Source of the DNA: Cloeon dipterum
Lineage: Eukaryota; Arthropoda; Insecta; Ephemeroptera; Baetidae
Direction of reading: 5' to 3'
Assembly (NCBI RefSeq): GCF_949628265.1
Contig: NC_088786.1
Location: 39,887,681-39,951,680 of the forward strand
DNA length: 64,000 nucleotides
The number at the start of each line of letters is the position of its first letter. Within the stretch, counting starts at the first letter, position 1. The notes beneath the pieces are model-generated. The model saw nothing but the letters and a program-made list of their open reading frames with translations. It was not told where the DNA came from and made no database searches. Shown here one piece after another: positions 1-64,000 of this stretch. Made by a program: the position numbers and the translations under genes.

Positions 1-792
1 TTCTTTCGTTCCTGATGCTCCTCTTGCTCGTGCTCGATTCTCTTTAGAGCAGAGGCGAAATATTTCCTGCAGCCAGAAGTGGTGCACTTTTTCAACTTTC
101 TATTGTGCCTCTTGATGTTGTGCTTGGAAATTTTGAGATACACTTTGTTGCATTCGCAGCATTTGCCACTACAGTCTTGTTTTCTTATGTCATTTAATCC
201 AGATTCAGAAGAAACAGAGGATTTTCTCTGTAATTCCATTTCTTGGATTTCGTCCTTTCCACGACCATTGTTTTCCTTCAAATCCGAGACTTGGTTTTCT
301 CCTGATGACTGTTCCAGAGTCGGATCTTGCTCACTGTTCGTTGTTTCAGCGCATTGAATTTGGAGTTCCTCCTCGAATCCCAGGAATTGGTTGAGTTCAG
401 GAAAAAGTTCATTTCGATCCAGCTCTTCTAGCATCAACAAACCATCATCGATTTCTGCCTCAAAGCTGATATCAAAAAAGCAAATAATAAATTGTTTTCA
501 CTAAAAAATAAATATGTCACCTCTCATTTTCTGGTGGAATAGAAGCAAACTCACAGCTTGTTATATGAATTTCCGCCCATGGAATTTCGGTTTCTAGAAG
601 AAATTCCATTAATTCCGGCAAGAGATCTTCATTTTGATCTACCCCCTCTTCTTGCCTAAATCCCTCTGTTCTGGCCTCAGAGCTACAATCAAATTGAAAA
701 TCAACCAAATTTCAAACATAAATTTTCTACCTGTTTTCTTCCATTGAAACGGGAAAAAAAGCTTCGCTGGACGATTCTTCGTTGAGAGACAT
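1..792 (-). CDS. ZF1: cluster zinc-finger protein, type B (3' end outside window)
   Basis: Exon 1 is 731-792, exon 2 is 521-682, and exon 3 starts at 465 and runs off the left edge. GT donors and AG acceptors flank every exon and both introns are phase 2. Exon 1 encodes MSLNEESSSEAFFPVSMEEN. Exon 2 is an acidic module (SEARTEGF..DQNEDLLPELMEFL). Exon 3 begins with a related module (FEAEIDDGLLMLEELDRNEL). Then follow an acidic/Ser linker, finger 1 (CCECNKVYLKISKHNIKRH) and finger 2 (CTTSGC..YFAS..KRIEHEQEEH). The later fingers are outside the window. The family is inferred to be nuclear DNA-binding proteins from its fingers; no ortholog is recognised. No disabling change is seen in the visible part. 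Confidence 0.75.
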
Positions 793-1976
793 TTCAGCAG
801 AAAGAATTCTTTCTCCAAACTAACTCAAACTCCAACAATGAAGACAAGAGAAATCGACGTCCTATTGAAGAAGAGCAATGTGAAATATTCACGATATTTT
901 CATTTCATTTTTTAGAAAAATATGTTAAAAAAATACAAATTCATTTTTCTTAAAAGAAATTCCTAAAGAAAAATTTCTCGAGAAATATTTAAAAATAGAA
1001 ACATTCACTCATGCGGGGACATTGATGAAAGATCTTGCAAAAATTGATTTATTAAAAAGGATTTTGAATTTCAATATTAACCTGCTGATAAAAATTCAAC
1101 GAGGAATAGCTTGAAATTGCGGTGACTTAACATTAAAATAAATAAATGTGAAAAAGATGCATTGGAAAATGATTAAAATTAGAGAATAAAAAGTGGAAAT
1201 ATGTAACCCGAAAAATTAAATGAGCTCAACGCATAATAATTTAAATTAATTCACAAGAGATTCTCTTGAATATTCGTCCTATTAATAAAAGCATTGAAAT
1301 ATAGGAAAAAATTCTTACAATTTGCTGTCGAAAATGCTAATTTAAAAGCGACTGACAATATAAAATGTGGTGGAAATTAATTTAAAAATTAAAATAACAC
1401 AAAATATATATTTTCTAGCACACATGAATGGCTTCACCCATAAATGATTAAAAAAAGGAATAGAAATTGGAGAAATATTTAAAAAACTTGATTACTCGTC
1501 ACTCTATGAGATTTTTCTTCCCCTTCAACGATCTCGCGATGCGCACGTCCACCTGATCCTCTTTCTTGGGTGACAATGAGCAGCATTTGAGATGGCAAAC
1601 GATATTTCTATTTTTGTTCTTCTCTAGAATTTAGAGGTGATGTCAAAAGAAATTTATGAAAATACCTCACAAAAATATGAAAGGACGGAATTTATGTTGT
1701 AGCCCATGGGGTTTTGTGAGAAGTATAGGAATGTTTTCTTTTGTTATATTAAAATCATTTTCTCTTTTAGTTTGCGCTCTAAATTAGAGAGTGCGATTTC
1801 GTGAAATTTATGCCTCTTAGAAAAATATTAACTTATATGCAACCAATTTTTCAGAAGCTTTAATTCTCTGATAAATATATGATATGAAATATCACATCTT
1901 GTTCATTAAAGCACTATATAACAGAGCGAAGGTTTCATATCGTTTGAATTGAGCAGTCGGTCTGTATAGAGTAAAT
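793..1976. other. Spacer upstream of ZF1
   Basis: AT-rich non-coding DNA. It holds the promoter-like motif at 881-902 and a ~110-bp block at 1491-1600 that recurs ~0.6-1.1 kb upstream of most paralogs. A further block (about 1640-1976) matches spacer sequence at 28000-28300, 45820-46160 and 63720-64000. It ends at the retrotransposon insertion point. No gene is seen. Confidence 0.7.
881..902 (-). promoter_or_regulatory. Conserved upstream motif of ZF1
   Basis: An AT-rich block, minus strand ATGAAAATATCGTGAATATT, lies 89 nt 5' of the ZF1 start codon. It is shared with almost every paralog, so it is a candidate core-promoter element. Function is inferred from conservation and position only. 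Confidence 0.45.
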
Positions 1977-1999
1977 AGAGAAAAAGAGGGGAGTACGCA

Positions 2000-3406
2000 A
2001 TGGCTACAGCACGCAAGGTAAAGCAGCTCCTGCTTTACCTTGCGATTTCAGCGGTTTTTCAACCTAACCAGGTGGTGCGGCGTGTCAACTGTGTCCATGA
2101 ACGTCTGCTGGTGTGGAAACAGCCGTCGGACGGGATGGATGATGCCGACACTGTCCGAGGGCCGAGTTTTCCGGTCTGGATTTTGCTGCTGCACTTCGGA
2201 CGCTTTGATTCTAGAGAAAATCGCATGGCACGCAGGCGACACCGGCAATGCAGGTGCGAGTTACCAAGGCTACGTGCAGGTCTAGACATGATTTACCTTC
2301 CTGGAATTCGCTCGACCCGCTCACCGTTGCAATTCCTGCTAAGTGCCAAAATAATAACAACAGCTACTATAGTGAAAGTGTTTTGCGGTATGGGAATTTA
2401 TTTTCTCATCCTCTTGCTCGCAATGGGGGACATCGAACGGAACCCTGGACCGACATCTGAACTGATTGAGACCCTGAGTAAGCTGCTGGACGAGAAACTG
2501 AAAGTGACTAACGATGCGATTGGGGATCTGCGCGGCGTGGTTGAAGGATTCGGCGATCAGCTAAATGAAATCAAGACCGAAGTTGAAGAGCTGAGAGCAG
2601 AGAAAAATGAACTCGCCAGCCGTGTCGTTCATCTGGAAAAGCGACTGGCCGTGCAGGAATCTGAAAATCGTCGCCGAAATATGGTTATTTTTGGGATCCC
2701 GTCTAACGTTACACTGGAACAAGCCCTTGAAGACGTTCTGTTCAAGCACCTGGAACTGGAGAAGCGCCCACAGGAGCAGCTGGTAGAATCTGCATTTCGC
2801 ACTGGCAGGCCGGACGGTCGTGTTCGTCCCATTGTGGTCCGCTTTTTCAGTCAGGAATACAAAGTTAGAGCGCTGCGGATTGCCTACAAGTTGAAAGGGA
2901 CGAATGTGGTGATTTCGGACGATCTCACACCGGAAGAGCGAGCAGTAAAACGGGAATTAAACACAGCGAGAAAGTCGGCCCTCCAAGCAAGCGTACAAGT
3001 GAAGATGCGCCGCGACCATCTGCTCGTCGCTGGCAAAAAAGTTTATGTCCAGGATACGCGAGTGCTTGGTTGGGTCGAAAAGTACAAACAACCGGGAGTC
3101 CTCCACCATGATGATGATGCAGACGAGTGTGAGAGTGCGTCGGCCCCAGCTGCTGACCGACCAGTGACCAAGAGGAAAAAGCGGAACCGTGCAGCAGCGC
3201 AGCTCTCTCCTGAAGAGCTGCATGGGCCTCCCGAGCCCCAAGCTGGCCCGTCCCATTCGGGTTTTGCCACTGCGCTCCTCAATCAGCCAGAACAAAGCCA
3301 GACAAAGGCGGTGGGCAATCCTCGGAGGGGCAGGTCGGCGCGGAGCATCGAGAGGCTGAAGACCACCGAGGCGGCGAACAGCAGCGGCCAGTCGGACGGG
3401 GAATAA
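2000..3406 (+). CDS. Retrotransposon ORF1 protein with internal 2A-like motif
   Basis: 468 aa. Residues 1-133 form an N-terminal region with hydrophobic patches and a basic stretch (MARRRHRQCRC). Residues 134-151 read YFLILLLAMGDIERNPGP, which fits the 2A consensus D-[VI]-E-x-N-P-G-P with an upstream Leu-rich segment. By the 2A mechanism the ribosome would skip the G150-P151 bond, giving a 150-residue leader and a 318-residue ORF1p. Residues ~153-220 look like a coiled coil. Residues ~221-350 (RRNMVIFGIP, RPIVVRFF, LKGTNVVISDDLTPEER) match the RRM-like and C-terminal regions of L1-type ORF1 (transposase_22) proteins, which are nucleic-acid-binding chaperones. The tail is basic and low-complexity. 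The start is the first AUG of the element. Confidence 0.85.
   Translation: MATARKVKQLLLYLAISAVFQPNQVVRRVNCVHERLLVWKQPSDGMDDADTVRGPSFPVWILLLHFGRFDSRENRMARRRHRQCRCELPRLRAGLDMIYLPGIRSTRSPLQFLLSAKIITTATIVKVFCGMGIYFLILLLAMGDIERNPGPTSELIETLSKLLDEKLKVTNDAIGDLRGVVEGFGDQLNEIKTEVEELRAEKNELASRVVHLEKRLAVQESENRRRNMVIFGIPSNVTLEQALEDVLFKHLELEKRPQEQLVESAFRTGRPDGRVRPIVVRFFSQEYKVRALRIAYKLKGTNVVISDDLTPEERAVKRELNTARKSALQASVQVKMRRDHLLVAGKKVYVQDTRVLGWVEKYKQPGVLHHDDDADECESASAPAADRPVTKRKKRNRAAAQLSPEELHGPPEPQAGPSHSGFATALLNQPEQSQTKAVGNPRRGRSARSIERLKTTEAANSSGQSDGE
2012..2044 (+). other. Perfect 15-bp hairpin at the start of retrotransposon ORF1
   Basis: CGCAAGGTAAAGCAG (2012-2026) is followed by the 3-nt loop CTC and its exact reverse complement (2030-2044). 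It begins 12 nt after the first base of the ORF1 start codon. It would form a very stable stem in the RNA close to the 5' end. Its role is unknown; control of ORF1 translation or an RNA packaging or processing signal are possibilities. Confidence 0.8.
3259..3265 (+). promoter_or_regulatory. Candidate -1 frameshift heptamer between ORF1 and ORF2
   Basis: In ORF1 phase the sequence reads G_GGT_TTT, the X_XXY_YYZ form used for -1 ribosomal frameshifting. A -1 shift here enters the frame of ORF2, which is open from 3214 to 6333. No strong downstream pseudoknot was identified by eye, so this is a hypothesis. Confidence 0.3.
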
Positions 3407-3465
3407 AGAAGCCTGAGCTCTTTGTCAAAGGTGAATCAATTCATTTTCAGTGTGATAAACAGTTT

Positions 3466-6333
3466 TTGCCTACCGATTTTATCAAAATCATTTGTTTGAA
3501 CGCACAATCTATTGCAAATATTAATCACATGAGGTTGCTCAGACACTTCGTATCTAATAATTGCGTAGACATAATCGGAATCTCGGAAACATGGCTAAAA
3601 GAAAAGCATGATATCGACCAACAATTTAAAATTGAGGGTTACAAGTTAGTGCGGCATGACCGGCCTAAAACACGTGGCGGCGGCGTTGCTTTTTATATTA
3701 AAGAGGGTATTAATTTTAAAATCGTGCTGCAGTCAGAGTGTACACTTTCTAGTTCAGCTGAATTCATTTTTCTTGAAATTAAGACAGAATCCAAAAGTTT
3801 ACTGACAGCCATAGTTTACCGTCGCCCCATGAGATGCGTTAATTTTGACGCTTTTTTTCAGACGTTGCACAGCCTATTTCCACTTTTTGATAATTGCGTA
3901 ATAATGGGTGATTTCAATGTTAACTTCGCGGAGCAGTCTGGACAACTCGATGGCCTATTAAATAATTTTAGTGATTTCGCATTGAATCGTTTGCCAATTA
4001 ATGATACTCATGTAGCTTTTAATTCGACTACCACAATAGATGCAATTTTTCTCTCGTCTAATTTGTCATGCGCCGCTTTTGGGAAGTTAGCTAATCCACT
4101 CTCTCACCATAGTGCTCTCTTTGCGATTTTAAACGCCAAGATTGTTTTGAAAGATCAAGTTGTGAGATCCATTCGCGAGTTTCACAAAATTGATCTTGAA
4201 AAACTTCAGCAGAGATCGCATGAGATCGAGTGGCATGAGGGAATGGACGTGGCTTCTCTTGATCAGCGCGTCTCAAATTTTTCAAAAAAACTAATTTCTC
4301 TTTTTGATGAAGTCGCGCCCACAAAGAAAATCGTAAAATCGGTAAAATTTAAACCCAAATTAAAAAGAGACATTGATGAGCTTGCGAGAGAGCGGGACAA
4401 AGCGCGCAAGGTAGCCGAGAAGAACAAGTGTCTCGAGTCATTTAATAAGTATAAATCACTCCGCAATAAGGTTAAACAAAAAACGCTTAATTTCAAAAAG
4501 TCAATAATTTTCCAGTCCTTAAATGAGGTTGCTTCAACTAAGCACATGTGGGGCAAATTGCGTGAGCTAGGGCTGATGAGAGGAAAGACGGGAGGTGCGG
4601 ATTTTCCTATTCCAGTGGATGAGCTGGTTGTTGGGCTCACGGTGCGGCGGCGGGCGGAAGTTTTGAGTCGTATTGACTTGGACTTTCGCCTGCCTCATGC
4701 AATCGTGGGCGGTGAGAAATTATATTTTAGTCATGTCATTCCACTGGAGGTAAAATACGCACTTCGCGGAATAGTCTCCTCTGCTGAAGGAGTGGACGCA
4801 ATTTGTACCAAAATGCTTAAATTGACAGCTGACTCAATTTTGCCATCGTTAACAAATATTGTTAATGCCTCTTTACAAACAGGTCACTTCCCGTCCGAGT
4901 GGAAAAAAGCTATTTTAATGCCTCTACCTAAAGTTAGACACGCGGTTGCTTGTAATGATTTTCGGCCTATTAGCGTCCTGTGCACTGCGTCTAAAGTGCT
5001 TGAAAAAATCGTCCACAACCAGCTGATTACGTACTTAAATATACATAACGTGATAGACGAGTTCCAGTCCGGCTTCCGCAGGCAGCATAGCACGACCACA
5101 GCGCTTTTGAAAATCTCTGAGGACTTGCGGATTTCTAATTTCCGTGGTGAGGTAACCCTTATGGTTTTCCTTGATTTTTCAAAGGCGTTTGATTTGGTCG
5201 ATCACGCTCTGCTGCTCAGGAAGCTGACGCAGCTAAATTTTTCTGATTCAGTTTTAAATTTTTTTAAAAACTTTCTAAGTGAGAGAGAACACGCGATTCG
5301 TGACAAGGACGGAAAATTCTCAAGGTGGGTCCGCATCGAGGCCGGAGTTCCTCAGGGGTCGGTGCTCGGTCCGCTTTTGTTTTCCGTCTATACCCACGAC
5401 GTAGTGTATCTCTTTCAAAATCGGTGTAAGTACCATATGTACGCAGATGATATTCAATTGTATATTAATTGCAAGCCTGAGGAGTTGGAGCACGCTATTG
5501 CGGTTATGAACAATATTTTGTGCGACGTGGTCGCCTGGTCGGAAAAGCACGGTTTAAAGCTCAATCCGCGCAAGACGCAGGTGCTAGTTGTTGGCTCTGA
5601 GAGATCGCACTCAAAGCTAAACTTGGCGCAGTTAAGTAAAGTTAAAATGAACGACACTGAAATTCAATTCAGTGATGAAGTGGAAACTGGCTGTGTTGAA
5701 TTTGACTATAGTGACAAAGTAAAAAATTTAGGAGTTGTTTTTGACAAGCATCTGAAGTGGGTGGGTCAAATTTCTAAAATATTTCAAAAAGTTTATGGTT
5801 CACTTAAAAATGTAGAAAAATTTCGAAATGTCACGCCAGAAAAAATAAGAATTAAACTAGTAAAAACTCTAATGCTACCCCATTTTGATTATGGTGATAT
5901 CGTGTTCTGTAACCTTAGCGCGGAGCAACTGAATAAGCTGCAAGTTTTACAGAACAACCTCATGAGGTATATATTTGACGTCAAACGCGGGCAAAACTTG
6001 TCATCTTTGTATAAAAAGTGTCGTATCTTAAAGATTACAGACAGACGTCAATTGCATGTATTAACACAAACACATAAGATTTTGTACAATAATTGCCCTG
6101 AATATTTAAAATGTTATGTTACCCCCATGCGCGATGTTGACTTGATAGGCAGGTCCAGAGCTCATCGATTGAGGCTTCTGGCTCCGCGTGTAAATGTTAC
6201 TGTGCCTGAACAGTGCTTCCAAGTGCAGTGCTATCGTCATTGGAATAGTCTTTCACCAAATTTGTGTATGAACGAGAATTCAAGTGCATTTAAGAAGAAA
6301 ATTGAAGAAGCAATATTCTCAAGCTACCATTAA
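3466..6333 (+). CDS. Retrotransposon ORF2: AP endonuclease plus reverse transcriptase
   Basis: About 955 aa counted from 3466, where the codon is TTG, not ATG. The first in-frame ATG is at 3529. The frame is already open from 3214, overlapping ORF1 in the -1 frame. The N-terminal endonuclease/exonuclease/phosphatase domain shows SETWL, the YRRP loop, GDFN and the SHHSALF histidine box. The reverse transcriptase follows, with FRPISVL, QSGFRRQHST, DFSKAFD, GVPQGSVLGPLLF and catalytic YADD (YADDIQLY). A ~250-residue C-terminal region (KNLGVVFD, PHFDYGDIVF) is typical of CR1/Jockey-like ORF2. It would nick target DNA and prime reverse transcription there. No stop or frameshift is seen. Confidence 0.92.
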   Translation: MPTDFIKIICLNAQSIANINHMRLLRHFVSNNCVDIIGISETWLKEKHDIDQQFKIEGYKLVRHDRPKTRGGGVAFYIKEGINFKIVLQSECTLSSSAEFIFLEIKTESKSLLTAIVYRRPMRCVNFDAFFQTLHSLFPLFDNCVIMGDFNVNFAEQSGQLDGLLNNFSDFALNRLPINDTHVAFNSTTTIDAIFLSSNLSCAAFGKLANPLSHHSALFAILNAKIVLKDQVVRSIREFHKIDLEKLQQRSHEIEWHEGMDVASLDQRVSNFSKKLISLFDEVAPTKKIVKSVKFKPKLKRDIDELARERDKARKVAEKNKCLESFNKYKSLRNKVKQKTLNFKKSIIFQSLNEVASTKHMWGKLRELGLMRGKTGGADFPIPVDELVVGLTVRRRAEVLSRIDLDFRLPHAIVGGEKLYFSHVIPLEVKYALRGIVSSAEGVDAICTKMLKLTADSILPSLTNIVNASLQTGHFPSEWKKAILMPLPKVRHAVACNDFRPISVLCTASKVLEKIVHNQLITYLNIHNVIDEFQSGFRRQHSTTTALLKISEDLRISNFRGEVTLMVFLDFSKAFDLVDHALLLRKLTQLNFSDSVLNFFKNFLSEREHAIRDKDGKFSRWVRIEAGVPQGSVLGPLLFSVYTHDVVYLFQNRCKYHMYADDIQLYINCKPEELEHAIAVMNNILCDVVAWSEKHGLKLNPRKTQVLVVGSERSHSKLNLAQLSKVKMNDTEIQFSDEVETGCVEFDYSDKVKNLGVVFDKHLKWVGQISKIFQKVYGSLKNVEKFRNVTPEKIRIKLVKTLMLPHFDYGDIVFCNLSAEQLNKLQVLQNNLMRYIFDVKRGQNLSSLYKKCRILKITDRRQLHVLTQTHKILYNNCPEYLKCYVTPMRDVDLIGRSRAHRLRLLAPRVNVTVPEQCFQVQCYRHWNSLSPNLCMNENSSAFKKKIEEAIFSSYH

Positions 6334-6574
6334 TTATTACTTCCTTCCAAATGTTGTTCCTACATAATTGTATCATTACTTTATGGATGTGTGCTGATTT
6401 GGGGCAGAGTTGCCCTGTCAGCCCATAATAAACTTAAATTTTGAAACTAAATATTTGCATTTTCAAAAAATTACAAAAACAATACAGAAAAATTTCAACT
6501 TGTTAAAACGCAGTACAAAAATTTATAAATTAAAAACGCACATCGCCTGCTTTTATCTAAAAATATTAAATATT

Positions 6575-7470
6575 TTTTGAGGTTGCGCCAACTCCAACCA
6601 AAAATCTCGGATTCTTAATCACCAGAATTGCAAAAATTGAATACCTTTTGATTCACCTCGACCTACCCTTAAGCAACAAATAATGGGATTTAAGGGGTGC
6701 TTTTCCCCACCCACTAATTGATAAAATAATTTAAATACCTAGGAAGAATGCTCTGAGTTCATTTGGCTGCGATAATTTTTGAGGGGGTTGAAAGGGGTGG
6801 AGGGAGAATACCACTTTAATCCTAGAGCTCTTTTAGTTACGTTGAGATGTGTCTAACGGTGGGTAGATTTTGCAATTAAAATATTTAGAACCCGAATTTC
6901 GGAATTTTCAAAATACGAAAAATTCTAAAAAATCTAGTGGTTTTCGTACTTTTGCAATTATTGCAAACTCCAAATCTCGGGTCTTAAGCATCAGAATTGA
7001 AATAAATAACCATTTTTCGACTTATTCTTAACTCTCTCAATTAGCTAAAGGGTTAAGAGGGTGCTCAGCCCCACCCAATAATTATTAAAATAATTTAAAA
7101 CCCCTTGGAAGAATGCTCTGAGTACATTTTGCTGCAATAATTTTTGCGACGGGGTGGAAGGGTGGATGGTGCCAATTTCTTTTACCCATCAGCGATTTAG
7201 GTATATTAAAATGTGTCTAACGACGATGGGTAGTTTATGCAATTCTGAATACCTGAGATTTGACGTTGCCAAAATATGAAAATATCGAAAATATCCGTAA
7301 TATTTTCACGTTTTTGTAATTATTGCCAGTCGCAATCCATCCACCAAACTTGCAGAAATTAACTCTTCCGCTAGACTCGTCTTTACCTCCCCTGGCAATT
7401 CAAAGGTTTTAGGGAATGCTTATCCCTCTATACCCCGTTTAATCCCTCACTGAATTTAAATGGGTAAAAA
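6575..7470. repeat. Satellite array 1 (~350-bp monomer, about 2.5 copies)
   Basis: Imperfect tandem copies marked by the phrases CTCGGGTTCTAACCACCAGA, CTAATTGTTAAAATAATTTA, GAGGGGGTTGAAAGGGGTGG and AGATGTGTCTAACGGTGGGT. The array is preceded by the lead-in CATCGCCTGCTTTTATCT at 6541. No coding capacity. Confidence 0.8.
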
Positions 7471-8004
7471 ATGTTATGAACGCTGAAAACTATGTTTTTT
7501 TTAATTTATATCGCTTGATAATTAGAAAAAATACTGCTCAAGATTAATCCCACACAATCAAGTTTTATCCAAGTCAAGTTAATTTATCTATATCTTTAGA
7601 AAATTAAATGCAATAAGCGGCAGTGATCAGATGATCACATGATCAGATTGCAAATGGAAAAGGTTTTATTTCTCATGTTTTAAAGGCGTGAATAAAATAA
7701 AACGAATTTTGGTTCAAGTTATTGGCTTTATTACGGGCTTCTATTTTATTAGTTTTTTTGTTTTACAGGCCAACAACGTCGTCAGACTTTAAATTCATTT
7801 CAATTAAATTTCTATTGGAAGAAACTCGTATTGTGGTTATTGATTGTCATTAACTTCTTACTTGACAATTGTTTGCGAATTATTACATCAGCATGTCGTT
7901 ACGCTGGTCAGAAGTATGGGGAATGTATATGTATATTATTTCGAGATATGAAATAAAATCTATGAATTCTTAAAACACAAAAAATGTTTCTTCAAGTAAG
8001 TCTA
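7471..8004 (-). other. 3' flank and 3' UTR of ZF2
   Basis: Read on the minus strand, the block GACGACGTTGTTGGCCTGTA followed by AATAAA signals (7745-7750 and 7727-7732) lies ~255-280 nt after the ZF2 stop and recurs after every ZF paralog, so it is the probable cleavage/polyadenylation region. Further out, overlapping TGATCA palindromes cluster at 7626-7650. No other gene is seen. Confidence 0.6.
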
Positions 8005-9060
8005 TCACTTTGCTACAGTTCCAGGACATCTTCCATACCGGTTGTGCTTATAAATTGCACCAAGGCTCATTTCTCTACCACATTTGAGACATTTTTCCAT
8101 TTTGTGATACATCTTGACATGCTGTTTCAAATCTGCCTCTGAAGCAAACATCTTGCCACACTTCTGCAGTCCACATTTGATTTTCTTCTCCGAATGCTTA
8201 TATCGAATATGTTTATTCAAGTTACCCTTATGCTCTGCTGAGTAATGGCAAAAGTGGCATTGGAATTCCTTTCGTTCCTGATGCTCCTGTTGCTCGTGCT
8301 CGATTCTCTTTTGAACAGAGGCAAAATATTCCTTGCAACCAGAGATGGTGCACTTTTCCAACTTTCCATTGTGCTTCTTCTGGTTGTGGTCGAAAATATT
8401 GAGATACACCTTGTTGCATTCGCAGCATTTGCCTCTTTGGTCACGTTTTTTTATGTCATTTGATCCAGTTTTGGAAGGAGCAGAAGTTTTTCTCCCTTCT
8501 TCCATCTCTTTGATATCCTCCTTTCCACGATCAATGTTTCCCTTCATATTCAGGTCTTTGTTTTCTCCTGACGTGGAATCTTGCTCATTGTTCAGTATTT
8601 CCGTGCTATGAACTTGGAATACTTCCTCGAGATTCAGGAATTGATTATTTTCCTGGAAGAGATCTTTTTGTTCAACCATATCTCCCAGCATCAGCAATCC
8701 ATCACTTTCGGCCTCATGACTGTTATCCAATTAAATAATGAGAAATTCTTTTATAAATTGAAAATAAATTAAAATCGGCACCTTTCTTTTTCTTGTGGAA
8801 TTTGAACGAGTTCACTGCTTTTCGTATCAGTTTCCGCGCATGGAAGGTCGAGAACTTGCTCAGATTCCAGGAATTGCATCAACACCTGCAAGAGATCTTC
8901 ATTTTGATCTCCCTCTTCTGGCCGAAATTCATCTCTTCCGGCATGAGGGCTACAATAAAAAATATTAACTTACATAATTTTATAAAGTAATTTTGTACCT
9001 GTTTTCTTCTAGAGGAACTGGAAAGAAGGGTTCGCCTAACGTTCCTTTTTCGTGAGACAT
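8005..9060 (-). CDS. ZF2: cluster zinc-finger protein, type A, intact
   Basis: Exon 1 8999-9060, exon 2 8782-8949, exon 3 8005-8719; spliced product 314 aa, in frame throughout. Exon 1 gives MSHEKGTLGEPFFPVPLEEN. Exon 2 is acidic. Exon 3 opens HEAESDGLLMLGDMVEQKDL, then an Asn/Glu/Lys linker. Fingers in order: C-x2-C-x9-H-x4-H (CCECNKVYLNIFDHNQKKH); C-x4-C-x12-H-x4-H; C-x2-C-x12-H-x4-H; C-x4-C-x12-H-x4-H; and a terminal C-x2-C-x11-H-x5-C. Predicted contact residues at helix positions -1/2/3/6 are HGNK in finger 3 and SADQ in finger 4. Sequence-specific nuclear DNA binding is inferred from the fingers. The acidic N-terminus could be a protein-interaction or activation region. The ATG preceding exon 3 in frame (MDNS..) is intronic read-through and was not used as a start. 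Confidence 0.85.
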
Positions 9061-10360
9061 TTGGAGCAGAAAGGATTCCAAACTAACACAAACGCGAACA
9101 ATCAAGAGGGAAGAAAGCGTCCAAATGAAGAAAAAGAATGCGAAAGATTCACGATATTTTCTTTTCTGTGCGTAGAAAACCTTATAATAGAAATAAATAA
9201 ACATTCATTATTTATCAAAGGAAATATTTTCAAGATATATTTAAAAAATTCATTCCAGGGGATTTAGATGAAATAATTTATCATACTTAAAATACATTTA
9301 TTATTCATGTAAATTTTGCAATTTAACACTTTCCGTTGATTGGAAAGTAGATACAAACGATATTTGGCTTATATGCATGAAAATTACTTTCGTTTATTTA
9401 AGAAAATTATGAATTCCAATATTTAAATTGCATGATATAAACACAACGAGGAATAATCAAAATTTGTGATCATCGCACGCTAGTAAAAAATTATGTATTG
9501 GATAATATTATTCGAATTTGACAAAAATCGATAAGTAATCAGAGCTCAACAGAATGAAGAATTATAATAACAGCAAGTAACAGCAGTATTTTATAGCCTG
9601 CATGTATTCAATAATTCGTCCTAAATTAATTTTCGTTGAAAGATAATAAAAAAATTCGTAAAATTTTCCAGCAAACAAGAGCTGATTTAAAAGTAAACTC
9701 ACGCAATTGGCTAAGGAGTATATTAATTTTTAACTTTCGAAAATGCGTGACCATTGAAACTTGATAGCACAAAGGCTACGAGAAACAAAGGATTGGAAAT
9801 TGGAGAAATTATCGAAAAATTGAATACTTGTTGCTCTATGAGGTTTTTACTCGCCTTAAACGATCGTGATGAGCGTCCACCTGATCTTATTTCTTCGACG
9901 ACAATGAGCAACATTCGAGATGGTAAAAACTAATATTTCTATTTTTCTCTTCTCAAGAATTTTTTGGTGATGTCAAAAGAAATTTTTCACTCTTTGAGAA
10001 TACCGGATGGAATTTATGTTATGGCCTAGGGGGAATTTCGTGATTTGGAAGTCTTCATGAAGCGAAGGTTTTCCTTTGTTATACACAAATCTTTTTCTAT
10101 TTTCGGGTGTACTAAAAATCAGATAGTACTATTTTATGAAGTTTATGCCTCTTACAAAAATTTTAAAATTTATGAAAGTGATTATTCGAAAGCTTCAATA
10201 TACCGGATATGATTTAATATAATATAGAGAAAAATCAAATGTAAAAATGAAGTACAAAAAATTACTTATTTAAAACATACATCGCCTGCTTTTATCTCAA
10301 AATAGTCAAGATAATATCTTGACTATTTTATCATAATTTATTACAAATGTGATAATTTTT
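9061..10360. other. Spacer between ZF2 and satellite array 2
   Basis: AT-rich. It carries the motif at 9141-9162 and the recurrent ~110-bp block at 9822-9930. It closely matches spacers at 21516-22740, 38760-39940, 48436-49670 and 54770-56000, the other type A genes. No coding sequence is recognised. Confidence 0.65.
9141..9162 (-). promoter_or_regulatory. Conserved upstream motif of ZF2
   Basis: Minus-strand AAAATATCGTGAATCTTTCG, 81 nt 5' of the start codon; type A copies have CTTTCG where type B copies have ATTTCA. Confidence 0.45.
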
Positions 10361-11615
10361 TGAGGTTGCTTTAACTCATTTTGTGTTTTTACAACTATCG
10401 CCAACTCCAGATCACGGGTTTTAACCATTAGAATTGCAAGAATTGCATGCCGATCGACTCGTCTCGACCTTCCGTGACCAGGTAGAGGGTTTAAAGGGTG
10501 CTTTTACCCTCTTGTAATTGTTAGAATAATTTAAAACCACGCGGAATACGCCCAAAGTACATTTTTCCCGAGATTCATTGCGAGGGGGTTTTAAAAGGGT
10601 GGAGGTATTGCACCCCATAAACCTTTCAGCTTTATAATGTAGGTTAAGATGTGTATGACGGTGGGTAAATTTTGCAATTCTGAAAATTGGCACCCGAGAA
10701 TCGGAGTTTGTAAATTACGAAAATGTCGAAAATTTCGTGTTTTTGAAATTATTGCCATCTCCAAATCTCGGGTTCTAAATACCAGAATTGCAAAAATTAA
10801 CCATCAATCGACTCATCTCAACCTGCATCAACCAGCTAAAGGGTTAAGGGGGTGCTTACCCCCGCGTACTAATTGTTAAAATATTTTGAAACCCGCTGAA
10901 AAATGCTAAAAACTACATTTTTTCTGCTGATTTGCGATTAACCCCTCAGCTTTTCAGGGTAGATTGAGATGTGTCTAAATGTGCGTGATTTTTGCAATTC
11001 TGATAATTAGAACTCGAGATTTGGAGTTTGCAAAATACGAAAAAACGAAAAATTCGTGATTTTAGCGTTATTGCAATTATTGCCAACTCCCAATCTCGGG
11101 TTCTTAAACTCAGAATTGCATAAATACCCACAATTTGGCTTGTTTCAACCTCCCCTAGCCAGCTGAAGGGTTTAGGGGGTGCCTACCCCCACCCAATAAT
11201 TGTTAAAATATTTTAAAACCCGCGGAAAAATGCTTCCGAGTATATTTTGCTACAATATATTTTGGGAGGGGGTTGAAAGGGGTGGTAAATGAGCACCGCT
11301 TGAACCCTTCAGATATTTAGGGTAGGTTGAGATGTGACTAATGGTGGTTAGTTTTTGCAATTCTGATAATAAAAACTCGAGATTTGGAGTTTGGAAAATA
11401 CGAAAAAAGCCGGAAAATTCGTGATTTTTGCGTTTTTGCAATTATTACAAACCCCAAATCTCGGGTTCTAACCATCAGAATTGCAACAAATACCTACCGT
11501 TGGACTTGTCTCAACTTCCTCTGATTATTCAAAGACATTAAGGCATGATAACCCCTACCCCTTTCAAACCCTTGTTGAATATTAATGGGTAGAAAATGTT
11601 CTGAAGGCACAATTT
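10361..11615. repeat. Satellite array 2 (about 3.5 monomers) leading into GAS2 copy 1
   Basis: The monomer landmark (TCGGGTTCTAAC..CAGAATTGCA) recurs at about 10411, 10762, 11092 and 11456, a spacing of roughly 330-365 bp. The array ends with the terminator block AATATTAATGGGTA shared by all arrays, ~100 bp before the GAS2 splice acceptor. Confidence 0.8.
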
Positions 11616-11708
11616 TTTAAATTTTTTTAAGCGTAAAAGTTCAGTCCTATCAAAAAGCAATTTATTCAAAACAAAATTAGATTTTAACCCAAAAAACCAT
11701 CTTTCCAG

Positions 11709-12875
11709 TTCGTCGTCTGTGATGTCTTTGGGGTCTCCGAACAGCAGCGGGCGCTGGTCTCGTCCCGGCAGCGGCGGCGAAGAAGACGACGAGCCGGACG
11801 CGTGGCGGGCGACGCTGCCGGTGCTGGAGGACAGCGCCGAGCCGGACGCGTCTGCGTCGGCGTCGACGTCGGCGGTCAGGGCCGGCAGCCGCACGCGTAT
11901 TCCCAGCCTGCGCAAGCCGCGCAGCCGCACGCCCAGCGAGGACCGCACGCCCACCTCCTCCAAGGGCATCACCGAGCTGGACCGCAAGGTCGAGCAGGCC
12001 GCCAGGGAGGCCCGCAGGCAGTGCCGATGCGAGGACGAGGCCGGTGCAGCACCGGACGCCGACGGCAAAAACCCCAAATGCGCCGACAAGCTCAAGGTCA
12101 GACGCCTGGGCGGAGGAAAGTACAACATTGCTGGACGCAACGTCTACGTCAGAGTGAGTTTCAGGGTTTTTCTGTTTTAAAAATTCCTCAGGGTTGAATA
12201 AATTAATTTTTCAGGTCGAAAAACGGTTTTCGGTGCGCAAAACATTTGAATATTTTGGTTGGTAGTGCGCATGCGTCATCCCTCTGACGTCACAGCAATG
12301 CTTCTTGGCAGCTTGGGACAGCTGTGACGTCAGAGGGGAACGCATGCGCAGTAGCGATTTTAAGATTCAAACGTTTTGCGCGCCAAAGCAACGTGCGTTT
12401 TGCTTTGCGCTGCTTCTCGCACGTCAAAAAACATTTTTAAATCGAAATAATAGTTTCAACCCCCTTTTTCAACCCCCAGGAATCGATTGAAACGTACAAA
12501 AATGTTAAAATTATTTTTAAAATTATAAAAAAACAATTTTTAGTAAAAAAATTAAATTTAAAGATCAAATTGACTGAATTTAATAATTAAACCACCCGTA
12601 AATTGCAGCTGCTGAAGGGGAGGCACATGATGGTGCGCGTGGGCGGCGGGTGGGACACGCTGGAGCATTTCCTGGAGCGGCACGACCCGTGCCAGGTGCG
12701 CGTGCTGGGCCGCGGCGACTCGTCGGCGGGCAACTCGCGCACCAACAGCCGCTCGAGCGGCATCAACCGGCTCGGCCTGTCCAACAGCAGCAGACACTCG
12801 ACGCCCGCCTCGCCCAGCGAAGGCTTCCTGCACATCCGGGCCAAGTACCGCAGCCCTCCGCCGGCCAGAAGTTGA
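11709..12875 (+). CDS. GAS2-like terminal exons, copy 1 (GAR domain)
   Basis: Two exons, 11709-12153 and 12609-12875, joined in phase 0. The upstream acceptor is CTTTCCAG and the donor is AGA|GTGAGT. The first exon begins with one base completing an upstream codon, so the start lies elsewhere. The 237-residue fragment has an acidic Ser-rich stretch ([10 protein letters not shown]), a basic TxIP-type segment ([14 protein letters not shown], resembling EB1-binding motifs) and then the GAR domain. That domain reads [24 protein letters not shown], then [20 protein letters not shown] and FLERHDPC. The C-terminus ends [17 protein letters not shown]2 proteins link actin (CH domain) to microtubules (GAR domain); no CH exon occurs in the window. 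The copy is either an alternative 3' terminal cassette of a larger plus-strand gene or a 5'-truncated duplicate. Its GC-rich coding DNA stands out from the AT-rich surroundings. Confidence 0.8.
12235..12381. repeat. Palindromic element in the GAS2 intron, copy 1
   Basis: A core stem of ~30 bp (12266-12296 with 12320-12350) contains GCATGCGT and TGACGTCA. An outer pair, GCGCAAAAC..TTTGAAT (from 12235) with ATTCAAA..GTTTTGCGC (to 12381), extends the symmetry to arms of ~60 nt. The loop is ~24 nt. Confidence 0.8.
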
Positions 12876-13790
12876 ACTACGCAATGGCTCCAGCTTTTTG
12901 CCACGATTTGATGCGATTTCTTCTCGTTAATCAGTGCTCGGCACTTATTTTTGTGGATTTTAAGGGCTAAATTCGCTCTGAATTTCATTTTTAAATTGTT
13001 TTCGAGTAAAGAAAGCAGCAGAAATTTAGAAATTTCTTTAAATTTCAAAGGAAGAAACTCTTGGATCTTTTTTTATTCAGGTAATATTTTGTCATACCGA
13101 AATTAATCATCAGCACTGATTTATTTAGGAGAAAATTCGCATATTATCCGCTTTAGTTTTTGTTTAACTCAATCTGTAACATTCCGAAGGCTCTCTGTTC
13201 GTTGAAACTGACACATAATTTTTATTTTTTTCCGTCTCTCTCGTCGCTTGGAATGATAACGAACGCGAGCTCTGTATTTGCCATTAATTTAAACACAACA
13301 CTCACCTGTTTGATAAAAGCTAAGCGTAATTTTAGTTCCTCTCTGATCGCAGATTTCTTTCCATTCCTGTTACGAGACTAACTCTCGAGCGAGTTAATTG
13401 TATTTTGAAAAGATTGCGTTAATATTTCGAGAGAATATTAATAATCAAATTGCAATGTTAATTAGGAGATACGCGAGTTTATGGAAATCGTATTTTACCA
13501 AGCAGTTCACTCAAAGTGGCATCGCAGATAAAGATAATTATGTTTTTGCATGTTGTTGAAAATGCTATTTTGAGCTGAAAAGTGTATTCCGACAGGATCA
13601 TTTACCAACCTGTAAATACCAATAAAAATAATTTAAAAACAAACTAAATCAAAAATGTTATAATTATTCACACAAATGAAAAATTCTACGCATCGAAGCG
13701 ATTCATATCAATTTTAGAATTTACTTAACTGCTTCTCTGCATTGGTACCAGTCTAGTTGCAAAATGCCGAGTGGATGAAATAAAAAAAAA
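12876..13790 (+). other. 3' UTR and flank of GAS2 copy 1
   Basis: After a diverged stretch, 13164-13790 is nearly identical in all four copies. It contains two small stem-loops: TAACTC/GAGTTA (13379-13396) and TTAATATT/AATATTAA (13419-13441). AATAAA occurs near 13621 and again in the terminal GGATGAAATAAA. It probably forms the GAS2 3' UTR. A 73-aa open frame here is not kept in copy 2 and is not annotated. Confidence 0.6.
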
Positions 13791-14058
13791 ATTTCGTGTT
13801 TTTGTGCTTCTTTGTGTACTTTATTTATTAGTTTATTCGTTTTACAGCGCCAACAACCGTCGTCAATTTTAAAATTTATGCATAAATTCTTTTGGGTATT
13901 AATTGTCCTTAATTATAGCATATTATTTGACAATTGTTTGCGAAATATTACATCAGCATGTCTCGTTACGCAGAAATAGAAGATTTATCAATTTGTGTCG
14001 AGGTACGAACTAAAATCTATAATTGTGCTAACACTACGAATGTTATGTTATAAGTCTC
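13791..14058 (-). other. 3' UTR region of ZF3
   Basis: Contains the shared 3' block (GACGACGGTTGTTGGCGCTG on the minus strand, about 13850-13866) followed by AATAAA signals near 13822. It abuts the GAS2 3' flank from the other strand, so the two transcription units converge here. Confidence 0.55.
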
Positions 14059-15146
14059 TCATTCTGCAACTTTTCCACGACATCTTCCAAACCGGTTGTG
14101 ATTATACATTGCTTTCAGGCTCATTTCTGTACCGCATTTGGGACATTTTTTCATGTTGTGACACCACTTGACATGATCTCTCAAATCTGCCTCTGAAGCA
14201 AACATCTTGCCACACTTCTGCTGTCCGCATTTGATTTTCTTTTCCGAATGGTGTCGTAGAACATGTCTTTTCAAATCAGTCTTATATTCTTCGTCGAGTA
14301 ATGGCACAATTGGCAGCGGAATTTTTTTCGGATCAGATGCTCCCTCTGCTCGTGCTCGATTCTCTTTTGAGCTGAAGCGAAATATTGTTTGCAATCAATA
14401 GAGGCGGTGCACTTTTTCAACTTTTCATTGTGATCCTTCTTGGAGTGATAGAAAATATTCGGATACATCTTGTTGCATTCGCAGCATTTGCCTCTTCTGT
14501 CTTTTTTTCTTATGTCATTTGATCCAGTTTTAAAAGGAGCCGAAGATTTTCGTTTTAATTCTGTTTCTTGAAATTCCTCCTTTCCACGATCGTTGTTTTC
14601 CATCAAATTCGAGTCTTGGTTTTCTCCTGATGAGGGTTCCGGAGTCGGATCTTGCTCACTGTTCGTTGTTTCATCGCATTGATTTTGGAGTTCCTCCTCG
14701 AATCCCAGGAATTGGTTGAGTTCAGGAAAAAGTTCATTTCGATCAAGCTCTTCCAGCAACAGCAAACCATCATCGATTTTGGCCTCAGTGCTGACATCAA
14801 AATAGAAAATAAGAAATCTTTTTCACTAAATCACTAAAAAATTAAATATATCACCTCTCATTTTCTGGTTGAATAGGAGCAAACTCACTGCTTGTTATAT
14901 CAATTTCCGACCATGGAATTTCAGTTTCTTGCTCAAATTCTAGGAATTGCATTAATTCCTGCAAGAGATCATCATTCCGATCTCCCCCTTCGTGTCTAAA
15001 TCCTTCCGTTCCTGGCTCAGGGCTACAATGAAAAAGAAAATCAACCAAATTCCAAATTTAAATATCAAAATGGAAAATTTTTACCTTTTTTCTTCCATTG
15101 GAACAGGAAATAAGGCTTCGCTGGACATTTCTCCGTTGAGCGACAT
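14059..15146 (-). pseudogene. ZF3: type B zinc-finger gene with one frameshift
   Basis: Exon 1 15085-15146 (MSLNGEMSSEALFPVPMEEK), exon 2 14855-15022, exon 3 14059-14790. All splice sites are intact. Total coding length is 2 nt over a multiple of three. The break is in finger 3 at about 14283-14290, where an extra TA dinucleotide follows an A and the frame runs into a stop (..CHYSTKNIRLI). The sequence on either side matches the paralogs. The rest, including finger 4 and the C2HC finger, is well kept in the shifted frame, so inactivation is recent or the dinucleotide is an assembly error. Confidence 0.8.
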
Positions 15147-16095
15147 CTCAGCAGAACGATTTCTATCCCCTAACAAGCTCAATGAACAATAAAGATGGGA
15201 GAAATCGTCCAATTCAAGAAATGAAATGTAAAATATTCACGGTATTTTCATTTCAATTTGTAAAAAAATTTGTTAAAAAAAGACACACTCATTATTGTTT
15301 GGGGCATTTCTAAAGATAAAATTCTCGAAAAATATTTCAAAATAGAAGCATTCATGCGCGGACATAGATGAAATGACTTAACTTAACGAAAATGGATATT
15401 TAACAATGATGATGAATAATTTCTAAATTTGCCTGGATAAAAATTCAACGAGGAATGATTTGAAATTGGAAAAAAACAAGATATATAACCAGAAAAATTA
15501 AATGTGTTCACCGCAGAAATGAACTAACTCACAACAATTTCACTGTTTAAAATTCGTCTTAAAATTTGCGTTAAAATGTAAAAAACAATTGCTAAAATTT
15601 TCTGTCGAAAAAGCTGATTTAAAATGAGACTCTCAATTAGTTGACGCGAGTTACAAATTAATTTAAAGTAAATCAAAATATAAAGTTTTTTGTTACACAC
15701 ACATGGATTCACCTTTAAACGTGAAACAAAAAGAAATAGAAATTGGAGTTATATAGAAAATTTGATTACTCGTCGCTTAATGGGTAGGTTTTTCTTCCCC
15801 TTCGACAATCGTGATGCGGACGCGTCCAGCTGATCCTCTTTCTTCGACGACAATAAGCAGCATTCGAGGTGGTAAACGATATCTCAATTTTTTTCTCTAG
15901 AATTTTTGGTGAAATATATGTCAATAGATATTTTCCACTCTTTGAAAATACCAAAATCAAATGAAAGGATGGAATTTATGGTATGGCCTAAGGGGAATTT
16001 TGTGAGAAATAGGGAAGGTTGTTCTTTGTTATATAAAAAGCGTTTTCTCTTTTTGGTTGCACTCAAAATAAAAGAGTACGATTTTATGGAATTTA
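15147..16095. other. Spacer upstream of ZF3
   Basis: AT-rich non-coding DNA with the promoter-like motif at 15231-15250 and the recurrent ~110-bp block at 15765-15880. It is most similar to 62920-63890, upstream of ZF15. Its last 8 bases are the left target-site duplication of the second retrotransposon. Confidence 0.65.
15231..15250 (-). promoter_or_regulatory. Conserved upstream motif of ZF3
   Basis: Minus-strand TGAAAATACCGTGAATATTT, 85 nt 5' of the start codon; it shares the A-to-G variant (ACCGTG) only with ZF15. Confidence 0.45.
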
Positions 16096-16209
16096 GTTTC
16101 AAAATTTAAGTTTATTATGGGCTGACAGGGCAACTCTGCCCCAAATCAGCACACATCCATAAAGTAATGATACAATTATGTAGGAACAACATTTGGAAGG
16201 AAGTAATAA

Positions 16210-19079
16210 TTAATGGTAGCTGGAGAATATTGCTTCTTCAATTTTCTTCTTAAATGCACTTGAATTCTCGTTCATACACAAATTTGGTGAAAGACTATTC
16301 CAATGACGATAGCACTGCACTTGGAAGCACTGTTCAGGCACAGTAACATTTACACGCGGAGCCAGAAGCCTCAATCGATGAGCTCTGGACCTGCCTATCA
16401 AGTCAACATCGCGCATGGGGGTAACATAACATTTTAAATATTCAGGGCAATTATTGTACAAAATCTTATGTGTTTGTGTTAATACATGCAATTGACGTCT
16501 GTCTGTAATCTTTAAGATACGACACTTTTTATACAAAGATGACAAGTTTTGCCCGCGTTTGACGTCAAATATATACCTCATGAGGTTGTTCTGTAAAACT
16601 TGCAGCTTATTCAGTTGCTCCGCGCTAAGGTTACAGAACACGATATCACCATAATCAAAATGGGGTAGCATTAGAGTTTTTACTAGTTTAATTCTTATTT
16701 TTTCTGGCGTGACATTTCGAAATTTTTCTACATTTTTAAGTGAACCATAAACTTTTTGAAATATTTTAGAAATTTGACCCACCCACTTCAGATGCTTGTC
16801 AAAAACAACTCCTAAATTTTTTACTTTGTCACTATAGTCAAATTCAACACAGCCAGTTTCCACTTCATCACTGAATTGAATTTCAGTGTCGTTCATTTTA
16901 ACTTTACTTAACTGCGCCAAGTTTAGCTTTGAGTGCGATCTCTCAGAGCCAACAACTAGCACCTGCGTCTTGCGCGGATTGAGCTTTAAACCGTGCTTTT
17001 CCGACCAGGCGACCACGTCGCACAAAATATTGTTCATAACCGCAATAGCGTGCTCCAACTCCTCAGGCTTGCAATTAATATACAATTGAATATCATCTGC
17101 GTACATATGGTACTTACACCGATTTTGAAAGAGATACACTACGTCGTGGGTATAGACGGAAAACAAAAGCGGACCGAGCACCGACCCCTGAGGAACTCCG
17201 GCCTCGATGCGGACCCACCTTGAGAATTTTCCGTCCTTGTCACGAATCGCGTGTTCTCTCTCACTTAGAAAGTTTTTAAAAAAATTTAAAACTGAATCAG
17301 AAAAATTTAGCTGCGTCAGCTTCCTGAGCAGCAGAGCGTGATCGACCAAATCAAACGCCTTCGAAAAATCAAGGAAGACCATAAGGGTTACCTCACCACG
17401 GAAATTAGAAATCCGCAAGTCCTCAGAGATTTTCAAAAGCGCTGTGGTCGTGCTATGCTGCCTGCGGAAGCCGGACTATGGAACTCGTCTATCACGTTAT
17501 GTATATTTAAGTACGTAATCAGCTGGTCGTGGACGATTTTTTCAAGCACTTTAGACGCAGTGCACAGGACGCTAATAGGCCGAAAATCATTACAAGCAAC
17601 CGCGTGTCTAACTTTAGGTAGAGGCATTAAAATAGCTTTTTTCCACTCGGACGGGAAGTGACCTGTTTGTAAAGAGGCATTAACAATATTTGTTAACGAT
17701 GGCAAAATTGAGTCAGCTGTCAATTTAAGCATTTTGGTACAAATTGCGTCCACTCCTTCAGCAGAGGAGACTATTCCGCGAAGTGCGTATTTTACCTCCA
17801 GTGGAATGACATGACTAAAATATAATTTCTCACCGCCCACGATTGCATGAGGCAGGCGAAAGTCCAAGTCAATACGACTCAAAACTTCCGCCCGCCGCCG
17901 CACCGTGAGCCCAACAACCAGCTCATCCACTGGAATAGGAAAATCCGCACCTCCCGTCTTTCCTCTCATCAGCCCTAGCTCACGCAATTTGCCCCACATG
18001 TGCTTAGTTGAAGCAACCTCATTTAAGGACTGGAAAATTATTGACTTTTTGAAATTAAGCGTTTTTTGTTTAACCTTATTGCGGAGTGATTTATACTTAT
18101 TAAATGACTCGAGACACTTGTTCTTCTCGGCTACCTTGCGCGCTTTGTCCCGCTCTCTCGCAAGCTCATCAATGTCTCTTTTTAATTTGGGTTTAAATTT
18201 TACCGATTTTACGATTTTCTTTGTGGGCGCGACTTCATCAAAAAGAGAAATTAGTTTTTTTGAAAAATTTGAGACGCGCTGATCAAGAGAAGCCACGTCC
18301 ATTCCCTCATGCCACTCGATCTCATGCGATCTCTGCTGAAGTTTTTCAAGATCAATTTTGTGAAACTCGCGAATGGATCTCACAACTTGATCTTTCAAAA
18401 CAATCTTGGCGTTTAAAATCGCAAAGAGAGCACTATGGTGAGAGAGTGGATTAGCTAACTTCCCAAAAGCAGCGCATGACAAATTAGACGAGAGAAAAAT
18501 TGCATCTATTGTGGTAGGCGAATTAAAAGCTACATGAGTATCATTAATTGGCAAACGATTCAATGCGAAATCACTAAAATTAGTTAATAGGCCATCGAGT
18601 TGTCCAGACTGCTCCGCGAAGTTAACATTGAAATCACCCATTATTACGCAATTATCAAAAAGTGGAAATAGGCTGTGCAACGTCTGAAAAAAAGCGTCAA
18701 AATTAACGCATCTCATGGGGCGACGGTAAACTATGGCTGTCAGTAAACTTTTGGATTCTGTCTTAATTTCAAGAAAAATGAATTCAGCTGAACTAGAAAG
18801 TGTACACTCTGACTGCAGCACGATTTTAAAATTAATACCCTCTTTAATATAAAAAGCAACGCCGCCGCCACGTGTTTTAGGCCGGTCATGCCGCACTAAC
18901 TTGTAACCCTCAATTTTAAATTGTTGGTCGATATCATGCTTTTCTTTTAGCCATGTTTCCGAGATTCCGATTATGTCTACGCAATTATTAGATACGAAGT
19001 GTCTGAGCAACCTCATGTGATTAATATTTGCAATAGATTGTGCGTTCAAACAAATGATTTTGATAAAATCGGTAGGCAA
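16210..19079 (-). pseudogene. Retrotransposon ORF2, single frameshift
   Basis: The endonuclease and the start of the reverse transcriptase read from 19079 to 17433. The rest, including YADD, reads from about 17436 to 16210 in another frame. The break is a 2-nt TA insertion at about 17476-17479, just inside the QSGFRRQHS motif. Otherwise it is nearly identical to the intact ORF2 at 3466-6333. It would yield a truncated endonuclease-only protein. Confidence 0.88.
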
Positions 19080-19138
19080 AAACTGTTTATCACACTGAAA
19101 ATGAATTGATTCACCTTTGACAAAGAGCTCAGGCTTCT

Positions 19139-19332
19139 TTATTCCCCGTCCGACTGGCCGCTGCTGTTCGCCGCCTCGGTGGTCTTCAGCCTCTCGATGC
19201 TCCGCGCCGACCTGCCCCTCCGAGGATTGCCCACCGCCTTTGTCTGGCTTTGTTCTGGCTGATTGAGGGGCGCAGTGGCAAAACCCGAATGGGACGGGCC
19301 AGCTTGGGGCTCGGGAGGCCCATGCAGCTCTT
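19139..19332 (-). pseudogene. Retrotransposon ORF1 C-terminal remnant
   Basis: Only the last ~64 codons of ORF1 (basic, Ser/Arg-rich tail up to SGQSDGE) remain because of the 5' truncation. The 2A motif, coiled coil and RRM-like region are absent. Confidence 0.85.
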
Positions 19333-20438
19333 GGAATTTATGTCTCTTCGAAAAATCTTAAAATATATGCAAGCAATTCTTCAAAAGCTTTAATACTCTG
19401 AATCAATAAAGCACTTTTCAGAGTGAAGGTTTCATACCGTTGAAATTATGCAGTCATCTGTATTTAGAGTAAATTACATTTTTCAAAAATTTCAAAAATA
19501 GAATACAGAAAAAAATCAAAATGTAAAAGTGCAGGATTAAAAAAAAATATTTAAAAACATATATATTATACTTATGAACATCGTCTTCTTTTTTCTTAAA
19601 ATAGTCAAGATGTCATTTATATTTTTTTGAGGTTGCGTTAACTCTATACAGATTTTTAATTTTTTGCATTAATTGCCAACTCCAAACCAACAGAATTGCA
19701 AAAAGTGCATACCAATCAACTCGTGTCAAGCTCCCTAAACCAGCTAAAGGGTTTGGAGGAAAGCCTTTCGACCCATTTGAATAAAATTAGAAACTCCGAT
19801 TTCAAAATTAATTTTTAATCAACATTAACAGGACCATATTTTTCTTAGAATGAAGTTCTATTTATGGACTTTTGGATCCATTTGTTTAGCTGCCTGGCCG
19901 TGTTTTGAACACGGTTGCGCTAACGAAAGAGCAATTTCTTTTGCGTAGTTGTAAATTAGAGATGCAACTGATTCAAAAAAGCTTCAGGTGCGAACTTTCA
20001 AATGCAAAGCATGAGCGAAGACGTTTAATCGCCGTCTGGATAGAAGAAAATCAATGAAATACAAGCGGTGAAGTGTCCAGATGATTCAGAACACCCGTGA
20101 AAAAGCTTTTTCCTCGTATTTTACATGCGGTGTGCATAAAATAAAATTAATTTTGTTCTTGTCATTCGGGCTTCTTTACGAGCTTGTATTTTATTAGTTG
20201 ATTTGTTTTACAGAGGCCAACAACCTTCGTCAAATTCAAAATTTATTTTTTTACGTAGAAACTTCTTAGGGTATTAATTGTCTTTAACGCGTATATCATT
20301 TGAAAATTTTTGCGAAATATGTTGTAACGCTATAGTCAGAAATATAGAGAATATTTATATATATGGGTCGAGGCATTTGATCTAAAATCTACAAATAGCA
20401 TAAATAGATAACACAGAAAATGGTATATTTCAAGTCTA
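19333..20438. other. Spacer and 3' flank of ZF4, with one satellite remnant
   Basis: 19341-19600 is the right half of the spacer split by the retrotransposon. 19625-19790 is a single decayed satellite monomer. 19880-20000 is a block also found near 53200-53300 and 61360-61440 (GCCGTGTTTTGAACA). The ZF 3' block with minus-strand AATAAA lies at about 20150-20240. No gene is seen. Confidence 0.6.
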
Positions 20439-21515
20439 TCACTTTGCTACCGTTCCAGGACATCTTCCATATCGATTGTGATCATACAAACCACGATGGC
20501 TCATTTCCCTGCCACACGTGGGACATTTTACCATTTTGTGATAGCTCCTGACATGATCTCTCAAATAAACCTCCGAAGCAAACATCTTGCCACACTTCTG
20601 CTGTCCACATTTGATTTTCTTCTCCGAATGCTTCAGAAGAACATGTCTTTTCAAGTGACTCTTCTGCTCTGTCGAGTAATGGCAAAGTTGGCACTGGAAT
20701 TGCTTTCGTTCCTGATGCTCATCTTGCTCGTGATCGATTCTCTTTTGAGCAGAGGCGAAATAGTTCCTGCAACCAGAAATGGTGCACTTTTTTAACTTTC
20801 TATTGTGCTTCTTCTGGTTGTGTTGGAAAATATCGAGATACACCTTGATGCATTCGCAGCATCTGCCACTATAGTCTCGTTTTTTACTGTGGTTTGATCC
20901 AGTTTTGGAAGGAGCAGAAGATTTTCTCTCTTCTTCCACCTGCTCTTGGATATCTTCCATTCCACGATCAATGTTTTCCTTCATATTCAGGATTTTGTTT
21001 TCTCCTGACGGTTGTCTTGAAGTGGAATCCTGCTCATTGTTCAGTAATTCTGCGCTATGAACTTGCAATACTTCCTCGAGATTCAGGAATTGTTTATTGT
21101 CCTGGAAGAGATCTTTTTGTTCAACCATATCTCCCAGCATCAGCAATCCATCACTTTCGGCCTCATGACTGTTATCCAATTACAAAATTAGAAATTAAAA
21201 TTCTTTTATAAATTGAAAATAAATTAAAATCGGCACCATTCTTTTTCTTGTGGAATTTGAACGAGTTCACTGCTTTTCGTATCAGTTTCCGCGCATGGAA
21301 GGTCGAGAACTTGCTCAGATTCCAGGAATTGCATCAACACCTGCAAGAGATCTTCATTTTGATCTCCCTCTTCTTGCCGAAATTCATCTCTTCCGGCATG
21401 AGGGCTACAATAAAAAATATTAACTTACATAATTTTATAAAGTAATTTTGTACCTGTTTTCTTCTAGAGGAACAGGAAAGAAGGCTTTGTTTGACGTTTC
21501 TTTTTCGTGAGACAT
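20439..21515 (-). CDS. ZF4: cluster zinc-finger protein, type A, intact
   Basis: Exon 1 21454-21515, exon 2 21237-21404, exon 3 20439-21168; 319 aa in frame. Exon 2 ends GAATG|GT where other type A copies have GAAAG|GT, changing the junction codon from Ser to Cys. Contact residues are QSHR in finger 3 and SVYD in finger 4 (SEVYLRDH). The terminal C2HC segment MVKCPTCGREMSHRGLYDHN is shared almost exactly with type B ZF12, although the N-termini differ in type, pointing to exchange within exon 3. Confidence 0.85.
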
Positions 21516-22740
21516 TTGGAGCAGAAAGGATTCTTACTCCAAACTAACACAAACTCGAACAATCAAGAGGGAAGAAAGCGTCCAATTGAAGAAGAGGAAT
21601 GCGAAAGATTCACGATATTTTCTTTTCTGTACGTAGAAAACCTATGGTAATAGAAATAAATAAACATTCATAATTTATCGAAGGAAATATTTTCAAGAGA
21701 TATTTAAAAAATTCATTCCAGGGGATTTAGATAAAATAATTTATCTTCCTTAAAATGGATTTATTATTAATATAAATTTTGACATTTAACACTTTCCGTG
21801 GATTGGAAAAGTAGATAAAAACGATATTTGGCTTATATGTATGAAAATTACTTGCGTTTATTTAAGAAAATTATGAATTCCAATATTTAATTGGCATGAT
21901 ATAAACACAACGAGGAATAATAAACAATTTTGATCAACTCACACTAGTAAAAGAATTATGTATTGCATAATATTCATCGAATTTGAAAAAAATCGATACG
22001 TAATCAGAGCTCAACAGAATGAAGAATTATAATAACAGCTAACAGCAAGTAACGGCAGTATTTTATAGCCTGACTGTATTCAATAATTCTTCTTAAATTA
22101 ATTTGCGTTGAAAGATAATAAAAATTGCTAAAATATACCAGCGAACAACAGCTGATTTAAAAGTACGCTAGGACACAATTTGCTAAAGAGCATACAATAA
22201 TTTTAAATTATCTAAAATGTGACCATTGAAATTTGATAGCACAATAAGGCTACGAGAAACAAAGGTTTGGAAATTGGAGAAATTATCGAAAAATTGAATA
22301 CTTGTCGCTCTATGAGGTTTTTCCTCGCCTCCAGCGATCGTGATGAGCGTCCACCTGATCCTATTTCTTCGACGACAATGAGCAACATTCGAGATAGTAA
22401 ACGATATTTCTATTTTCTTTTTTCTCTATAATTTTTTGGTGATGTCAAAAGAAATTTTTCACTCTTTGAGAATACCGGATGGAATTTTATGGCCTAGGGG
22501 GAATTTTGTGATTTGGAAGTCTTCATTAAGCGAAGGTTTTCCTTTGTTATACACAGAATTTTTTCTATTTTCGATTGTACTAAAAATCAGATATAGCTTC
22601 AAAACCCTGATAGAGACAAATTCAAATGTAAAAATGAAGCACAAAAATATACTAATTTAAAACATACATCGCCTGCTTTTATCTTTAAATAGTCAAGATA
22701 ATATTTGGATTATTTTTATCATAATTTATTATAAATGTGA
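21516..22740. other. Spacer between ZF4 and satellite array 4
   Basis: Closely parallels 9061-10360. Recurrent ~110-bp block at 22300-22400; no coding sequence is seen. Confidence 0.65.
21602..21622 (-). promoter_or_regulatory. Conserved upstream motif of ZF4
   Basis: Minus-strand AAAATATCGTGAATCTTTCG, 87 nt 5' of the start codon. Confidence 0.45.
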
Positions 22741-23670
22741 TATTTTTTGAGGTTGCTCCAACTCATTTTACTATTGCCAACTCCAGATCACGGTTTTTAA
22801 CCACTATAGAATTGCAAGAATTGCATGCCGATCGACTTGTCTCGACATTCCGTGACCAGGTAGAGGGTTTAAAGGGTGCTTTTACCCTCCCACTAATTGT
22901 TAAAATAATTTAAAAACACGCGGAATATGCCCAGAGTCCATTTTTACCGAGATTCATTGCGAGGGGGCTTTAAAAGGGTGGAAGTATTGCACCCCTTAAA
23001 CCTTTCAGCTTTATAATGAAGGTCAAGATGTGTTTGACGGTGGCTAAATTTTGCAATTCTGAAAATTGGGACCCGAGAATTGGAGTTTGTAAATTACGAA
23101 AATGTCGAAAATTTCGTGTTTTTGCAATTATTGCCAACTCCACATCTCGTCATCTAATCACCAGAATTGCAAAAATTAACAACCTTTTGACTCGTCTCAA
23201 CCTCCCCTAGCAAGCTGAAGGGTTTAGGGGGTTCCTACCCCCACCCACTAATTGCTAAAATATTTTAAAACCCGCGGAAAAATGCTTCCGAGTACATTTT
23301 GCTGCAATCTATTTTGGGAGGGGGTTGAAAGGGGTGGTAAATGAGCACCATTTGAACCCTTCAGATATCTAGGGTAGGTTGAGATGTTTCTAACGGTGGG
23401 TAGTTTTTGCAATTCTGATATTTAGAACCCAAGATTTGGAGCTTGCAAAACACGAAAAAAAGTCGGAAAATTCGTGATTTTTGCGTTTTTGCAATTATTG
23501 CAAACTCCCAATCTCGGGTTCTAACCATCAGAATTGCAAAAACTGACTACCGTTGGACTCATCTCAACTTCCTCTGATCATTCAAAGGCATTAAGGGATG
23601 ATTTCCCCTACCCCTTTCATACCCTTGTTGAATATTAATGGGTAAACAATGTTCTGAAGGCTAAATTTTT
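22741..23670. repeat. Satellite array 4, leading into GAS2 copy 2
   Basis: About 2.5 monomers with the same landmarks as array 2, ending AATATTAATGGGTA ~125 bp before the GAS2 acceptor. One monomer fewer than array 2 accounts for its shorter length. Confidence 0.8.
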
Positions 23671-23771
23671 TAATAATTTTTTTGAGTGTAAAAAGTTTAG
23701 TTCTGGTTTTCTTTTTCAAAGCTATTTATTCAAAACGAAATCAGATTTTAACCCAAAAACCATCTTTCCAG

Positions 23772-24938
23772 TTCGTCGTCTGTGATGTCTTTGGGGTCTC
23801 CGAACAGCAGCGGGCGCTGGTCTCGTCCCGGCAGCGGCGGCGAAGAAGACGACGAGCCGGACGCGTGGCGGGCGACGCTGCCGGTGCTGGAGGACAGCGC
23901 CGAGCCGGACGCGTCTGCGTCGGCGTCGACGTCGGCGGTCAGGGCCGGCAGCCGCACGCGTATTCCCAGCCTGCGCAAGCCGCGCAGCCGCACGCCCAGC
24001 GAGGACCGCACGCCCACCTCCTCCAAGGGCATCACCGAGCTGGACCGCAAGGTCGAGCAGGCCGCCAGGGAGGCCCGCAGGCAGTGCCGATGCGAGGACG
24101 AGGCCGGTGCAGCACCGGACGCCGACGGCATAAACCCCAAATGCGCCGACAAGCTCAAGGTCAGACGCCTGGGCGGAGGAAAGTACAACATTGCTGGACG
24201 CAACGTCTACGTCAGAGTGAGTTTCAGGGTTTTTTTCTGTTTTAAAAATTCCTCAGGGTTGAATAAATTAATTTTTCAGGTCGAAAAACGGTTTTCGGTG
24301 CGCAAAACATTTGAATATTTTGGTTGGTAGTGCGCATGCGTCATCCCTCTGACGTATCAGCAATGCTTCTTGGAAGCTGGGGCAGCTGTGACGTCAGAGG
24401 GGGACGCATGCGCAGTAGCGATTTTAAGATTCAAACGTTTTGCGCGCCAAAGAAACGTGCGATTTGCTTTGCGCCGCTTCTCGCACGTCAAAAACATTTT
24501 TAAATCGAAATCATAGTTTCCACCCCCTTTCTCAACCCCCAGGAATCGATTGAAACGTACAAAAATGTTAAAATTATTTTTAAAATTATAAAAAACCAAA
24601 TTTTTAGCAAAAAATTGAATTTAACGATCAAATCGACCGTTTTTAATAATTAAACCACCCGTAAATTGCAGCTGCTGAAGGGGAGGCACATGATGGTGCG
24701 CGTGGGCGGCGGGTGGGACACGCTGGAGCATTTCCTGGAGCGGCACGACCCGTGCCAGGTGCGCGTGCTGGGCCGCGGCGACTCGTCGGCGGGCAACTCG
24801 CGCACCAACAGCCGCTCGAGCGGCATCAACCGGCTCGGCCTGTCCAACAGCAGCAGACACTCGACGCCCGCCTCGCCCAGCGAAGGCTTCCTGCACATCC
24901 GGGCCAAGTACCGCAGCCCTCCGCCGGCCAGAAGTTGA
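23772..24938 (+). CDS. GAS2-like terminal exons, copy 2 (GAR domain)
   Basis: Exons 23772-24216 and 24672-24938, the same lengths (445 and 267 nt) and phases as copy 1. The only protein difference from copy 1 found by eye is K to I in DG[K/I]NPK, between the CRC motif and the GAR core. The GAR core and C-terminus are identical. As with the other copies the start codon and CH domain are missing. Confidence 0.8.
24300..24445. repeat. Palindromic element in the GAS2 intron, copy 2
   Basis: Same inverted repeat as in copy 1. The left TGACGTCA half is altered to TGACGTATC here, weakening the stem slightly; the GCATGCGT arms are kept. Confidence 0.75.
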
Positions 24939-25850
24939 ACTACGCAATGGCTCCAGCTTTTTGCCACGATTTGATGCGATTTCTTCTCGTTAATCAGTGC
25001 TTATTTTGTTGATTTTAAGGACTAAATTCACTAATTTTTATTTTTAAATTGTTTTCGAGTAAAGAAAGCAGAATTTATTTATATAAAATTTATTTCTTTT
25101 AATTTCAAAGGAAGAAACATTTTTTCGATCTTCTCATTCAGGTAATTTTTTGCCATACTGAATTAAATCACCAGCACTGATTTTTCAGGAGAAAATTCGC
25201 ATCACATTCGCTTTTGTTTTTGTTTAACTCAATCTGTAACATTCCGAAGGCTCTCTGTTCGTTGAAACTGACACATAATTTTTATTTGTTTTCCGTCTCT
25301 CTCGTCGCTTGGATTGATAACGAACGCGAGCTCTGTATTTGCCATTAATTTAAACACAACACTCACCTGTTTGATAAAAGCTAAGCGTAATTTTAGTTCC
25401 TCTCTGATCGCAGATTTCTTTCCATTCCTGTTACGAGACTAACTCTCGAGCGAGTTAATTGTATTTTGAAAAGATTGCGTTAATATTTCGAGAGAATATT
25501 AAATAATCAAATTGCAATGTTAATTAGGAGATACGCGAGTTTATGGAAATCGTATTTTACCAAGCAGTTCACTCAAAGTGGCATCAGATAAAGATAATTA
25601 TGTTTTTGCATGTTGTTGAAAATGCTATTTTGAGCTGAAAAGTGTATTCCGACAGGATCATTTACCAACCTGTAAATACCAATAAAAATAATTTAAAAAC
25701 AAACTAAATCACAAATGTTATAATTATTCACACAAATGAAAAATTCTACGCATCGAAGCGATTCATATCAATTTTAAAATTTACTTAACTGCTTCTCTGC
25801 ATTGCGGTACCATGCAGTCTAGTTACAAAATGCGGAGTGGATAAAATAAA
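24939..25850 (+). other. 3' UTR and flank of GAS2 copy 2
   Basis: 25225-25840 matches the conserved 3' block of copy 1 with a few indels, including one base that breaks the open frame seen there. The TTAATATT/AATATTAA stem-loop is retained. Confidence 0.6.
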
Positions 25851-26115
25851 AAAATTTGTTCGTGTCATTGGGCTTCTTTACGGCCGTGTATTTTATTAGT
25901 TTATTTGTTTTGTTTTACAGCGCCAACAACCGTCGTCAATTTTAAAATTTATGCGTAATACTTTTGGGTATTAATTGTCCTTAATTATAGCATCTTATTT
26001 GAGAATTGTTTGCGAAATATTACATCAGCATGTCTCGTTACGCCGAAATAGAAGATTTATCAATTTGTGTCGAGGTACGAACTAAAATCTTTAACAGTTT
26101 CTAACACTACGAATG
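25851..26115 (-). other. 3' UTR region of ZF5
   Basis: Holds the shared ZF 3' block (about 25890-25940) with minus-strand AATAAA; converges with the GAS2 copy 2 flank. Confidence 0.5.
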
Positions 26116-27168
26116 TTAATATGTTACAACTTTTCCACGACATCTTCCATACCGTTTGTGCTCATACATTGCAGCAAGACTGTTTTCTTTACCACAAGTG
26201 GGACATTTTTCCAGTTTGTGACACATCTTGATATGCCTTTTCAAATCTGCCTCCGAAGCAAACATGTTGCCACATACTTCTGCTGTCCACATTTGATTTT
26301 CTTCTCCGAATGCTTCACTCGAACATGTCTTTTCAAGTCACTCTTCTGCTCTGCCGAGTAATGGCAAAATTTGCACTGGAATTTTTTTCGTTCCTGATGT
26401 TCCTGTTGCTCGTGCTCGATTCTCTTTTGAACAGTTGCGAAATATTTCCTGCAACCAGAAGTGGTGCACTTTTTCAACTTTCCATTGTGCTTCTTCTGGT
26501 TGTGTTGCAACAAACGGATATACACCTTGTTGCATTCGCAGCATTTGCCACTGTGGTCTTGTTTTCTTATGTAATTTGATCCAGATTTAGAAGAAACAGA
26601 GGATTTTGTCTGTAATTCCATTTCTTGGATTTCGTCCTTTCCACGACCATTGTTTTCCTTCAAATTCGAGTCTTCGTATTCTCCTGATGACGGTCCTGGA
26701 CTAGGAACTGGCTCACTGTTCGTTGTTTCAGCGCATTGATTTTGGAGTTCCTCCTCGAATCCCAGGAATTGGTTGAGTTCAGGAAAAAGTTCATTTCGAT
26801 CAAGCTCTTCCAGCAACAGCAAACCATCATCGATTTTGGCCTCAGTGCTGACATCAAAATAGAAATTGAGAAATTCTTTTCACTAAAAAATAAATATATC
26901 ACCTCTCATTTTCTGGTGGAATAGCAGCAAACTGACAGATTGTTATATCAATTTCCGCCCATGGAATTTCGGTTTCTTGCAGAAATTCCATTAATTCCGG
27001 CAAGAGATCTTCATTTTCTCCCTCTTCTTGCCTAAACCCCTCTGTTCTGGCCTCAGGGCTAAAATGAAATTAACATACAACCAAATTTCAAACATAAATT
27101 TTCTACCTGTTTGCTTCCATTGAAACGGGAAAAAAGTCTTCGCCGGACGATTTTTCGTTGAGAGACAT
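26116..27168 (-). pseudogene. ZF5: type B zinc-finger gene with one frameshift
   Basis: Exon 1 27107-27168, exon 2 26903-27058, exon 3 26116-26847. Coding length is 2 nt over a multiple of three. The plus-strand CACACTTCTG of ZF10 is CACATACTTCTG here (about 26272-26276), shifting the frame in finger 4 (..KCGQQKYVATCLLRRQI). Downstream, the C-terminus GRCRGKVVTY is identical to ZF10 in the shifted frame. ZF10 and ZF5 are otherwise very close, each lying just 3' of a GAS2 copy. A sequencing or assembly error is possible. Confidence 0.8.
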
Positions 27169-28414
27169 ATTTCAGCAGAGAAAGAATTCTTTCTCCAAAC
27201 TAGCTCAAACTCAAACAATCAATACGAGAGAAATCGGCGACCTATTGAAGAAGAGCAATGTGAAATATTCACGATATTTTCATTTCATTTTTTAGAAAAA
27301 CATGTTAAAAAATATAAATTCACCTTTCTTAAAAGACATTCCAAAAGAAAAAATTATCGTGAAATATTTAAAAATAGAAACATTCACTCATGCGGGGACA
27401 TTGATGAAAGATCTTGCAAAAATTGATTTATTAAAAAGTATTTTGAATTTCAATTTTTACCTGCGGATAAAATTTCAACGAGGAATAGTTCGAAATTGCG
27501 GTGATTTAACACTATAAAAAAATGTGAAAAAGATACAATGGAAAATAATCAAAATTAGATAAAAAAAAGTGGAAATATGTAACCCGAAAAATTAAATGAG
27601 CTCAACGCGTAATAATTCACAAGAGACTGTTGAATATTCGTCCTAAATTAATTATAGCATTGAAATATGGAAAAAATTCTTACAATTTGCTGTCGAAAAT
27701 GCTAATTTAAAAGCGACTCACAATATAAAATGTGGTGGAAATTAATTTAAAAATTAAAATAACACAAAATATATATTTTCTAGCACACAATGACTTCACC
27801 CATAAATGATTAAAAAAGGAATAGAAATTGGAGAAAGATATTTAAAAAAAACTTGATTACTCGTCACTCTATGAGATTTTTCTTCCCCCTCAACGATCGC
27901 GATGCGCACGTCCACCTGATCCTCTTTCTTGGGTGACAATGAGCAGCATTTGAGATGGCAAACGATATTTCTATTTTTCTTCATCTCTAGAGTTTAGAGG
28001 TGATGTCAAAAGAAATCTTTGAAAATACCTCACAAAAATATGAAAGGATGGAAGGTTTTCTTTTGTTATATACAAATCGTTTTTCTTTTCGGTTAAACTC
28101 ATAATCTGAGTGTGCGATTTCGTGAAATTCATGCCTCTTAGAAAAATAATAATTAATATGCAACCGCTTTTTCAGGTGCTTTAATTCTCTAATAAATATA
28201 TGACATAAAATATCACATCTATTGTTCATTAAAGCACAATAACAGAGTGAAGGTTTCATATCGTTGGAATTGCGAGCAGTCATCTGTATAATAGAGTAAA
28301 TTTCATTTTCAAAAAATTACAAAAATACAATACAGAAAAATTCGACTTGTTAAAACGCAGTACAAAAATTTATGAATTAAAAACGCACATCGCCTGCTTT
28401 TATCTAAAAATATT
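27169..28414. other. Spacer upstream of ZF5
   Basis: Parallels 793-1976 and 44982-46270. Recurrent block at 27855-27970. The empty target site matching the full-length retrotransposon insertion is near 28285-28300. Confidence 0.65.
27261..27282 (-). promoter_or_regulatory. Conserved upstream motif of ZF5
   Basis: Minus-strand GAAAATATCGTGAATATTTC, 93 nt 5' of the start codon. Confidence 0.45.
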
Positions 28415-29340
28415 AAATATTTTTTGAGGTTGCGCCAACTCCAACCAAAAATCTCGGATTCTAATCACCAGAATTGCAAAAATTGAATACCTTTTGATTT
28501 CACCTCGACCTCCCCTTAAGCAACAAATGGGACTTAAGGGGTGCTTTTCCCCCACTAATTGATAAAATAATTTAAAAACCGAGGAAGAATGCTCAGAATA
28601 CATTTGGCTGCGATAATTTTTGAGGGGGTTGAAAGGAGTGGAGGGAGAACACCACTTTAATCCTAGAGCTCTTTTAGTTACGTTGAAAAGTGTCTAACGG
28701 TGGGTAGATTTTGCAATTAAAATATTTAGAACCCGAATTTCGGAATTTTCAAAATACGATAAATTCTAAAAAATCTACTGTAGTGGTTTTCGTACTTTTG
28801 CAATTATTGCAAACTCCAAATCTCGGGTTTTAAGCATCAGAATTGAAATAAATAACCATTATTCGACTTATCCTTAACTCTCCCAACCAACTAAAGGGTT
28901 AAGAGGGTGCTTAGCCCCACCCAATAATTATTAAAATATTTTAAAACGCCCTTGGAAGAATGCTCTGAGTACATTTTGCTGCGATAATTTTTGCGATGGG
29001 GTGAAAGGGGTGGATTGTGCCAATTTCTTTTACCCATAAGCTATTTAAGGTATATTAAGATGTGTCTAATGATGGGTAGCACAATGCTGAATACCTCAGA
29101 TTTGACGTTGCCAAAAAATATGAAAATATCGAAAATTATCGCAATTTTCAAGTTTTTGCAATCATTGCCAGTCGCAAATCTGGCGTTCCACCCACCAAAA
29201 TTGCAGAAATCAACTACCGCTAGACTCGTCTTTACCTCCCCTGGCAATTCAAAGGTTTTAGGGAATGCTTATCCCTCATCTATACCCCTTTTAATCCCTT
29301 ACTGAAATTTAATGGGTAAAAAAAGTTATGAACGCTGAAA
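28415..29340. repeat. Satellite array 5
   Basis: About 2.5 monomers, closely matching array 1 (6575-7470) in order and variants. Confidence 0.8.
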
Positions 29341-29867
29341 ACTATAGTTTTTTTTATTTATATCGCTTGATAATTTAAAAAAATACTGCTCAAGATTAAT
29401 CCAACACAATAAAATTTTATCCAAGTCAAGTTAATTTATCTATTTCTTTTGAAAATGATTGAAAATTAAATGCAAGCGGCAGCGAACAGATGATCACATG
29501 ATCAGATCGCAAATGGAAAAGGTTTTATTTCTCATGTTTTAAAGGCGTGAATAAAATAAAAAGAATTTTGGTTCAAGTTATTGGCTTTATTACGGGCTTC
29601 TATTTTATTAGTTTGTTTGTTTTACAGGCCAACAACCGTCGTCTAACTTTAAATTCATTTCAATTAAATTTCTATTGGAAGAAACACACTTATTGTTGGT
29701 ATTGATTGTCATTAACTTCTTACTTGACAATTGTTTGCAAATTATTACATCAGCATGTCGTTACGCTGGTCAGAAGTATGGGGAATGTATATGTATATTA
29801 TTTCGAGATATGAAATAAAATCTATGAATTCTTATAACACTAAAAAATGTTTCTTCAAGTAAGTCCA
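29341..29867 (-). other. 3' flank and 3' UTR of ZF6
   Basis: Shared 3' block at about 29571-29655 with minus-strand AATAAA; TGATCA palindromes at about 29489-29505. Confidence 0.55.
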
Positions 29868-30949
29868 TCACTTTGCTACCGTTCCAGGACATCTTCCATA
29901 CCGATTGTGATCATACAAACCAAAATTGCTCATTTTTCTATCACAAGTGGGACATTTTACCATTTTGTGATACTTCCTGACATGCTGTTTCAAATCTGAT
30001 TCTGAACCAAACATCTTGCCACACTTCTGTTGTCTGCATTTGATTTTTTTCTCTGAATGCTTCACTCGGATATGAGCTTTCAAATTACCCTTCTGCTCTG
30101 CCGAGTAATGGCAAAATTGGCACTGGAATTCCTTTCGTTCCTGATGCTCCTGTTGCTCGTGCTCGATTCTCTTTAGAGCAGAGGCGAAATATTTCCTGCA
30201 ACCAGAAGAGGTGCACTTCATCAACTTTCCATTGTGCTTGTTCTTAGAGTGACAGGAAATTTTGAGATACACCTTATTGCACTCGCAGCATTTGCCACTT
30301 TCATCGCGTTTTTTACTGTGGTTTGATCCAGATTTAGAAGAAGCGAAGGATTTTCTCTGTAATTCAATTTCTTGGATTTCGCCCTTTCCACGACCATTGT
30401 TTTCCTTCAAATTCGAGTCTTGGTTTTCTCCTGATGACGGTCCCGGAGTCGGATCTTGCTCACTGTTCGTTGTTACAGCGCATTGAATTTGGAGCTCCTC
30501 CTCCAATCCAAAGAATTGGTTGATTTCCGGAAAAAGCTGATTTCGATCAAGCTCTTCTAGCATTAGCAAACCATCATTGATTTTGGCCTCAGAGCTGACG
30601 TATCAAAATATAAAATCAGAAAAACTTTTCGAAAAAAAAATACAAAATATTACACCTCTGCTCTTTTTCTGGTGGAATAGGAGCAAGCTCACTGCTTGTA
30701 ACATCGACTTCCGACCATTGAATTTCGATTCCTGGCTGGAATTCCAGGAATTCCATTACTTCCTGCCAGAGATCCTCATTTTGATCTGCCTCCTCTTGCC
30801 TAAATCCCTCTGTTCCGGCTTCAGGGCTACAATCAAATAGAAAATCAACCAAATTTCATATTTAATTATCCAAGTAGCAATTTTTACCTGTATACTTCTA
30901 TTGGAACTGTAAAAAAGGCTTTTCCGGACGTTTCTTCATTGGGAGACAT
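29868..30949 (-). CDS. ZF6: cluster zinc-finger protein, type B, intact
   Basis: Exon 1 30888-30949 (MSPNEETSGKAFFTVPIEVY), exon 2 30656-30826 (one codon longer at its 3' end than usual), exon 3 29868-30594; 319 aa. Finger 1 helix is KISCHSKNKH. Contact residues are QGNA in finger 3 and SSDQ in finger 4 (GSESDLKQH). It follows ZF5 without a GAS2 copy between, so it breaks the A-GAS2-B alternation. Its C-terminus (NFGLYDHNRYGRCPGTVAK) groups with ZF4, ZF8 and ZF12. Confidence 0.83.
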
Positions 30950-31040
30950 TTCAGCAGAAGGGATTCTATCCCCAAGCTAACTCTCACTGTCGAACAATAA
31001 AGACGGGAGAAAACGTCCAATTTTATTGAAGGATAGGAAT

Positions 31041-31062
31041 TCGAAATATTCACGATATTTTC
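31041..31062 (-). promoter_or_regulatory. Conserved upstream motif of ZF6
   Basis: Minus-strand ATGAAAATATCGTGAATATT, 92 nt 5' of the start codon. Confidence 0.45.
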
Positions 31063-31482
31063 ATAAAGTAAAATCTGTTACAAAAATAACAAAACACCAT
31101 CATCAGCAAAGGCATTTCTAAAGATAAATTCTCGAGAAATATTTCAATATGAAGCAATCACGCGGGGACATTTAGATGAAATAACTTTTACCTCATACAT
31201 TTAAATTCATTTATTAATAATATGAATTTTGAAATTCAATATTTACCGGAAGTTGTCAAAATTGATTAACAAAAAATATGAAAGGCACGCAAAAAAATTT
31301 CGTTACAATTTTTTTATTTATCAAAACTATACTCCAGGATATAAATATACAAAGAGGAAAAATCTAAATTTGTGATCAACACACGCTATTAAAAAATTAA
31401 AGATTTTAAATTTGAAAAAATTAATATATACTCAAAACACATCAATTATTTTACCAAAATAATTTTAAAGAATTAAGCATTA

Positions 31483-31668
31483 CCTTTTTTACCGCCAAAT
31501 AATATGAACCTCCGTGCTACTCTCACCGATCGCAGCTTACAAGATGCGTTGCACATTTATTTTCCCCTCTCCATCTGTGTCGGCTCAGTCGGTTGGCCGG
31601 CCACCCCACTAGATCTGACGCATGCGTATTTCGCGCACAAAGGTTCATATTATATGGCAGTAAAAAAG
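31483..31668. repeat. Inverted-repeat-bounded GC-richer patch, candidate small DNA element
   Basis: CTTTTTTACCGCCAAATAAT.. (31483-31511) and its near-perfect inverse (31641-31668, two mismatches in ~28) enclose ~130 bp of GC-richer sequence found nowhere else in the window. No target-site duplication was found. It could be a MITE remnant. The overlapping 75-codon open frame has no recognisable domain. Confidence 0.5.
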
Positions 31669-32887
31669 TTCCTCGTGAGCTACGCACGTCACGCTGGACT
31701 TTTTGGTCGGAAAAATATCAAAATTACCTAATTCGGCCCTCAAAAATCGATTGATGAGCTCAAAATCACGTCAAAGTCGATCTTCAATTTGCGTTTTAAG
31801 ATAATAAAAAGATCCTACAATTCTCCAGCAAATAAACCGAGGCATAAGTTAACTTACATTAAGCTAAGGAGTAAATTAATTTTTAAATATCTCAAATTTA
31901 ACAAATAATATTTGATAACATAAAATTGCTTTACCAGTCTCGTTGAGAAACAAAGGAATGAAAATTAAGGAACATTTATTAGTATTAAACAGACAAAAAT
32001 AAAACTCACTCTCTAAGCTTTTTCTGCACCACATTAGCGATCGTTCGTGTTGGATGCGTCCACACCCGAATCTCTCTTTCTTTGACGAGAGAGTGAGCAG
32101 CATTCGAGAAGGCTAACGATATTTTTATTTTATTATTTTCCAGAATTTACTGTTGATGTTAAAAGAAATTCTTCTCTTTGATAATAACTCATAAAATACG
32201 AAAGGTTGGAATTCATGTTGTGGCCTAGAGGGGAGAGTATTTTTGAGAATAGATGGAATACGCTATTAATAAGATTTTTAAAATTAAATGAGAAGAAATG
32301 CCATGTCAAGAAATTTAGAGCCGGTGGACATTCGCTATAGTAAATTAGAGAGTTAATCTGGGAAATATTTGTATAGTGTTGTGTGTCAATTAACTCATCG
32401 TTGATGCAAAATCCCATCAAAATGGAATCTTTTCTTAATATGCGAGTTTGAATTGCATAGCTGCGGAGCAGAGACGAGTACTCACTGTCTGGATGAAAGA
32501 AAATAAATGAAATGCAACAATGCAAACGGTGGCGTCCAGATGATCAAGTTTACAAATACAAAAGAGATTTTATTTATATTTAATATGCGAAGTGGAAAAA
32601 ATTAAACGAATTTTGTTCGAGTTATTGGGCTTTTTACGGGCTTCTATTTTATTAGTCTATTTGATTTACAGGCCAACAACCTTCGTCAAACTTAAAATTG
32701 CTTTTCTATTTAGACACTCTTTCAAATATGAATTTTCCTTAATTCATTTGACAATTTTTTCCGAAATATTATTATTACAGCATGTTGTTACGCTATAGTC
32801 AGAAACATGAAACATATAAAGTGTATCGAAGAATGAACTACAATCCATAAATTCTAAAACTAAGAAATTGTTATATTTCATTTCAAT

Positions 32888-33896
32888 CACTCTGCTACCG
32901 TGTTCTAGGACATCTTCCATACCGTTTCTGCTCATACATTGAAGCAATAAGACTCATTTCACTGCCACATTTGGGACATTTTTCCATTTTGTGATACGTC
33001 TTGACATATGCTGTTTCATATCTGTCTCACATCTTGCCACACTTCTGCTGTCAACATTTGATTTACTTTTCCGAATGCTTATGTCGAACATGAGATTCCA
33101 AGTAATCCTTCCTCCCTGCCGAGTAATGGCAAAATTTGCACTGGAATTCCTTTCGTTCCTGATGCTCCTGTTGCTCGTGCTCGATTCTCCTTTGAACTGA
33201 TGCAAAATATTCCTTGCAACCAGATGCGGTACACTTTTCCAACTTTCCATTGTGCTTTTTCTTGGAGTGATTGAAAATATTCGGATACACCTCGTTGCAT
33301 TCGCAGCATTTGCCTCTTTTGTCTTGTTTTCTTATGTCATTTGATCCAGTTTTAGAACGAGCAGAAGATTTTCTCTTTAATTCCTCCTTTCCACGATCGT
33401 CGTTTCCCATCAAATCCAAGTCTTTGTTGTCACCTGAAGAAGGTCCTGGAGTGGGATCTTGCTGATTGTTCTTTGTTTCAGCACATTGAGTTTGGAGTTC
33501 ATGCTCGAATTCCAAGAATTGGTTGATTTCCAGAAAAAGAACATTTTGATCAAGCAGCTCACCTTGCATGAGAAAACCATCACCGATTTCTGCCTCAGTG
33601 CTGACATCAAAATAGAAAATAAGAAATACTTTTCACTAAAAATATATCACCTCTCTTTTTCTGGTGGAACAGGAGGAGCAAACTCACGGCTTGTTATATC
33701 AATTTCCACCCATGGAATTTCGGTTCCTTGCAGAAATTCCTTTAATTCCGGCAAGAGATCATCATTTTGATCAACCCCTTCTTGTCTAAATCCTTCCGTT
33801 CGTGGCTCAGGGCTAAAATCAAATAGAAAATCAACCAAATTTCAATTATTTTCATAAATTTTGTACCTGTTTACTTCCATTGGAACGGGAAAAAAC
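32888..33896 (-). pseudogene. ZF7: decayed type B zinc-finger pseudogene
   Basis: Exon 1 is a remnant (33867-33896) whose first half with the ATG is deleted. Exon 2 (33651-33812) and the start of exon 3 (from 33600) still read through fingers 1-3 (finger 3 contacts RDYS). After HSEK, TAA and TGA codons interrupt finger 4, and ~8 bases of its FASEA segment are missing. A TA is inserted at about 33007 and 2 nt near 32897. Several independent lesions make this a true pseudogene. Confidence 0.88.
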
Positions 33897-34480
33897 TAAC
33901 TCACACTCAAACAATAAAAAGACGAGAGAAATCGACGTCCTATTAAAGAAGAGCAATGTGAAATATTCACGATATTTTCATTTCATTTTGTAGAGAAATC
34001 TTTTAAAAAATAAATAAACACTCACTTTCCTCAAGAAAAAATTGCCTAGGATTATTTCAAAATAGAAACATTCGCTCATGCGGGGACATAGAAGAAATAT
34101 CAGAACTTACCGAAAATTGATTTATTAAAGATAATTTTGAATTTAAATATTTGCTTGGATTAAAATTCAACAAGGAATTATTTGAAATTGATGATCAACT
34201 CTAATAATAAATGATGAAAGATTAATAAGCATTGGAAAAGTCTTAAAATTTGAAAAAAGATATGTTCCTAGAAAATATAAATGAACTCACTGTAAAAAAA
34301 TTGCTAACACAATGGATTCACCGCAGTAAACGAGAAACAAAGGAATTGAAATTGGGGAAAGACACATAGAAAATTTGAATACTCGTCGCTCTATGAGATT
34401 TTTCTGCCTCTCCAACGATCGCGAAACCACCTGATCCTATTTCTTCAACGAAAATGAGCAGCATATTCAAGACAGTTGAA
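33897..34480. other. Spacer upstream of ZF7, cut by the inversion breakpoint
   Basis: Normal order up to the recurrent block (34378-34475), after which homology to other spacers stops abruptly at the foldback element. Confidence 0.6.
33959..33980 (-). promoter_or_regulatory. Relic of the conserved upstream motif at ZF7
   Basis: Minus-strand TGAAAATATCGTGAATATTT persists although the coding start is gone. Confidence 0.4.
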
Positions 34481-34900
34481 CAGTTGCATAAACCCTTAGT
34501 GTTCGAAGCCGCAAAGAGATGGCGCAACCACAGACCTTCTTAAAAATTTTTTGTTTTAATCGGTTTTAAGGCATTTCCGCTGCGATTTCAGACTCAATCT
34601 AGCTGTTTTGCTTTTTTTAATTAATTTGCTTTTTTTGACGTGCTGAAAACCAAAATCGGTTCAGCCATTCGCCGTAGAAACGTTGGAAAATATTTTTTAT
34701 TTCAAAAAATAGTTTTTCACGGTTCTACGGCGATTGGCTGAACCGATTTTGGTTTTCAGCACGTCAAAAATTAGCAAATGAATTGAAGAATGCACAGTAG
34801 CTAGATTGAGTCTGAAATCGTAGCGGAAGTGCCTTAACATCAAAAGTCTTCGGTGGCGCCATCTGTTGACGGCTTCGAACACTTAGGGTTTATGCAACTG
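34481..34900. repeat. 420-bp foldback palindrome at an inversion breakpoint
   Basis: Two arms of ~205 bp form an imperfect inverted repeat centred near 34697. The outer ends are CAGTTGCATAAACCCTTAGT at 34481 and its inverse ending at 34900. Inside, TTTTGACGTGCTGAAAACC and its inverse and CGCCGTAGAA and its inverse mirror each other. No ORF and no clear target-site duplication. It resembles a foldback/MITE element. Confidence 0.85.
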
Positions 34901-34977
34901 GTGAATTGGACGATTTCTCCCCCGTCTTGATTGTTCGAGTTTTGTGTTAGTTTAGGGATAGAACTCTATCTGCTGAC

Positions 34978-36049
34978 ATGTCTCTCAACGAAGATGCGGC
35001 CGGCGAAGCCTTTTATCCAGTTCCACAAGAAGAAAACAGGTAAAAATTTGCCAATTGAAAATTTAAATTTGGTATATTTTCTATTTGATTGCAGCCATGA
35101 AGACAGAACAGTAGGATTTTGGCAAGAAGCAGGGAGTGATCAAAATAATGAACTTCTCTGGCACGACATTATTGAAATTCTGGAGCGCGAGCAAGGAATC
35201 AAAATTCCAAGCGCGCCGGAAATTGATATAACATGCAATGAGCTTGATCAAATTCCACTAGAAAAAACGAGGTAATTAATTTAATTTGATTTCATTTTGG
35301 AAAGTATTGCTAATTTTCTAATTGGAATCAGCTCTGAAGCCAAAATCGATGACGGTTTACTGTTTCTAAAAGAGATTGAACAAAAGGAAATTAACCAATT
35401 CCAGGATATCGAGGAAGCATTCCAAATTCAGTGCGCTAAAACAATGAACAATGAACAAGATCCCATTCTGGAACCTTCATCAGGAGAAAACAAAGACTTG
35501 AATCTGAAGGAAAACAATGGGCGTGGAAAGGACGAAATCCAAGAAGTGGAATTACAGACAAAATCTTCTACTCCTTTTAGAACTGGATCAAACGGCAGTG
35601 TAAAACAAAACAAAAGAGGCAAATGCTGCGAATGCAACAAGATGTATCTCGAAGTTTTCAAACACTCCAGTTACACGCACAATGGAGAGTTAAAAAAGTG
35701 CACCGCCTCACTTGATTGCAAGAAATATTTCGCCTCAGTTCAAAAGAGAATCGAGCACGAGCAAAAGGAGCATCAGGAACGAAAGCAATTCCAATGCCAA
35801 TTTTGCCATTACTCGACAGGGTGGAAGACAGACTTGAATAGACATGTTCTTACTATGCATTCGGAGAAGAAAATCAGATGTGGACAGCAGAAGTGTGGCA
35901 AGATGTTTGCTTCAGAAAGAGATTTGAAGAAGCATATCAGGAAGTATCACAAAATGGTAAAATGTCCCACGTGTGGCAGGGAAATGAGCTATCATGGTTT
36001 GTATGATCACAATCGGTATGGAAGATGTCCTGGAACTGTAGCAAAGTGA
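34978..36049 (+). CDS. ZF8: cluster zinc-finger protein, type B, inverted, intact
   Basis: Exon 1 34978-35039 (MSLNEDAAGEAFYPVPQEEN), exon 2 35095-35271, exon 3 35332-36049; 318 aa, all GT/AG sites present. It is the only plus-strand paralog. Finger 1 is CCECNKMYLEVFKHSSYTH. Contact residues are WTDR in finger 3 and SRDK in finger 4. Only ~77 nt of the usual 5' flank remain before the foldback, so the shared upstream motif is missing and expression may have changed or been lost. The reading frame remains intact despite this. Two AATAAA-bearing 3' elements follow; one is at 36320-36325. Confidence 0.85.
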
Positions 36050-37687
36050 TAGATTTACTTGAGGAAACATTTTCTTAGTTTTAAGAATTCATAGATTTTA
36101 TTTCATATCTCGAAACATACATATAAATTCTCCATACTTCTGACCAGCGTAACGACATGCTGATGTAATAATTCGCAAACAATGGTCAAAAAAGACGTTA
36201 ATGAAAATCAATACCCGCAATAAGAGTTTCTTCGTATAGAAATTTAATTGAATTCAATTTAAAGTTTAACGACGGTTGTTGGCCTGTAAAACAAATAAAC
36301 TAATCAAATATAATCCCGTAATAAAGCCAATAACTTGAACCAAAATTCTTTTTATTTTATTCACACCGTTAAAACATGAGAAATGAAACCATTTCTATCT
36401 GTGATCTGATCATGTGATCACATGATCGCTGCCGCTTGCAATTTATTCTCATTCATTTGGAAAAAGGAAAAATATATGTCAATTAATTTGACTAGGAAAA
36501 AATCTGATTAATTTAAATTATAAAGCACTATAAATAAAAAAATTATTTTTGTACTGAATTCTTTCATTTTAAATTATTTTTCTGTATTGTATTTTTGAGA
36601 TTTTTGGAAAATGTAACTAACTCAATATACATAGGATGACTGCATAATTTCAACGATATGAAACCTACTTTCTGGAAAGTTCTTATCAACGAATATGATG
36701 TGTATCATATTTATAGTTTTTGAAAAATTGGTTGCATATATAATTTACTATTTTTCTAAGAGACATACATTTTATGTAATCGCACACTCTCTTATTTTGA
36801 TTGCAACCGAACAGACGACGATTTGAGATTAGATATCGTGGAAAGTTAAATAGAAAATTTGATTACTCGTCGCTTTATGGGTAGGTTTTTCTTCCCCTTC
36901 AACGATCGTAAAATGCGCACGTCAACCTGATGATGCTCTTTCTTTGACGACAATGAGCAGCATTCGAGATGGCAAACGATATTTTTATTTTGTTTCTTGT
37001 CTGGAATTGTTTGGTAATGTTAAAAGATTTATGTTTAACTCTTTGAAAATACCTTAATAATATGAAAAGCGGATGGAATTTATGTTATGGCCTGGGGGGA
37101 ATTTTGTGATAAGGAACTTCTCATGAAGTGAAAGGATTTCCGTTGTTATATAAGTTATAATTTTTTCGAAGGGGGAAGAAAGGGGTGGATGGTGGAAAGA
37201 TTTTTTTACGAGCAGTTGTAAGCTGCAGAGGTGCGATTAATCAAACAAAAGCTTCCATTTGCGACTTTGAAATTTCCGAAATTTCATAGCGGGAGCGAAG
37301 ACTTGTACGAACCGTTTGGATGAAAGAAAATGAACGAAACGTATGCGGCCGCGATCAGATGATCAGAACGAAAATTTGAAAGCTTTTATTCTCATATTTA
37401 ACTTAAAATTTATATTAAATAAAACAATTTGGGTTCAAGTTATTGGCTCCTTTTATACGAGGCTTATTTTATTTGTTTTACAGGCCAACAACCGTCGTCA
37501 AACTTTACATTTATTTTCTTGTTGGTATTGACTGTCACAAACATATCTTATTTGAGAATGGTTTGCGAATATTACAAGCATTTGTTACGCTGCATGGTCA
37601 GAAGCAAGGATAGTATATTTGTATGTTCCGAGGAATGAACTAAAATCTATAAATCTTAAACACTAAGAAAATTTGTCTTCAAGTCAA
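36050..37687. other. 3' flank of ZF8, second inversion breakpoint, and 3' flank of ZF9
   Basis: 36050-36830 is the usual ZF 3' UTR and spacer in inverted orientation (AATAAA at 36320-36325; TGATCA cluster at 36403-36428). Homology flips to the normal orientation at about 36830. The recurrent ~110-bp block lies at 36860-36985, and the ZF9 3' block with minus-strand AATAAA at about 37430-37510. Confidence 0.65.
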
Positions 37688-38759
37688 TCACTTTGCTGCC
37701 GCTCCAGGACATCTTCCATACAAGTTGTGTAAATTCATTGCATTCCGGCTCATTTTTCTATCACAAGTCGGGCATTTTTCCATTTTGTGAATCATCTTGA
37801 CATGAGTTTTCAAATTTGCCTCTGAAGCAAACATCTTGCCACACTTCCGCTGTCCACATCTGACTTTCTTCTCCGAATGCTTCAGAAGAACATGAGATTT
37901 CAAGTTACCCTTCTGCACTGCCGAGTAATGGCAAAATTGGCACTGGAATTTCTTTCGTTCCTGATGTTCCTGTTGCTCGTGCTCGATTCTCTTTTGAACT
38001 GAGGCGAAATATTCCTTGCAACCTAATGCGGTACACTTTTCCAACTTTCCATTGTGCTTCCTCTGGTTGTGATCGAACATATAGAGATACACTTTGTTGC
38101 ATTCCCAGCATTTGCCACTACGGTCTGGTTTTTTTAAGTCATTTGATCCAGTTTTGGAAGGAGTAGAAGATTTGCTCTCTTCTTCCATCTCTTGGATATC
38201 CTTCTTTCCACGATCAATGTTTTCCTTCATATTCAGGTCTTTGTTTTCTCCTGACGGTTGTCTTGAAGTGGAATCTTGCTCATTGTTCAGTATTTCCGCG
38301 CTATGAACTTGGAATACTTCCTCGAGATTCAGGAATTGATTATTCTCCTGGAAGAGATCTTTTTGTTCAACCATATCTCCCAGCATCAGCAATCCATCAT
38401 TTTCGGCCTCATGACTGTTTTCCAATTACAAAATTAGAAATTCTTTTATAAATCGAAAAAAAAATTAAAATTGGCACCTTTCTTTTTCTTGTGGAATTTG
38501 AACGAGTTCACTGCTTTTCATATCAGCAGTTTCCGCGCATGGAAGGTCGAGAACTTGCTCAGATTCCAGGAATTGCATCAACACCTGCAAGAGATCTTCA
38601 TTTTGATCTCCCTCTTCTTGCCGAAATTCACCTCTTCCGGCATGACGGCTACAATAAAAAATATTAACTTACATAATTTTATAAAGTAATTTTGTACCTG
38701 TTTTCTTCTAGAGGAACTGGAAAGAAGGCTTTGTCTGACGTTTCTTTTTCGTGAGACAT
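37688..38759 (-). CDS. ZF9: cluster zinc-finger protein, type A, intact
   Basis: Exon 1 38698-38759, exon 2 38478-38648, exon 3 37688-38414; 319 aa. Finger 1 has WECN in place of the usual CECN (KCWECNKVYLYMFDHN), leaving the C-x2-C pair intact. Contact residues are QGNS in finger 3 and SANT in finger 4; finger 4 matches type B ZF14. The terminal finger is CPTCDRKMSRNAMNLHNLYG, with H and C ligands retained. Confidence 0.85.
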
Positions 38760-39944
38760 TTGGAGCAGAAAGGATTCTTACTCCAAAGCGAACACAAACT
38801 CGCACAATCAAGAGGGAAGAAATCGTCCAATTGAAGAAAAGGAATGCGAGAGATTCACGATATTTTCTTTTCTGTACGTAGAAAACCTGGTCTTAAAAAT
38901 AAATGAAAATTAATTATTTTTCAAAGGAAATATTTTCGAGAGATATTTAAAAAATTCATTCCAGGGGATTTAGATAAAATAATTTATCTTACTTAAAATG
39001 GATTCATTATAAATATAAATTTTGAAATTTAACACTTTCCGTGGTTTGGAAAAGCAGGTAAAAACGATATTTGGCTTGTATGCATGAAAATTACTTGCGT
39101 TTATTTAAGAAAATTATGAATTCGAATATTTAATTGGCATGATAAAACCACAACGAGGAATAATCAAAATTTGTGATCAACAACCGCTAATAAAAAAATC
39201 ATGTATTCTATAATATTATTCGAATTTGACAAAAATCGATAAGTAATCAGAGAATGAAGAATTATAATAAGAGCAAGTAACAGCAGTATTTTATAGCTTG
39301 ACTGTATTCAATAATTCGTCCTTAATTAATTCGCATGAAAGATAATAAAAAATTCCTTAAATTTTCCAGCGAATAACAGCTGATTTAAAAGTACGCTTGG
39401 ATACAATTGGCTAAAGCAGAGTATACATTAATTTTTAATTATCTAGAATGTGACCATTGAAATTTGATAGCACAAAGGCTACGAGAAACAAAGGATTGGA
39501 AATTGGAGAAATTATCGAAAAATTGAATACTTGTCGCTCTATGAGGTTTTCCCTCACCTTCAGCGATCGTGATGAGCGTCCACCTGAACCTATTTCTTCG
39601 ACGACAATGAGCAACATTCGAGATGGTAAAAACAAATTTTTCACTCTTTGAGAATACCGGATGGAATTTTTGTTATGGCCTGGGGAGAATTTTGTGATTT
39701 GGAAGTCTTCATGCAGCGAAGGTTTAATTTTGTTATACACAAATTTTTTTCTATATTCGTTTGTACTAAAATTCAGATAGCTTCAATACCTTTGATATGA
39801 TATAATACAATATAGGGAAAAATTTAAATGTAAAAATGAAGCACAAAAATATACTTATTTAAAATATAGATCGCCTGCTTTTATCTTAAAATAGTCAAGA
39901 TAATATTTGTATTATTTAATCGTAATTTTTTACAAATGTGATAT
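38760..39944. other. Spacer between ZF9 and satellite array 6
   Basis: Type A spacer, parallel to 9061-10360; recurrent block at 39530-39625. No gene is seen. Confidence 0.65.
38846..38868 (-). promoter_or_regulatory. Conserved upstream motif of ZF9
   Basis: Minus-strand GAAAATATCGTGAATCTCTC, 87 nt 5' of the start codon. Confidence 0.45.
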
Positions 39945-41490
39945 TTTTTGAGGTTGCTCCAACTCATTTTGTGTTTTTACAACTATTGCCAACTCCAGAT
40001 CACGGCATCTAACCACCAGAATTGCAAAAATTAACAACCGTTCGACTCGTCTCGACCTTCCGCCGTGACCAGGTAGAGGGTTTAAAAGGGAGCTTTTACC
40101 CTCTTACTAATTGTTAAAATAATTTAAAACCACGCGGAATATGCCCAGAGTACATTTTTTCCGAGATTCATTGCGATAGGGTTTTAAAAGGGTGCGGAGA
40201 TATTGCAGTTATTGCACCCCTTAAACCTTTCAGCTTTACAATGTAGGTTAAGATGTGTTTGACGGTGGGTAAATTTTGCAATTCTGAAAATTGGAACCCG
40301 AGAATCGGAGTTTGTAAATTACGAAAATGTCGAAAATTTCGTGTTTTTGCAACTATTGCCAACTCCAAATCTCGGCATCTAACCACCAGAATAGCAAAAA
40401 TTAACCACCGTTCGACTTGTCTCAACCTCCGCTAGCAAACTAAATTGTCTAGGCACTTCCTACCCCCACCCATTAATTGTTAAAATATTTTAAAACACTC
40501 GGAAAAATGCTCCTGGGTACATTTTTTTGCGAGAAATTTTGCCTAGGGGTTGAAAGGGGTGGAGAGTTAGAACCCCGTAAACTGTTCAGTTCTTCAGAGT
40601 AGGTTGAGATGTGTCTAACGGTGGGTAGTTTTTGCAATTCAGATAATTAAAACTCGAGATTTTGAGTTTGCAAAGTACGAAAAAAATCGAAAAATTCGAG
40701 ATTTTCGTGTTTTTCTAATTATTGCCTACAACAAATCTCGGGTTCTAACCACCAGAATTGCAAAAATTAACCCCCATTCGTCTCATCCCAACCTCCATCA
40801 ACCAGCTAAAGGGTTAAAGGGGTGCTTACCCCTGCGTACTAATTGTTAAAATATTTTGAAACCCACTAAAAAATGCTAAAAACTACATTTTTTCTAATTT
40901 GCGAGTGGGTTGAATAGGGTGGAAAGTAAGCACCCCTGTAACCCTTAAGCTTTTCAGGGTAGATTGAGATGTTTCTAAAAGTGTGTAATTTTTAGAACTC
41001 GAGATTTTGAGTTTGCAAAATACGCAAAAAGCCGAAAAATTCGTGATTTTAACGTTTTTGCAACTATTGCCAACTCCCAATCTTGAGTTCTTACCCTCAG
41101 AATTGCATAAATACCCACCATTTGACTCGTCTTAACCTCCCCTAGCAAGCTGAAGGGTTTAGGGGGAGCCTACCCCCACCCACTATTTGCTAAAATATTT
41201 TAAAACCCATGGAAAAATGCTTCCGAGTACATTATGCTGCAATATATTTTGCAAAATACGAAAAAGCCGGAAAATTCGTGATTTTTGCGTTTTTTGCAAT
41301 TATTGCAAACTCCAAATCTCGGGTTCTAACCATCAGAATTGCAACAAATACCTACCGTTTGACTCGTCTCAACTTCCTCTGATCATTCAAAGGCATTAAG
41401 GGATGATTACCCCTACCCCTTTCCAAACCTTGTTGAATATTGATGGGTAAAAAATGTTCTGGAGGCTCAATTTTTTAATATTTTTTTCAG
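39945..41490. repeat. Satellite array 6, longest in the window, leading into GAS2 copy 3
   Basis: Landmarks at about 40011, 40381, 40747, 41091 and 41328 give periods of 370, 366, 344 and a shortened last unit of ~237 bp. It ends ~100 bp before the GAS2 acceptor. Confidence 0.82.
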
Positions 41491-41586
41491 CGTTTTAAGT
41501 TCAGTTCTATCAAAAAGTTCTCTTGTTCAAAGCAATTTATTCAAAAAATAAAAAATCTGATTTTAACCCCAAAAACATCTTTCCAG

Positions 41587-42752
41587 TTCGTCGTCTGTGA
41601 TGTCTTTGGGGTCTCCGAACAGCAGCGGGCGCTGGTCTCGTCCCGGCAGCGGCGGCGAAGAAGACGACGAACCGGACGCGTGGCGGGCGACGCTGCCGGT
41701 GCTGGAGGACAGCGCCGAGCCGGACGTGTCGGCGTCGACGTCGGCGTCGGCGGTCAGGGCCACCAGCCGCACGCGCATTCCAAGCCTGCGCAAGCCGCGC
41801 AGCCGCACGCCCAGCGAGGACCGCACGCCCACCTCCTCCAAGGGCATCACCGAGCTGGACCGCAAGGTCGAGCAGGCCGCCAGGGAGGCCCGCAGGCAGT
41901 GCCGATGCGAGGACGAGGCCGGTGCAGCACCGGACGCCGACGGCAAAAACCCCAAATGCGCCGACAAGCTCAAGGTCAGACGCCTGGGCGGAGGAAAGTA
42001 CAACATTGCTGGACGCAACGTCTACGTCAGAGTGAGTTTCAGGGTTTTTTTCTGTTTTAAAAATTCCTCAGGGTCGAAATTAATTTTTCAGCTCGAAAAA
42101 CGGTTTTCGGTGCGCAAAACATTTGAATATTTTGGTTGGTAGTGCGCATGCATCATCCCTCTGACGTCACAGCAATGCTTCTTGGCAGCTGGGACAGCTG
42201 TGACGTCAGAGGGGAACGCATGCGCAGTAGCGATTTTAAGATTCAAACGTTTTGCGCGCCAAAGCAACGTGCGTTTTGCTTTGCGCTGCTTCTCGCACGT
42301 CAAAAAACATTTTTAAAACGAAAAAATAGTTTCAACCCCCTTTTTCAACCCCCAGGAATCGATTGAAACGTACAAAAATGTTAAAATTATTTTTAAAATT
42401 ATAAAAAACCACATTTTTAGCAAAAATATTAAGTTTAACGATCAAATTGACTGTTTTTAATAATTAAACCACCCGTAAATTGCAGCTGCTGAAGGGGAGG
42501 CACATGATGGTGCGCGTGGGCGGCGGGTGGGACACGCTGGAGCATTTCCTGGAGCGGCACGACCCGTGCCAGGTGCGCGTGCTGGGCCGCGGCGACTCGT
42601 CGGCGGGCAACTCGCGCACCAACAGCCGCTCGAGCGGCATCAACCGGCTCGGCCTGTCCAACAGCAGCAGACACTCGACGCCCGCCTCGCCCAGCGAAGG
42701 CTTCCTGCACATCCGGGCCAAGTACCGCAGCCCTCCGCCGGCCAGAAGTTGA
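41587..42752 (+). CDS. GAS2-like terminal exons, copy 3 (GAR domain)
   Basis: Exons 41587-42031 and 42486-42752. Copies 3 and 4 share ATSRTRIPS where copies 1 and 2 have AGSRTRIPS, so there are two sublineages. The Ala/Ser/Thr codon run reads [12 protein letters not shown] here. The second exon is identical to the other copies. Start codon and CH domain are absent. Confidence 0.8.
42112..42257. repeat. Palindromic element in the GAS2 intron, copy 3
   Basis: Same inverted repeat as copy 1 with both TGACGTCA sites intact and a single change in the left GCATGC arm (GCATGCATC). Confidence 0.78.
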
Positions 42753-43640
42753 ACTACGCAATGGCTCCAGCTTTTTGCCACGATTTGATGCGATTTCTTC
42801 TCGTTAATCAGTGCTCGGCACTTATTTTTGGTGATTTTAAGGGCTAAATTCGCTCTGAATTTCATTTTTAAATTGTTTTCGAGTAAAGAAAGCAGCAGAA
42901 ATTCAGAAATTTCTTTAAATTTCAAAGGAAGAAACTCTTGGATATTTTTATTCAGGTAATTTTTTGTCATTCTGAATTAAATCCCCAGCACTGATTTATT
43001 TAGGAGAAAATTCGCATCACATCCGCTTTTGTTTTTGTTTAACTCAATCTGTAACATTCCGAAGGCTCTCTGTTCGTTGAAACTGACACATAATTTTTAT
43101 TTTTTTCCCTCTCTCTCGTCGCTTGGAATGATAACGAACGCGAGCTCTGTATTTGCCATTAATTTAAACACAACACTCACCTGTTTGATAAAAGCTAAGC
43201 GTAATTTTAGTTCCTCTCTGATCGCAGATTTCTTTCCATTCCTGTTACGAGACTAACTCTCGAGCGAGTTAATTGTATTTTGAAAAGATTGCGTTAATAT
43301 TTCGAGAGAATATTAAATAATCAAATTGCAATGTTAATTAGGAGATACGCGAGTTTATGGAAATCGTATTTTACCAAGCAGTTCACTCAAAGTGGCATCG
43401 CAGATAAAGATAATTATGTTTTTGCATGTTGTTGAAAATGCTATTTTGAGCTGAAAAGTGTATTCCGACAGGATCATTTACCAACCTGTAAATACCAATA
43501 AAAATAATTTAAAAACAAACTAAATCAAAAAAGTTATTATTATTCACACAAATGAAAAATTCTATGCATCGAAGCGATTCATATCAATTTTAGAATTTAC
43601 TTAACTGCTTCTCTGCATTGGTACCAGTCTAGTTGCGGAG
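42753..43640 (+). other. 3' UTR and flank of GAS2 copy 3
   Basis: Conserved 3' block at 43038-43635 with both stem-loops and the terminal GGATAAAATAAA. Confidence 0.6.
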
Positions 43641-43926
43641 TGGATAAAATAAAATAAATTTTGTTCGTGTTATTGGGCTTCTTTACGGGGCCGTTTATTT
43701 TATTACTTTATTTGTTTTACAGCGCTCAACAACCGTCGTCAATTTCAAAATTCATTTTCTACGTATGAATTCTTTTGGGTATTAATTGTCCTTAATTATA
43801 GCATCTTATTTGAGAATTGTTTGCGAAATATTACATCAGCATGTCTCGTTACGCCGAAATAGAAGATTTATCAATTTGTGTCGAGGTACGAACTAAAATC
43901 TTTAACAGTTTCTAACACTACGAATG
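43641..43926 (-). other. 3' UTR region of ZF10
   Basis: Shared ZF 3' block at about 43700-43745 with minus-strand AATAAA; converges with the GAS2 copy 3 flank. Confidence 0.5.
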
Positions 43927-44981
43927 TTAATATGTTACAACTTTTCCACGACATCTTCCATACCGTTTGTGCTCATACATTGCAGCAAGACTGTTTTCTT
44001 TACCACAAGTGGGACATTTTTCCAGTTTGTGACACATCTTGATATGCCTTTTCAAATCTGCCTCCGAAGCAAACATGTTGCCACACTTCTGCTGTCCACA
44101 TTTGATTTTCTTCTTCGAATGCTTCACTCGAACATGTCTTTTCAAGTCACTCTTCTGCTCTGCCGAGTAATGGCAAAATTGGCACTGGAATTCCTTTCGT
44201 TCCTGATGCTCCTGTTGCTCGTGCTCGATTCTCTTTTGAACTGAGGCGAAATATTTCCTGCAACCAGAAGTGGTGCACTTTTTCAACTTTCCATTGTGCT
44301 TCTTCTGGTTGTGTTGCAACAAACGGATATACACCTTGTTGCATTCGCAGCATTTGCCACTGTGGTCTTGTTTTCTTATGTCATTTGATCCAGTTTTAGA
44401 GGGAGCAGAAGATTTCCGTTTTAATTCCATTTTTTGAAATTCCTCCTTTCCACGACCATTGTTTTCCTTCAAATTCGAGTCTTGGTTTTCTCCTGATGAC
44501 GGTTCCGGAGTCGGATCTTGCTCACTGTTCGTTGTTTCAGCGAATTGATTTTGGAGTTCCTCCTCGAATCCCAGGAATTGGTTGATTTCAGGAAAAAGTT
44601 CATTTCGATCCAGCTCTTCTAGCATTAGCAAACCATCATCGATTTTGGCCTCAGTGCTGACATCAAAATAGAAAATAAGAAATTCTTTTCACAATAAAAA
44701 TAAATATATCACCTCTCATTTTCTGGTGGAATAGCAGCAAACTCAATGCTTGTAACATCAATTTCCACCCATGGAATTTCGGTTTCTAGCAGAAATTCCA
44801 TTAATTCTGGCAAGAGATCTCCATTTTGATCCACTCCTTCTTGCCTAAATCCCTCTGTTCTGGCCTCAGGGCTACAATCAAATTGAAAATCAACCAAATT
44901 TCAAACATAAATTTTCTACCTGTTTACTTCCATTGAAACGGGGGAAAAAGCTTCGCTGGACGATTCTTCGTTGAGAGACAT
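43927..44981 (-). CDS. ZF10: cluster zinc-finger protein, type B, intact
   Basis: Exon 1 44920-44981, exon 2 44713-44871, exon 3 43927-44656; 316 aa. Finger 1 helix RLLQHNQKKH. Contacts QSDR in finger 3 and SADR in finger 4. The C-terminus ends RGKVVTY, a read-through past the usual VAE/VAK stop. It is the intact sister of the frameshifted ZF5. Its finger 3-4 DNA is nearly identical to that of the neighbouring type A gene ZF11. Confidence 0.85.
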
Positions 44982-46274
44982 TTCAGCAGAAAGAATTCTT
45001 TCTCCAAACTAGCTCAAACTCCAACAATCAAAGACGAGAGAAATCGATCTCCTATTTAAGAAGAGCAATGAGAAATATTCACGATATTTGCCTTTCATTT
45101 TTTAGAAAAATATGTTAAATAAATAAAAATTCACTTTTCTTAAAAGAAATTCCAAAAGAAAAAATTCTCGTGAAATATTTAAAAATAGAAACATTCACTC
45201 ATGCGGGGACATTGATAAAAGAACTTGCAAAAATGGATTTATTAAAAAGAATTTTGAATTTCAATATTTACCTGCGGATAAAAATTCAACGAGGATTAAT
45301 TTGAAATTGCGCGGTGATTTAACATTAAAATAAAAATGTGAAAAAGATGCCTTGAGAAATAATTCAAATTGGATAAAAAGTCCAAATGTAGCACGAAAAA
45401 TTAATTGAACTCAACGCATAATAATTTAAATTAATTCTCAAGAGACTGTTGAATATTCGTCCTAAATTAATTAGCATTGAAATATAGGAAAAATTCTTAC
45501 AATTTGCTGTCGAAATTGTTAATTTAAAAGCATAGACTCACACTGTGCTGGAAGTTAATTTAAAAACTAAAATTTCACAAAATAGATATTTTCTAGCACA
45601 CATGAATGGCTTCACCCATAAATGATTAAAAAAGGAATAGAAATTGGAGAAATATTTAAAAAACTTGATTACTCGTCACTCTATGAGATTTTTCTTCCCC
45701 TTCAACGATCTCGCGATGCGCACGTCCACCTGATCCTCTTTCTTGGGTGACAATGAGCAGCATTTGAGATAGCAAACGATATTTCTATTTTTCTTCTTCC
45801 TAGAATTTAGTGGTGATGTCACAAGAAATTTATTAAAATACCTCACAAAAATATGAAAGGACGGAATCTATGTTGTAGCCCATGGGGTTTTGTGAGAAGT
45901 AGGAATGTTTTATTTTGTTATATTCAAATCATTTTCTCTTTTCGTTTGCGCTCTAAATCAGAGAGTGCGATATCGTGAAATTCTCATGCTTCTTAGAAAA
46001 ATACTAATTTATATACAACCGATTTTTCAGAAGTTTTAATTCTCTGATAAATATATGACATAAAATATCACATCTTGTTCATTAAAGCACAATAACAGAG
46101 TGAAGGTTTCATATCGTTGGAATTGAGCAGTCGTCTGACTCGTCTGTATAGAGTAAATTGCATTTTCAAAAAATTACAAAAATACAATACAGAAAAATTC
46201 AACTTGTTAAAATGCAGTACAAAAATTTATAAATTAAAACGCACATCGCCTGCTTTTATCTAAAAATATTAAAT
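44982..46274. other. Spacer upstream of ZF10
   Basis: Type B spacer with the recurrent block at 45665-45780; an unoccupied homologue of the full-length retrotransposon target is near 46155-46165. Confidence 0.65.
45071..45090 (-). promoter_or_regulatory. Conserved upstream motif of ZF10
   Basis: Minus-strand CAAATATCGTGAATATTTCT, 90 nt 5' of the start codon. Confidence 0.43.
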
Positions 46275-46850
46275 ATTTTTTTCGAGGTTGCGCCAACTCA
46301 TATAGATTTTTGACTTTTAGCTATTATTGCCAACTCCAACCAAAAATCTCGGATTCTAATCACCAGAATTGCAAAAATTGAATACCTTTTGATTTCACCT
46401 CGACCTCCCCTTAAGCAACAAATGGGATTTAAGGGGTGCTTTTCCCCCAATAATTATTAAAATAATATAAAACCCCTTGCAAGAATGCTCTGGGTACATT
46501 TTGCTGCGATAATTTTTGCGAGGGGGTGGAAAGGGAGGATGGTGCCAATTTCTTTTACCCATCACCTTTTTAGGGTATATTAAGATGTGTCTAATGATGG
46601 GTAGTTTATGCAATTCTGAACCTGATATTTGACGTTGCCAAAAAATATGAAAATATCGAAAATTTTCGTAATTTTCACGTTTTTGCAATTATTGCCAGTC
46701 GCAATCCATCACCAAAATTGCAGAATTCAACTACCGCTAGACTCGTCTTTACCTCCCCTGGCAATTCAAATGTTTTAGGGAATGCTTATCCTTTTATACT
46801 CCTTTTAATCCCTTACTGAATTTTAATGGGTAAAAAATATTATGAGCGCT
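46275..46850. repeat. Satellite array 7 (about 1.5 monomers)
   Basis: A contracted version of array 5: one internal monomer is missing between the lead-in and the last unit. Confidence 0.78.
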
Positions 46851-47366
46851 GAAAACTATGTTTTTTTAATTTATATCGCTTGATAATTAGAAAAAATACT
46901 GCTCAAGATTAATCCAACACAATCAGATTTTATCCAAGTCAAGTTAATTTATCTATATCTTTTGAAAATGAATGAAAATTAAATGCAAGCGGCAGCGATC
47001 AGATGATCAGATTGCAAATGGAAATGGTTTTATTTCTCTTGTTTTAACGGTGTGAAAAAATAAAATGAATTTTGGTTCAAGTTATTGGCTTTATTACGGG
47101 CTTCTATTTTATTAGTTTATTTGTTTTACAGGCCAACAACCGTCGTCAGACTTTAAATTCATTTCAATTAAATTTCTATTGGAAGAAACTCGTATTGTGG
47201 TTATTGATTGTCATTAACTTCTTACTTGACAATTGTTTGCGAAGTATTACATCAGCATGTCGTTACGCTGGTCAGAAGTATGGAAAATTTATATGTATGT
47301 TTAGAGATATAAAATAAAATCTATGAATTCTTAAAACACTAAAAAATGTTTCTTCAAGTAAGTCTA
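46851..47366 (-). other. 3' flank and 3' UTR of ZF11
   Basis: Shared 3' block at about 47080-47155 with minus-strand AATAAA; TGATCA repeats at about 46995-47010. Nearly identical to the ZF2 3' flank. Confidence 0.55.
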
Positions 47367-48435
47367 TCACTTTGCTACAGTTCCAGGACATCTTCCATAC
47401 CGGTTGTGCTTATAAATTGCACCAAGGCTCATTTCTCTACCACATTTGAGACATTTTTCCATTTTGTGATACATCTTGATATGCCTTTTCAAATCTGCCT
47501 CCGAAGCAAACATGTTGCCACACTTCTGCTGTCCACATCTGATTTTCTTCTCCGAATGCTTCACTCGAACATGTCTTTTCAAGTCACTCTTCTGCTCTGC
47601 CGAGTAATGGCAAAATTGGCAGCAGAATTTCTTTCTTTCCGAATGCTCCCGTTGCTCGTGCTCGATTCTCTTTTGAACAGAGGCAAAATATTCCTTGCAA
47701 CCAGAGATGGTGCACTTTTCCAACTTTCCATTGTGCTTCCTCTGGTTGTGGTCGAAAATATTGAGATACACCTTGTTGCATTCGCAGCATTTGCATCTTT
47801 TGTCTTGTTTTTTTATGTCATTTGATCCAGTTTTGGAAGGAGTAGAAGTTTTTCTCTCTTCTTCCGCCTCATGGATATCCTCCTTTCCACGATCAATGTT
47901 TCCCTTCATATTCAGGTCTTTGTTTTCTCCTGACGGTTTTCCTGAAGTGGAATCTTGCTCATTGTTCAGTATTTCCGCGCTATGAACTTGGAATACTTCC
48001 TCGAGATTCAGGAATTGATTAATTTCCTGGAAGAGACCTTTTTGTTCGACCATATCTCCCAGCATCAGCAATCCATCATTTTCTGCCTCGTGACTGTTAT
48101 CCAATTACAGAATTAGAAATTCTTTTATAAATTGAAAAAAGAATTAAAATTGGCACCTTTCTTTTTCTTGTGGAATTTGAACGAGTTCACTGCTTTTCGT
48201 ATCAGTTTCCGCGCATGGAAGGTCGAGAACTTGCTCAGATTCCAGGAATTGCATCAACACCTGCAAGAGATCTTCATTTTGATCTCCCTCTTCTTGCCGA
48301 AATTCATCTGTTCCGGCATGAGGGCTACAATAAAAAATATTAACTTACATAATTTTATAAAGTAATTTTGTACCTGTTTTCTTCTAGAGGAACTGGAAAG
48401 AAGGCTTCGCCTGACGTTTCTTTTTCGTGAGACAT
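47367..48435 (-). CDS. ZF11: cluster zinc-finger protein, type A, intact, mosaic
   Basis: Exon 1 48374-48435, exon 2 48157-48324, exon 3 47367-48093; 318 aa. The N-terminus and the terminal finger (MEKCLKCGREMSLGAIYKHN) match ZF2. Fingers 3-4 (QSDR and SADR) match its neighbour ZF10 almost base for base over ~140 bp. This is best explained by local gene conversion. All zinc ligands are kept. Confidence 0.85.
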
Positions 48436-49669
48436 TAGGAGCAGAAAGGATTCTTACTCCAAAGCGAACACAAACTCGAACAATCAAGAGGGAAGAAAGC
48501 GTCCAATTGAAGAAGAGGAATGCGAAAGATTCACGATATTTTCTTTTTTGTACGTAGAAAACCTATGGTAATAGAAATAAATAAACATTCATTATTTATC
48601 AAAGGAAATATTTTCAAGAGATATTTAAAAAATTCATTCCAGGGGATTTAGATAAAATAATTTATTTTCCTTAAAATTGATTTATTATTCATATAAATTT
48701 TGAAATTTAACACTTTCCGTGTATTTGAAAAGTAGATAAAAACGATATTTGGCTTGTATGCATGAAAATTAATTGCGTTTATTTAAGAAAATTATGAATT
48801 CCAATATTTAATTGGCATGATATACACACAACGAGGAATAATCAAAATTTGTGATCAACCGCTAGTAAAAAAATCATGTATTCTATAATATTATTCGAAT
48901 TTGACAAACATCGATACGTAATCAGAGCTGAACAGAATAAAGAATTATTATAACAGCAAGTAATATATATATAGTATATAGCCCGACTGTATTCAATAAT
49001 TCATCTTAAATTAATTTGCCTTGAAAGATAATAAAAAATTCCTAAAATTTTTCAGCGAACAAGAGCTGATTTAAAAGTAAACTCAAAATTGGCTAAGGAG
49101 CACAATAATTTTTAATTATCAAAAATGTGACCATTGAAATTTGATAGCACAAAGGCTACGAGAAACAAAGGATTGGCAATTGGAGAAATTATCGAAAAAT
49201 TGAATACTTTGTCGCTTTATGAGGTTTTTCTTCTCCTTCAGCGATCGTGATGAGCGTCCACCTGATCCTATTTCTTCGACGACAATGAGCAACATTCGAG
49301 ATGGTAAAAACAAATATTTCTATTTTTCTCTTCTCTAGAATTTTTTGGTGATGTCAAAAGAAATTTTTCACTCTTTGAGAATACCGGATGGAATTTATGT
49401 TATGGCCTAGGGGGAATTTTGTGATATGGAAGTCTTCATGCAGCGAAGGTTTTCCTTTGTTATACACTAATCTTTTTCTATCTTCGGTTGTACTAAAAAT
49501 CAGATAGCTTCAATACCCTGATATGATACAATATAATATAAAGACAAATTCAAATTTAAAAATTAGGTACAAAAATATACTTATTTAAAATATACATCAC
49601 CTTGTTTTATCTTAAAATAGTCAAGATAATATTTGGATTATTTTATCATAATTTATTAAAAATGTGATT
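48436..49669. other. Spacer upstream of ZF11
   Basis: Type A spacer; recurrent block at 49205-49310. A short AT microsatellite (TAATATATATATAGTATATA) sits at about 48961-48980. Confidence 0.6.
48522..48543 (-). promoter_or_regulatory. Conserved upstream motif of ZF11
   Basis: Minus-strand AAAATATCGTGAATCTTTCG, 87 nt 5' of the start codon. Confidence 0.45.
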
Positions 49670-49985
49670 TTTTTTTATGTTGCTCCAACTCATTTTGTGA
49701 TTTTACAACTATTGCCAACTCCAGATCACGGCATCTAACCACCAGAATTGCAAAAATTAACCACCGTTCGACTCGTCTTAACCTCCGCTAGCAAACTACA
49801 TTGTTTAGGCACTTCCTACCCCCGCCTACTAATTGTTAAAATCTTTTCAAACACTCGGGAAACTGCTTCCGAGTACATTTTTTTCCGAGAACTTTTGCCA
49901 AGGGGTTGAAAGGGATGGAGAGTTCGAACCCCGTAAACTCTTCAGCTCTTCAGGGTAGATTGAGGTGTGTCTAGCGGTGGGTACC
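49670..49985. repeat. Satellite array 8 (single monomer), no GAS2 copy follows
   Basis: One monomer with the usual lead-in is broken off at GTGGGTACC (49977-49985). Here the satellite joins directly to the ZF12 3' flank, where other type A units continue into GAS2 exons. This looks like a deletion of the GAS2 segment. Confidence 0.7.
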
Positions 49986-50320
49986 ACACGTGAAAGTTTT
50001 TTCTCATATTTTACATGCGGTGTGGAAAAAATAAAATTAATTTTGTTCTTGTTATTGGGCTTCTTTACGAGCTTGTATTTTATTAGTTGATTTGTTTTAC
50101 AGAGGCCAACAACCGTCGTCAAATTTTAAATCCATTTTCCACGCAGAAACACTTGGGTCTTAATTTTGTTCTTAACATAATATCATTTGAAAATTTATTG
50201 CGAAATATGTTGTTACGCTATAGTCAGAAATATAGGTAATATTTAAATATATGGGTCGAGGCAATTTGATCTAAAATCTTTAAATAGCTAACACTCAGAA
50301 AATGGTCTATTTCAAGTCTA
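49986..50320 (-). other. 3' UTR region of ZF12
   Basis: Shared 3' block at about 50040-50125 with minus-strand AATAAA; similar to 20110-20438 downstream of ZF4. Confidence 0.5.
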
Positions 50321-51406
50321 TCACTTTGCTACCGTTCCAGGACATCTTCCATATCGATTGTGATGATACAAACCACGATGGCTCATTTCCCTGCCACACG
50401 TGGGACATTTTACCATTTTGTGATAACTCCTGACATGATCTCTCATATCTGCCTCTGAAGCAAACATGTTGCCACACTTCTGCTGCCCGCATTTGATTTC
50501 CTTTTCCGAGTGCTTCCGAAGAACATGTATATTCAAGTGACCCTTGTTCACTGTCGAGTAATGGCACAATTTGCATTGGAATTCCTTACGTTCCTGATGC
50601 TCCTGTTGCTCGTGCTCGATTCTCTTTAGAACTGAGGCGAAATATTTCTTGCAAACACGATCAGAGGCGGTGCACTTTTCCAACTTTCCATTGTGCTTGT
50701 AACTGGAGTGGTGTGAAATAGCGAGATATTCCTTGTTGCATTCGCAGCATTTGCCACTAAAGTCTCGTTTTTTCATATAATTTGATCCAGTTTTGGAAGG
50801 AGCAGCAGATTTTCTCTGTAATTCTTCATTTACAAGATCAATTTTTACCTTCAGATTCAAGTCTTTGTTTTCTCCTGATGAATATTCCGGAGTGGTATCA
50901 GGCTTATTTTTCATTGTTTCAGTGCATTGAATTTGGAGCTCATCTTCGTCGAATTCCAAGAATTGGTTCAATTCCGGAAAAAGTTCATTTCGGTCCAGCT
51001 CTTCTAGCATCAGACAACCATCATCGATTTTGGCATCAGAGCTGACATCAAAATAGGAAATATTATGAAACACTTTTCAAATAATAAATACTTTTCACAA
51101 AAAAATCTCACCTCTCTTTTCTTTGTGGAATAGGAGCAGGCTCGCTGCTTGTCATATCAATTATTTCCGCCCATGGAATTTCGAGTCCTGGCTCGAATTC
51201 CAGGAATTCCATTAATTCCTGCGAGAGATCCTCATTTTGATCTGTTCCTTCTTGCCTAAATCCCTCTGTTCCGGCCTCAGGGCTACAATAAAATAGAAAA
51301 TCAACCAAATTTCTAATTAAAATATTCAAAAAGCAATTTTGTACCTGTTCACTTCCATTGGAACAAGGAAAAAGGCATCACCGAACGATTCTTCGTTGTG
51401 AGACAT
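50321..51406 (-). CDS. ZF12: cluster zinc-finger protein, type B, intact
   Basis: Exon 1 51345-51406, exon 2 51112-51282, exon 3 50321-51041; 317 aa. Finger 1 helix AISHHSSYKH. Finger 2 has a longer Cys loop (CTASDRVC, C-x6-C). Contacts NGHI in finger 3 and SADD in finger 4. The C-terminal ~60 residues and 3' flank match type A ZF4. Confidence 0.85.
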
Positions 51407-52271
51407 TTCAGCAGAAGGAAATGTATCCCCAAACTCACTCACACTCAAACCTCGAACAACAAATACGGGAGAAAACGTCCTATTGAAGAAAAGAAATGCG
51501 AAATATTCACGATAATTTCATTTTTAGACGAATCTGACGGATGTTAAAAAATAATTAAACATTAATATTTTTTTAAAAGCATTCCTAATGAAAAATGATC
51601 GAGAAATATTTCAAAATTGAAACATTCATGTGCAGACATAGATGAAATTACTTTTAACTTACCGAAAATGGATGTATTAAATAAGATTTTGAATTTCAAT
51701 ACTTCACCGCAGCAAAAGGAGAAACAAATGAATAGAAATTGGGGAAAATCACATCGAAAATTTGAATTCTCGTCGCTCAACGAGTTGTTTTTCTGCCCCT
51801 TCAGCGGTCGTGATGCGCACGTCCACTTGATCCTTTCTCTTCGACGAAAATGAGCAGCACTTTCGAGTAGTACACAATTTCTAAATATTTTTCTTTGGAA
51901 TTTTTTGTTGATGTCAAAAGAATTTTCTACCCTTTGAAAATACCTCAGAAAAATATTAAAACAACAAAATTGAATTTAAAAAACAATTTAATTTAAATTT
52001 TGAGAGTTTTTTTAAACTGCTCAAATTTTTGACCTGAATTAACATCAAGAATTGTATCATTAATAATTACGTCCACTCAAATTTGGATAGAGAATTCAAC
52101 AATATTTACAAATTTGGTTAATTATGAGACAAAGTTAAAATTGGAAATGATAGTATACATTAAATAATAATATAAAAAGGCAACAACAAGCATTTAAAAA
52201 AGTTAAAGACAAAAGCAAAGTTAGTATTCATCAGTTTGTCCTATCGCTCCAAGTATTCATAATTTATTAAA
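51407..52271. other. Spacer upstream of ZF12 and 5' region of the REXO1-like fragment
   Basis: Recurrent block at 51765-51865. From about 51950 the DNA is unique in the window. TATAAAAAGG at 52171 lies ~100 bp 5' of the ATG at 52272 and could be a TATA box for that gene; TCAGTTTG at 52231 resembles an arthropod initiator but is too far from it for a standard pair. Confidence 0.5.
51499..51520 (-). promoter_or_regulatory. Conserved upstream motif of ZF12
   Basis: Minus-strand TGAAATTATCGTGAATATTT, 93 nt 5' of the start codon; one A/T change relative to most copies, shared with ZF14. Confidence 0.43.
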
Positions 52272-52598
52272 ATGGCTCCAACTAACGAAATCGACTCGCT
52301 GCAACAAGGTAAGAATCTCTTGTAGTTTGATTAAATGAACGCTTTAAATACAATCTCATTTTTCATTAAAATAAACTATTAATTTGTTTCAGGATCGATT
52401 GACTGCATGCTCCAACCTCTCATCCGGAACAAAAAGCAACTTGACGAATATTACACCAGATTTCAGCAAAACGCCAACACGGCGGAGAACCGCAAGTGCA
52501 AACGCTGCAAAATCGAATATATAGTGGAAATGGACCCGAACGGCGTCCCGAAGCCCCTAGACGAAAACAATTTGTGTAAATTCGTCCACCCACTATAG
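52272..52598 (+). CDS. Truncated REXO1-like zinc-knuckle protein fragment
   Basis: Exon 1 52272-52308 (MAPTNEIDSLQQ), GTAAGAAT donor, TTTGTTTCAG acceptor, exon 2 52393-52598; 80 aa. The second exon has LQPLIRNKKQLDEYYTRF, then CKRC..EYIVEMDPNGVP..NNLCKFVHP. That C-x2-C..C-x3-H pattern resembles the zinc-binding knuckle N-terminal to the nuclease domain of RNA exonuclease 1 (REXO1) proteins. The exonuclease domain is absent. The reading frame ends TATAG exactly where ~350-bp satellite sequence begins (CCACCCACTA), so a repeat has cut off the gene. It is probably a non-functional duplicate; the parent gene would be elsewhere. Confidence 0.5.
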
Positions 52599-52960
52599 TT
52601 GCTAGAAAATTTTAAAACTTCCGCTGAAAAAAGCTTCCGAATACATTTTGCTGCGGTAATTTTGGCGAGGGGTTTAAATGGGTGGAGGTTTTACACCCCT
52701 CGAACCCCTCAGATATTTGAGGTAAGTTAAGATGTGTCTAATGGTGGGGGTAGTTTTTGCAATTGTGACAATTAGAACCCGTGATTTTAAGTTTGCAAAA
52801 GACGAATAAGTCCAAAAATTTCGTGAAATCCGTTATTTTTAATTTTTGCAACTCCAAAACTCGACACCATAACTAATCTTGACCTCCCCTAACCAGCTAA
52901 AAGGTTTGGTTTAGGGGAAAACCCTTTCTTTATTAATTTTTTTATTAAAACCCGCTCGAA
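52588..52960. repeat. Satellite monomer 9 truncating the REXO1-like fragment
   Basis: One diverged monomer (CCACCCACTATAGTTGCTAG, AGGGGTTTAAATGGGTGGAG, AGATGTGTCTAATGGTGGG) starts inside the last codons of the fragment. Confidence 0.75.
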
Positions 52961-53697
52961 AAAAAATAAAATTAAAATTTCAGATACCATTTTCAAATAA
53001 CAGGACCTTTTCCATTTCACCATTACACATTGCGACCATTAAATTCACCCTGCATATTTTTCCTGAAGGCCGTAAGAAGATTCTAAACAGTGAAAAGCGT
53101 TTAGCGTTTCACATATAAATTTAACAATTTATTTATATACTAACTGCAGCTCTGCATAGTTACCGCAGTCTAATTACAATTATGTTATTTAAGGAAATTT
53201 ATTACCCATTTGTCGTGCTGCCAGGCCGTGTTTTGAACAGTGGCACTAACAGAAAAACATTTTCTACGGCGCAGTTGTAAACTTGAGATGCAACCATAAT
53301 TAAAAAAAATGAGAATGAACGAAACGTTAGCGGTGGCGACCAGATGATCATAGAACGAAAATGAAAAAGCTTTTATTCTCATATTTAACATAAAATGTAA
53401 ATAAAATTAAAACAATTTTGGTTCAAGTTATTGGCTCTATACGGGCTTTTATTTGATTAGTTTATTTGTTTTACAGGCCAACAACCGTCGTCAAACTTGA
53501 AATATATTTTCTATACGTAGAAGCTCTTGTGGGCATTGAATATCATTAACATATCTTATTTGACAATTATGATCGCGTATAATTAAATTTAGAATGTTGA
53601 TACGCTGGTCAGAAGCATGGAGAATATATATGTATATGTTTCGAGGTATGAACTAAAACCTATAAAATCTAAATCTCAGAACATGTTCAACTTGAAG
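52961..53697 (-). other. 3' flank and 3' UTR of ZF13
   Basis: 53030-53697 matches 61170-61844 (3' flank of ZF15) closely. Shared ZF 3' block at about 53420-53500 with minus-strand AATAAA. No gene is seen. Confidence 0.55.
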
Positions 53698-54769
53698 TCA
53701 CTCTGCTGCCGTTCCAGGACATCTTCCCCATCGTTTGTGCTCTTTAAATGCAGCAAGGCTCATTTCTCTACCGCATGTGGGACATTTTTCCATTTTGTGA
53801 CACATCTTGACATGCTGTTTCAAATCTGTCTCTGAAGCAAACATCTTGCCACACTTCCGCTGTCCACATTTGATTTTCTTTTCAGAATGCTTGTGTCGAA
53901 CATGTCTTTTCAAGTTACCCTCCTGCGCTGTCGAGTAATAGCATAATTGACAGCAGAATTTCTTTCGTTCTCGATGCTCCCGTTGCTCGTGCTTGAATCT
54001 CTTTTGAACTGATGAGAAATATATCTTGCAACCAGAAGTGGTGCACTTTTCCAACTTTCCATTGTGCTTGTTCCTGGAGTGTTGTGAGATATGGACATAT
54101 TCCTTGTTGCATTCGCAGCATTTGCCTCTTTTGTCTTGTTTTTTTATGTCATTTGATCCAGTTTTTGAAGGAGCAGAAGATTTGCTCTCTTCTTCCATCT
54201 CTTGGATATCCTCCTTTCCACGCTCAATGTTTTCCTTCATATTCAGGTATTTTTTTTCTCCTGACGGTTGTCCTGAAGTGGAATCCTGATGCTCATTGTT
54301 CAGTATTTCCGCGCTATGAACTTGGAATACTTCCTCGAGATTCAGGAATTGATTATTTTCCTGGAAGAGATCTTTTTGTTCAACCATATCTTCCAGCATC
54401 AGCAATCCATCACTTTCGGCCTCATGACTTTTATCCAATTACAAAATTAGAAATTCTTTTATAAATTAAAAATAAATTAAAATTAGTACCTTTCTTTTTC
54501 TTGTGGAATTCGAACGAGTTCACTGCTTTTCGTATCAGTTTCCGCGCATGGAAGGTCGAGAACTTGCTCAGATTCCAGGAATTGCATCAACACCTGCAAG
54601 AGATCTTCATTTTGATCTCCCTCTTCTTGCCGAAATTCATCTCTTCCGGCATGAGGGCTACAATATAAAAATATTAACTTAGATAATTTTATAAAGTAAT
54701 TTTGTACCTGTTTTCTTCTAGAGGAACTGGAAAGAAGGCTTCGCCTGACGTTTCTTTTTCGTGAGACAT
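53698..54769 (-). CDS. ZF13: cluster zinc-finger protein, type A, intact, mosaic
   Basis: Exon 1 54708-54769, exon 2 54490-54657, exon 3 53698-54427; 319 aa. The exon 3 acceptor is AAAAG rather than AACAG. Contacts QGNR in finger 3 and STDQ in finger 4. The last two fingers (SETDLKQHVKMCH, then EMSLAAFKEHKRWGRC) and the entire 3' flank match type B ZF15, while the N-terminus is type A, another mid-exon junction. Confidence 0.85.
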
Positions 54770-55999
54770 TAGGAGCAGAAAGGATTCTTACTCCAAAGCG
54801 AACACAAACTCGAACAATCAAGAGGGAAGAAAAAGCGTCCAATTGAAGAAAAGGAATGCGAAAGATTCACGATATTTCTTTTTTGTACGTAGAAAACCTA
54901 TGGTAATAGAAATAAATAAACATTCATTATTTATCAAAGGAAATATTTTCAAGAGATATTTAAAAAATTCTCATTCCACGTGATTTAGATGAAATAATTT
55001 GTCTTACTTAAAATGGATTTATTATTCATATAAATTTAGAAATTTAACACTTTCCGTGTATTGGAAAAGTAGATAAAAACGATATTTGGCTTATATGCAT
55101 GAAAATTACTTGCGTTTATTTAAGAAAATTATGAATTCCAATATTTAATTGGCATGATATAAACACAACGAGGAATAATAAATAATTTTGATCAACTCAC
55201 ACTAGTAAAAAAAAAAAAAATGTAATGCATAATATTATTCGAATTTGACAAAAATCGATAAGTAATCAGAGCTCAAAAGAATGAAGAATTATAATAACAG
55301 CTAACAGCAAGTAACGGCAGTATTTTATAGCCTGACTGTATTCAATAATTCGTCCTTAATTAATTCGCATGAAAGATAATAAAAAATTCCTTAAATTTTC
55401 CAGCGAACAAGAGCTGATTTAAAAGTAAACTCACTCAATTGGCTACGGATTACATTAATTTTTAACTATCTAAAATGTGACCATTGAAATTTGATAGCAC
55501 AAAGGCTACGAGAAACAAAGGATTGGAAATTGGAGAAATTATCGAAAAATTGAATACTTTGTCGCTTTATGAGGTTTTTCTTCTCCTTCAGCGATCGTGA
55601 TGAGCGTCCACCTGATCCTATTTCTTCGACGACAATGAGCAACATTCGAGATGGTAAAAACAAATATTTCTATTTTTCTCTTCTCTAGAATTTTTTTGGT
55701 GATGTCAAAAGAAATTTTTCACTCTTTGAGAAAACCGGATGGAATTTTATGGCCTAGGGGGAAGTTTTGTGATATGGAAGTCTTCATTAAGCGAAGGATT
55801 TCCTTTCTTATACACAAAATATTTTCTTTTTTCAGTTGTACTAAAAATCAGATAGCTTCAATACCCTGATAGAGACAAATTCAAATGTAAAAATGAAGCA
55901 CAAAAATATGACTAATTTAAAACATACATCGCCTGCTTTTATCATAAAATAGTCAAGATAATATCTGGATGATTTTATCAAAATTTATTGCAAATGTGA
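54770..55999. other. Spacer between ZF13 and satellite array 10
   Basis: Type A spacer; recurrent block at 55560-55660; A-rich run at about 55207-55220. No gene is seen. Confidence 0.65.
54859..54880 (-). promoter_or_regulatory. Conserved upstream motif of ZF13
   Basis: Minus-strand AAGAAATATCGTGAATCTTT, 90 nt 5' of the start codon. Confidence 0.43.
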
Positions 56000-56935
56000 T
56001 ATTTTTTTGAGGTTGCTCCAACTCATTTTGTGTTTTTACAACTATTGCCAACTCCAGATCACGGGTTTTAACCATTAGAATTGCAAGAAATGCAAGCCGA
56101 TCGACTCGTCTCGACCTTCCGTGACCAGGTAGAGGGTTTAAAGGGTGCTTTTACCCTCCCGCTAATTGTTACAATCATTTAAAACCACGCGGAATATGCT
56201 CAGAGTACATTTTTTCCGAGATTCATTGCGAGGGGGATTTAAAAGGGTGGATGAGGTATTGCACCCCTTAAACCTTTCAGCTTTGCAATGTAGGTTAAGA
56301 TGTGTTTGACGGTGAGTAAATTTTGCAATTCTGAAAATTGGAACCCGAGATTTGGAGTTTGCAAAACACGAAAATTCGAGCTTTTCGTGTTTTTGTAATT
56401 TTTGCCACCTCCAAATCTCGGGTTCTAACCACCAGAATTGCATAAATTTACCACCATTCCTCTCATCCCAACCTCCATCAACCAGCTAAAGGGTTAAGGG
56501 GGTGCCTACCCCCACCCACTAATTGCCAAAATATTTTAAAACCCGCGGAAAAATGCTTCCGAGTACAATTTGCTGCAATATATTTTGGGAGGGGGTTGAA
56601 AGGGGTGGTAAATGAGCACCGCTTGAACCCTTCAGATATTTAGGGTAGGTTGAGATGTGACTAATGGTGGTTAGTTTTTGCAATTCTGATGTTTTGAACC
56701 CAAGATTTGGAGCTGGCAAAATACGAAAAAAGCCGGAAAATTCGTGATTTTTGCGTTTTTGCAATTATTGCAAACTCCAAATCTCGGGTTCTAACCATCA
56801 GAATTGAAAAAACTACCTATGGTTGGACTCGTCTCAACTTTCTCTGATCATTCAAAGGCATTAAGGGATGATTACCCCTACCCCTTTCAAACCCTTATTG
56901 AATATTAATGGGTAAAAAATGTTCTGAAGGCTCAA
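56000..56935. repeat. Satellite array 10, leading into GAS2 copy 4
   Basis: About 2.5 monomers with landmarks near 56065, 56422 and 56790, ending ~95 bp before the GAS2 acceptor. Confidence 0.8.
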
Positions 56936-57030
56936 TTTTTTTAAGCGTAAAAAGTTCAGTTCTATCAAAAAGACCAAAGCAATTTATCCAAACCAAATTA
57001 GATTTTAACCCTAAAAAACCATCTTTCCAG

Positions 57031-58214
57031 TTCGTCGTCTGTGATGTCTTTGGGGTCTCCGAACAGCAGCGGGCGCTGGTCTCGTCCCGGCAGCGGCGGC
57101 GAAGAAGACGACGAGCCGGACGCGTGGCGGGCGACGCTGCCGGTGCTGGAGGACAGCGCCGAGCCGGACGCGTCGGCGTCGACGTCGACGTCGGCGGTCA
57201 GGGCCACCAGCCGTACGCGCATTCCAAGCCTGCGCAAGCCGCGCAGCCGCACGCCCAGCGAGGACCGCACGCCCACCTCCTCCAAGGGCATCACCGAGCT
57301 GGACCGCAAGGTCGAGCAGGCCGCCAGGGAGGCCCGCAGGCAGTGCCGATGCGAGGACGAGGCCGGTGCAGCACCGGACGCCGACGGCAAAAACCCCAAA
57401 TGCGCCGACAAGCTCAAGGTCAGACGCCTGGGCGGAGGAAAGTACAACATTGCTGGACGCAACGTCTACGTCAGAGTGAGTTTCACGTTTTTTCTGTTTT
57501 AAAAATGCTCAAGAAGATTCCTCAGGGTCGAAATTCATTTATCAGGTCGAAAAACGGTTCGGTGCGCAAAACATTTGAATATTTTGGTTGGTAGTGCGCA
57601 TGCATCATCCCTCTGACGTCACAGCCATGATTCATGCTTGGTATTGGCAGCTGGGACAGCTGTGACGTCAGAGGGGAACGCATGCGCAGTAGCGATTTTA
57701 AGATTCAAACGTTTTGCGCGCCAAAGCAACGTGCGTTTTGCTTTGCGCTGCTTCTCGCACGTCAAAAAACATTTTTAAATCGAAAAAATAGTTTCAACCC
57801 CCTTTTTAAACCCCCAGGAATCGATTGAAACGTACAAAAATGTTAAAATTATTTTTAAAATTATAAAAAACCACATTTTTAGCAAAAATATTAAGTTTAA
57901 CGATCAAATTGACTGTTTTTAATAATTAAACCACCCGTAAATTGCAGCTGCTGAAGGGGAGGCACATGATGGTGCGCGTGGGCGGCGGGTGGGACACGCT
58001 GGAGCATTTCCTGGAGCGGCACGACCCGTGCCAGGTGCGCGTGCTGGGCCGCGGCGACTCGTCGGCGGGCAACTCGCGCACCAACAGCCGCTCGAGCGGC
58101 ATCAACCGGCTCGGCCTGTCCAACAGCAGCAGACACTCGACGCCCGCCTCGCCCAGCGAAGGCTTCCTGCACATCCGGGCCAAGTACCGCAGCCCTCCGC
58201 CGGCCAGAAGTTGA
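57031..58214 (+). CDS. GAS2-like terminal exons, copy 4 (GAR domain)
   Basis: Exons 57031-57475 and 57948-58214. Belongs to the ATSRTRIPS sublineage with copy 3; the Ala/Ser/Thr run is [12 protein letters not shown]. The second exon is identical to the other three. Its intron is slightly longer because of small insertions after the donor and in the palindrome loop. Start and CH domain are absent. Confidence 0.8.
57564..57719. repeat. Palindromic element in the GAS2 intron, copy 4
   Basis: Both TGACGTCA sites are present. The loop is longer (an extra GATTCATGCTTGGTATT-like stretch) while the stem arms stay conserved. Confidence 0.78.
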
Positions 58215-59140
58215 ACTACGCAATGGCTCCAGCTTTTTGCCACGATTTGATGCGATTTCTTCTCGCTAATCAGTGCTCGGCACTTATTTTTGTTGATTTT
58301 GAGGGCTAAATTCGCTCTGAATTTTATTTTTTAAGTGTTTTCGAGGAAAGAAAGCAGCAGAAATTTGGAAATTTATTTATATAAAATTTATTTCTGTAAA
58401 TTTCAAAGGAAGAAACATTTTTCGATCTTCTCATTCAGGTAATTTTTTGCCATACTGAATTAAATCACCAGCACTGATTTTTCAGGAGAAAATTCGCATC
58501 ACATCCGCTTTTGTTTTTGTTTAACTCAATCTGTAACATTCCGAAGGCTCTCTGTTCGTTGAAACTGACACATAATTTTTATTTTTTTCCGTCTCTCTCG
58601 TCGCTTGGAATGATAACGAACGCGAGCTCTGTATTTGCCATTAATTTAAACACAACACTCACCTGTTTGATAAAAGCTAAGCGTAATTTTAGTTCCTCTC
58701 TGATCGCAGATTTCTTTCCATTCCTGTTACGAGACTCTCGAGCGAGTTAATTGTATTTTGAAAAGATTGCGTTAATATTTCGAGAGAATATTAAATAATC
58801 AAATTGCAATGTTAATTAGGAGATACGCGAGTTTATGGAAATCGTATTTTACCAAGCAGTTCACTCAAAGTGGCATCAGATAAAGATAATTATGTTTTTG
58901 CATGTTGTTGAAAATGCTATTTTGAGCTGAAAAGTGTATTCCGACAGGATCATTTACCAACCTGTAAATACCAATAAAAATAATTTAAAAACAAACTAAA
59001 TCTAAAAATGTTATAATTATTCACACAGATGAAAAATTCTACGCATCGAAGCGATTCATATCAATTTTAGAATTTACTTAACTGCTTCTCTGCATTGGTA
59101 CCAGTCTAGTGTCTAGTTACAAAATGCGGAGTGGATAAAA
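58215..59140 (+). other. 3' UTR and flank of GAS2 copy 4
   Basis: Conserved 3' block at 58518-59110. The first stem-loop has lost three bases (GACTCTCGAGCGAG); the TTAATATT/AATATTAA one is intact. Confidence 0.6.
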
Positions 59141-59427
59141 TAAAAAAAATTGGTTCGTGTTATTGGGCTTCTTCACGGGGCCGTGTATTTGATTAGTTTA
59201 TTTGTTTTACAGCGCTCAACAACCGTCGTCAATTTCAAAATTCATTTTCTACGTATGAATTCTTTTGGGTATTAATTGTAATTAATTATAGCATCTTATT
59301 TGAGAATTGTTTGCGAAGTATTACATCAGCATGTCTCGTTAATAAAAGATTTATCTTATTTGTGTCGAGGTACGAACTAAAATCTAACAGTTTCTAACAC
59401 TACGAATGTTAATATGTTACAAGTCTC
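59141..59427 (-). other. 3' UTR region of ZF14
   Basis: Shared ZF 3' block at about 59190-59240 with minus-strand AATAAA; converges with the GAS2 copy 4 flank. Confidence 0.5.
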
Positions 59428-60500
59428 TCACTCTGCAACTGTTCCACGACATCTTCCAAACCGTTTGTGCTCATACATTGAAGTAAGACTCATTTCTTTA
59501 CCACATTTCGGACATTTTTCATCTTTGTGAATGCACTTCATATGGGTTTTCAAATTTGCCTCTGAAGCAAACAACTTGCCACACTTCTGCTGTCTGCATT
59601 TGATTTTCTTCTCCGAATGCTTCCGAAGAATATGAGAACCCAAGTTACCCTTGTGCTTTGCCGAGTAATGGCAAAATTGGCACTGGAATTTCTTTCGTTC
59701 CTGATGCTCCTGTTGCTCGTGTTTCATCCTCTGTTGAGCTGAGGCGAAATATATTTTGCAACCAGAAGTGGTGCACTTTTCCAACTTTCCATTGTGCTTC
59801 TTCAGGGAATGATTGAAAATTTGGAGATACACCTTGTTGCATTCGCAGCATTTGCCACGATCATCACGTTTTTTACTGTGGTTTGATCCAGTTTTGCAAG
59901 GAGCAGAAGTTTTTCTCTCTTCTTTCGCCTCTTGGATATCCTCCATTCCAAGATCGATGTTTTCCTTCAGATTCAAGTCTTGGTTTTCTCCTGATGAAGG
60001 TTCCGGAGTTGGATCTTGCTCATGGTTCAATGTTTCAGCACATTGAATTTGGAGCCCCTCCTCCATTCCAAAGAATTGGTTGATTTCCGGAAAAAGTTCA
60101 TTTCGATCCAGCTCTTCTAGCATCAGACAACCATCATCGATTTTGGCATCAGAGCTGACATCAAAATAGGAAATAGGAAACACTTTTCAAATAATAAATA
60201 CTTTTCACAAAAAATCTCACCTCTCTTTTCTTTGTGGAATAGGAGCAGGCTCGCTGCTTGTCATATCAATTATTTCCGCCCATGGAATTTCGATTCCAGG
60301 CTGGAATTCCAGGAATTGCATTAATTCCTGCGAGAGATCATCATTTTGATCTATCCCTTCTTGCCTGAATCCCTCTGTTCTGGCTTCAGGGCTACAATAA
60401 AAAAGAAAATCAATCAAATTTCTAATTAAAATATTCAAATAGCAATTTTGTACCTGTTCACTTCCATTGGAACAAGGAACGTTTCTTCGTTGTGAGACAT
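59428..60500 (-). CDS. ZF14: cluster zinc-finger protein, type B, intact with shortened exon 1
   Basis: Exon 1 60454-60500 is 47 nt, an in-frame 15-nt deletion relative to the paralogs (MSHNEETFLVPMEVN). Exon 2 60221-60391, exon 3 59428-60154; 314 aa. Finger 1 helix QIFNHSLKKH. Contacts HGNS in finger 3 and SANT in finger 4. Finger 2 reads QQRMKHEQQEH where most have QKRIEHEQQEH. The C-terminus RGTVAE groups with ZF3. Confidence 0.83.
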
Positions 60501-61844
60501 TTCAGCAGATGGAATTCTATCCCCAAACTAACTCACACTCGAACAACAAAGACGGGAGAAAACGTCCTATTGAAGAAAAAAAATGTGAAATATTCAAGAT
60601 AATTTCATTTTTAGACGAATCTGACAAATGTTAAAAAAAATTAAACATTAATTAATATTTTTTCAAAAGCATTCCTAATGAAAAATTCTTTAGAAATATT
60701 TCAAAATTGAAACATTCATGCGCAGACATAGATGAAATTACTTTTAACTTTTACCGAAAATGGCTGTATTAAAATATGATTTTGAATTTAAATATTTCAC
60801 CGCAGCAAAAGGAGAAACAAATGAATAGAAATTGGGGAAAGTCACATAGAAAATTTGAGTACTCGTCGCTCTACGAGATGTTTTTCTGCCCCTTCAGTGG
60901 TCGTGATGCGCACGTCCACCTAGCTGATTCTCTCTCTTCGACGAAAATGAGCAGCACATTCGAGTAGTACAAAATTTCTAAATATTTTTCTTTGGAATCT
61001 TTTGTTGATGTCAAAAGAATTTTTTACCCTTCGAAAATACCTCACAAAAATATTAAAGGATAGAATTTATGTTTATGGCCTAGGAGGAATTTTGTTAGAA
61101 ATTGGATATTATTTTCAAAAATTTAATTGCTTTGCATTTAATTTGTACACACACTAGCAACTTTTTGCGACCATTAAATTCACCCTGTATGTTATTGTTT
61201 ATTTTTTTCCTGAATGCCGTAAGAAGATTCTAAACAGTGAAAAGCGTTTAGCGTTTCACATAAATTTAACAATTTATTTATATACTATAACTGCAGCTCT
61301 GCATAGTTACCGCAGTCTAATTACAATTATGTTATTTATGGAAATTTATTACCCATTTGTCGTGCTGCCAGGCCGTGTTTTGAACAGTGGTACTAACAGA
61401 AAAGCATTTTCTACGGCGCAGTTGTAAACTTGAGATGCAACCATAATTAAAAAAATGAGAATGAACGAAACGTTAGCGGCGGCGACCGGATGATCAAAGA
61501 ACGAAAATGAGAAAGCTTTTATTCTCATATTTAACATAAAATGTAAATAAAATAAAACAATTTTGGTTCAAGTTATTGGCTCCATATACGGGCTTTTATT
61601 TGATTAGTTTATTTGTTTTACAGGCCAACAACCGTCGTCAAACTTTAAATATATTTTCTATACGTAGAAGCTCTTGTGGGCATTGAATGTCATTAACATA
61701 TCTTATTTGACAATTATGATCGCGTATAATTACATTTAGAATGTTGATACGATGGTCAGAAGCATGGAGAATATATGTGTATATGTTTCGAGGTATGAAC
61801 TAAAACCTATAAAATCTAAATCTCAGAACATGTTCAACTTGAAG
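60501..61844. other. Spacer between ZF14 and ZF15
   Basis: Recurrent block at 60855-60970. From about 61170 it is the same 3' flank as ZF13's. ZF15 3' block with minus-strand AATAAA at about 61565-61645. No satellite and no gene. Confidence 0.6.
60586..60607 (-). promoter_or_regulatory. Conserved upstream motif of ZF14
   Basis: Minus-strand TGAAATTATCTTGAATATTT, 86 nt 5' of the start codon; the usually invariant CGTGAA is CTTGAA here. Confidence 0.4.
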
Positions 61845-62919
61845 TCACTCTGCTGCCGTTCCAGGACATCTTCCCCATCGTTTGTGCTCTTTAAATACAC
61901 CAAGGCTCATTTCTCTACCGCATGTGGGACATTTTTCTATATTGTGACACATCTTGACATGCTGTTTCAAATCTGTCTCTGAAGCAAACATGTTGCCACA
62001 CTTCTGCTGTCCACATTTGATTTTCTTCTCCGAATGCTTCAGTCGAACATGTGTTTTCAAGTTGCAATTCTGCACTGCCGAGTAATGGCAAAATTGGCAC
62101 TGGAATTTCTTTCGTTCCTGATGCTCCTGTTGCTCGTGCTCGATTCTCTTTTGAACTGAGGCGAAATATTTCTTGCAATCGCGAGAAGCGGTGCACTTTT
62201 TCAACTTTCCATTGTGCTTGTAACTGGAGTGCATGGAAATATGGAGATAAAATTTGTTGCATTCGCAGCATTTGCCACTACAGTCTTGTTTTTTTATGTC
62301 ATTTAATCCAGATTTAGAAGAAACAGAAGATTTTCTCTGTAATTCCATTTCTTGGATGTCGTCCTTTCCACGACCATTGTTTTCCTTCAGATTCGAGACT
62401 TGGTTTTCTCCTGATGACTGTTCCAGAGTCGGATCTTGCTCACTGTTCGTTGTTTCAGCGCATTGATTTTGGAGTTCCTCCTCGAATCCCAGGAATTGGT
62501 TGAGTTCAGGAAAAAGTTCATTTCGATCAAGCTCTTCCAGCAACAGCAAACCATCATCGATTTCTGCCTCAGTGCTAATATAAAAAAAGATATTAATAAA
62601 TAAATTTCACAATAAAAAATATATCACCTCTCTTTTTCTGGGTGAATAGGAGCAAGCTCACTGCTTGCAACATCAATTTCCTCCCATGGATTTTCGTGTC
62701 CTGGCTGGAATTCCAGGAATTGCATTAATTCCTGCAAGAAATCCTCATTTTTAGCTGTCCCTTCTTGTCTTAATCCTTCCGTTCCTGGCTCAGGGCTACA
62801 ATGAAAAGAAAAAATAACCAAATTTCAAATTTAAATATTGAAATAGGAAATTTTTACCTTTTTATTTCCATTGGAACAGGAAATAAGGCCTCGCTGGACA
62901 TTTCTCCGTTGAGAGACAT
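61845..62919 (-). CDS. ZF15: cluster zinc-finger protein, type B, intact
   Basis: Exon 1 62858-62919, exon 2 62628-62795, exon 3 61845-62574; 319 aa. Finger 1 helix HISMHSSYKH. Finger 2 has C-x5-C (CTASRDC). Contacts QCNT in finger 3 and STDQ in finger 4. Exon 3 is preceded by TATTAG rather than the usual GACATCAG-like acceptor, still a valid AG. Its N-terminal half matches ZF1, ZF3 and ZF5. Confidence 0.85.
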
Positions 62920-64000
62920 CTCAACAGAACGATTTCTATCCCCTAACAAGCTCAATGAACAATAAAGACGGGAGAAATCGTGCTATTCAAGAAATGAAAT
63001 GTAAAATATTCACGGTATTTTCATTTCAATTTGTAAAAAAATTTGTTAAAAAAAGACACACTCATTTTTAATTGTTTGGGACATTTCTAAAGATAAAATT
63101 CTCGATAAATATTTCAAAATAGAAGCATTCATGCGCGGACATAGATGAAATGACTTAGCTTAACGAAAATGGATATTTGACAATGATGATGAATAATTTC
63201 TAAATTTGCCAGGATAAAAATTCAACGAGGAATAATTTGAAATTGGAAAAAAACAAGATATATATGTAACCAGAAAAATTAAATGTGTTCACCGCAGAAA
63301 TTAACTAACTCACACCAATTCACAATTAAAAATTCGTGTTAAAATAATTTGCGTTCCAATGTAAAAAACAATTGCTAAAATTTTCTGTCGAAAAAGCTGA
63401 TTTAAAATGAGACTCTCAATTAGTTGAAGCGAGCTATAAATTAATTTAAAAGGTAAATCAAAATATAAAGTTTTTTTTACACACAAATGGATTCACCCGT
63501 AAACGTGAAACAGAAAGGAATAAAAATTGGAGTTATATAGAAAATTTGATTACTCGTCGCTTGATGGGTAGGTTTTTCTTCCCCTTCGACAATCGTGATG
63601 TGGACGCGTCCAGCTGATCCTCTTTCTTTGACGACAATAAGCAGCATTCGAGGTGGTAAACGATATCTCTATTTTTTTCTCTAGAATTTTTGGTGATATA
63701 TTTGTCAATAGAAATTTTTCACTCTTTGAAAATACCAAAATCAAATGAAAGGATGGAATTTATGATATGGCCAGGGGGGAATTTCGTGAGAAATAGGCCG
63801 GGAAGGTTTTCCTTTGTTATATAAAAATCGTTTTCTTTTTTTGGTTGCACTCAAAATAAGAAAGTACGATTTTATGGAATTTATATTCCTCTTAGAAAAA
63901 TCTTAAAATATATGCAAGCGAATTTTCAAAAGCTTTAATACTCTGAATCATTAAAGCACTTTTCAGAGTGAAGGTTTCATATCGTTGAAATTATGCAGTC
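62920..64000. other. Spacer upstream of ZF15 to window end
   Basis: Type B spacer with the recurrent block at 63548-63665. 63870-63890 is the unoccupied homologue of the target site of the truncated retrotransposon. No gene is seen. Confidence 0.65.
63002..63022 (-). promoter_or_regulatory. Conserved upstream motif of ZF15
   Basis: Minus-strand TGAAAATACCGTGAATATTT, 83 nt 5' of the start codon, same variant as ZF3. Confidence 0.45.

Follow-up and report, generated by a model that had tools for sequence, protein, structure and literature searches.

A 2A-like motif behind a conserved leader, and a candidate −1 frameshift site, in a non-LTR retrotransposon of Cloeon dipterum

We describe a non-LTR retrotransposon of Cloeon dipterum whose first open reading frame (ORF1) carries a 2A-like motif between a 150-residue leader and a LINE-1-like ORF1p, and whose second (ORF2) overlaps the end of ORF1 in the −1 frame, with a shift heptamer in the overlap. 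The motif, its position and conservation, the selection acting on it, the arrangement of the frames and the heptamer are observed directly in a window of 64,000 nucleotides, the whole stretch of DNA analyzed, and in related copies elsewhere in the genome. From these observations we infer skipping and shifting, and such efficiency as they may have. One mRNA would thus probably yield a leader and ORF1p by StopGo, and then an ORF1p-ORF2p fusion by −1 frameshifting. Ribosomes would start at the first AUG, ~14 nt from the mRNA 5′ end, and first make a basic leader of 150 residues with hydrophobic segments near both ends. At DIERNPG/P the nascent chain in the exit tunnel would block formation of the Gly-Pro bond and the leader would be freed; translation would then resume, giving a free ORF1p (coiled coil and RRM) that begins with proline. 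A minority of the ribosomes would slip by −1 late in ORF1, on GGGUUUU ahead of a conserved stem, and enter ORF2, producing the fusion with its endonuclease and reverse transcriptase. We give even chances to a fuller, RNA-virus-like scheme in which StopGo would shed a membrane-type leader, the −1 shift would set the ratio of ORF1p to fusion, and a hairpin would aid scanning-free recognition of the AUG.

Open questions about non-LTR elements include how their second protein is produced from a single mRNA and why a 2A of viral type occurs in some. Three related families with intact ORFs keep the leader, the 2A and the shift site, so the recoding steps and the function of the leader can be tested with short reporters.

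The element and its 2A-like motif

By its domains and copies, the element is a two-ORF APE-type non-LTR retrotransposon. ORF2 encodes an AP endonuclease together with a reverse transcriptase (Table 1), and among solved structures the nearest to it in sequence are R2 proteins. The copies are dispersed and have a common 3′ end, and a second, 5′-truncated copy lies in the window. Comparison of copies showed that the flanks of family A diverge just beyond the equivalents of 1986 and 6451; the 3′ end is based on both copies in the window and on 6 of the 7 copies that were fetched (the stretch for L056 missed the end). By eye, the second copy in the window is flanked on both sides by TAAATTCCA, as a target duplication; in other copies target duplications are short or not evident. 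The element resembles the CR1/L2 group in its sequence style and the absence of poly(A). A search for relatives among viral contigs confirmed none.

Table 1. Features of the element in the window
Feature	Position	Strand	Remarks
Whole element copy, family A	1986..6451	+	5′ end GAGGGGAG, 3′ end ...AATAAACTTAAATTTTGAAACTAAA, no poly(A)
5′ UTR, ~14 nt	1986..1999	+	19/19 leader-bearing copies diverge at or within ~3 nt
ORF1	2000..3406	+	468 aa
Leader, residues 1-150	2000..2449	+	predicted release after Gly150 by StopGo
Perfect 15-bp inverted repeat/RNA hairpin, 3-nt loop	2012..2044 (2012-2026/2030-2044)	+	starts 12 nt past the A of AUG
N-terminal hydrophobic segment LLLYLAISAVF	2027..2059	+	after basic n-region, signal-like; hydropathy peak in all families
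Hydrophobic L-rich 2A lead YFLILLLAMG	2399..2428	+	overlaps the leader's strongest hydropathy peak in each family; YFLI invariant
2A core octapeptide DIERNPGP	2429..2452	+	predicted skip Gly150/Pro151
Coiled coil of ORF1p	2456..2677	+	LINE-1 ORF1p profile match; helix 153-226 in otherwise low-confidence model
RRM-like and C-terminal-domain-like part	2681..3058	+	LINE-1 ORF1p match to profile position 322; strands/helices in model
ORF2, −1 frame	3259..6333	+	1024 codons open, heptamer to stop
−1 shift heptamer G_GGT_TTT (candidate)	3259..3265	+	ORF1 codons 421-422
Conserved 7-bp stem, 5′ arm	3274..3280	+	8 nt past heptamer
Conserved 7-bp stem, 3′ arm	3325..3331	+	pairs with 3274..3280
AP endonuclease domain PF03372	3517..4098	+	E 1.6e-8, as matched
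Reverse transcriptase PF00078	4951..5736	+	E 2.2e-38
Small 3′ UTR hairpin GGGCA/TGCCC	6402..6415	+	also in family B; read by eye, unscored

The genome was searched over 190 Mb in 10 contigs. Searches for the telomere patterns TTAGG and TTAGGN gave no arrays, and the single match to PF00115 scored under the cut-off and was broken by stops. With the leader as query at least 20 matches were found, which represent 19 copies because two of the rows are one broken copy: eight of family A (window included), six of B, three of B′, one decayed B-like copy (L019) and one of C. ORF1 is open from the AUG in 16 of these 19. Seven family A ORF1s differ by just 0-6 of 1404 nt, so family A is young. The ORF1s of the three related families are 44-48% identical to that of the window, and leader and 2A are common to all. 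A search with the ORF1 body gave 26 matches, 19 of which reach within 11 residues of the body start, and 18 of those 19 have the leader. In the exception, the decayed L058 (C4:33857194), the body match is preceded by 638 nt without recognizable leader or NPGP; L058 is perhaps a leaderless relative, or else decay has gone too far for a leader to be seen.

Residues 134-151 of ORF1 (nt 2399-2452) read YFLILLLAMGDIERNPGP, a YFLILLLAMG lead followed by a DIERNPGP core. A sequence-only reading had marked 2384-2455 (residues 129-152), a span that encloses them, as a 2A signature, and the assignment is borne out by a canonical core, a lead that by eye matches a published L-rich class, and conservation. 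Among the 19 leader-bearing copies, 18 retain NPGP and L019 loses the frame after NP. A search with the ORF1 of family C added a decayed C-like fragment, L061, that reaches the 2A and reads GNNELNPGT, so that NPGP is present in 18 of 20 copies reaching the 2A and the other two (L019 and L061) are decayed. The same reading had proposed a check of NPGP across genomic copies, and most prove to have kept it.

From ORF1's own residue frequencies, D[VI]ExNPGP is expected by chance 1.2e-6 times per ORF1, and a six-frame reading of the 64 kb window has no [DN]xExNPGP other than that in ORF1. A degenerate DNA pattern for D[VI]ExNPGP matched the 190 Mb genome 19 times and its reversed control 0 times; 17 of the 19 matches are copies of this element's families, and the strays are L030, with a stop within the motif, and L038, in a 22-aa frame. 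The looser pattern DxExNPGP added two matches, each reading DNELNPGP, whose frames are 18 and 24 aa long. Given an expectation of ~1e-6 in ORF1 and the retention of NPGP in 18 of 20 copies, the motif is not due to chance.

All families contain the StopGo core in its widened form, (D/G/C/N)(V/I)ExNPGP (PMC12846837), which reads DIERNPGP in A, DIETNPGP in B and B′, and NIEPNPGP (GNIEPNPGP) in C. Asparagine in the first place of the core looks older than the single C copy, because L061 has it too. An L-rich upstream class of StopGo sequences ends in (A/S/C)G (PMC12846837); by eye only, LLLAMG in A and ILLASG in C resemble this LLLLSG-like class, and the family B lead, ILISMM, has M instead of G directly before D. 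The motif is in frame and lies within an ORF that is under protein selection between B and B′. Taken by itself, StopGo by this 2A is very likely.

In-frame methionines are present just upstream of the 2A in the window, at residues 131 and 142, and absent there in family C. Judging from the sequence alone, a nearly leaderless ORF1p could start internally at Met131 or Met142 without skipping.

The leader and the ORF1p body

Up to the proline, the leader is 150-153 residues long, with a net charge of +8 to +14, and in the three related families it is 40-43% identical to that of the window. In addition to its N-terminal hydrophobic segment, every family has a second hydrophobic peak just upstream of the 2A (KD mean 2.0-2.4 over 17 residues). 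The sequence-only reading had found the leader to be without recognized homologue; a Pfam search agrees, with no match at E 1 or better, and the leaders of two sister families are homologues nonetheless. That reading had also proposed that ORF1 is divided between a leader of 150 aa and an ORF1p with coiled coil and RRM, which is supported by a profile of six ORF1s that finds human LINE-1 ORF1p at E 1.4e-5. An AlphaFold model of ORF1, built with 6 sequences, had a mean pLDDT of 47.8, with residues 1-156 below 50, at which the leader is uninterpretable.

Codons were compared by the NG86 method in five representatives (L011, L013, L021, L017 and L026) of the 16 AUG-open ORF1s; L016, L019 and L027/L028 were omitted because their leader or ORF1 is disrupted, by a frameshift or an internal deletion. 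The B and B′ leaders differ by 25 synonymous and 21 nonsynonymous changes, giving a w of 0.25 (bootstrap 0.13-0.48, binomial p 3e-5), and the ORF1 body has a w of 0.247. The 2A region, taken as the last 30 columns, has 8 synonymous differences and 1 nonsynonymous difference over 29 codons (p 7e-5), or 8 and 2 when the window of comparison is one column longer. Without its first 25 and last 30 columns, the leader still has a w of 0.28 (p 0.002). These values, including that without the leader ends, indicate that the leader is kept as a protein. As judged from codon differences in this one family pair, purifying selection on the leader equals that on ORF1p in strength, and is tighter over the 2A. 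Values of w from other family pairs were not used because their synonymous sites are near saturation.

A targeting role for the leader is plausible given its two conserved hydrophobic segments, and the chances that it is directed to a membrane seem to us evenly balanced. We infer a membrane- or ER-directed peptide that may be able to carry unskipped ORF1p along. One interpretation, along the lines suggested in the sequence-only reading, is that the leader is a dual-targeting signal, with unskipped ORF1p sent to the ER or a membrane and skipped ORF1p left in the cytosol. The basic n-region and hydrophobic N-terminal segment of all families, as seen by hydropathy only, fit this interpretation, and the 2A signal sequences of sea urchin NLR proteins provide a precedent (PMC4981915). 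However, >100 residues separate the signal-like segment from the 2A, which follows it and is no part of it, and the model of the leader is of very low confidence; dual targeting is possible, but we hold it to be doubtful.

The ORF1/ORF2 junction and the 5′ end

ORF2 is read in the −1 frame with respect to ORF1 and overlaps its end. In every family this frame is open over approximately the final 57-99 ORF1 codons (from 3214 to 6330 in the window), and ORF2 is intact in this frame in A, B and C. The sequence-only reading was silent on the −1 frame of ORF2, as on the 14-nt 5′ UTR with its hairpin.

At ORF1 codon 420-424 there is a heptamer, G_GGT_TTT in A, A2, B and B′ and G_GAT_TTT in C. All 18 leader-bearing copies that were checked have it (17 GGGTTTT, 1 GGATTTT), a count confined to copies that reach the leader; the heptamer is also present in the truncated second copy in the window and absent from the decayed fragment L063. 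The X_XXY_YYZ form thus occurs in the overlap in A, B and B′, and C fits only a published umbravirus variant. In family A, the heptamer in the overlap is the single canonical one in ORF1; the ORF1s of B and B′ contain a further GGGTTTT outside the site, and in C a canonical heptamer occurs away from the site and none at it. A canonical heptamer shared by A and B in the overlap arose in 44 of 5000 independent synonymous recodings.

Structures that stimulate −1 frameshifting typically lie 5-9 nt downstream of the shift site. The conserved 7-bp stem here, 8 nt past the heptamer, has its pairs intact in all 6 rows, where the two changes are one-sided, yet its folding was no better than that of shuffled sequences (z −0.3 to −1.6). 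A pseudoknot in the frameshift loop was considered by eye only and dropped. Between families, the synonymous divergence of ORF1 is 0.24-0.45 in the overlap vs 0.60-0.70 in the 100 codons upstream, a dip of the kind expected from dual coding or from an RNA signal, whichever frame is the selected one. G_GGU_UUU is reported to be among the shiftiest heptamers, and G_GAU_UUU to be the shift site of pea enation mosaic virus (PMC5009743). Frameshifting by −1 into ORF2 is, in our judgment, fairly likely.

The first AUG of the ORF2 frame in the window, at 3529, is inside the endonuclease domain and presumably past the strand that bears the conserved Asn. Families A, B and C have no ORF2-frame AUG ahead of the domain, and B′ has one shortly before it. 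Alternatively, ORF2 could be reached by termination-reinitiation or by non-AUG initiation; reinitiation has been reported or proposed for other non-LTR elements, SART1 and LINE-1 (PMC5972666), and the stretch from the ORF1 stop up to the endonuclease domain contains a TTG and, in B′, an AUG. Against this, the window lacks an ORF2-frame AUG before 3529, the conserved stretch includes the heptamer, the surroundings of the stop codon vary between families, and in every family the −1 frame of ORF2 stays open through the overlap. We consider such a route to ORF2 unlikely and favor frameshifting.

At the 5′ end, upstream sequences diverge just before GAGGGGAG or its equivalent, ~14 nt ahead of the AUG. 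The ends compared were 8 from A, 10 from the B group and 1 from C, or 18 independent ends, L017 and L018 having a common flank. This divergence point makes it very probable that the mRNA has no AUG ahead of that of the leader. A hairpin ~14 nt past an AUG reportedly aids its recognition, as found by Kozak. The hairpin here was spotted first and tested afterwards. In family A, 1 of 8000 synonymous recodings folds as well under ORF1 codon usage and 0 of 8000 under uniform usage, counts that are two runs on one sequence; of 4000 recodings, 10 and 2 fold as well in B, 5 and 1 in B′, and 513 and 127 in C. Columns 1-25 have the lowest synonymous divergence for A vs B or B′; for other family pairs the ORF1/ORF2 overlap or another stretch is equally low or lower. 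Covariation in the hairpin, over five sequences that were 84% paired, was nothing beyond that of shuffles. An Rfam search of 1960-2500 for HDV-like and other RNAs gave two weak matches, none near the gathering score. Also considered, by eye only, was a downstream promoter element in the leader codons, which was inconsistent across families and was rejected.

These features raise the possibility that the leader is kept for a role in DNA or RNA, as a promoter or 5′ RNA structure rather than a peptide, and that the 2A merely discards it. With a 5′ UTR of ~14 nt an internal promoter would fall largely in coding sequence, columns 1-25 are those of lowest synonymous divergence in the A vs B/B′ comparisons, the hairpin exceeds the coding expectation, and the 5′ end of L1Tc has both an internal promoter and a ribozyme (PMC4748587). 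Yet the hairpin is weak in C, its covariation is no higher than in shuffles, and the selection on the leader persists without its first 25 and last 30 columns; a purely nucleic-acid role is improbable. It is more improbable still that the 2A-like motif has little or no activity and that ORF1 is one 468-aa protein with a membrane-anchored N-terminus: 2A is inhibited by some translocated upstream proteins (PMC2978324), family C departs from the D of the consensus and family B from the preceding G, and D-to-N changes put into foreign 2As give only modest activity, but natural N variants, the type seen in family C, are >95% active in their natural context (PMC12846837), NPGP persists in 18 of 20 copies with the other two decayed, and the 2A stretch is more constrained than the whole leader between B and B′.

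Comparison with known systems

The presence of 2A in non-LTR elements is already known, and we rate as new the combination of a selected leader and a 2A before a LINE-1-like ORF1p with a shift site. Among the open-licence papers listed by the searches, with subscription papers and preprints outside the scope, no title or abstract opening describes this combination. In 2013, Odon et al. reportedly found 2A in the non-LTR clades Rex1, Crack, L2, L2A, CR1 and Ingi, and are said to have correlated it with single-ORF elements. Like the present element, the 2A-bearing APE-type elements have APE and RT with D[VI]ExNPGP in the coding sequence; the present element has two ORFs, a 2A 150 residues into ORF1, a LINE-1-like ORF1p and, behind the shift heptamer, an ORF2 in the −1 frame. 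The 2A of L1Tc from Trypanosoma cruzi is placed near the N-terminus, and LINE-1 has, to our knowledge, neither leader nor 2A. L1Tc also has regulatory signals packed at its 5′ end, with an HDV-like ribozyme and a DPE promoter in the first 77 nt (PMC4748587), whereas here no Rfam family scored above threshold. With LINE-1 ORF1p (PDB 2ykp, 2yko) the element has in common the coiled coil and RRM. The ORF2 of LINE-1 has been proposed to be reached by unconventional reinitiation (PMC5972666), in contrast to the shift heptamer here.

In sea urchins, a 2A doubles as a signal sequence, and skipped and unskipped products go to different places (PMC4981915). The NLR 2A signal sequences likewise consist of a hydrophobic N-terminal leader with a 2A, but they are 26-aa 2A/signals on a cellular protein (PMC4981915), compared to a 150-aa leader on a mobile element. 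In HeT-A, a telomeric non-LTR element of Drosophila, gag expression is reported to need frameshifting; there the shift serves gag, no reverse transcriptase is encoded, and no 2A is mentioned (PMC5009743).

The closest likeness in decoding would be to the cardioviruses, RNA viruses that also have StopGo and −1 frameshifting in one coding sequence (PMC5009743). In cardioviruses the shift comes very close after StopGo and leads to quick termination (PMC5009743), whereas here it would come ~270 codons after StopGo and lead into the polymerase. If both recoding steps work, a eukaryotic mobile element uses the cardiovirus pair of recoding tricks, and the ratio of its Gag-like to its Pol-like product would be set by frameshifting, as in retroviruses.

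Features within ORF1 and a second copy

In the first codons of the leader, the part of ORF1 up to the predicted skip within the 2A core, lies a perfect 15-bp inverted repeat that exceeds the expectation for coding sequence. ORF1 shares its final 63 codons with a -1 frame, which is open and continues into ORF2; the shift heptamer GGGTTTT falls inside this overlap. The heptamer is retained in the window's second copy of this retrotransposon, which is truncated at its 5' end, has a broken ORF2 and is flanked at either side by TAAATTCCA.

Coordinates and strands of features in the window
Feature	Position	Strand
Inverted repeat	2012-2044	
ORF1/ORF2 overlap	3214-3406	
Truncated second copy	16092-19331	-
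Clustered frames, first five	8005-8730, 20439-21179, 29868-30569, 35297-36049, 37688-38425	
Clustered frames, next five	47367-48104, 50321-51073, 53698-54438, 59428-60183, 61845-62549	
Four-copy frame	11719-12180, 23782-24330, 41597-42142, 57041-57502	+

Other repeated reading frames

The window also holds a cluster of at least ten similar reading frames of ~230-250 aa each (with further members beyond the ten tabulated), mostly on the minus strand and mostly ending C-terminally in GRCPGTVAK or a variant; by eye, they look like zinc-finger genes. Another frame, open on both strands, occurs in four near-identical copies.

Observations elsewhere in the genome

Five contigs of this genome (G000) span 33-43 Mb, and no telomere arrays of the TTAGG type were found in it. 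Two copies of family B', L017 (G000:C6:120015) and L018 (G000:C6:125706), share one small contig, separated by 5.7 kb; they are identical in ORF1 and in the upstream flank and are perhaps a tandem duplication. The word DNELNPGP, recovered with a looser 2A pattern, occurs in opposite orientations at two loci 10 kb apart (L048, G000:C3:883901; L049, G000:C3:894208), where an alanine-rich stretch precedes it in frames of 18 and 24 aa. A distant relative of the ORF1 body (the part after the 2A core), at G000:C4:33857150-33858200 (L058), has an open frame of 169 aa and no recognisable leader; it may be too decayed to show one, a leaderless relative or, perhaps, a piece of a host gene.
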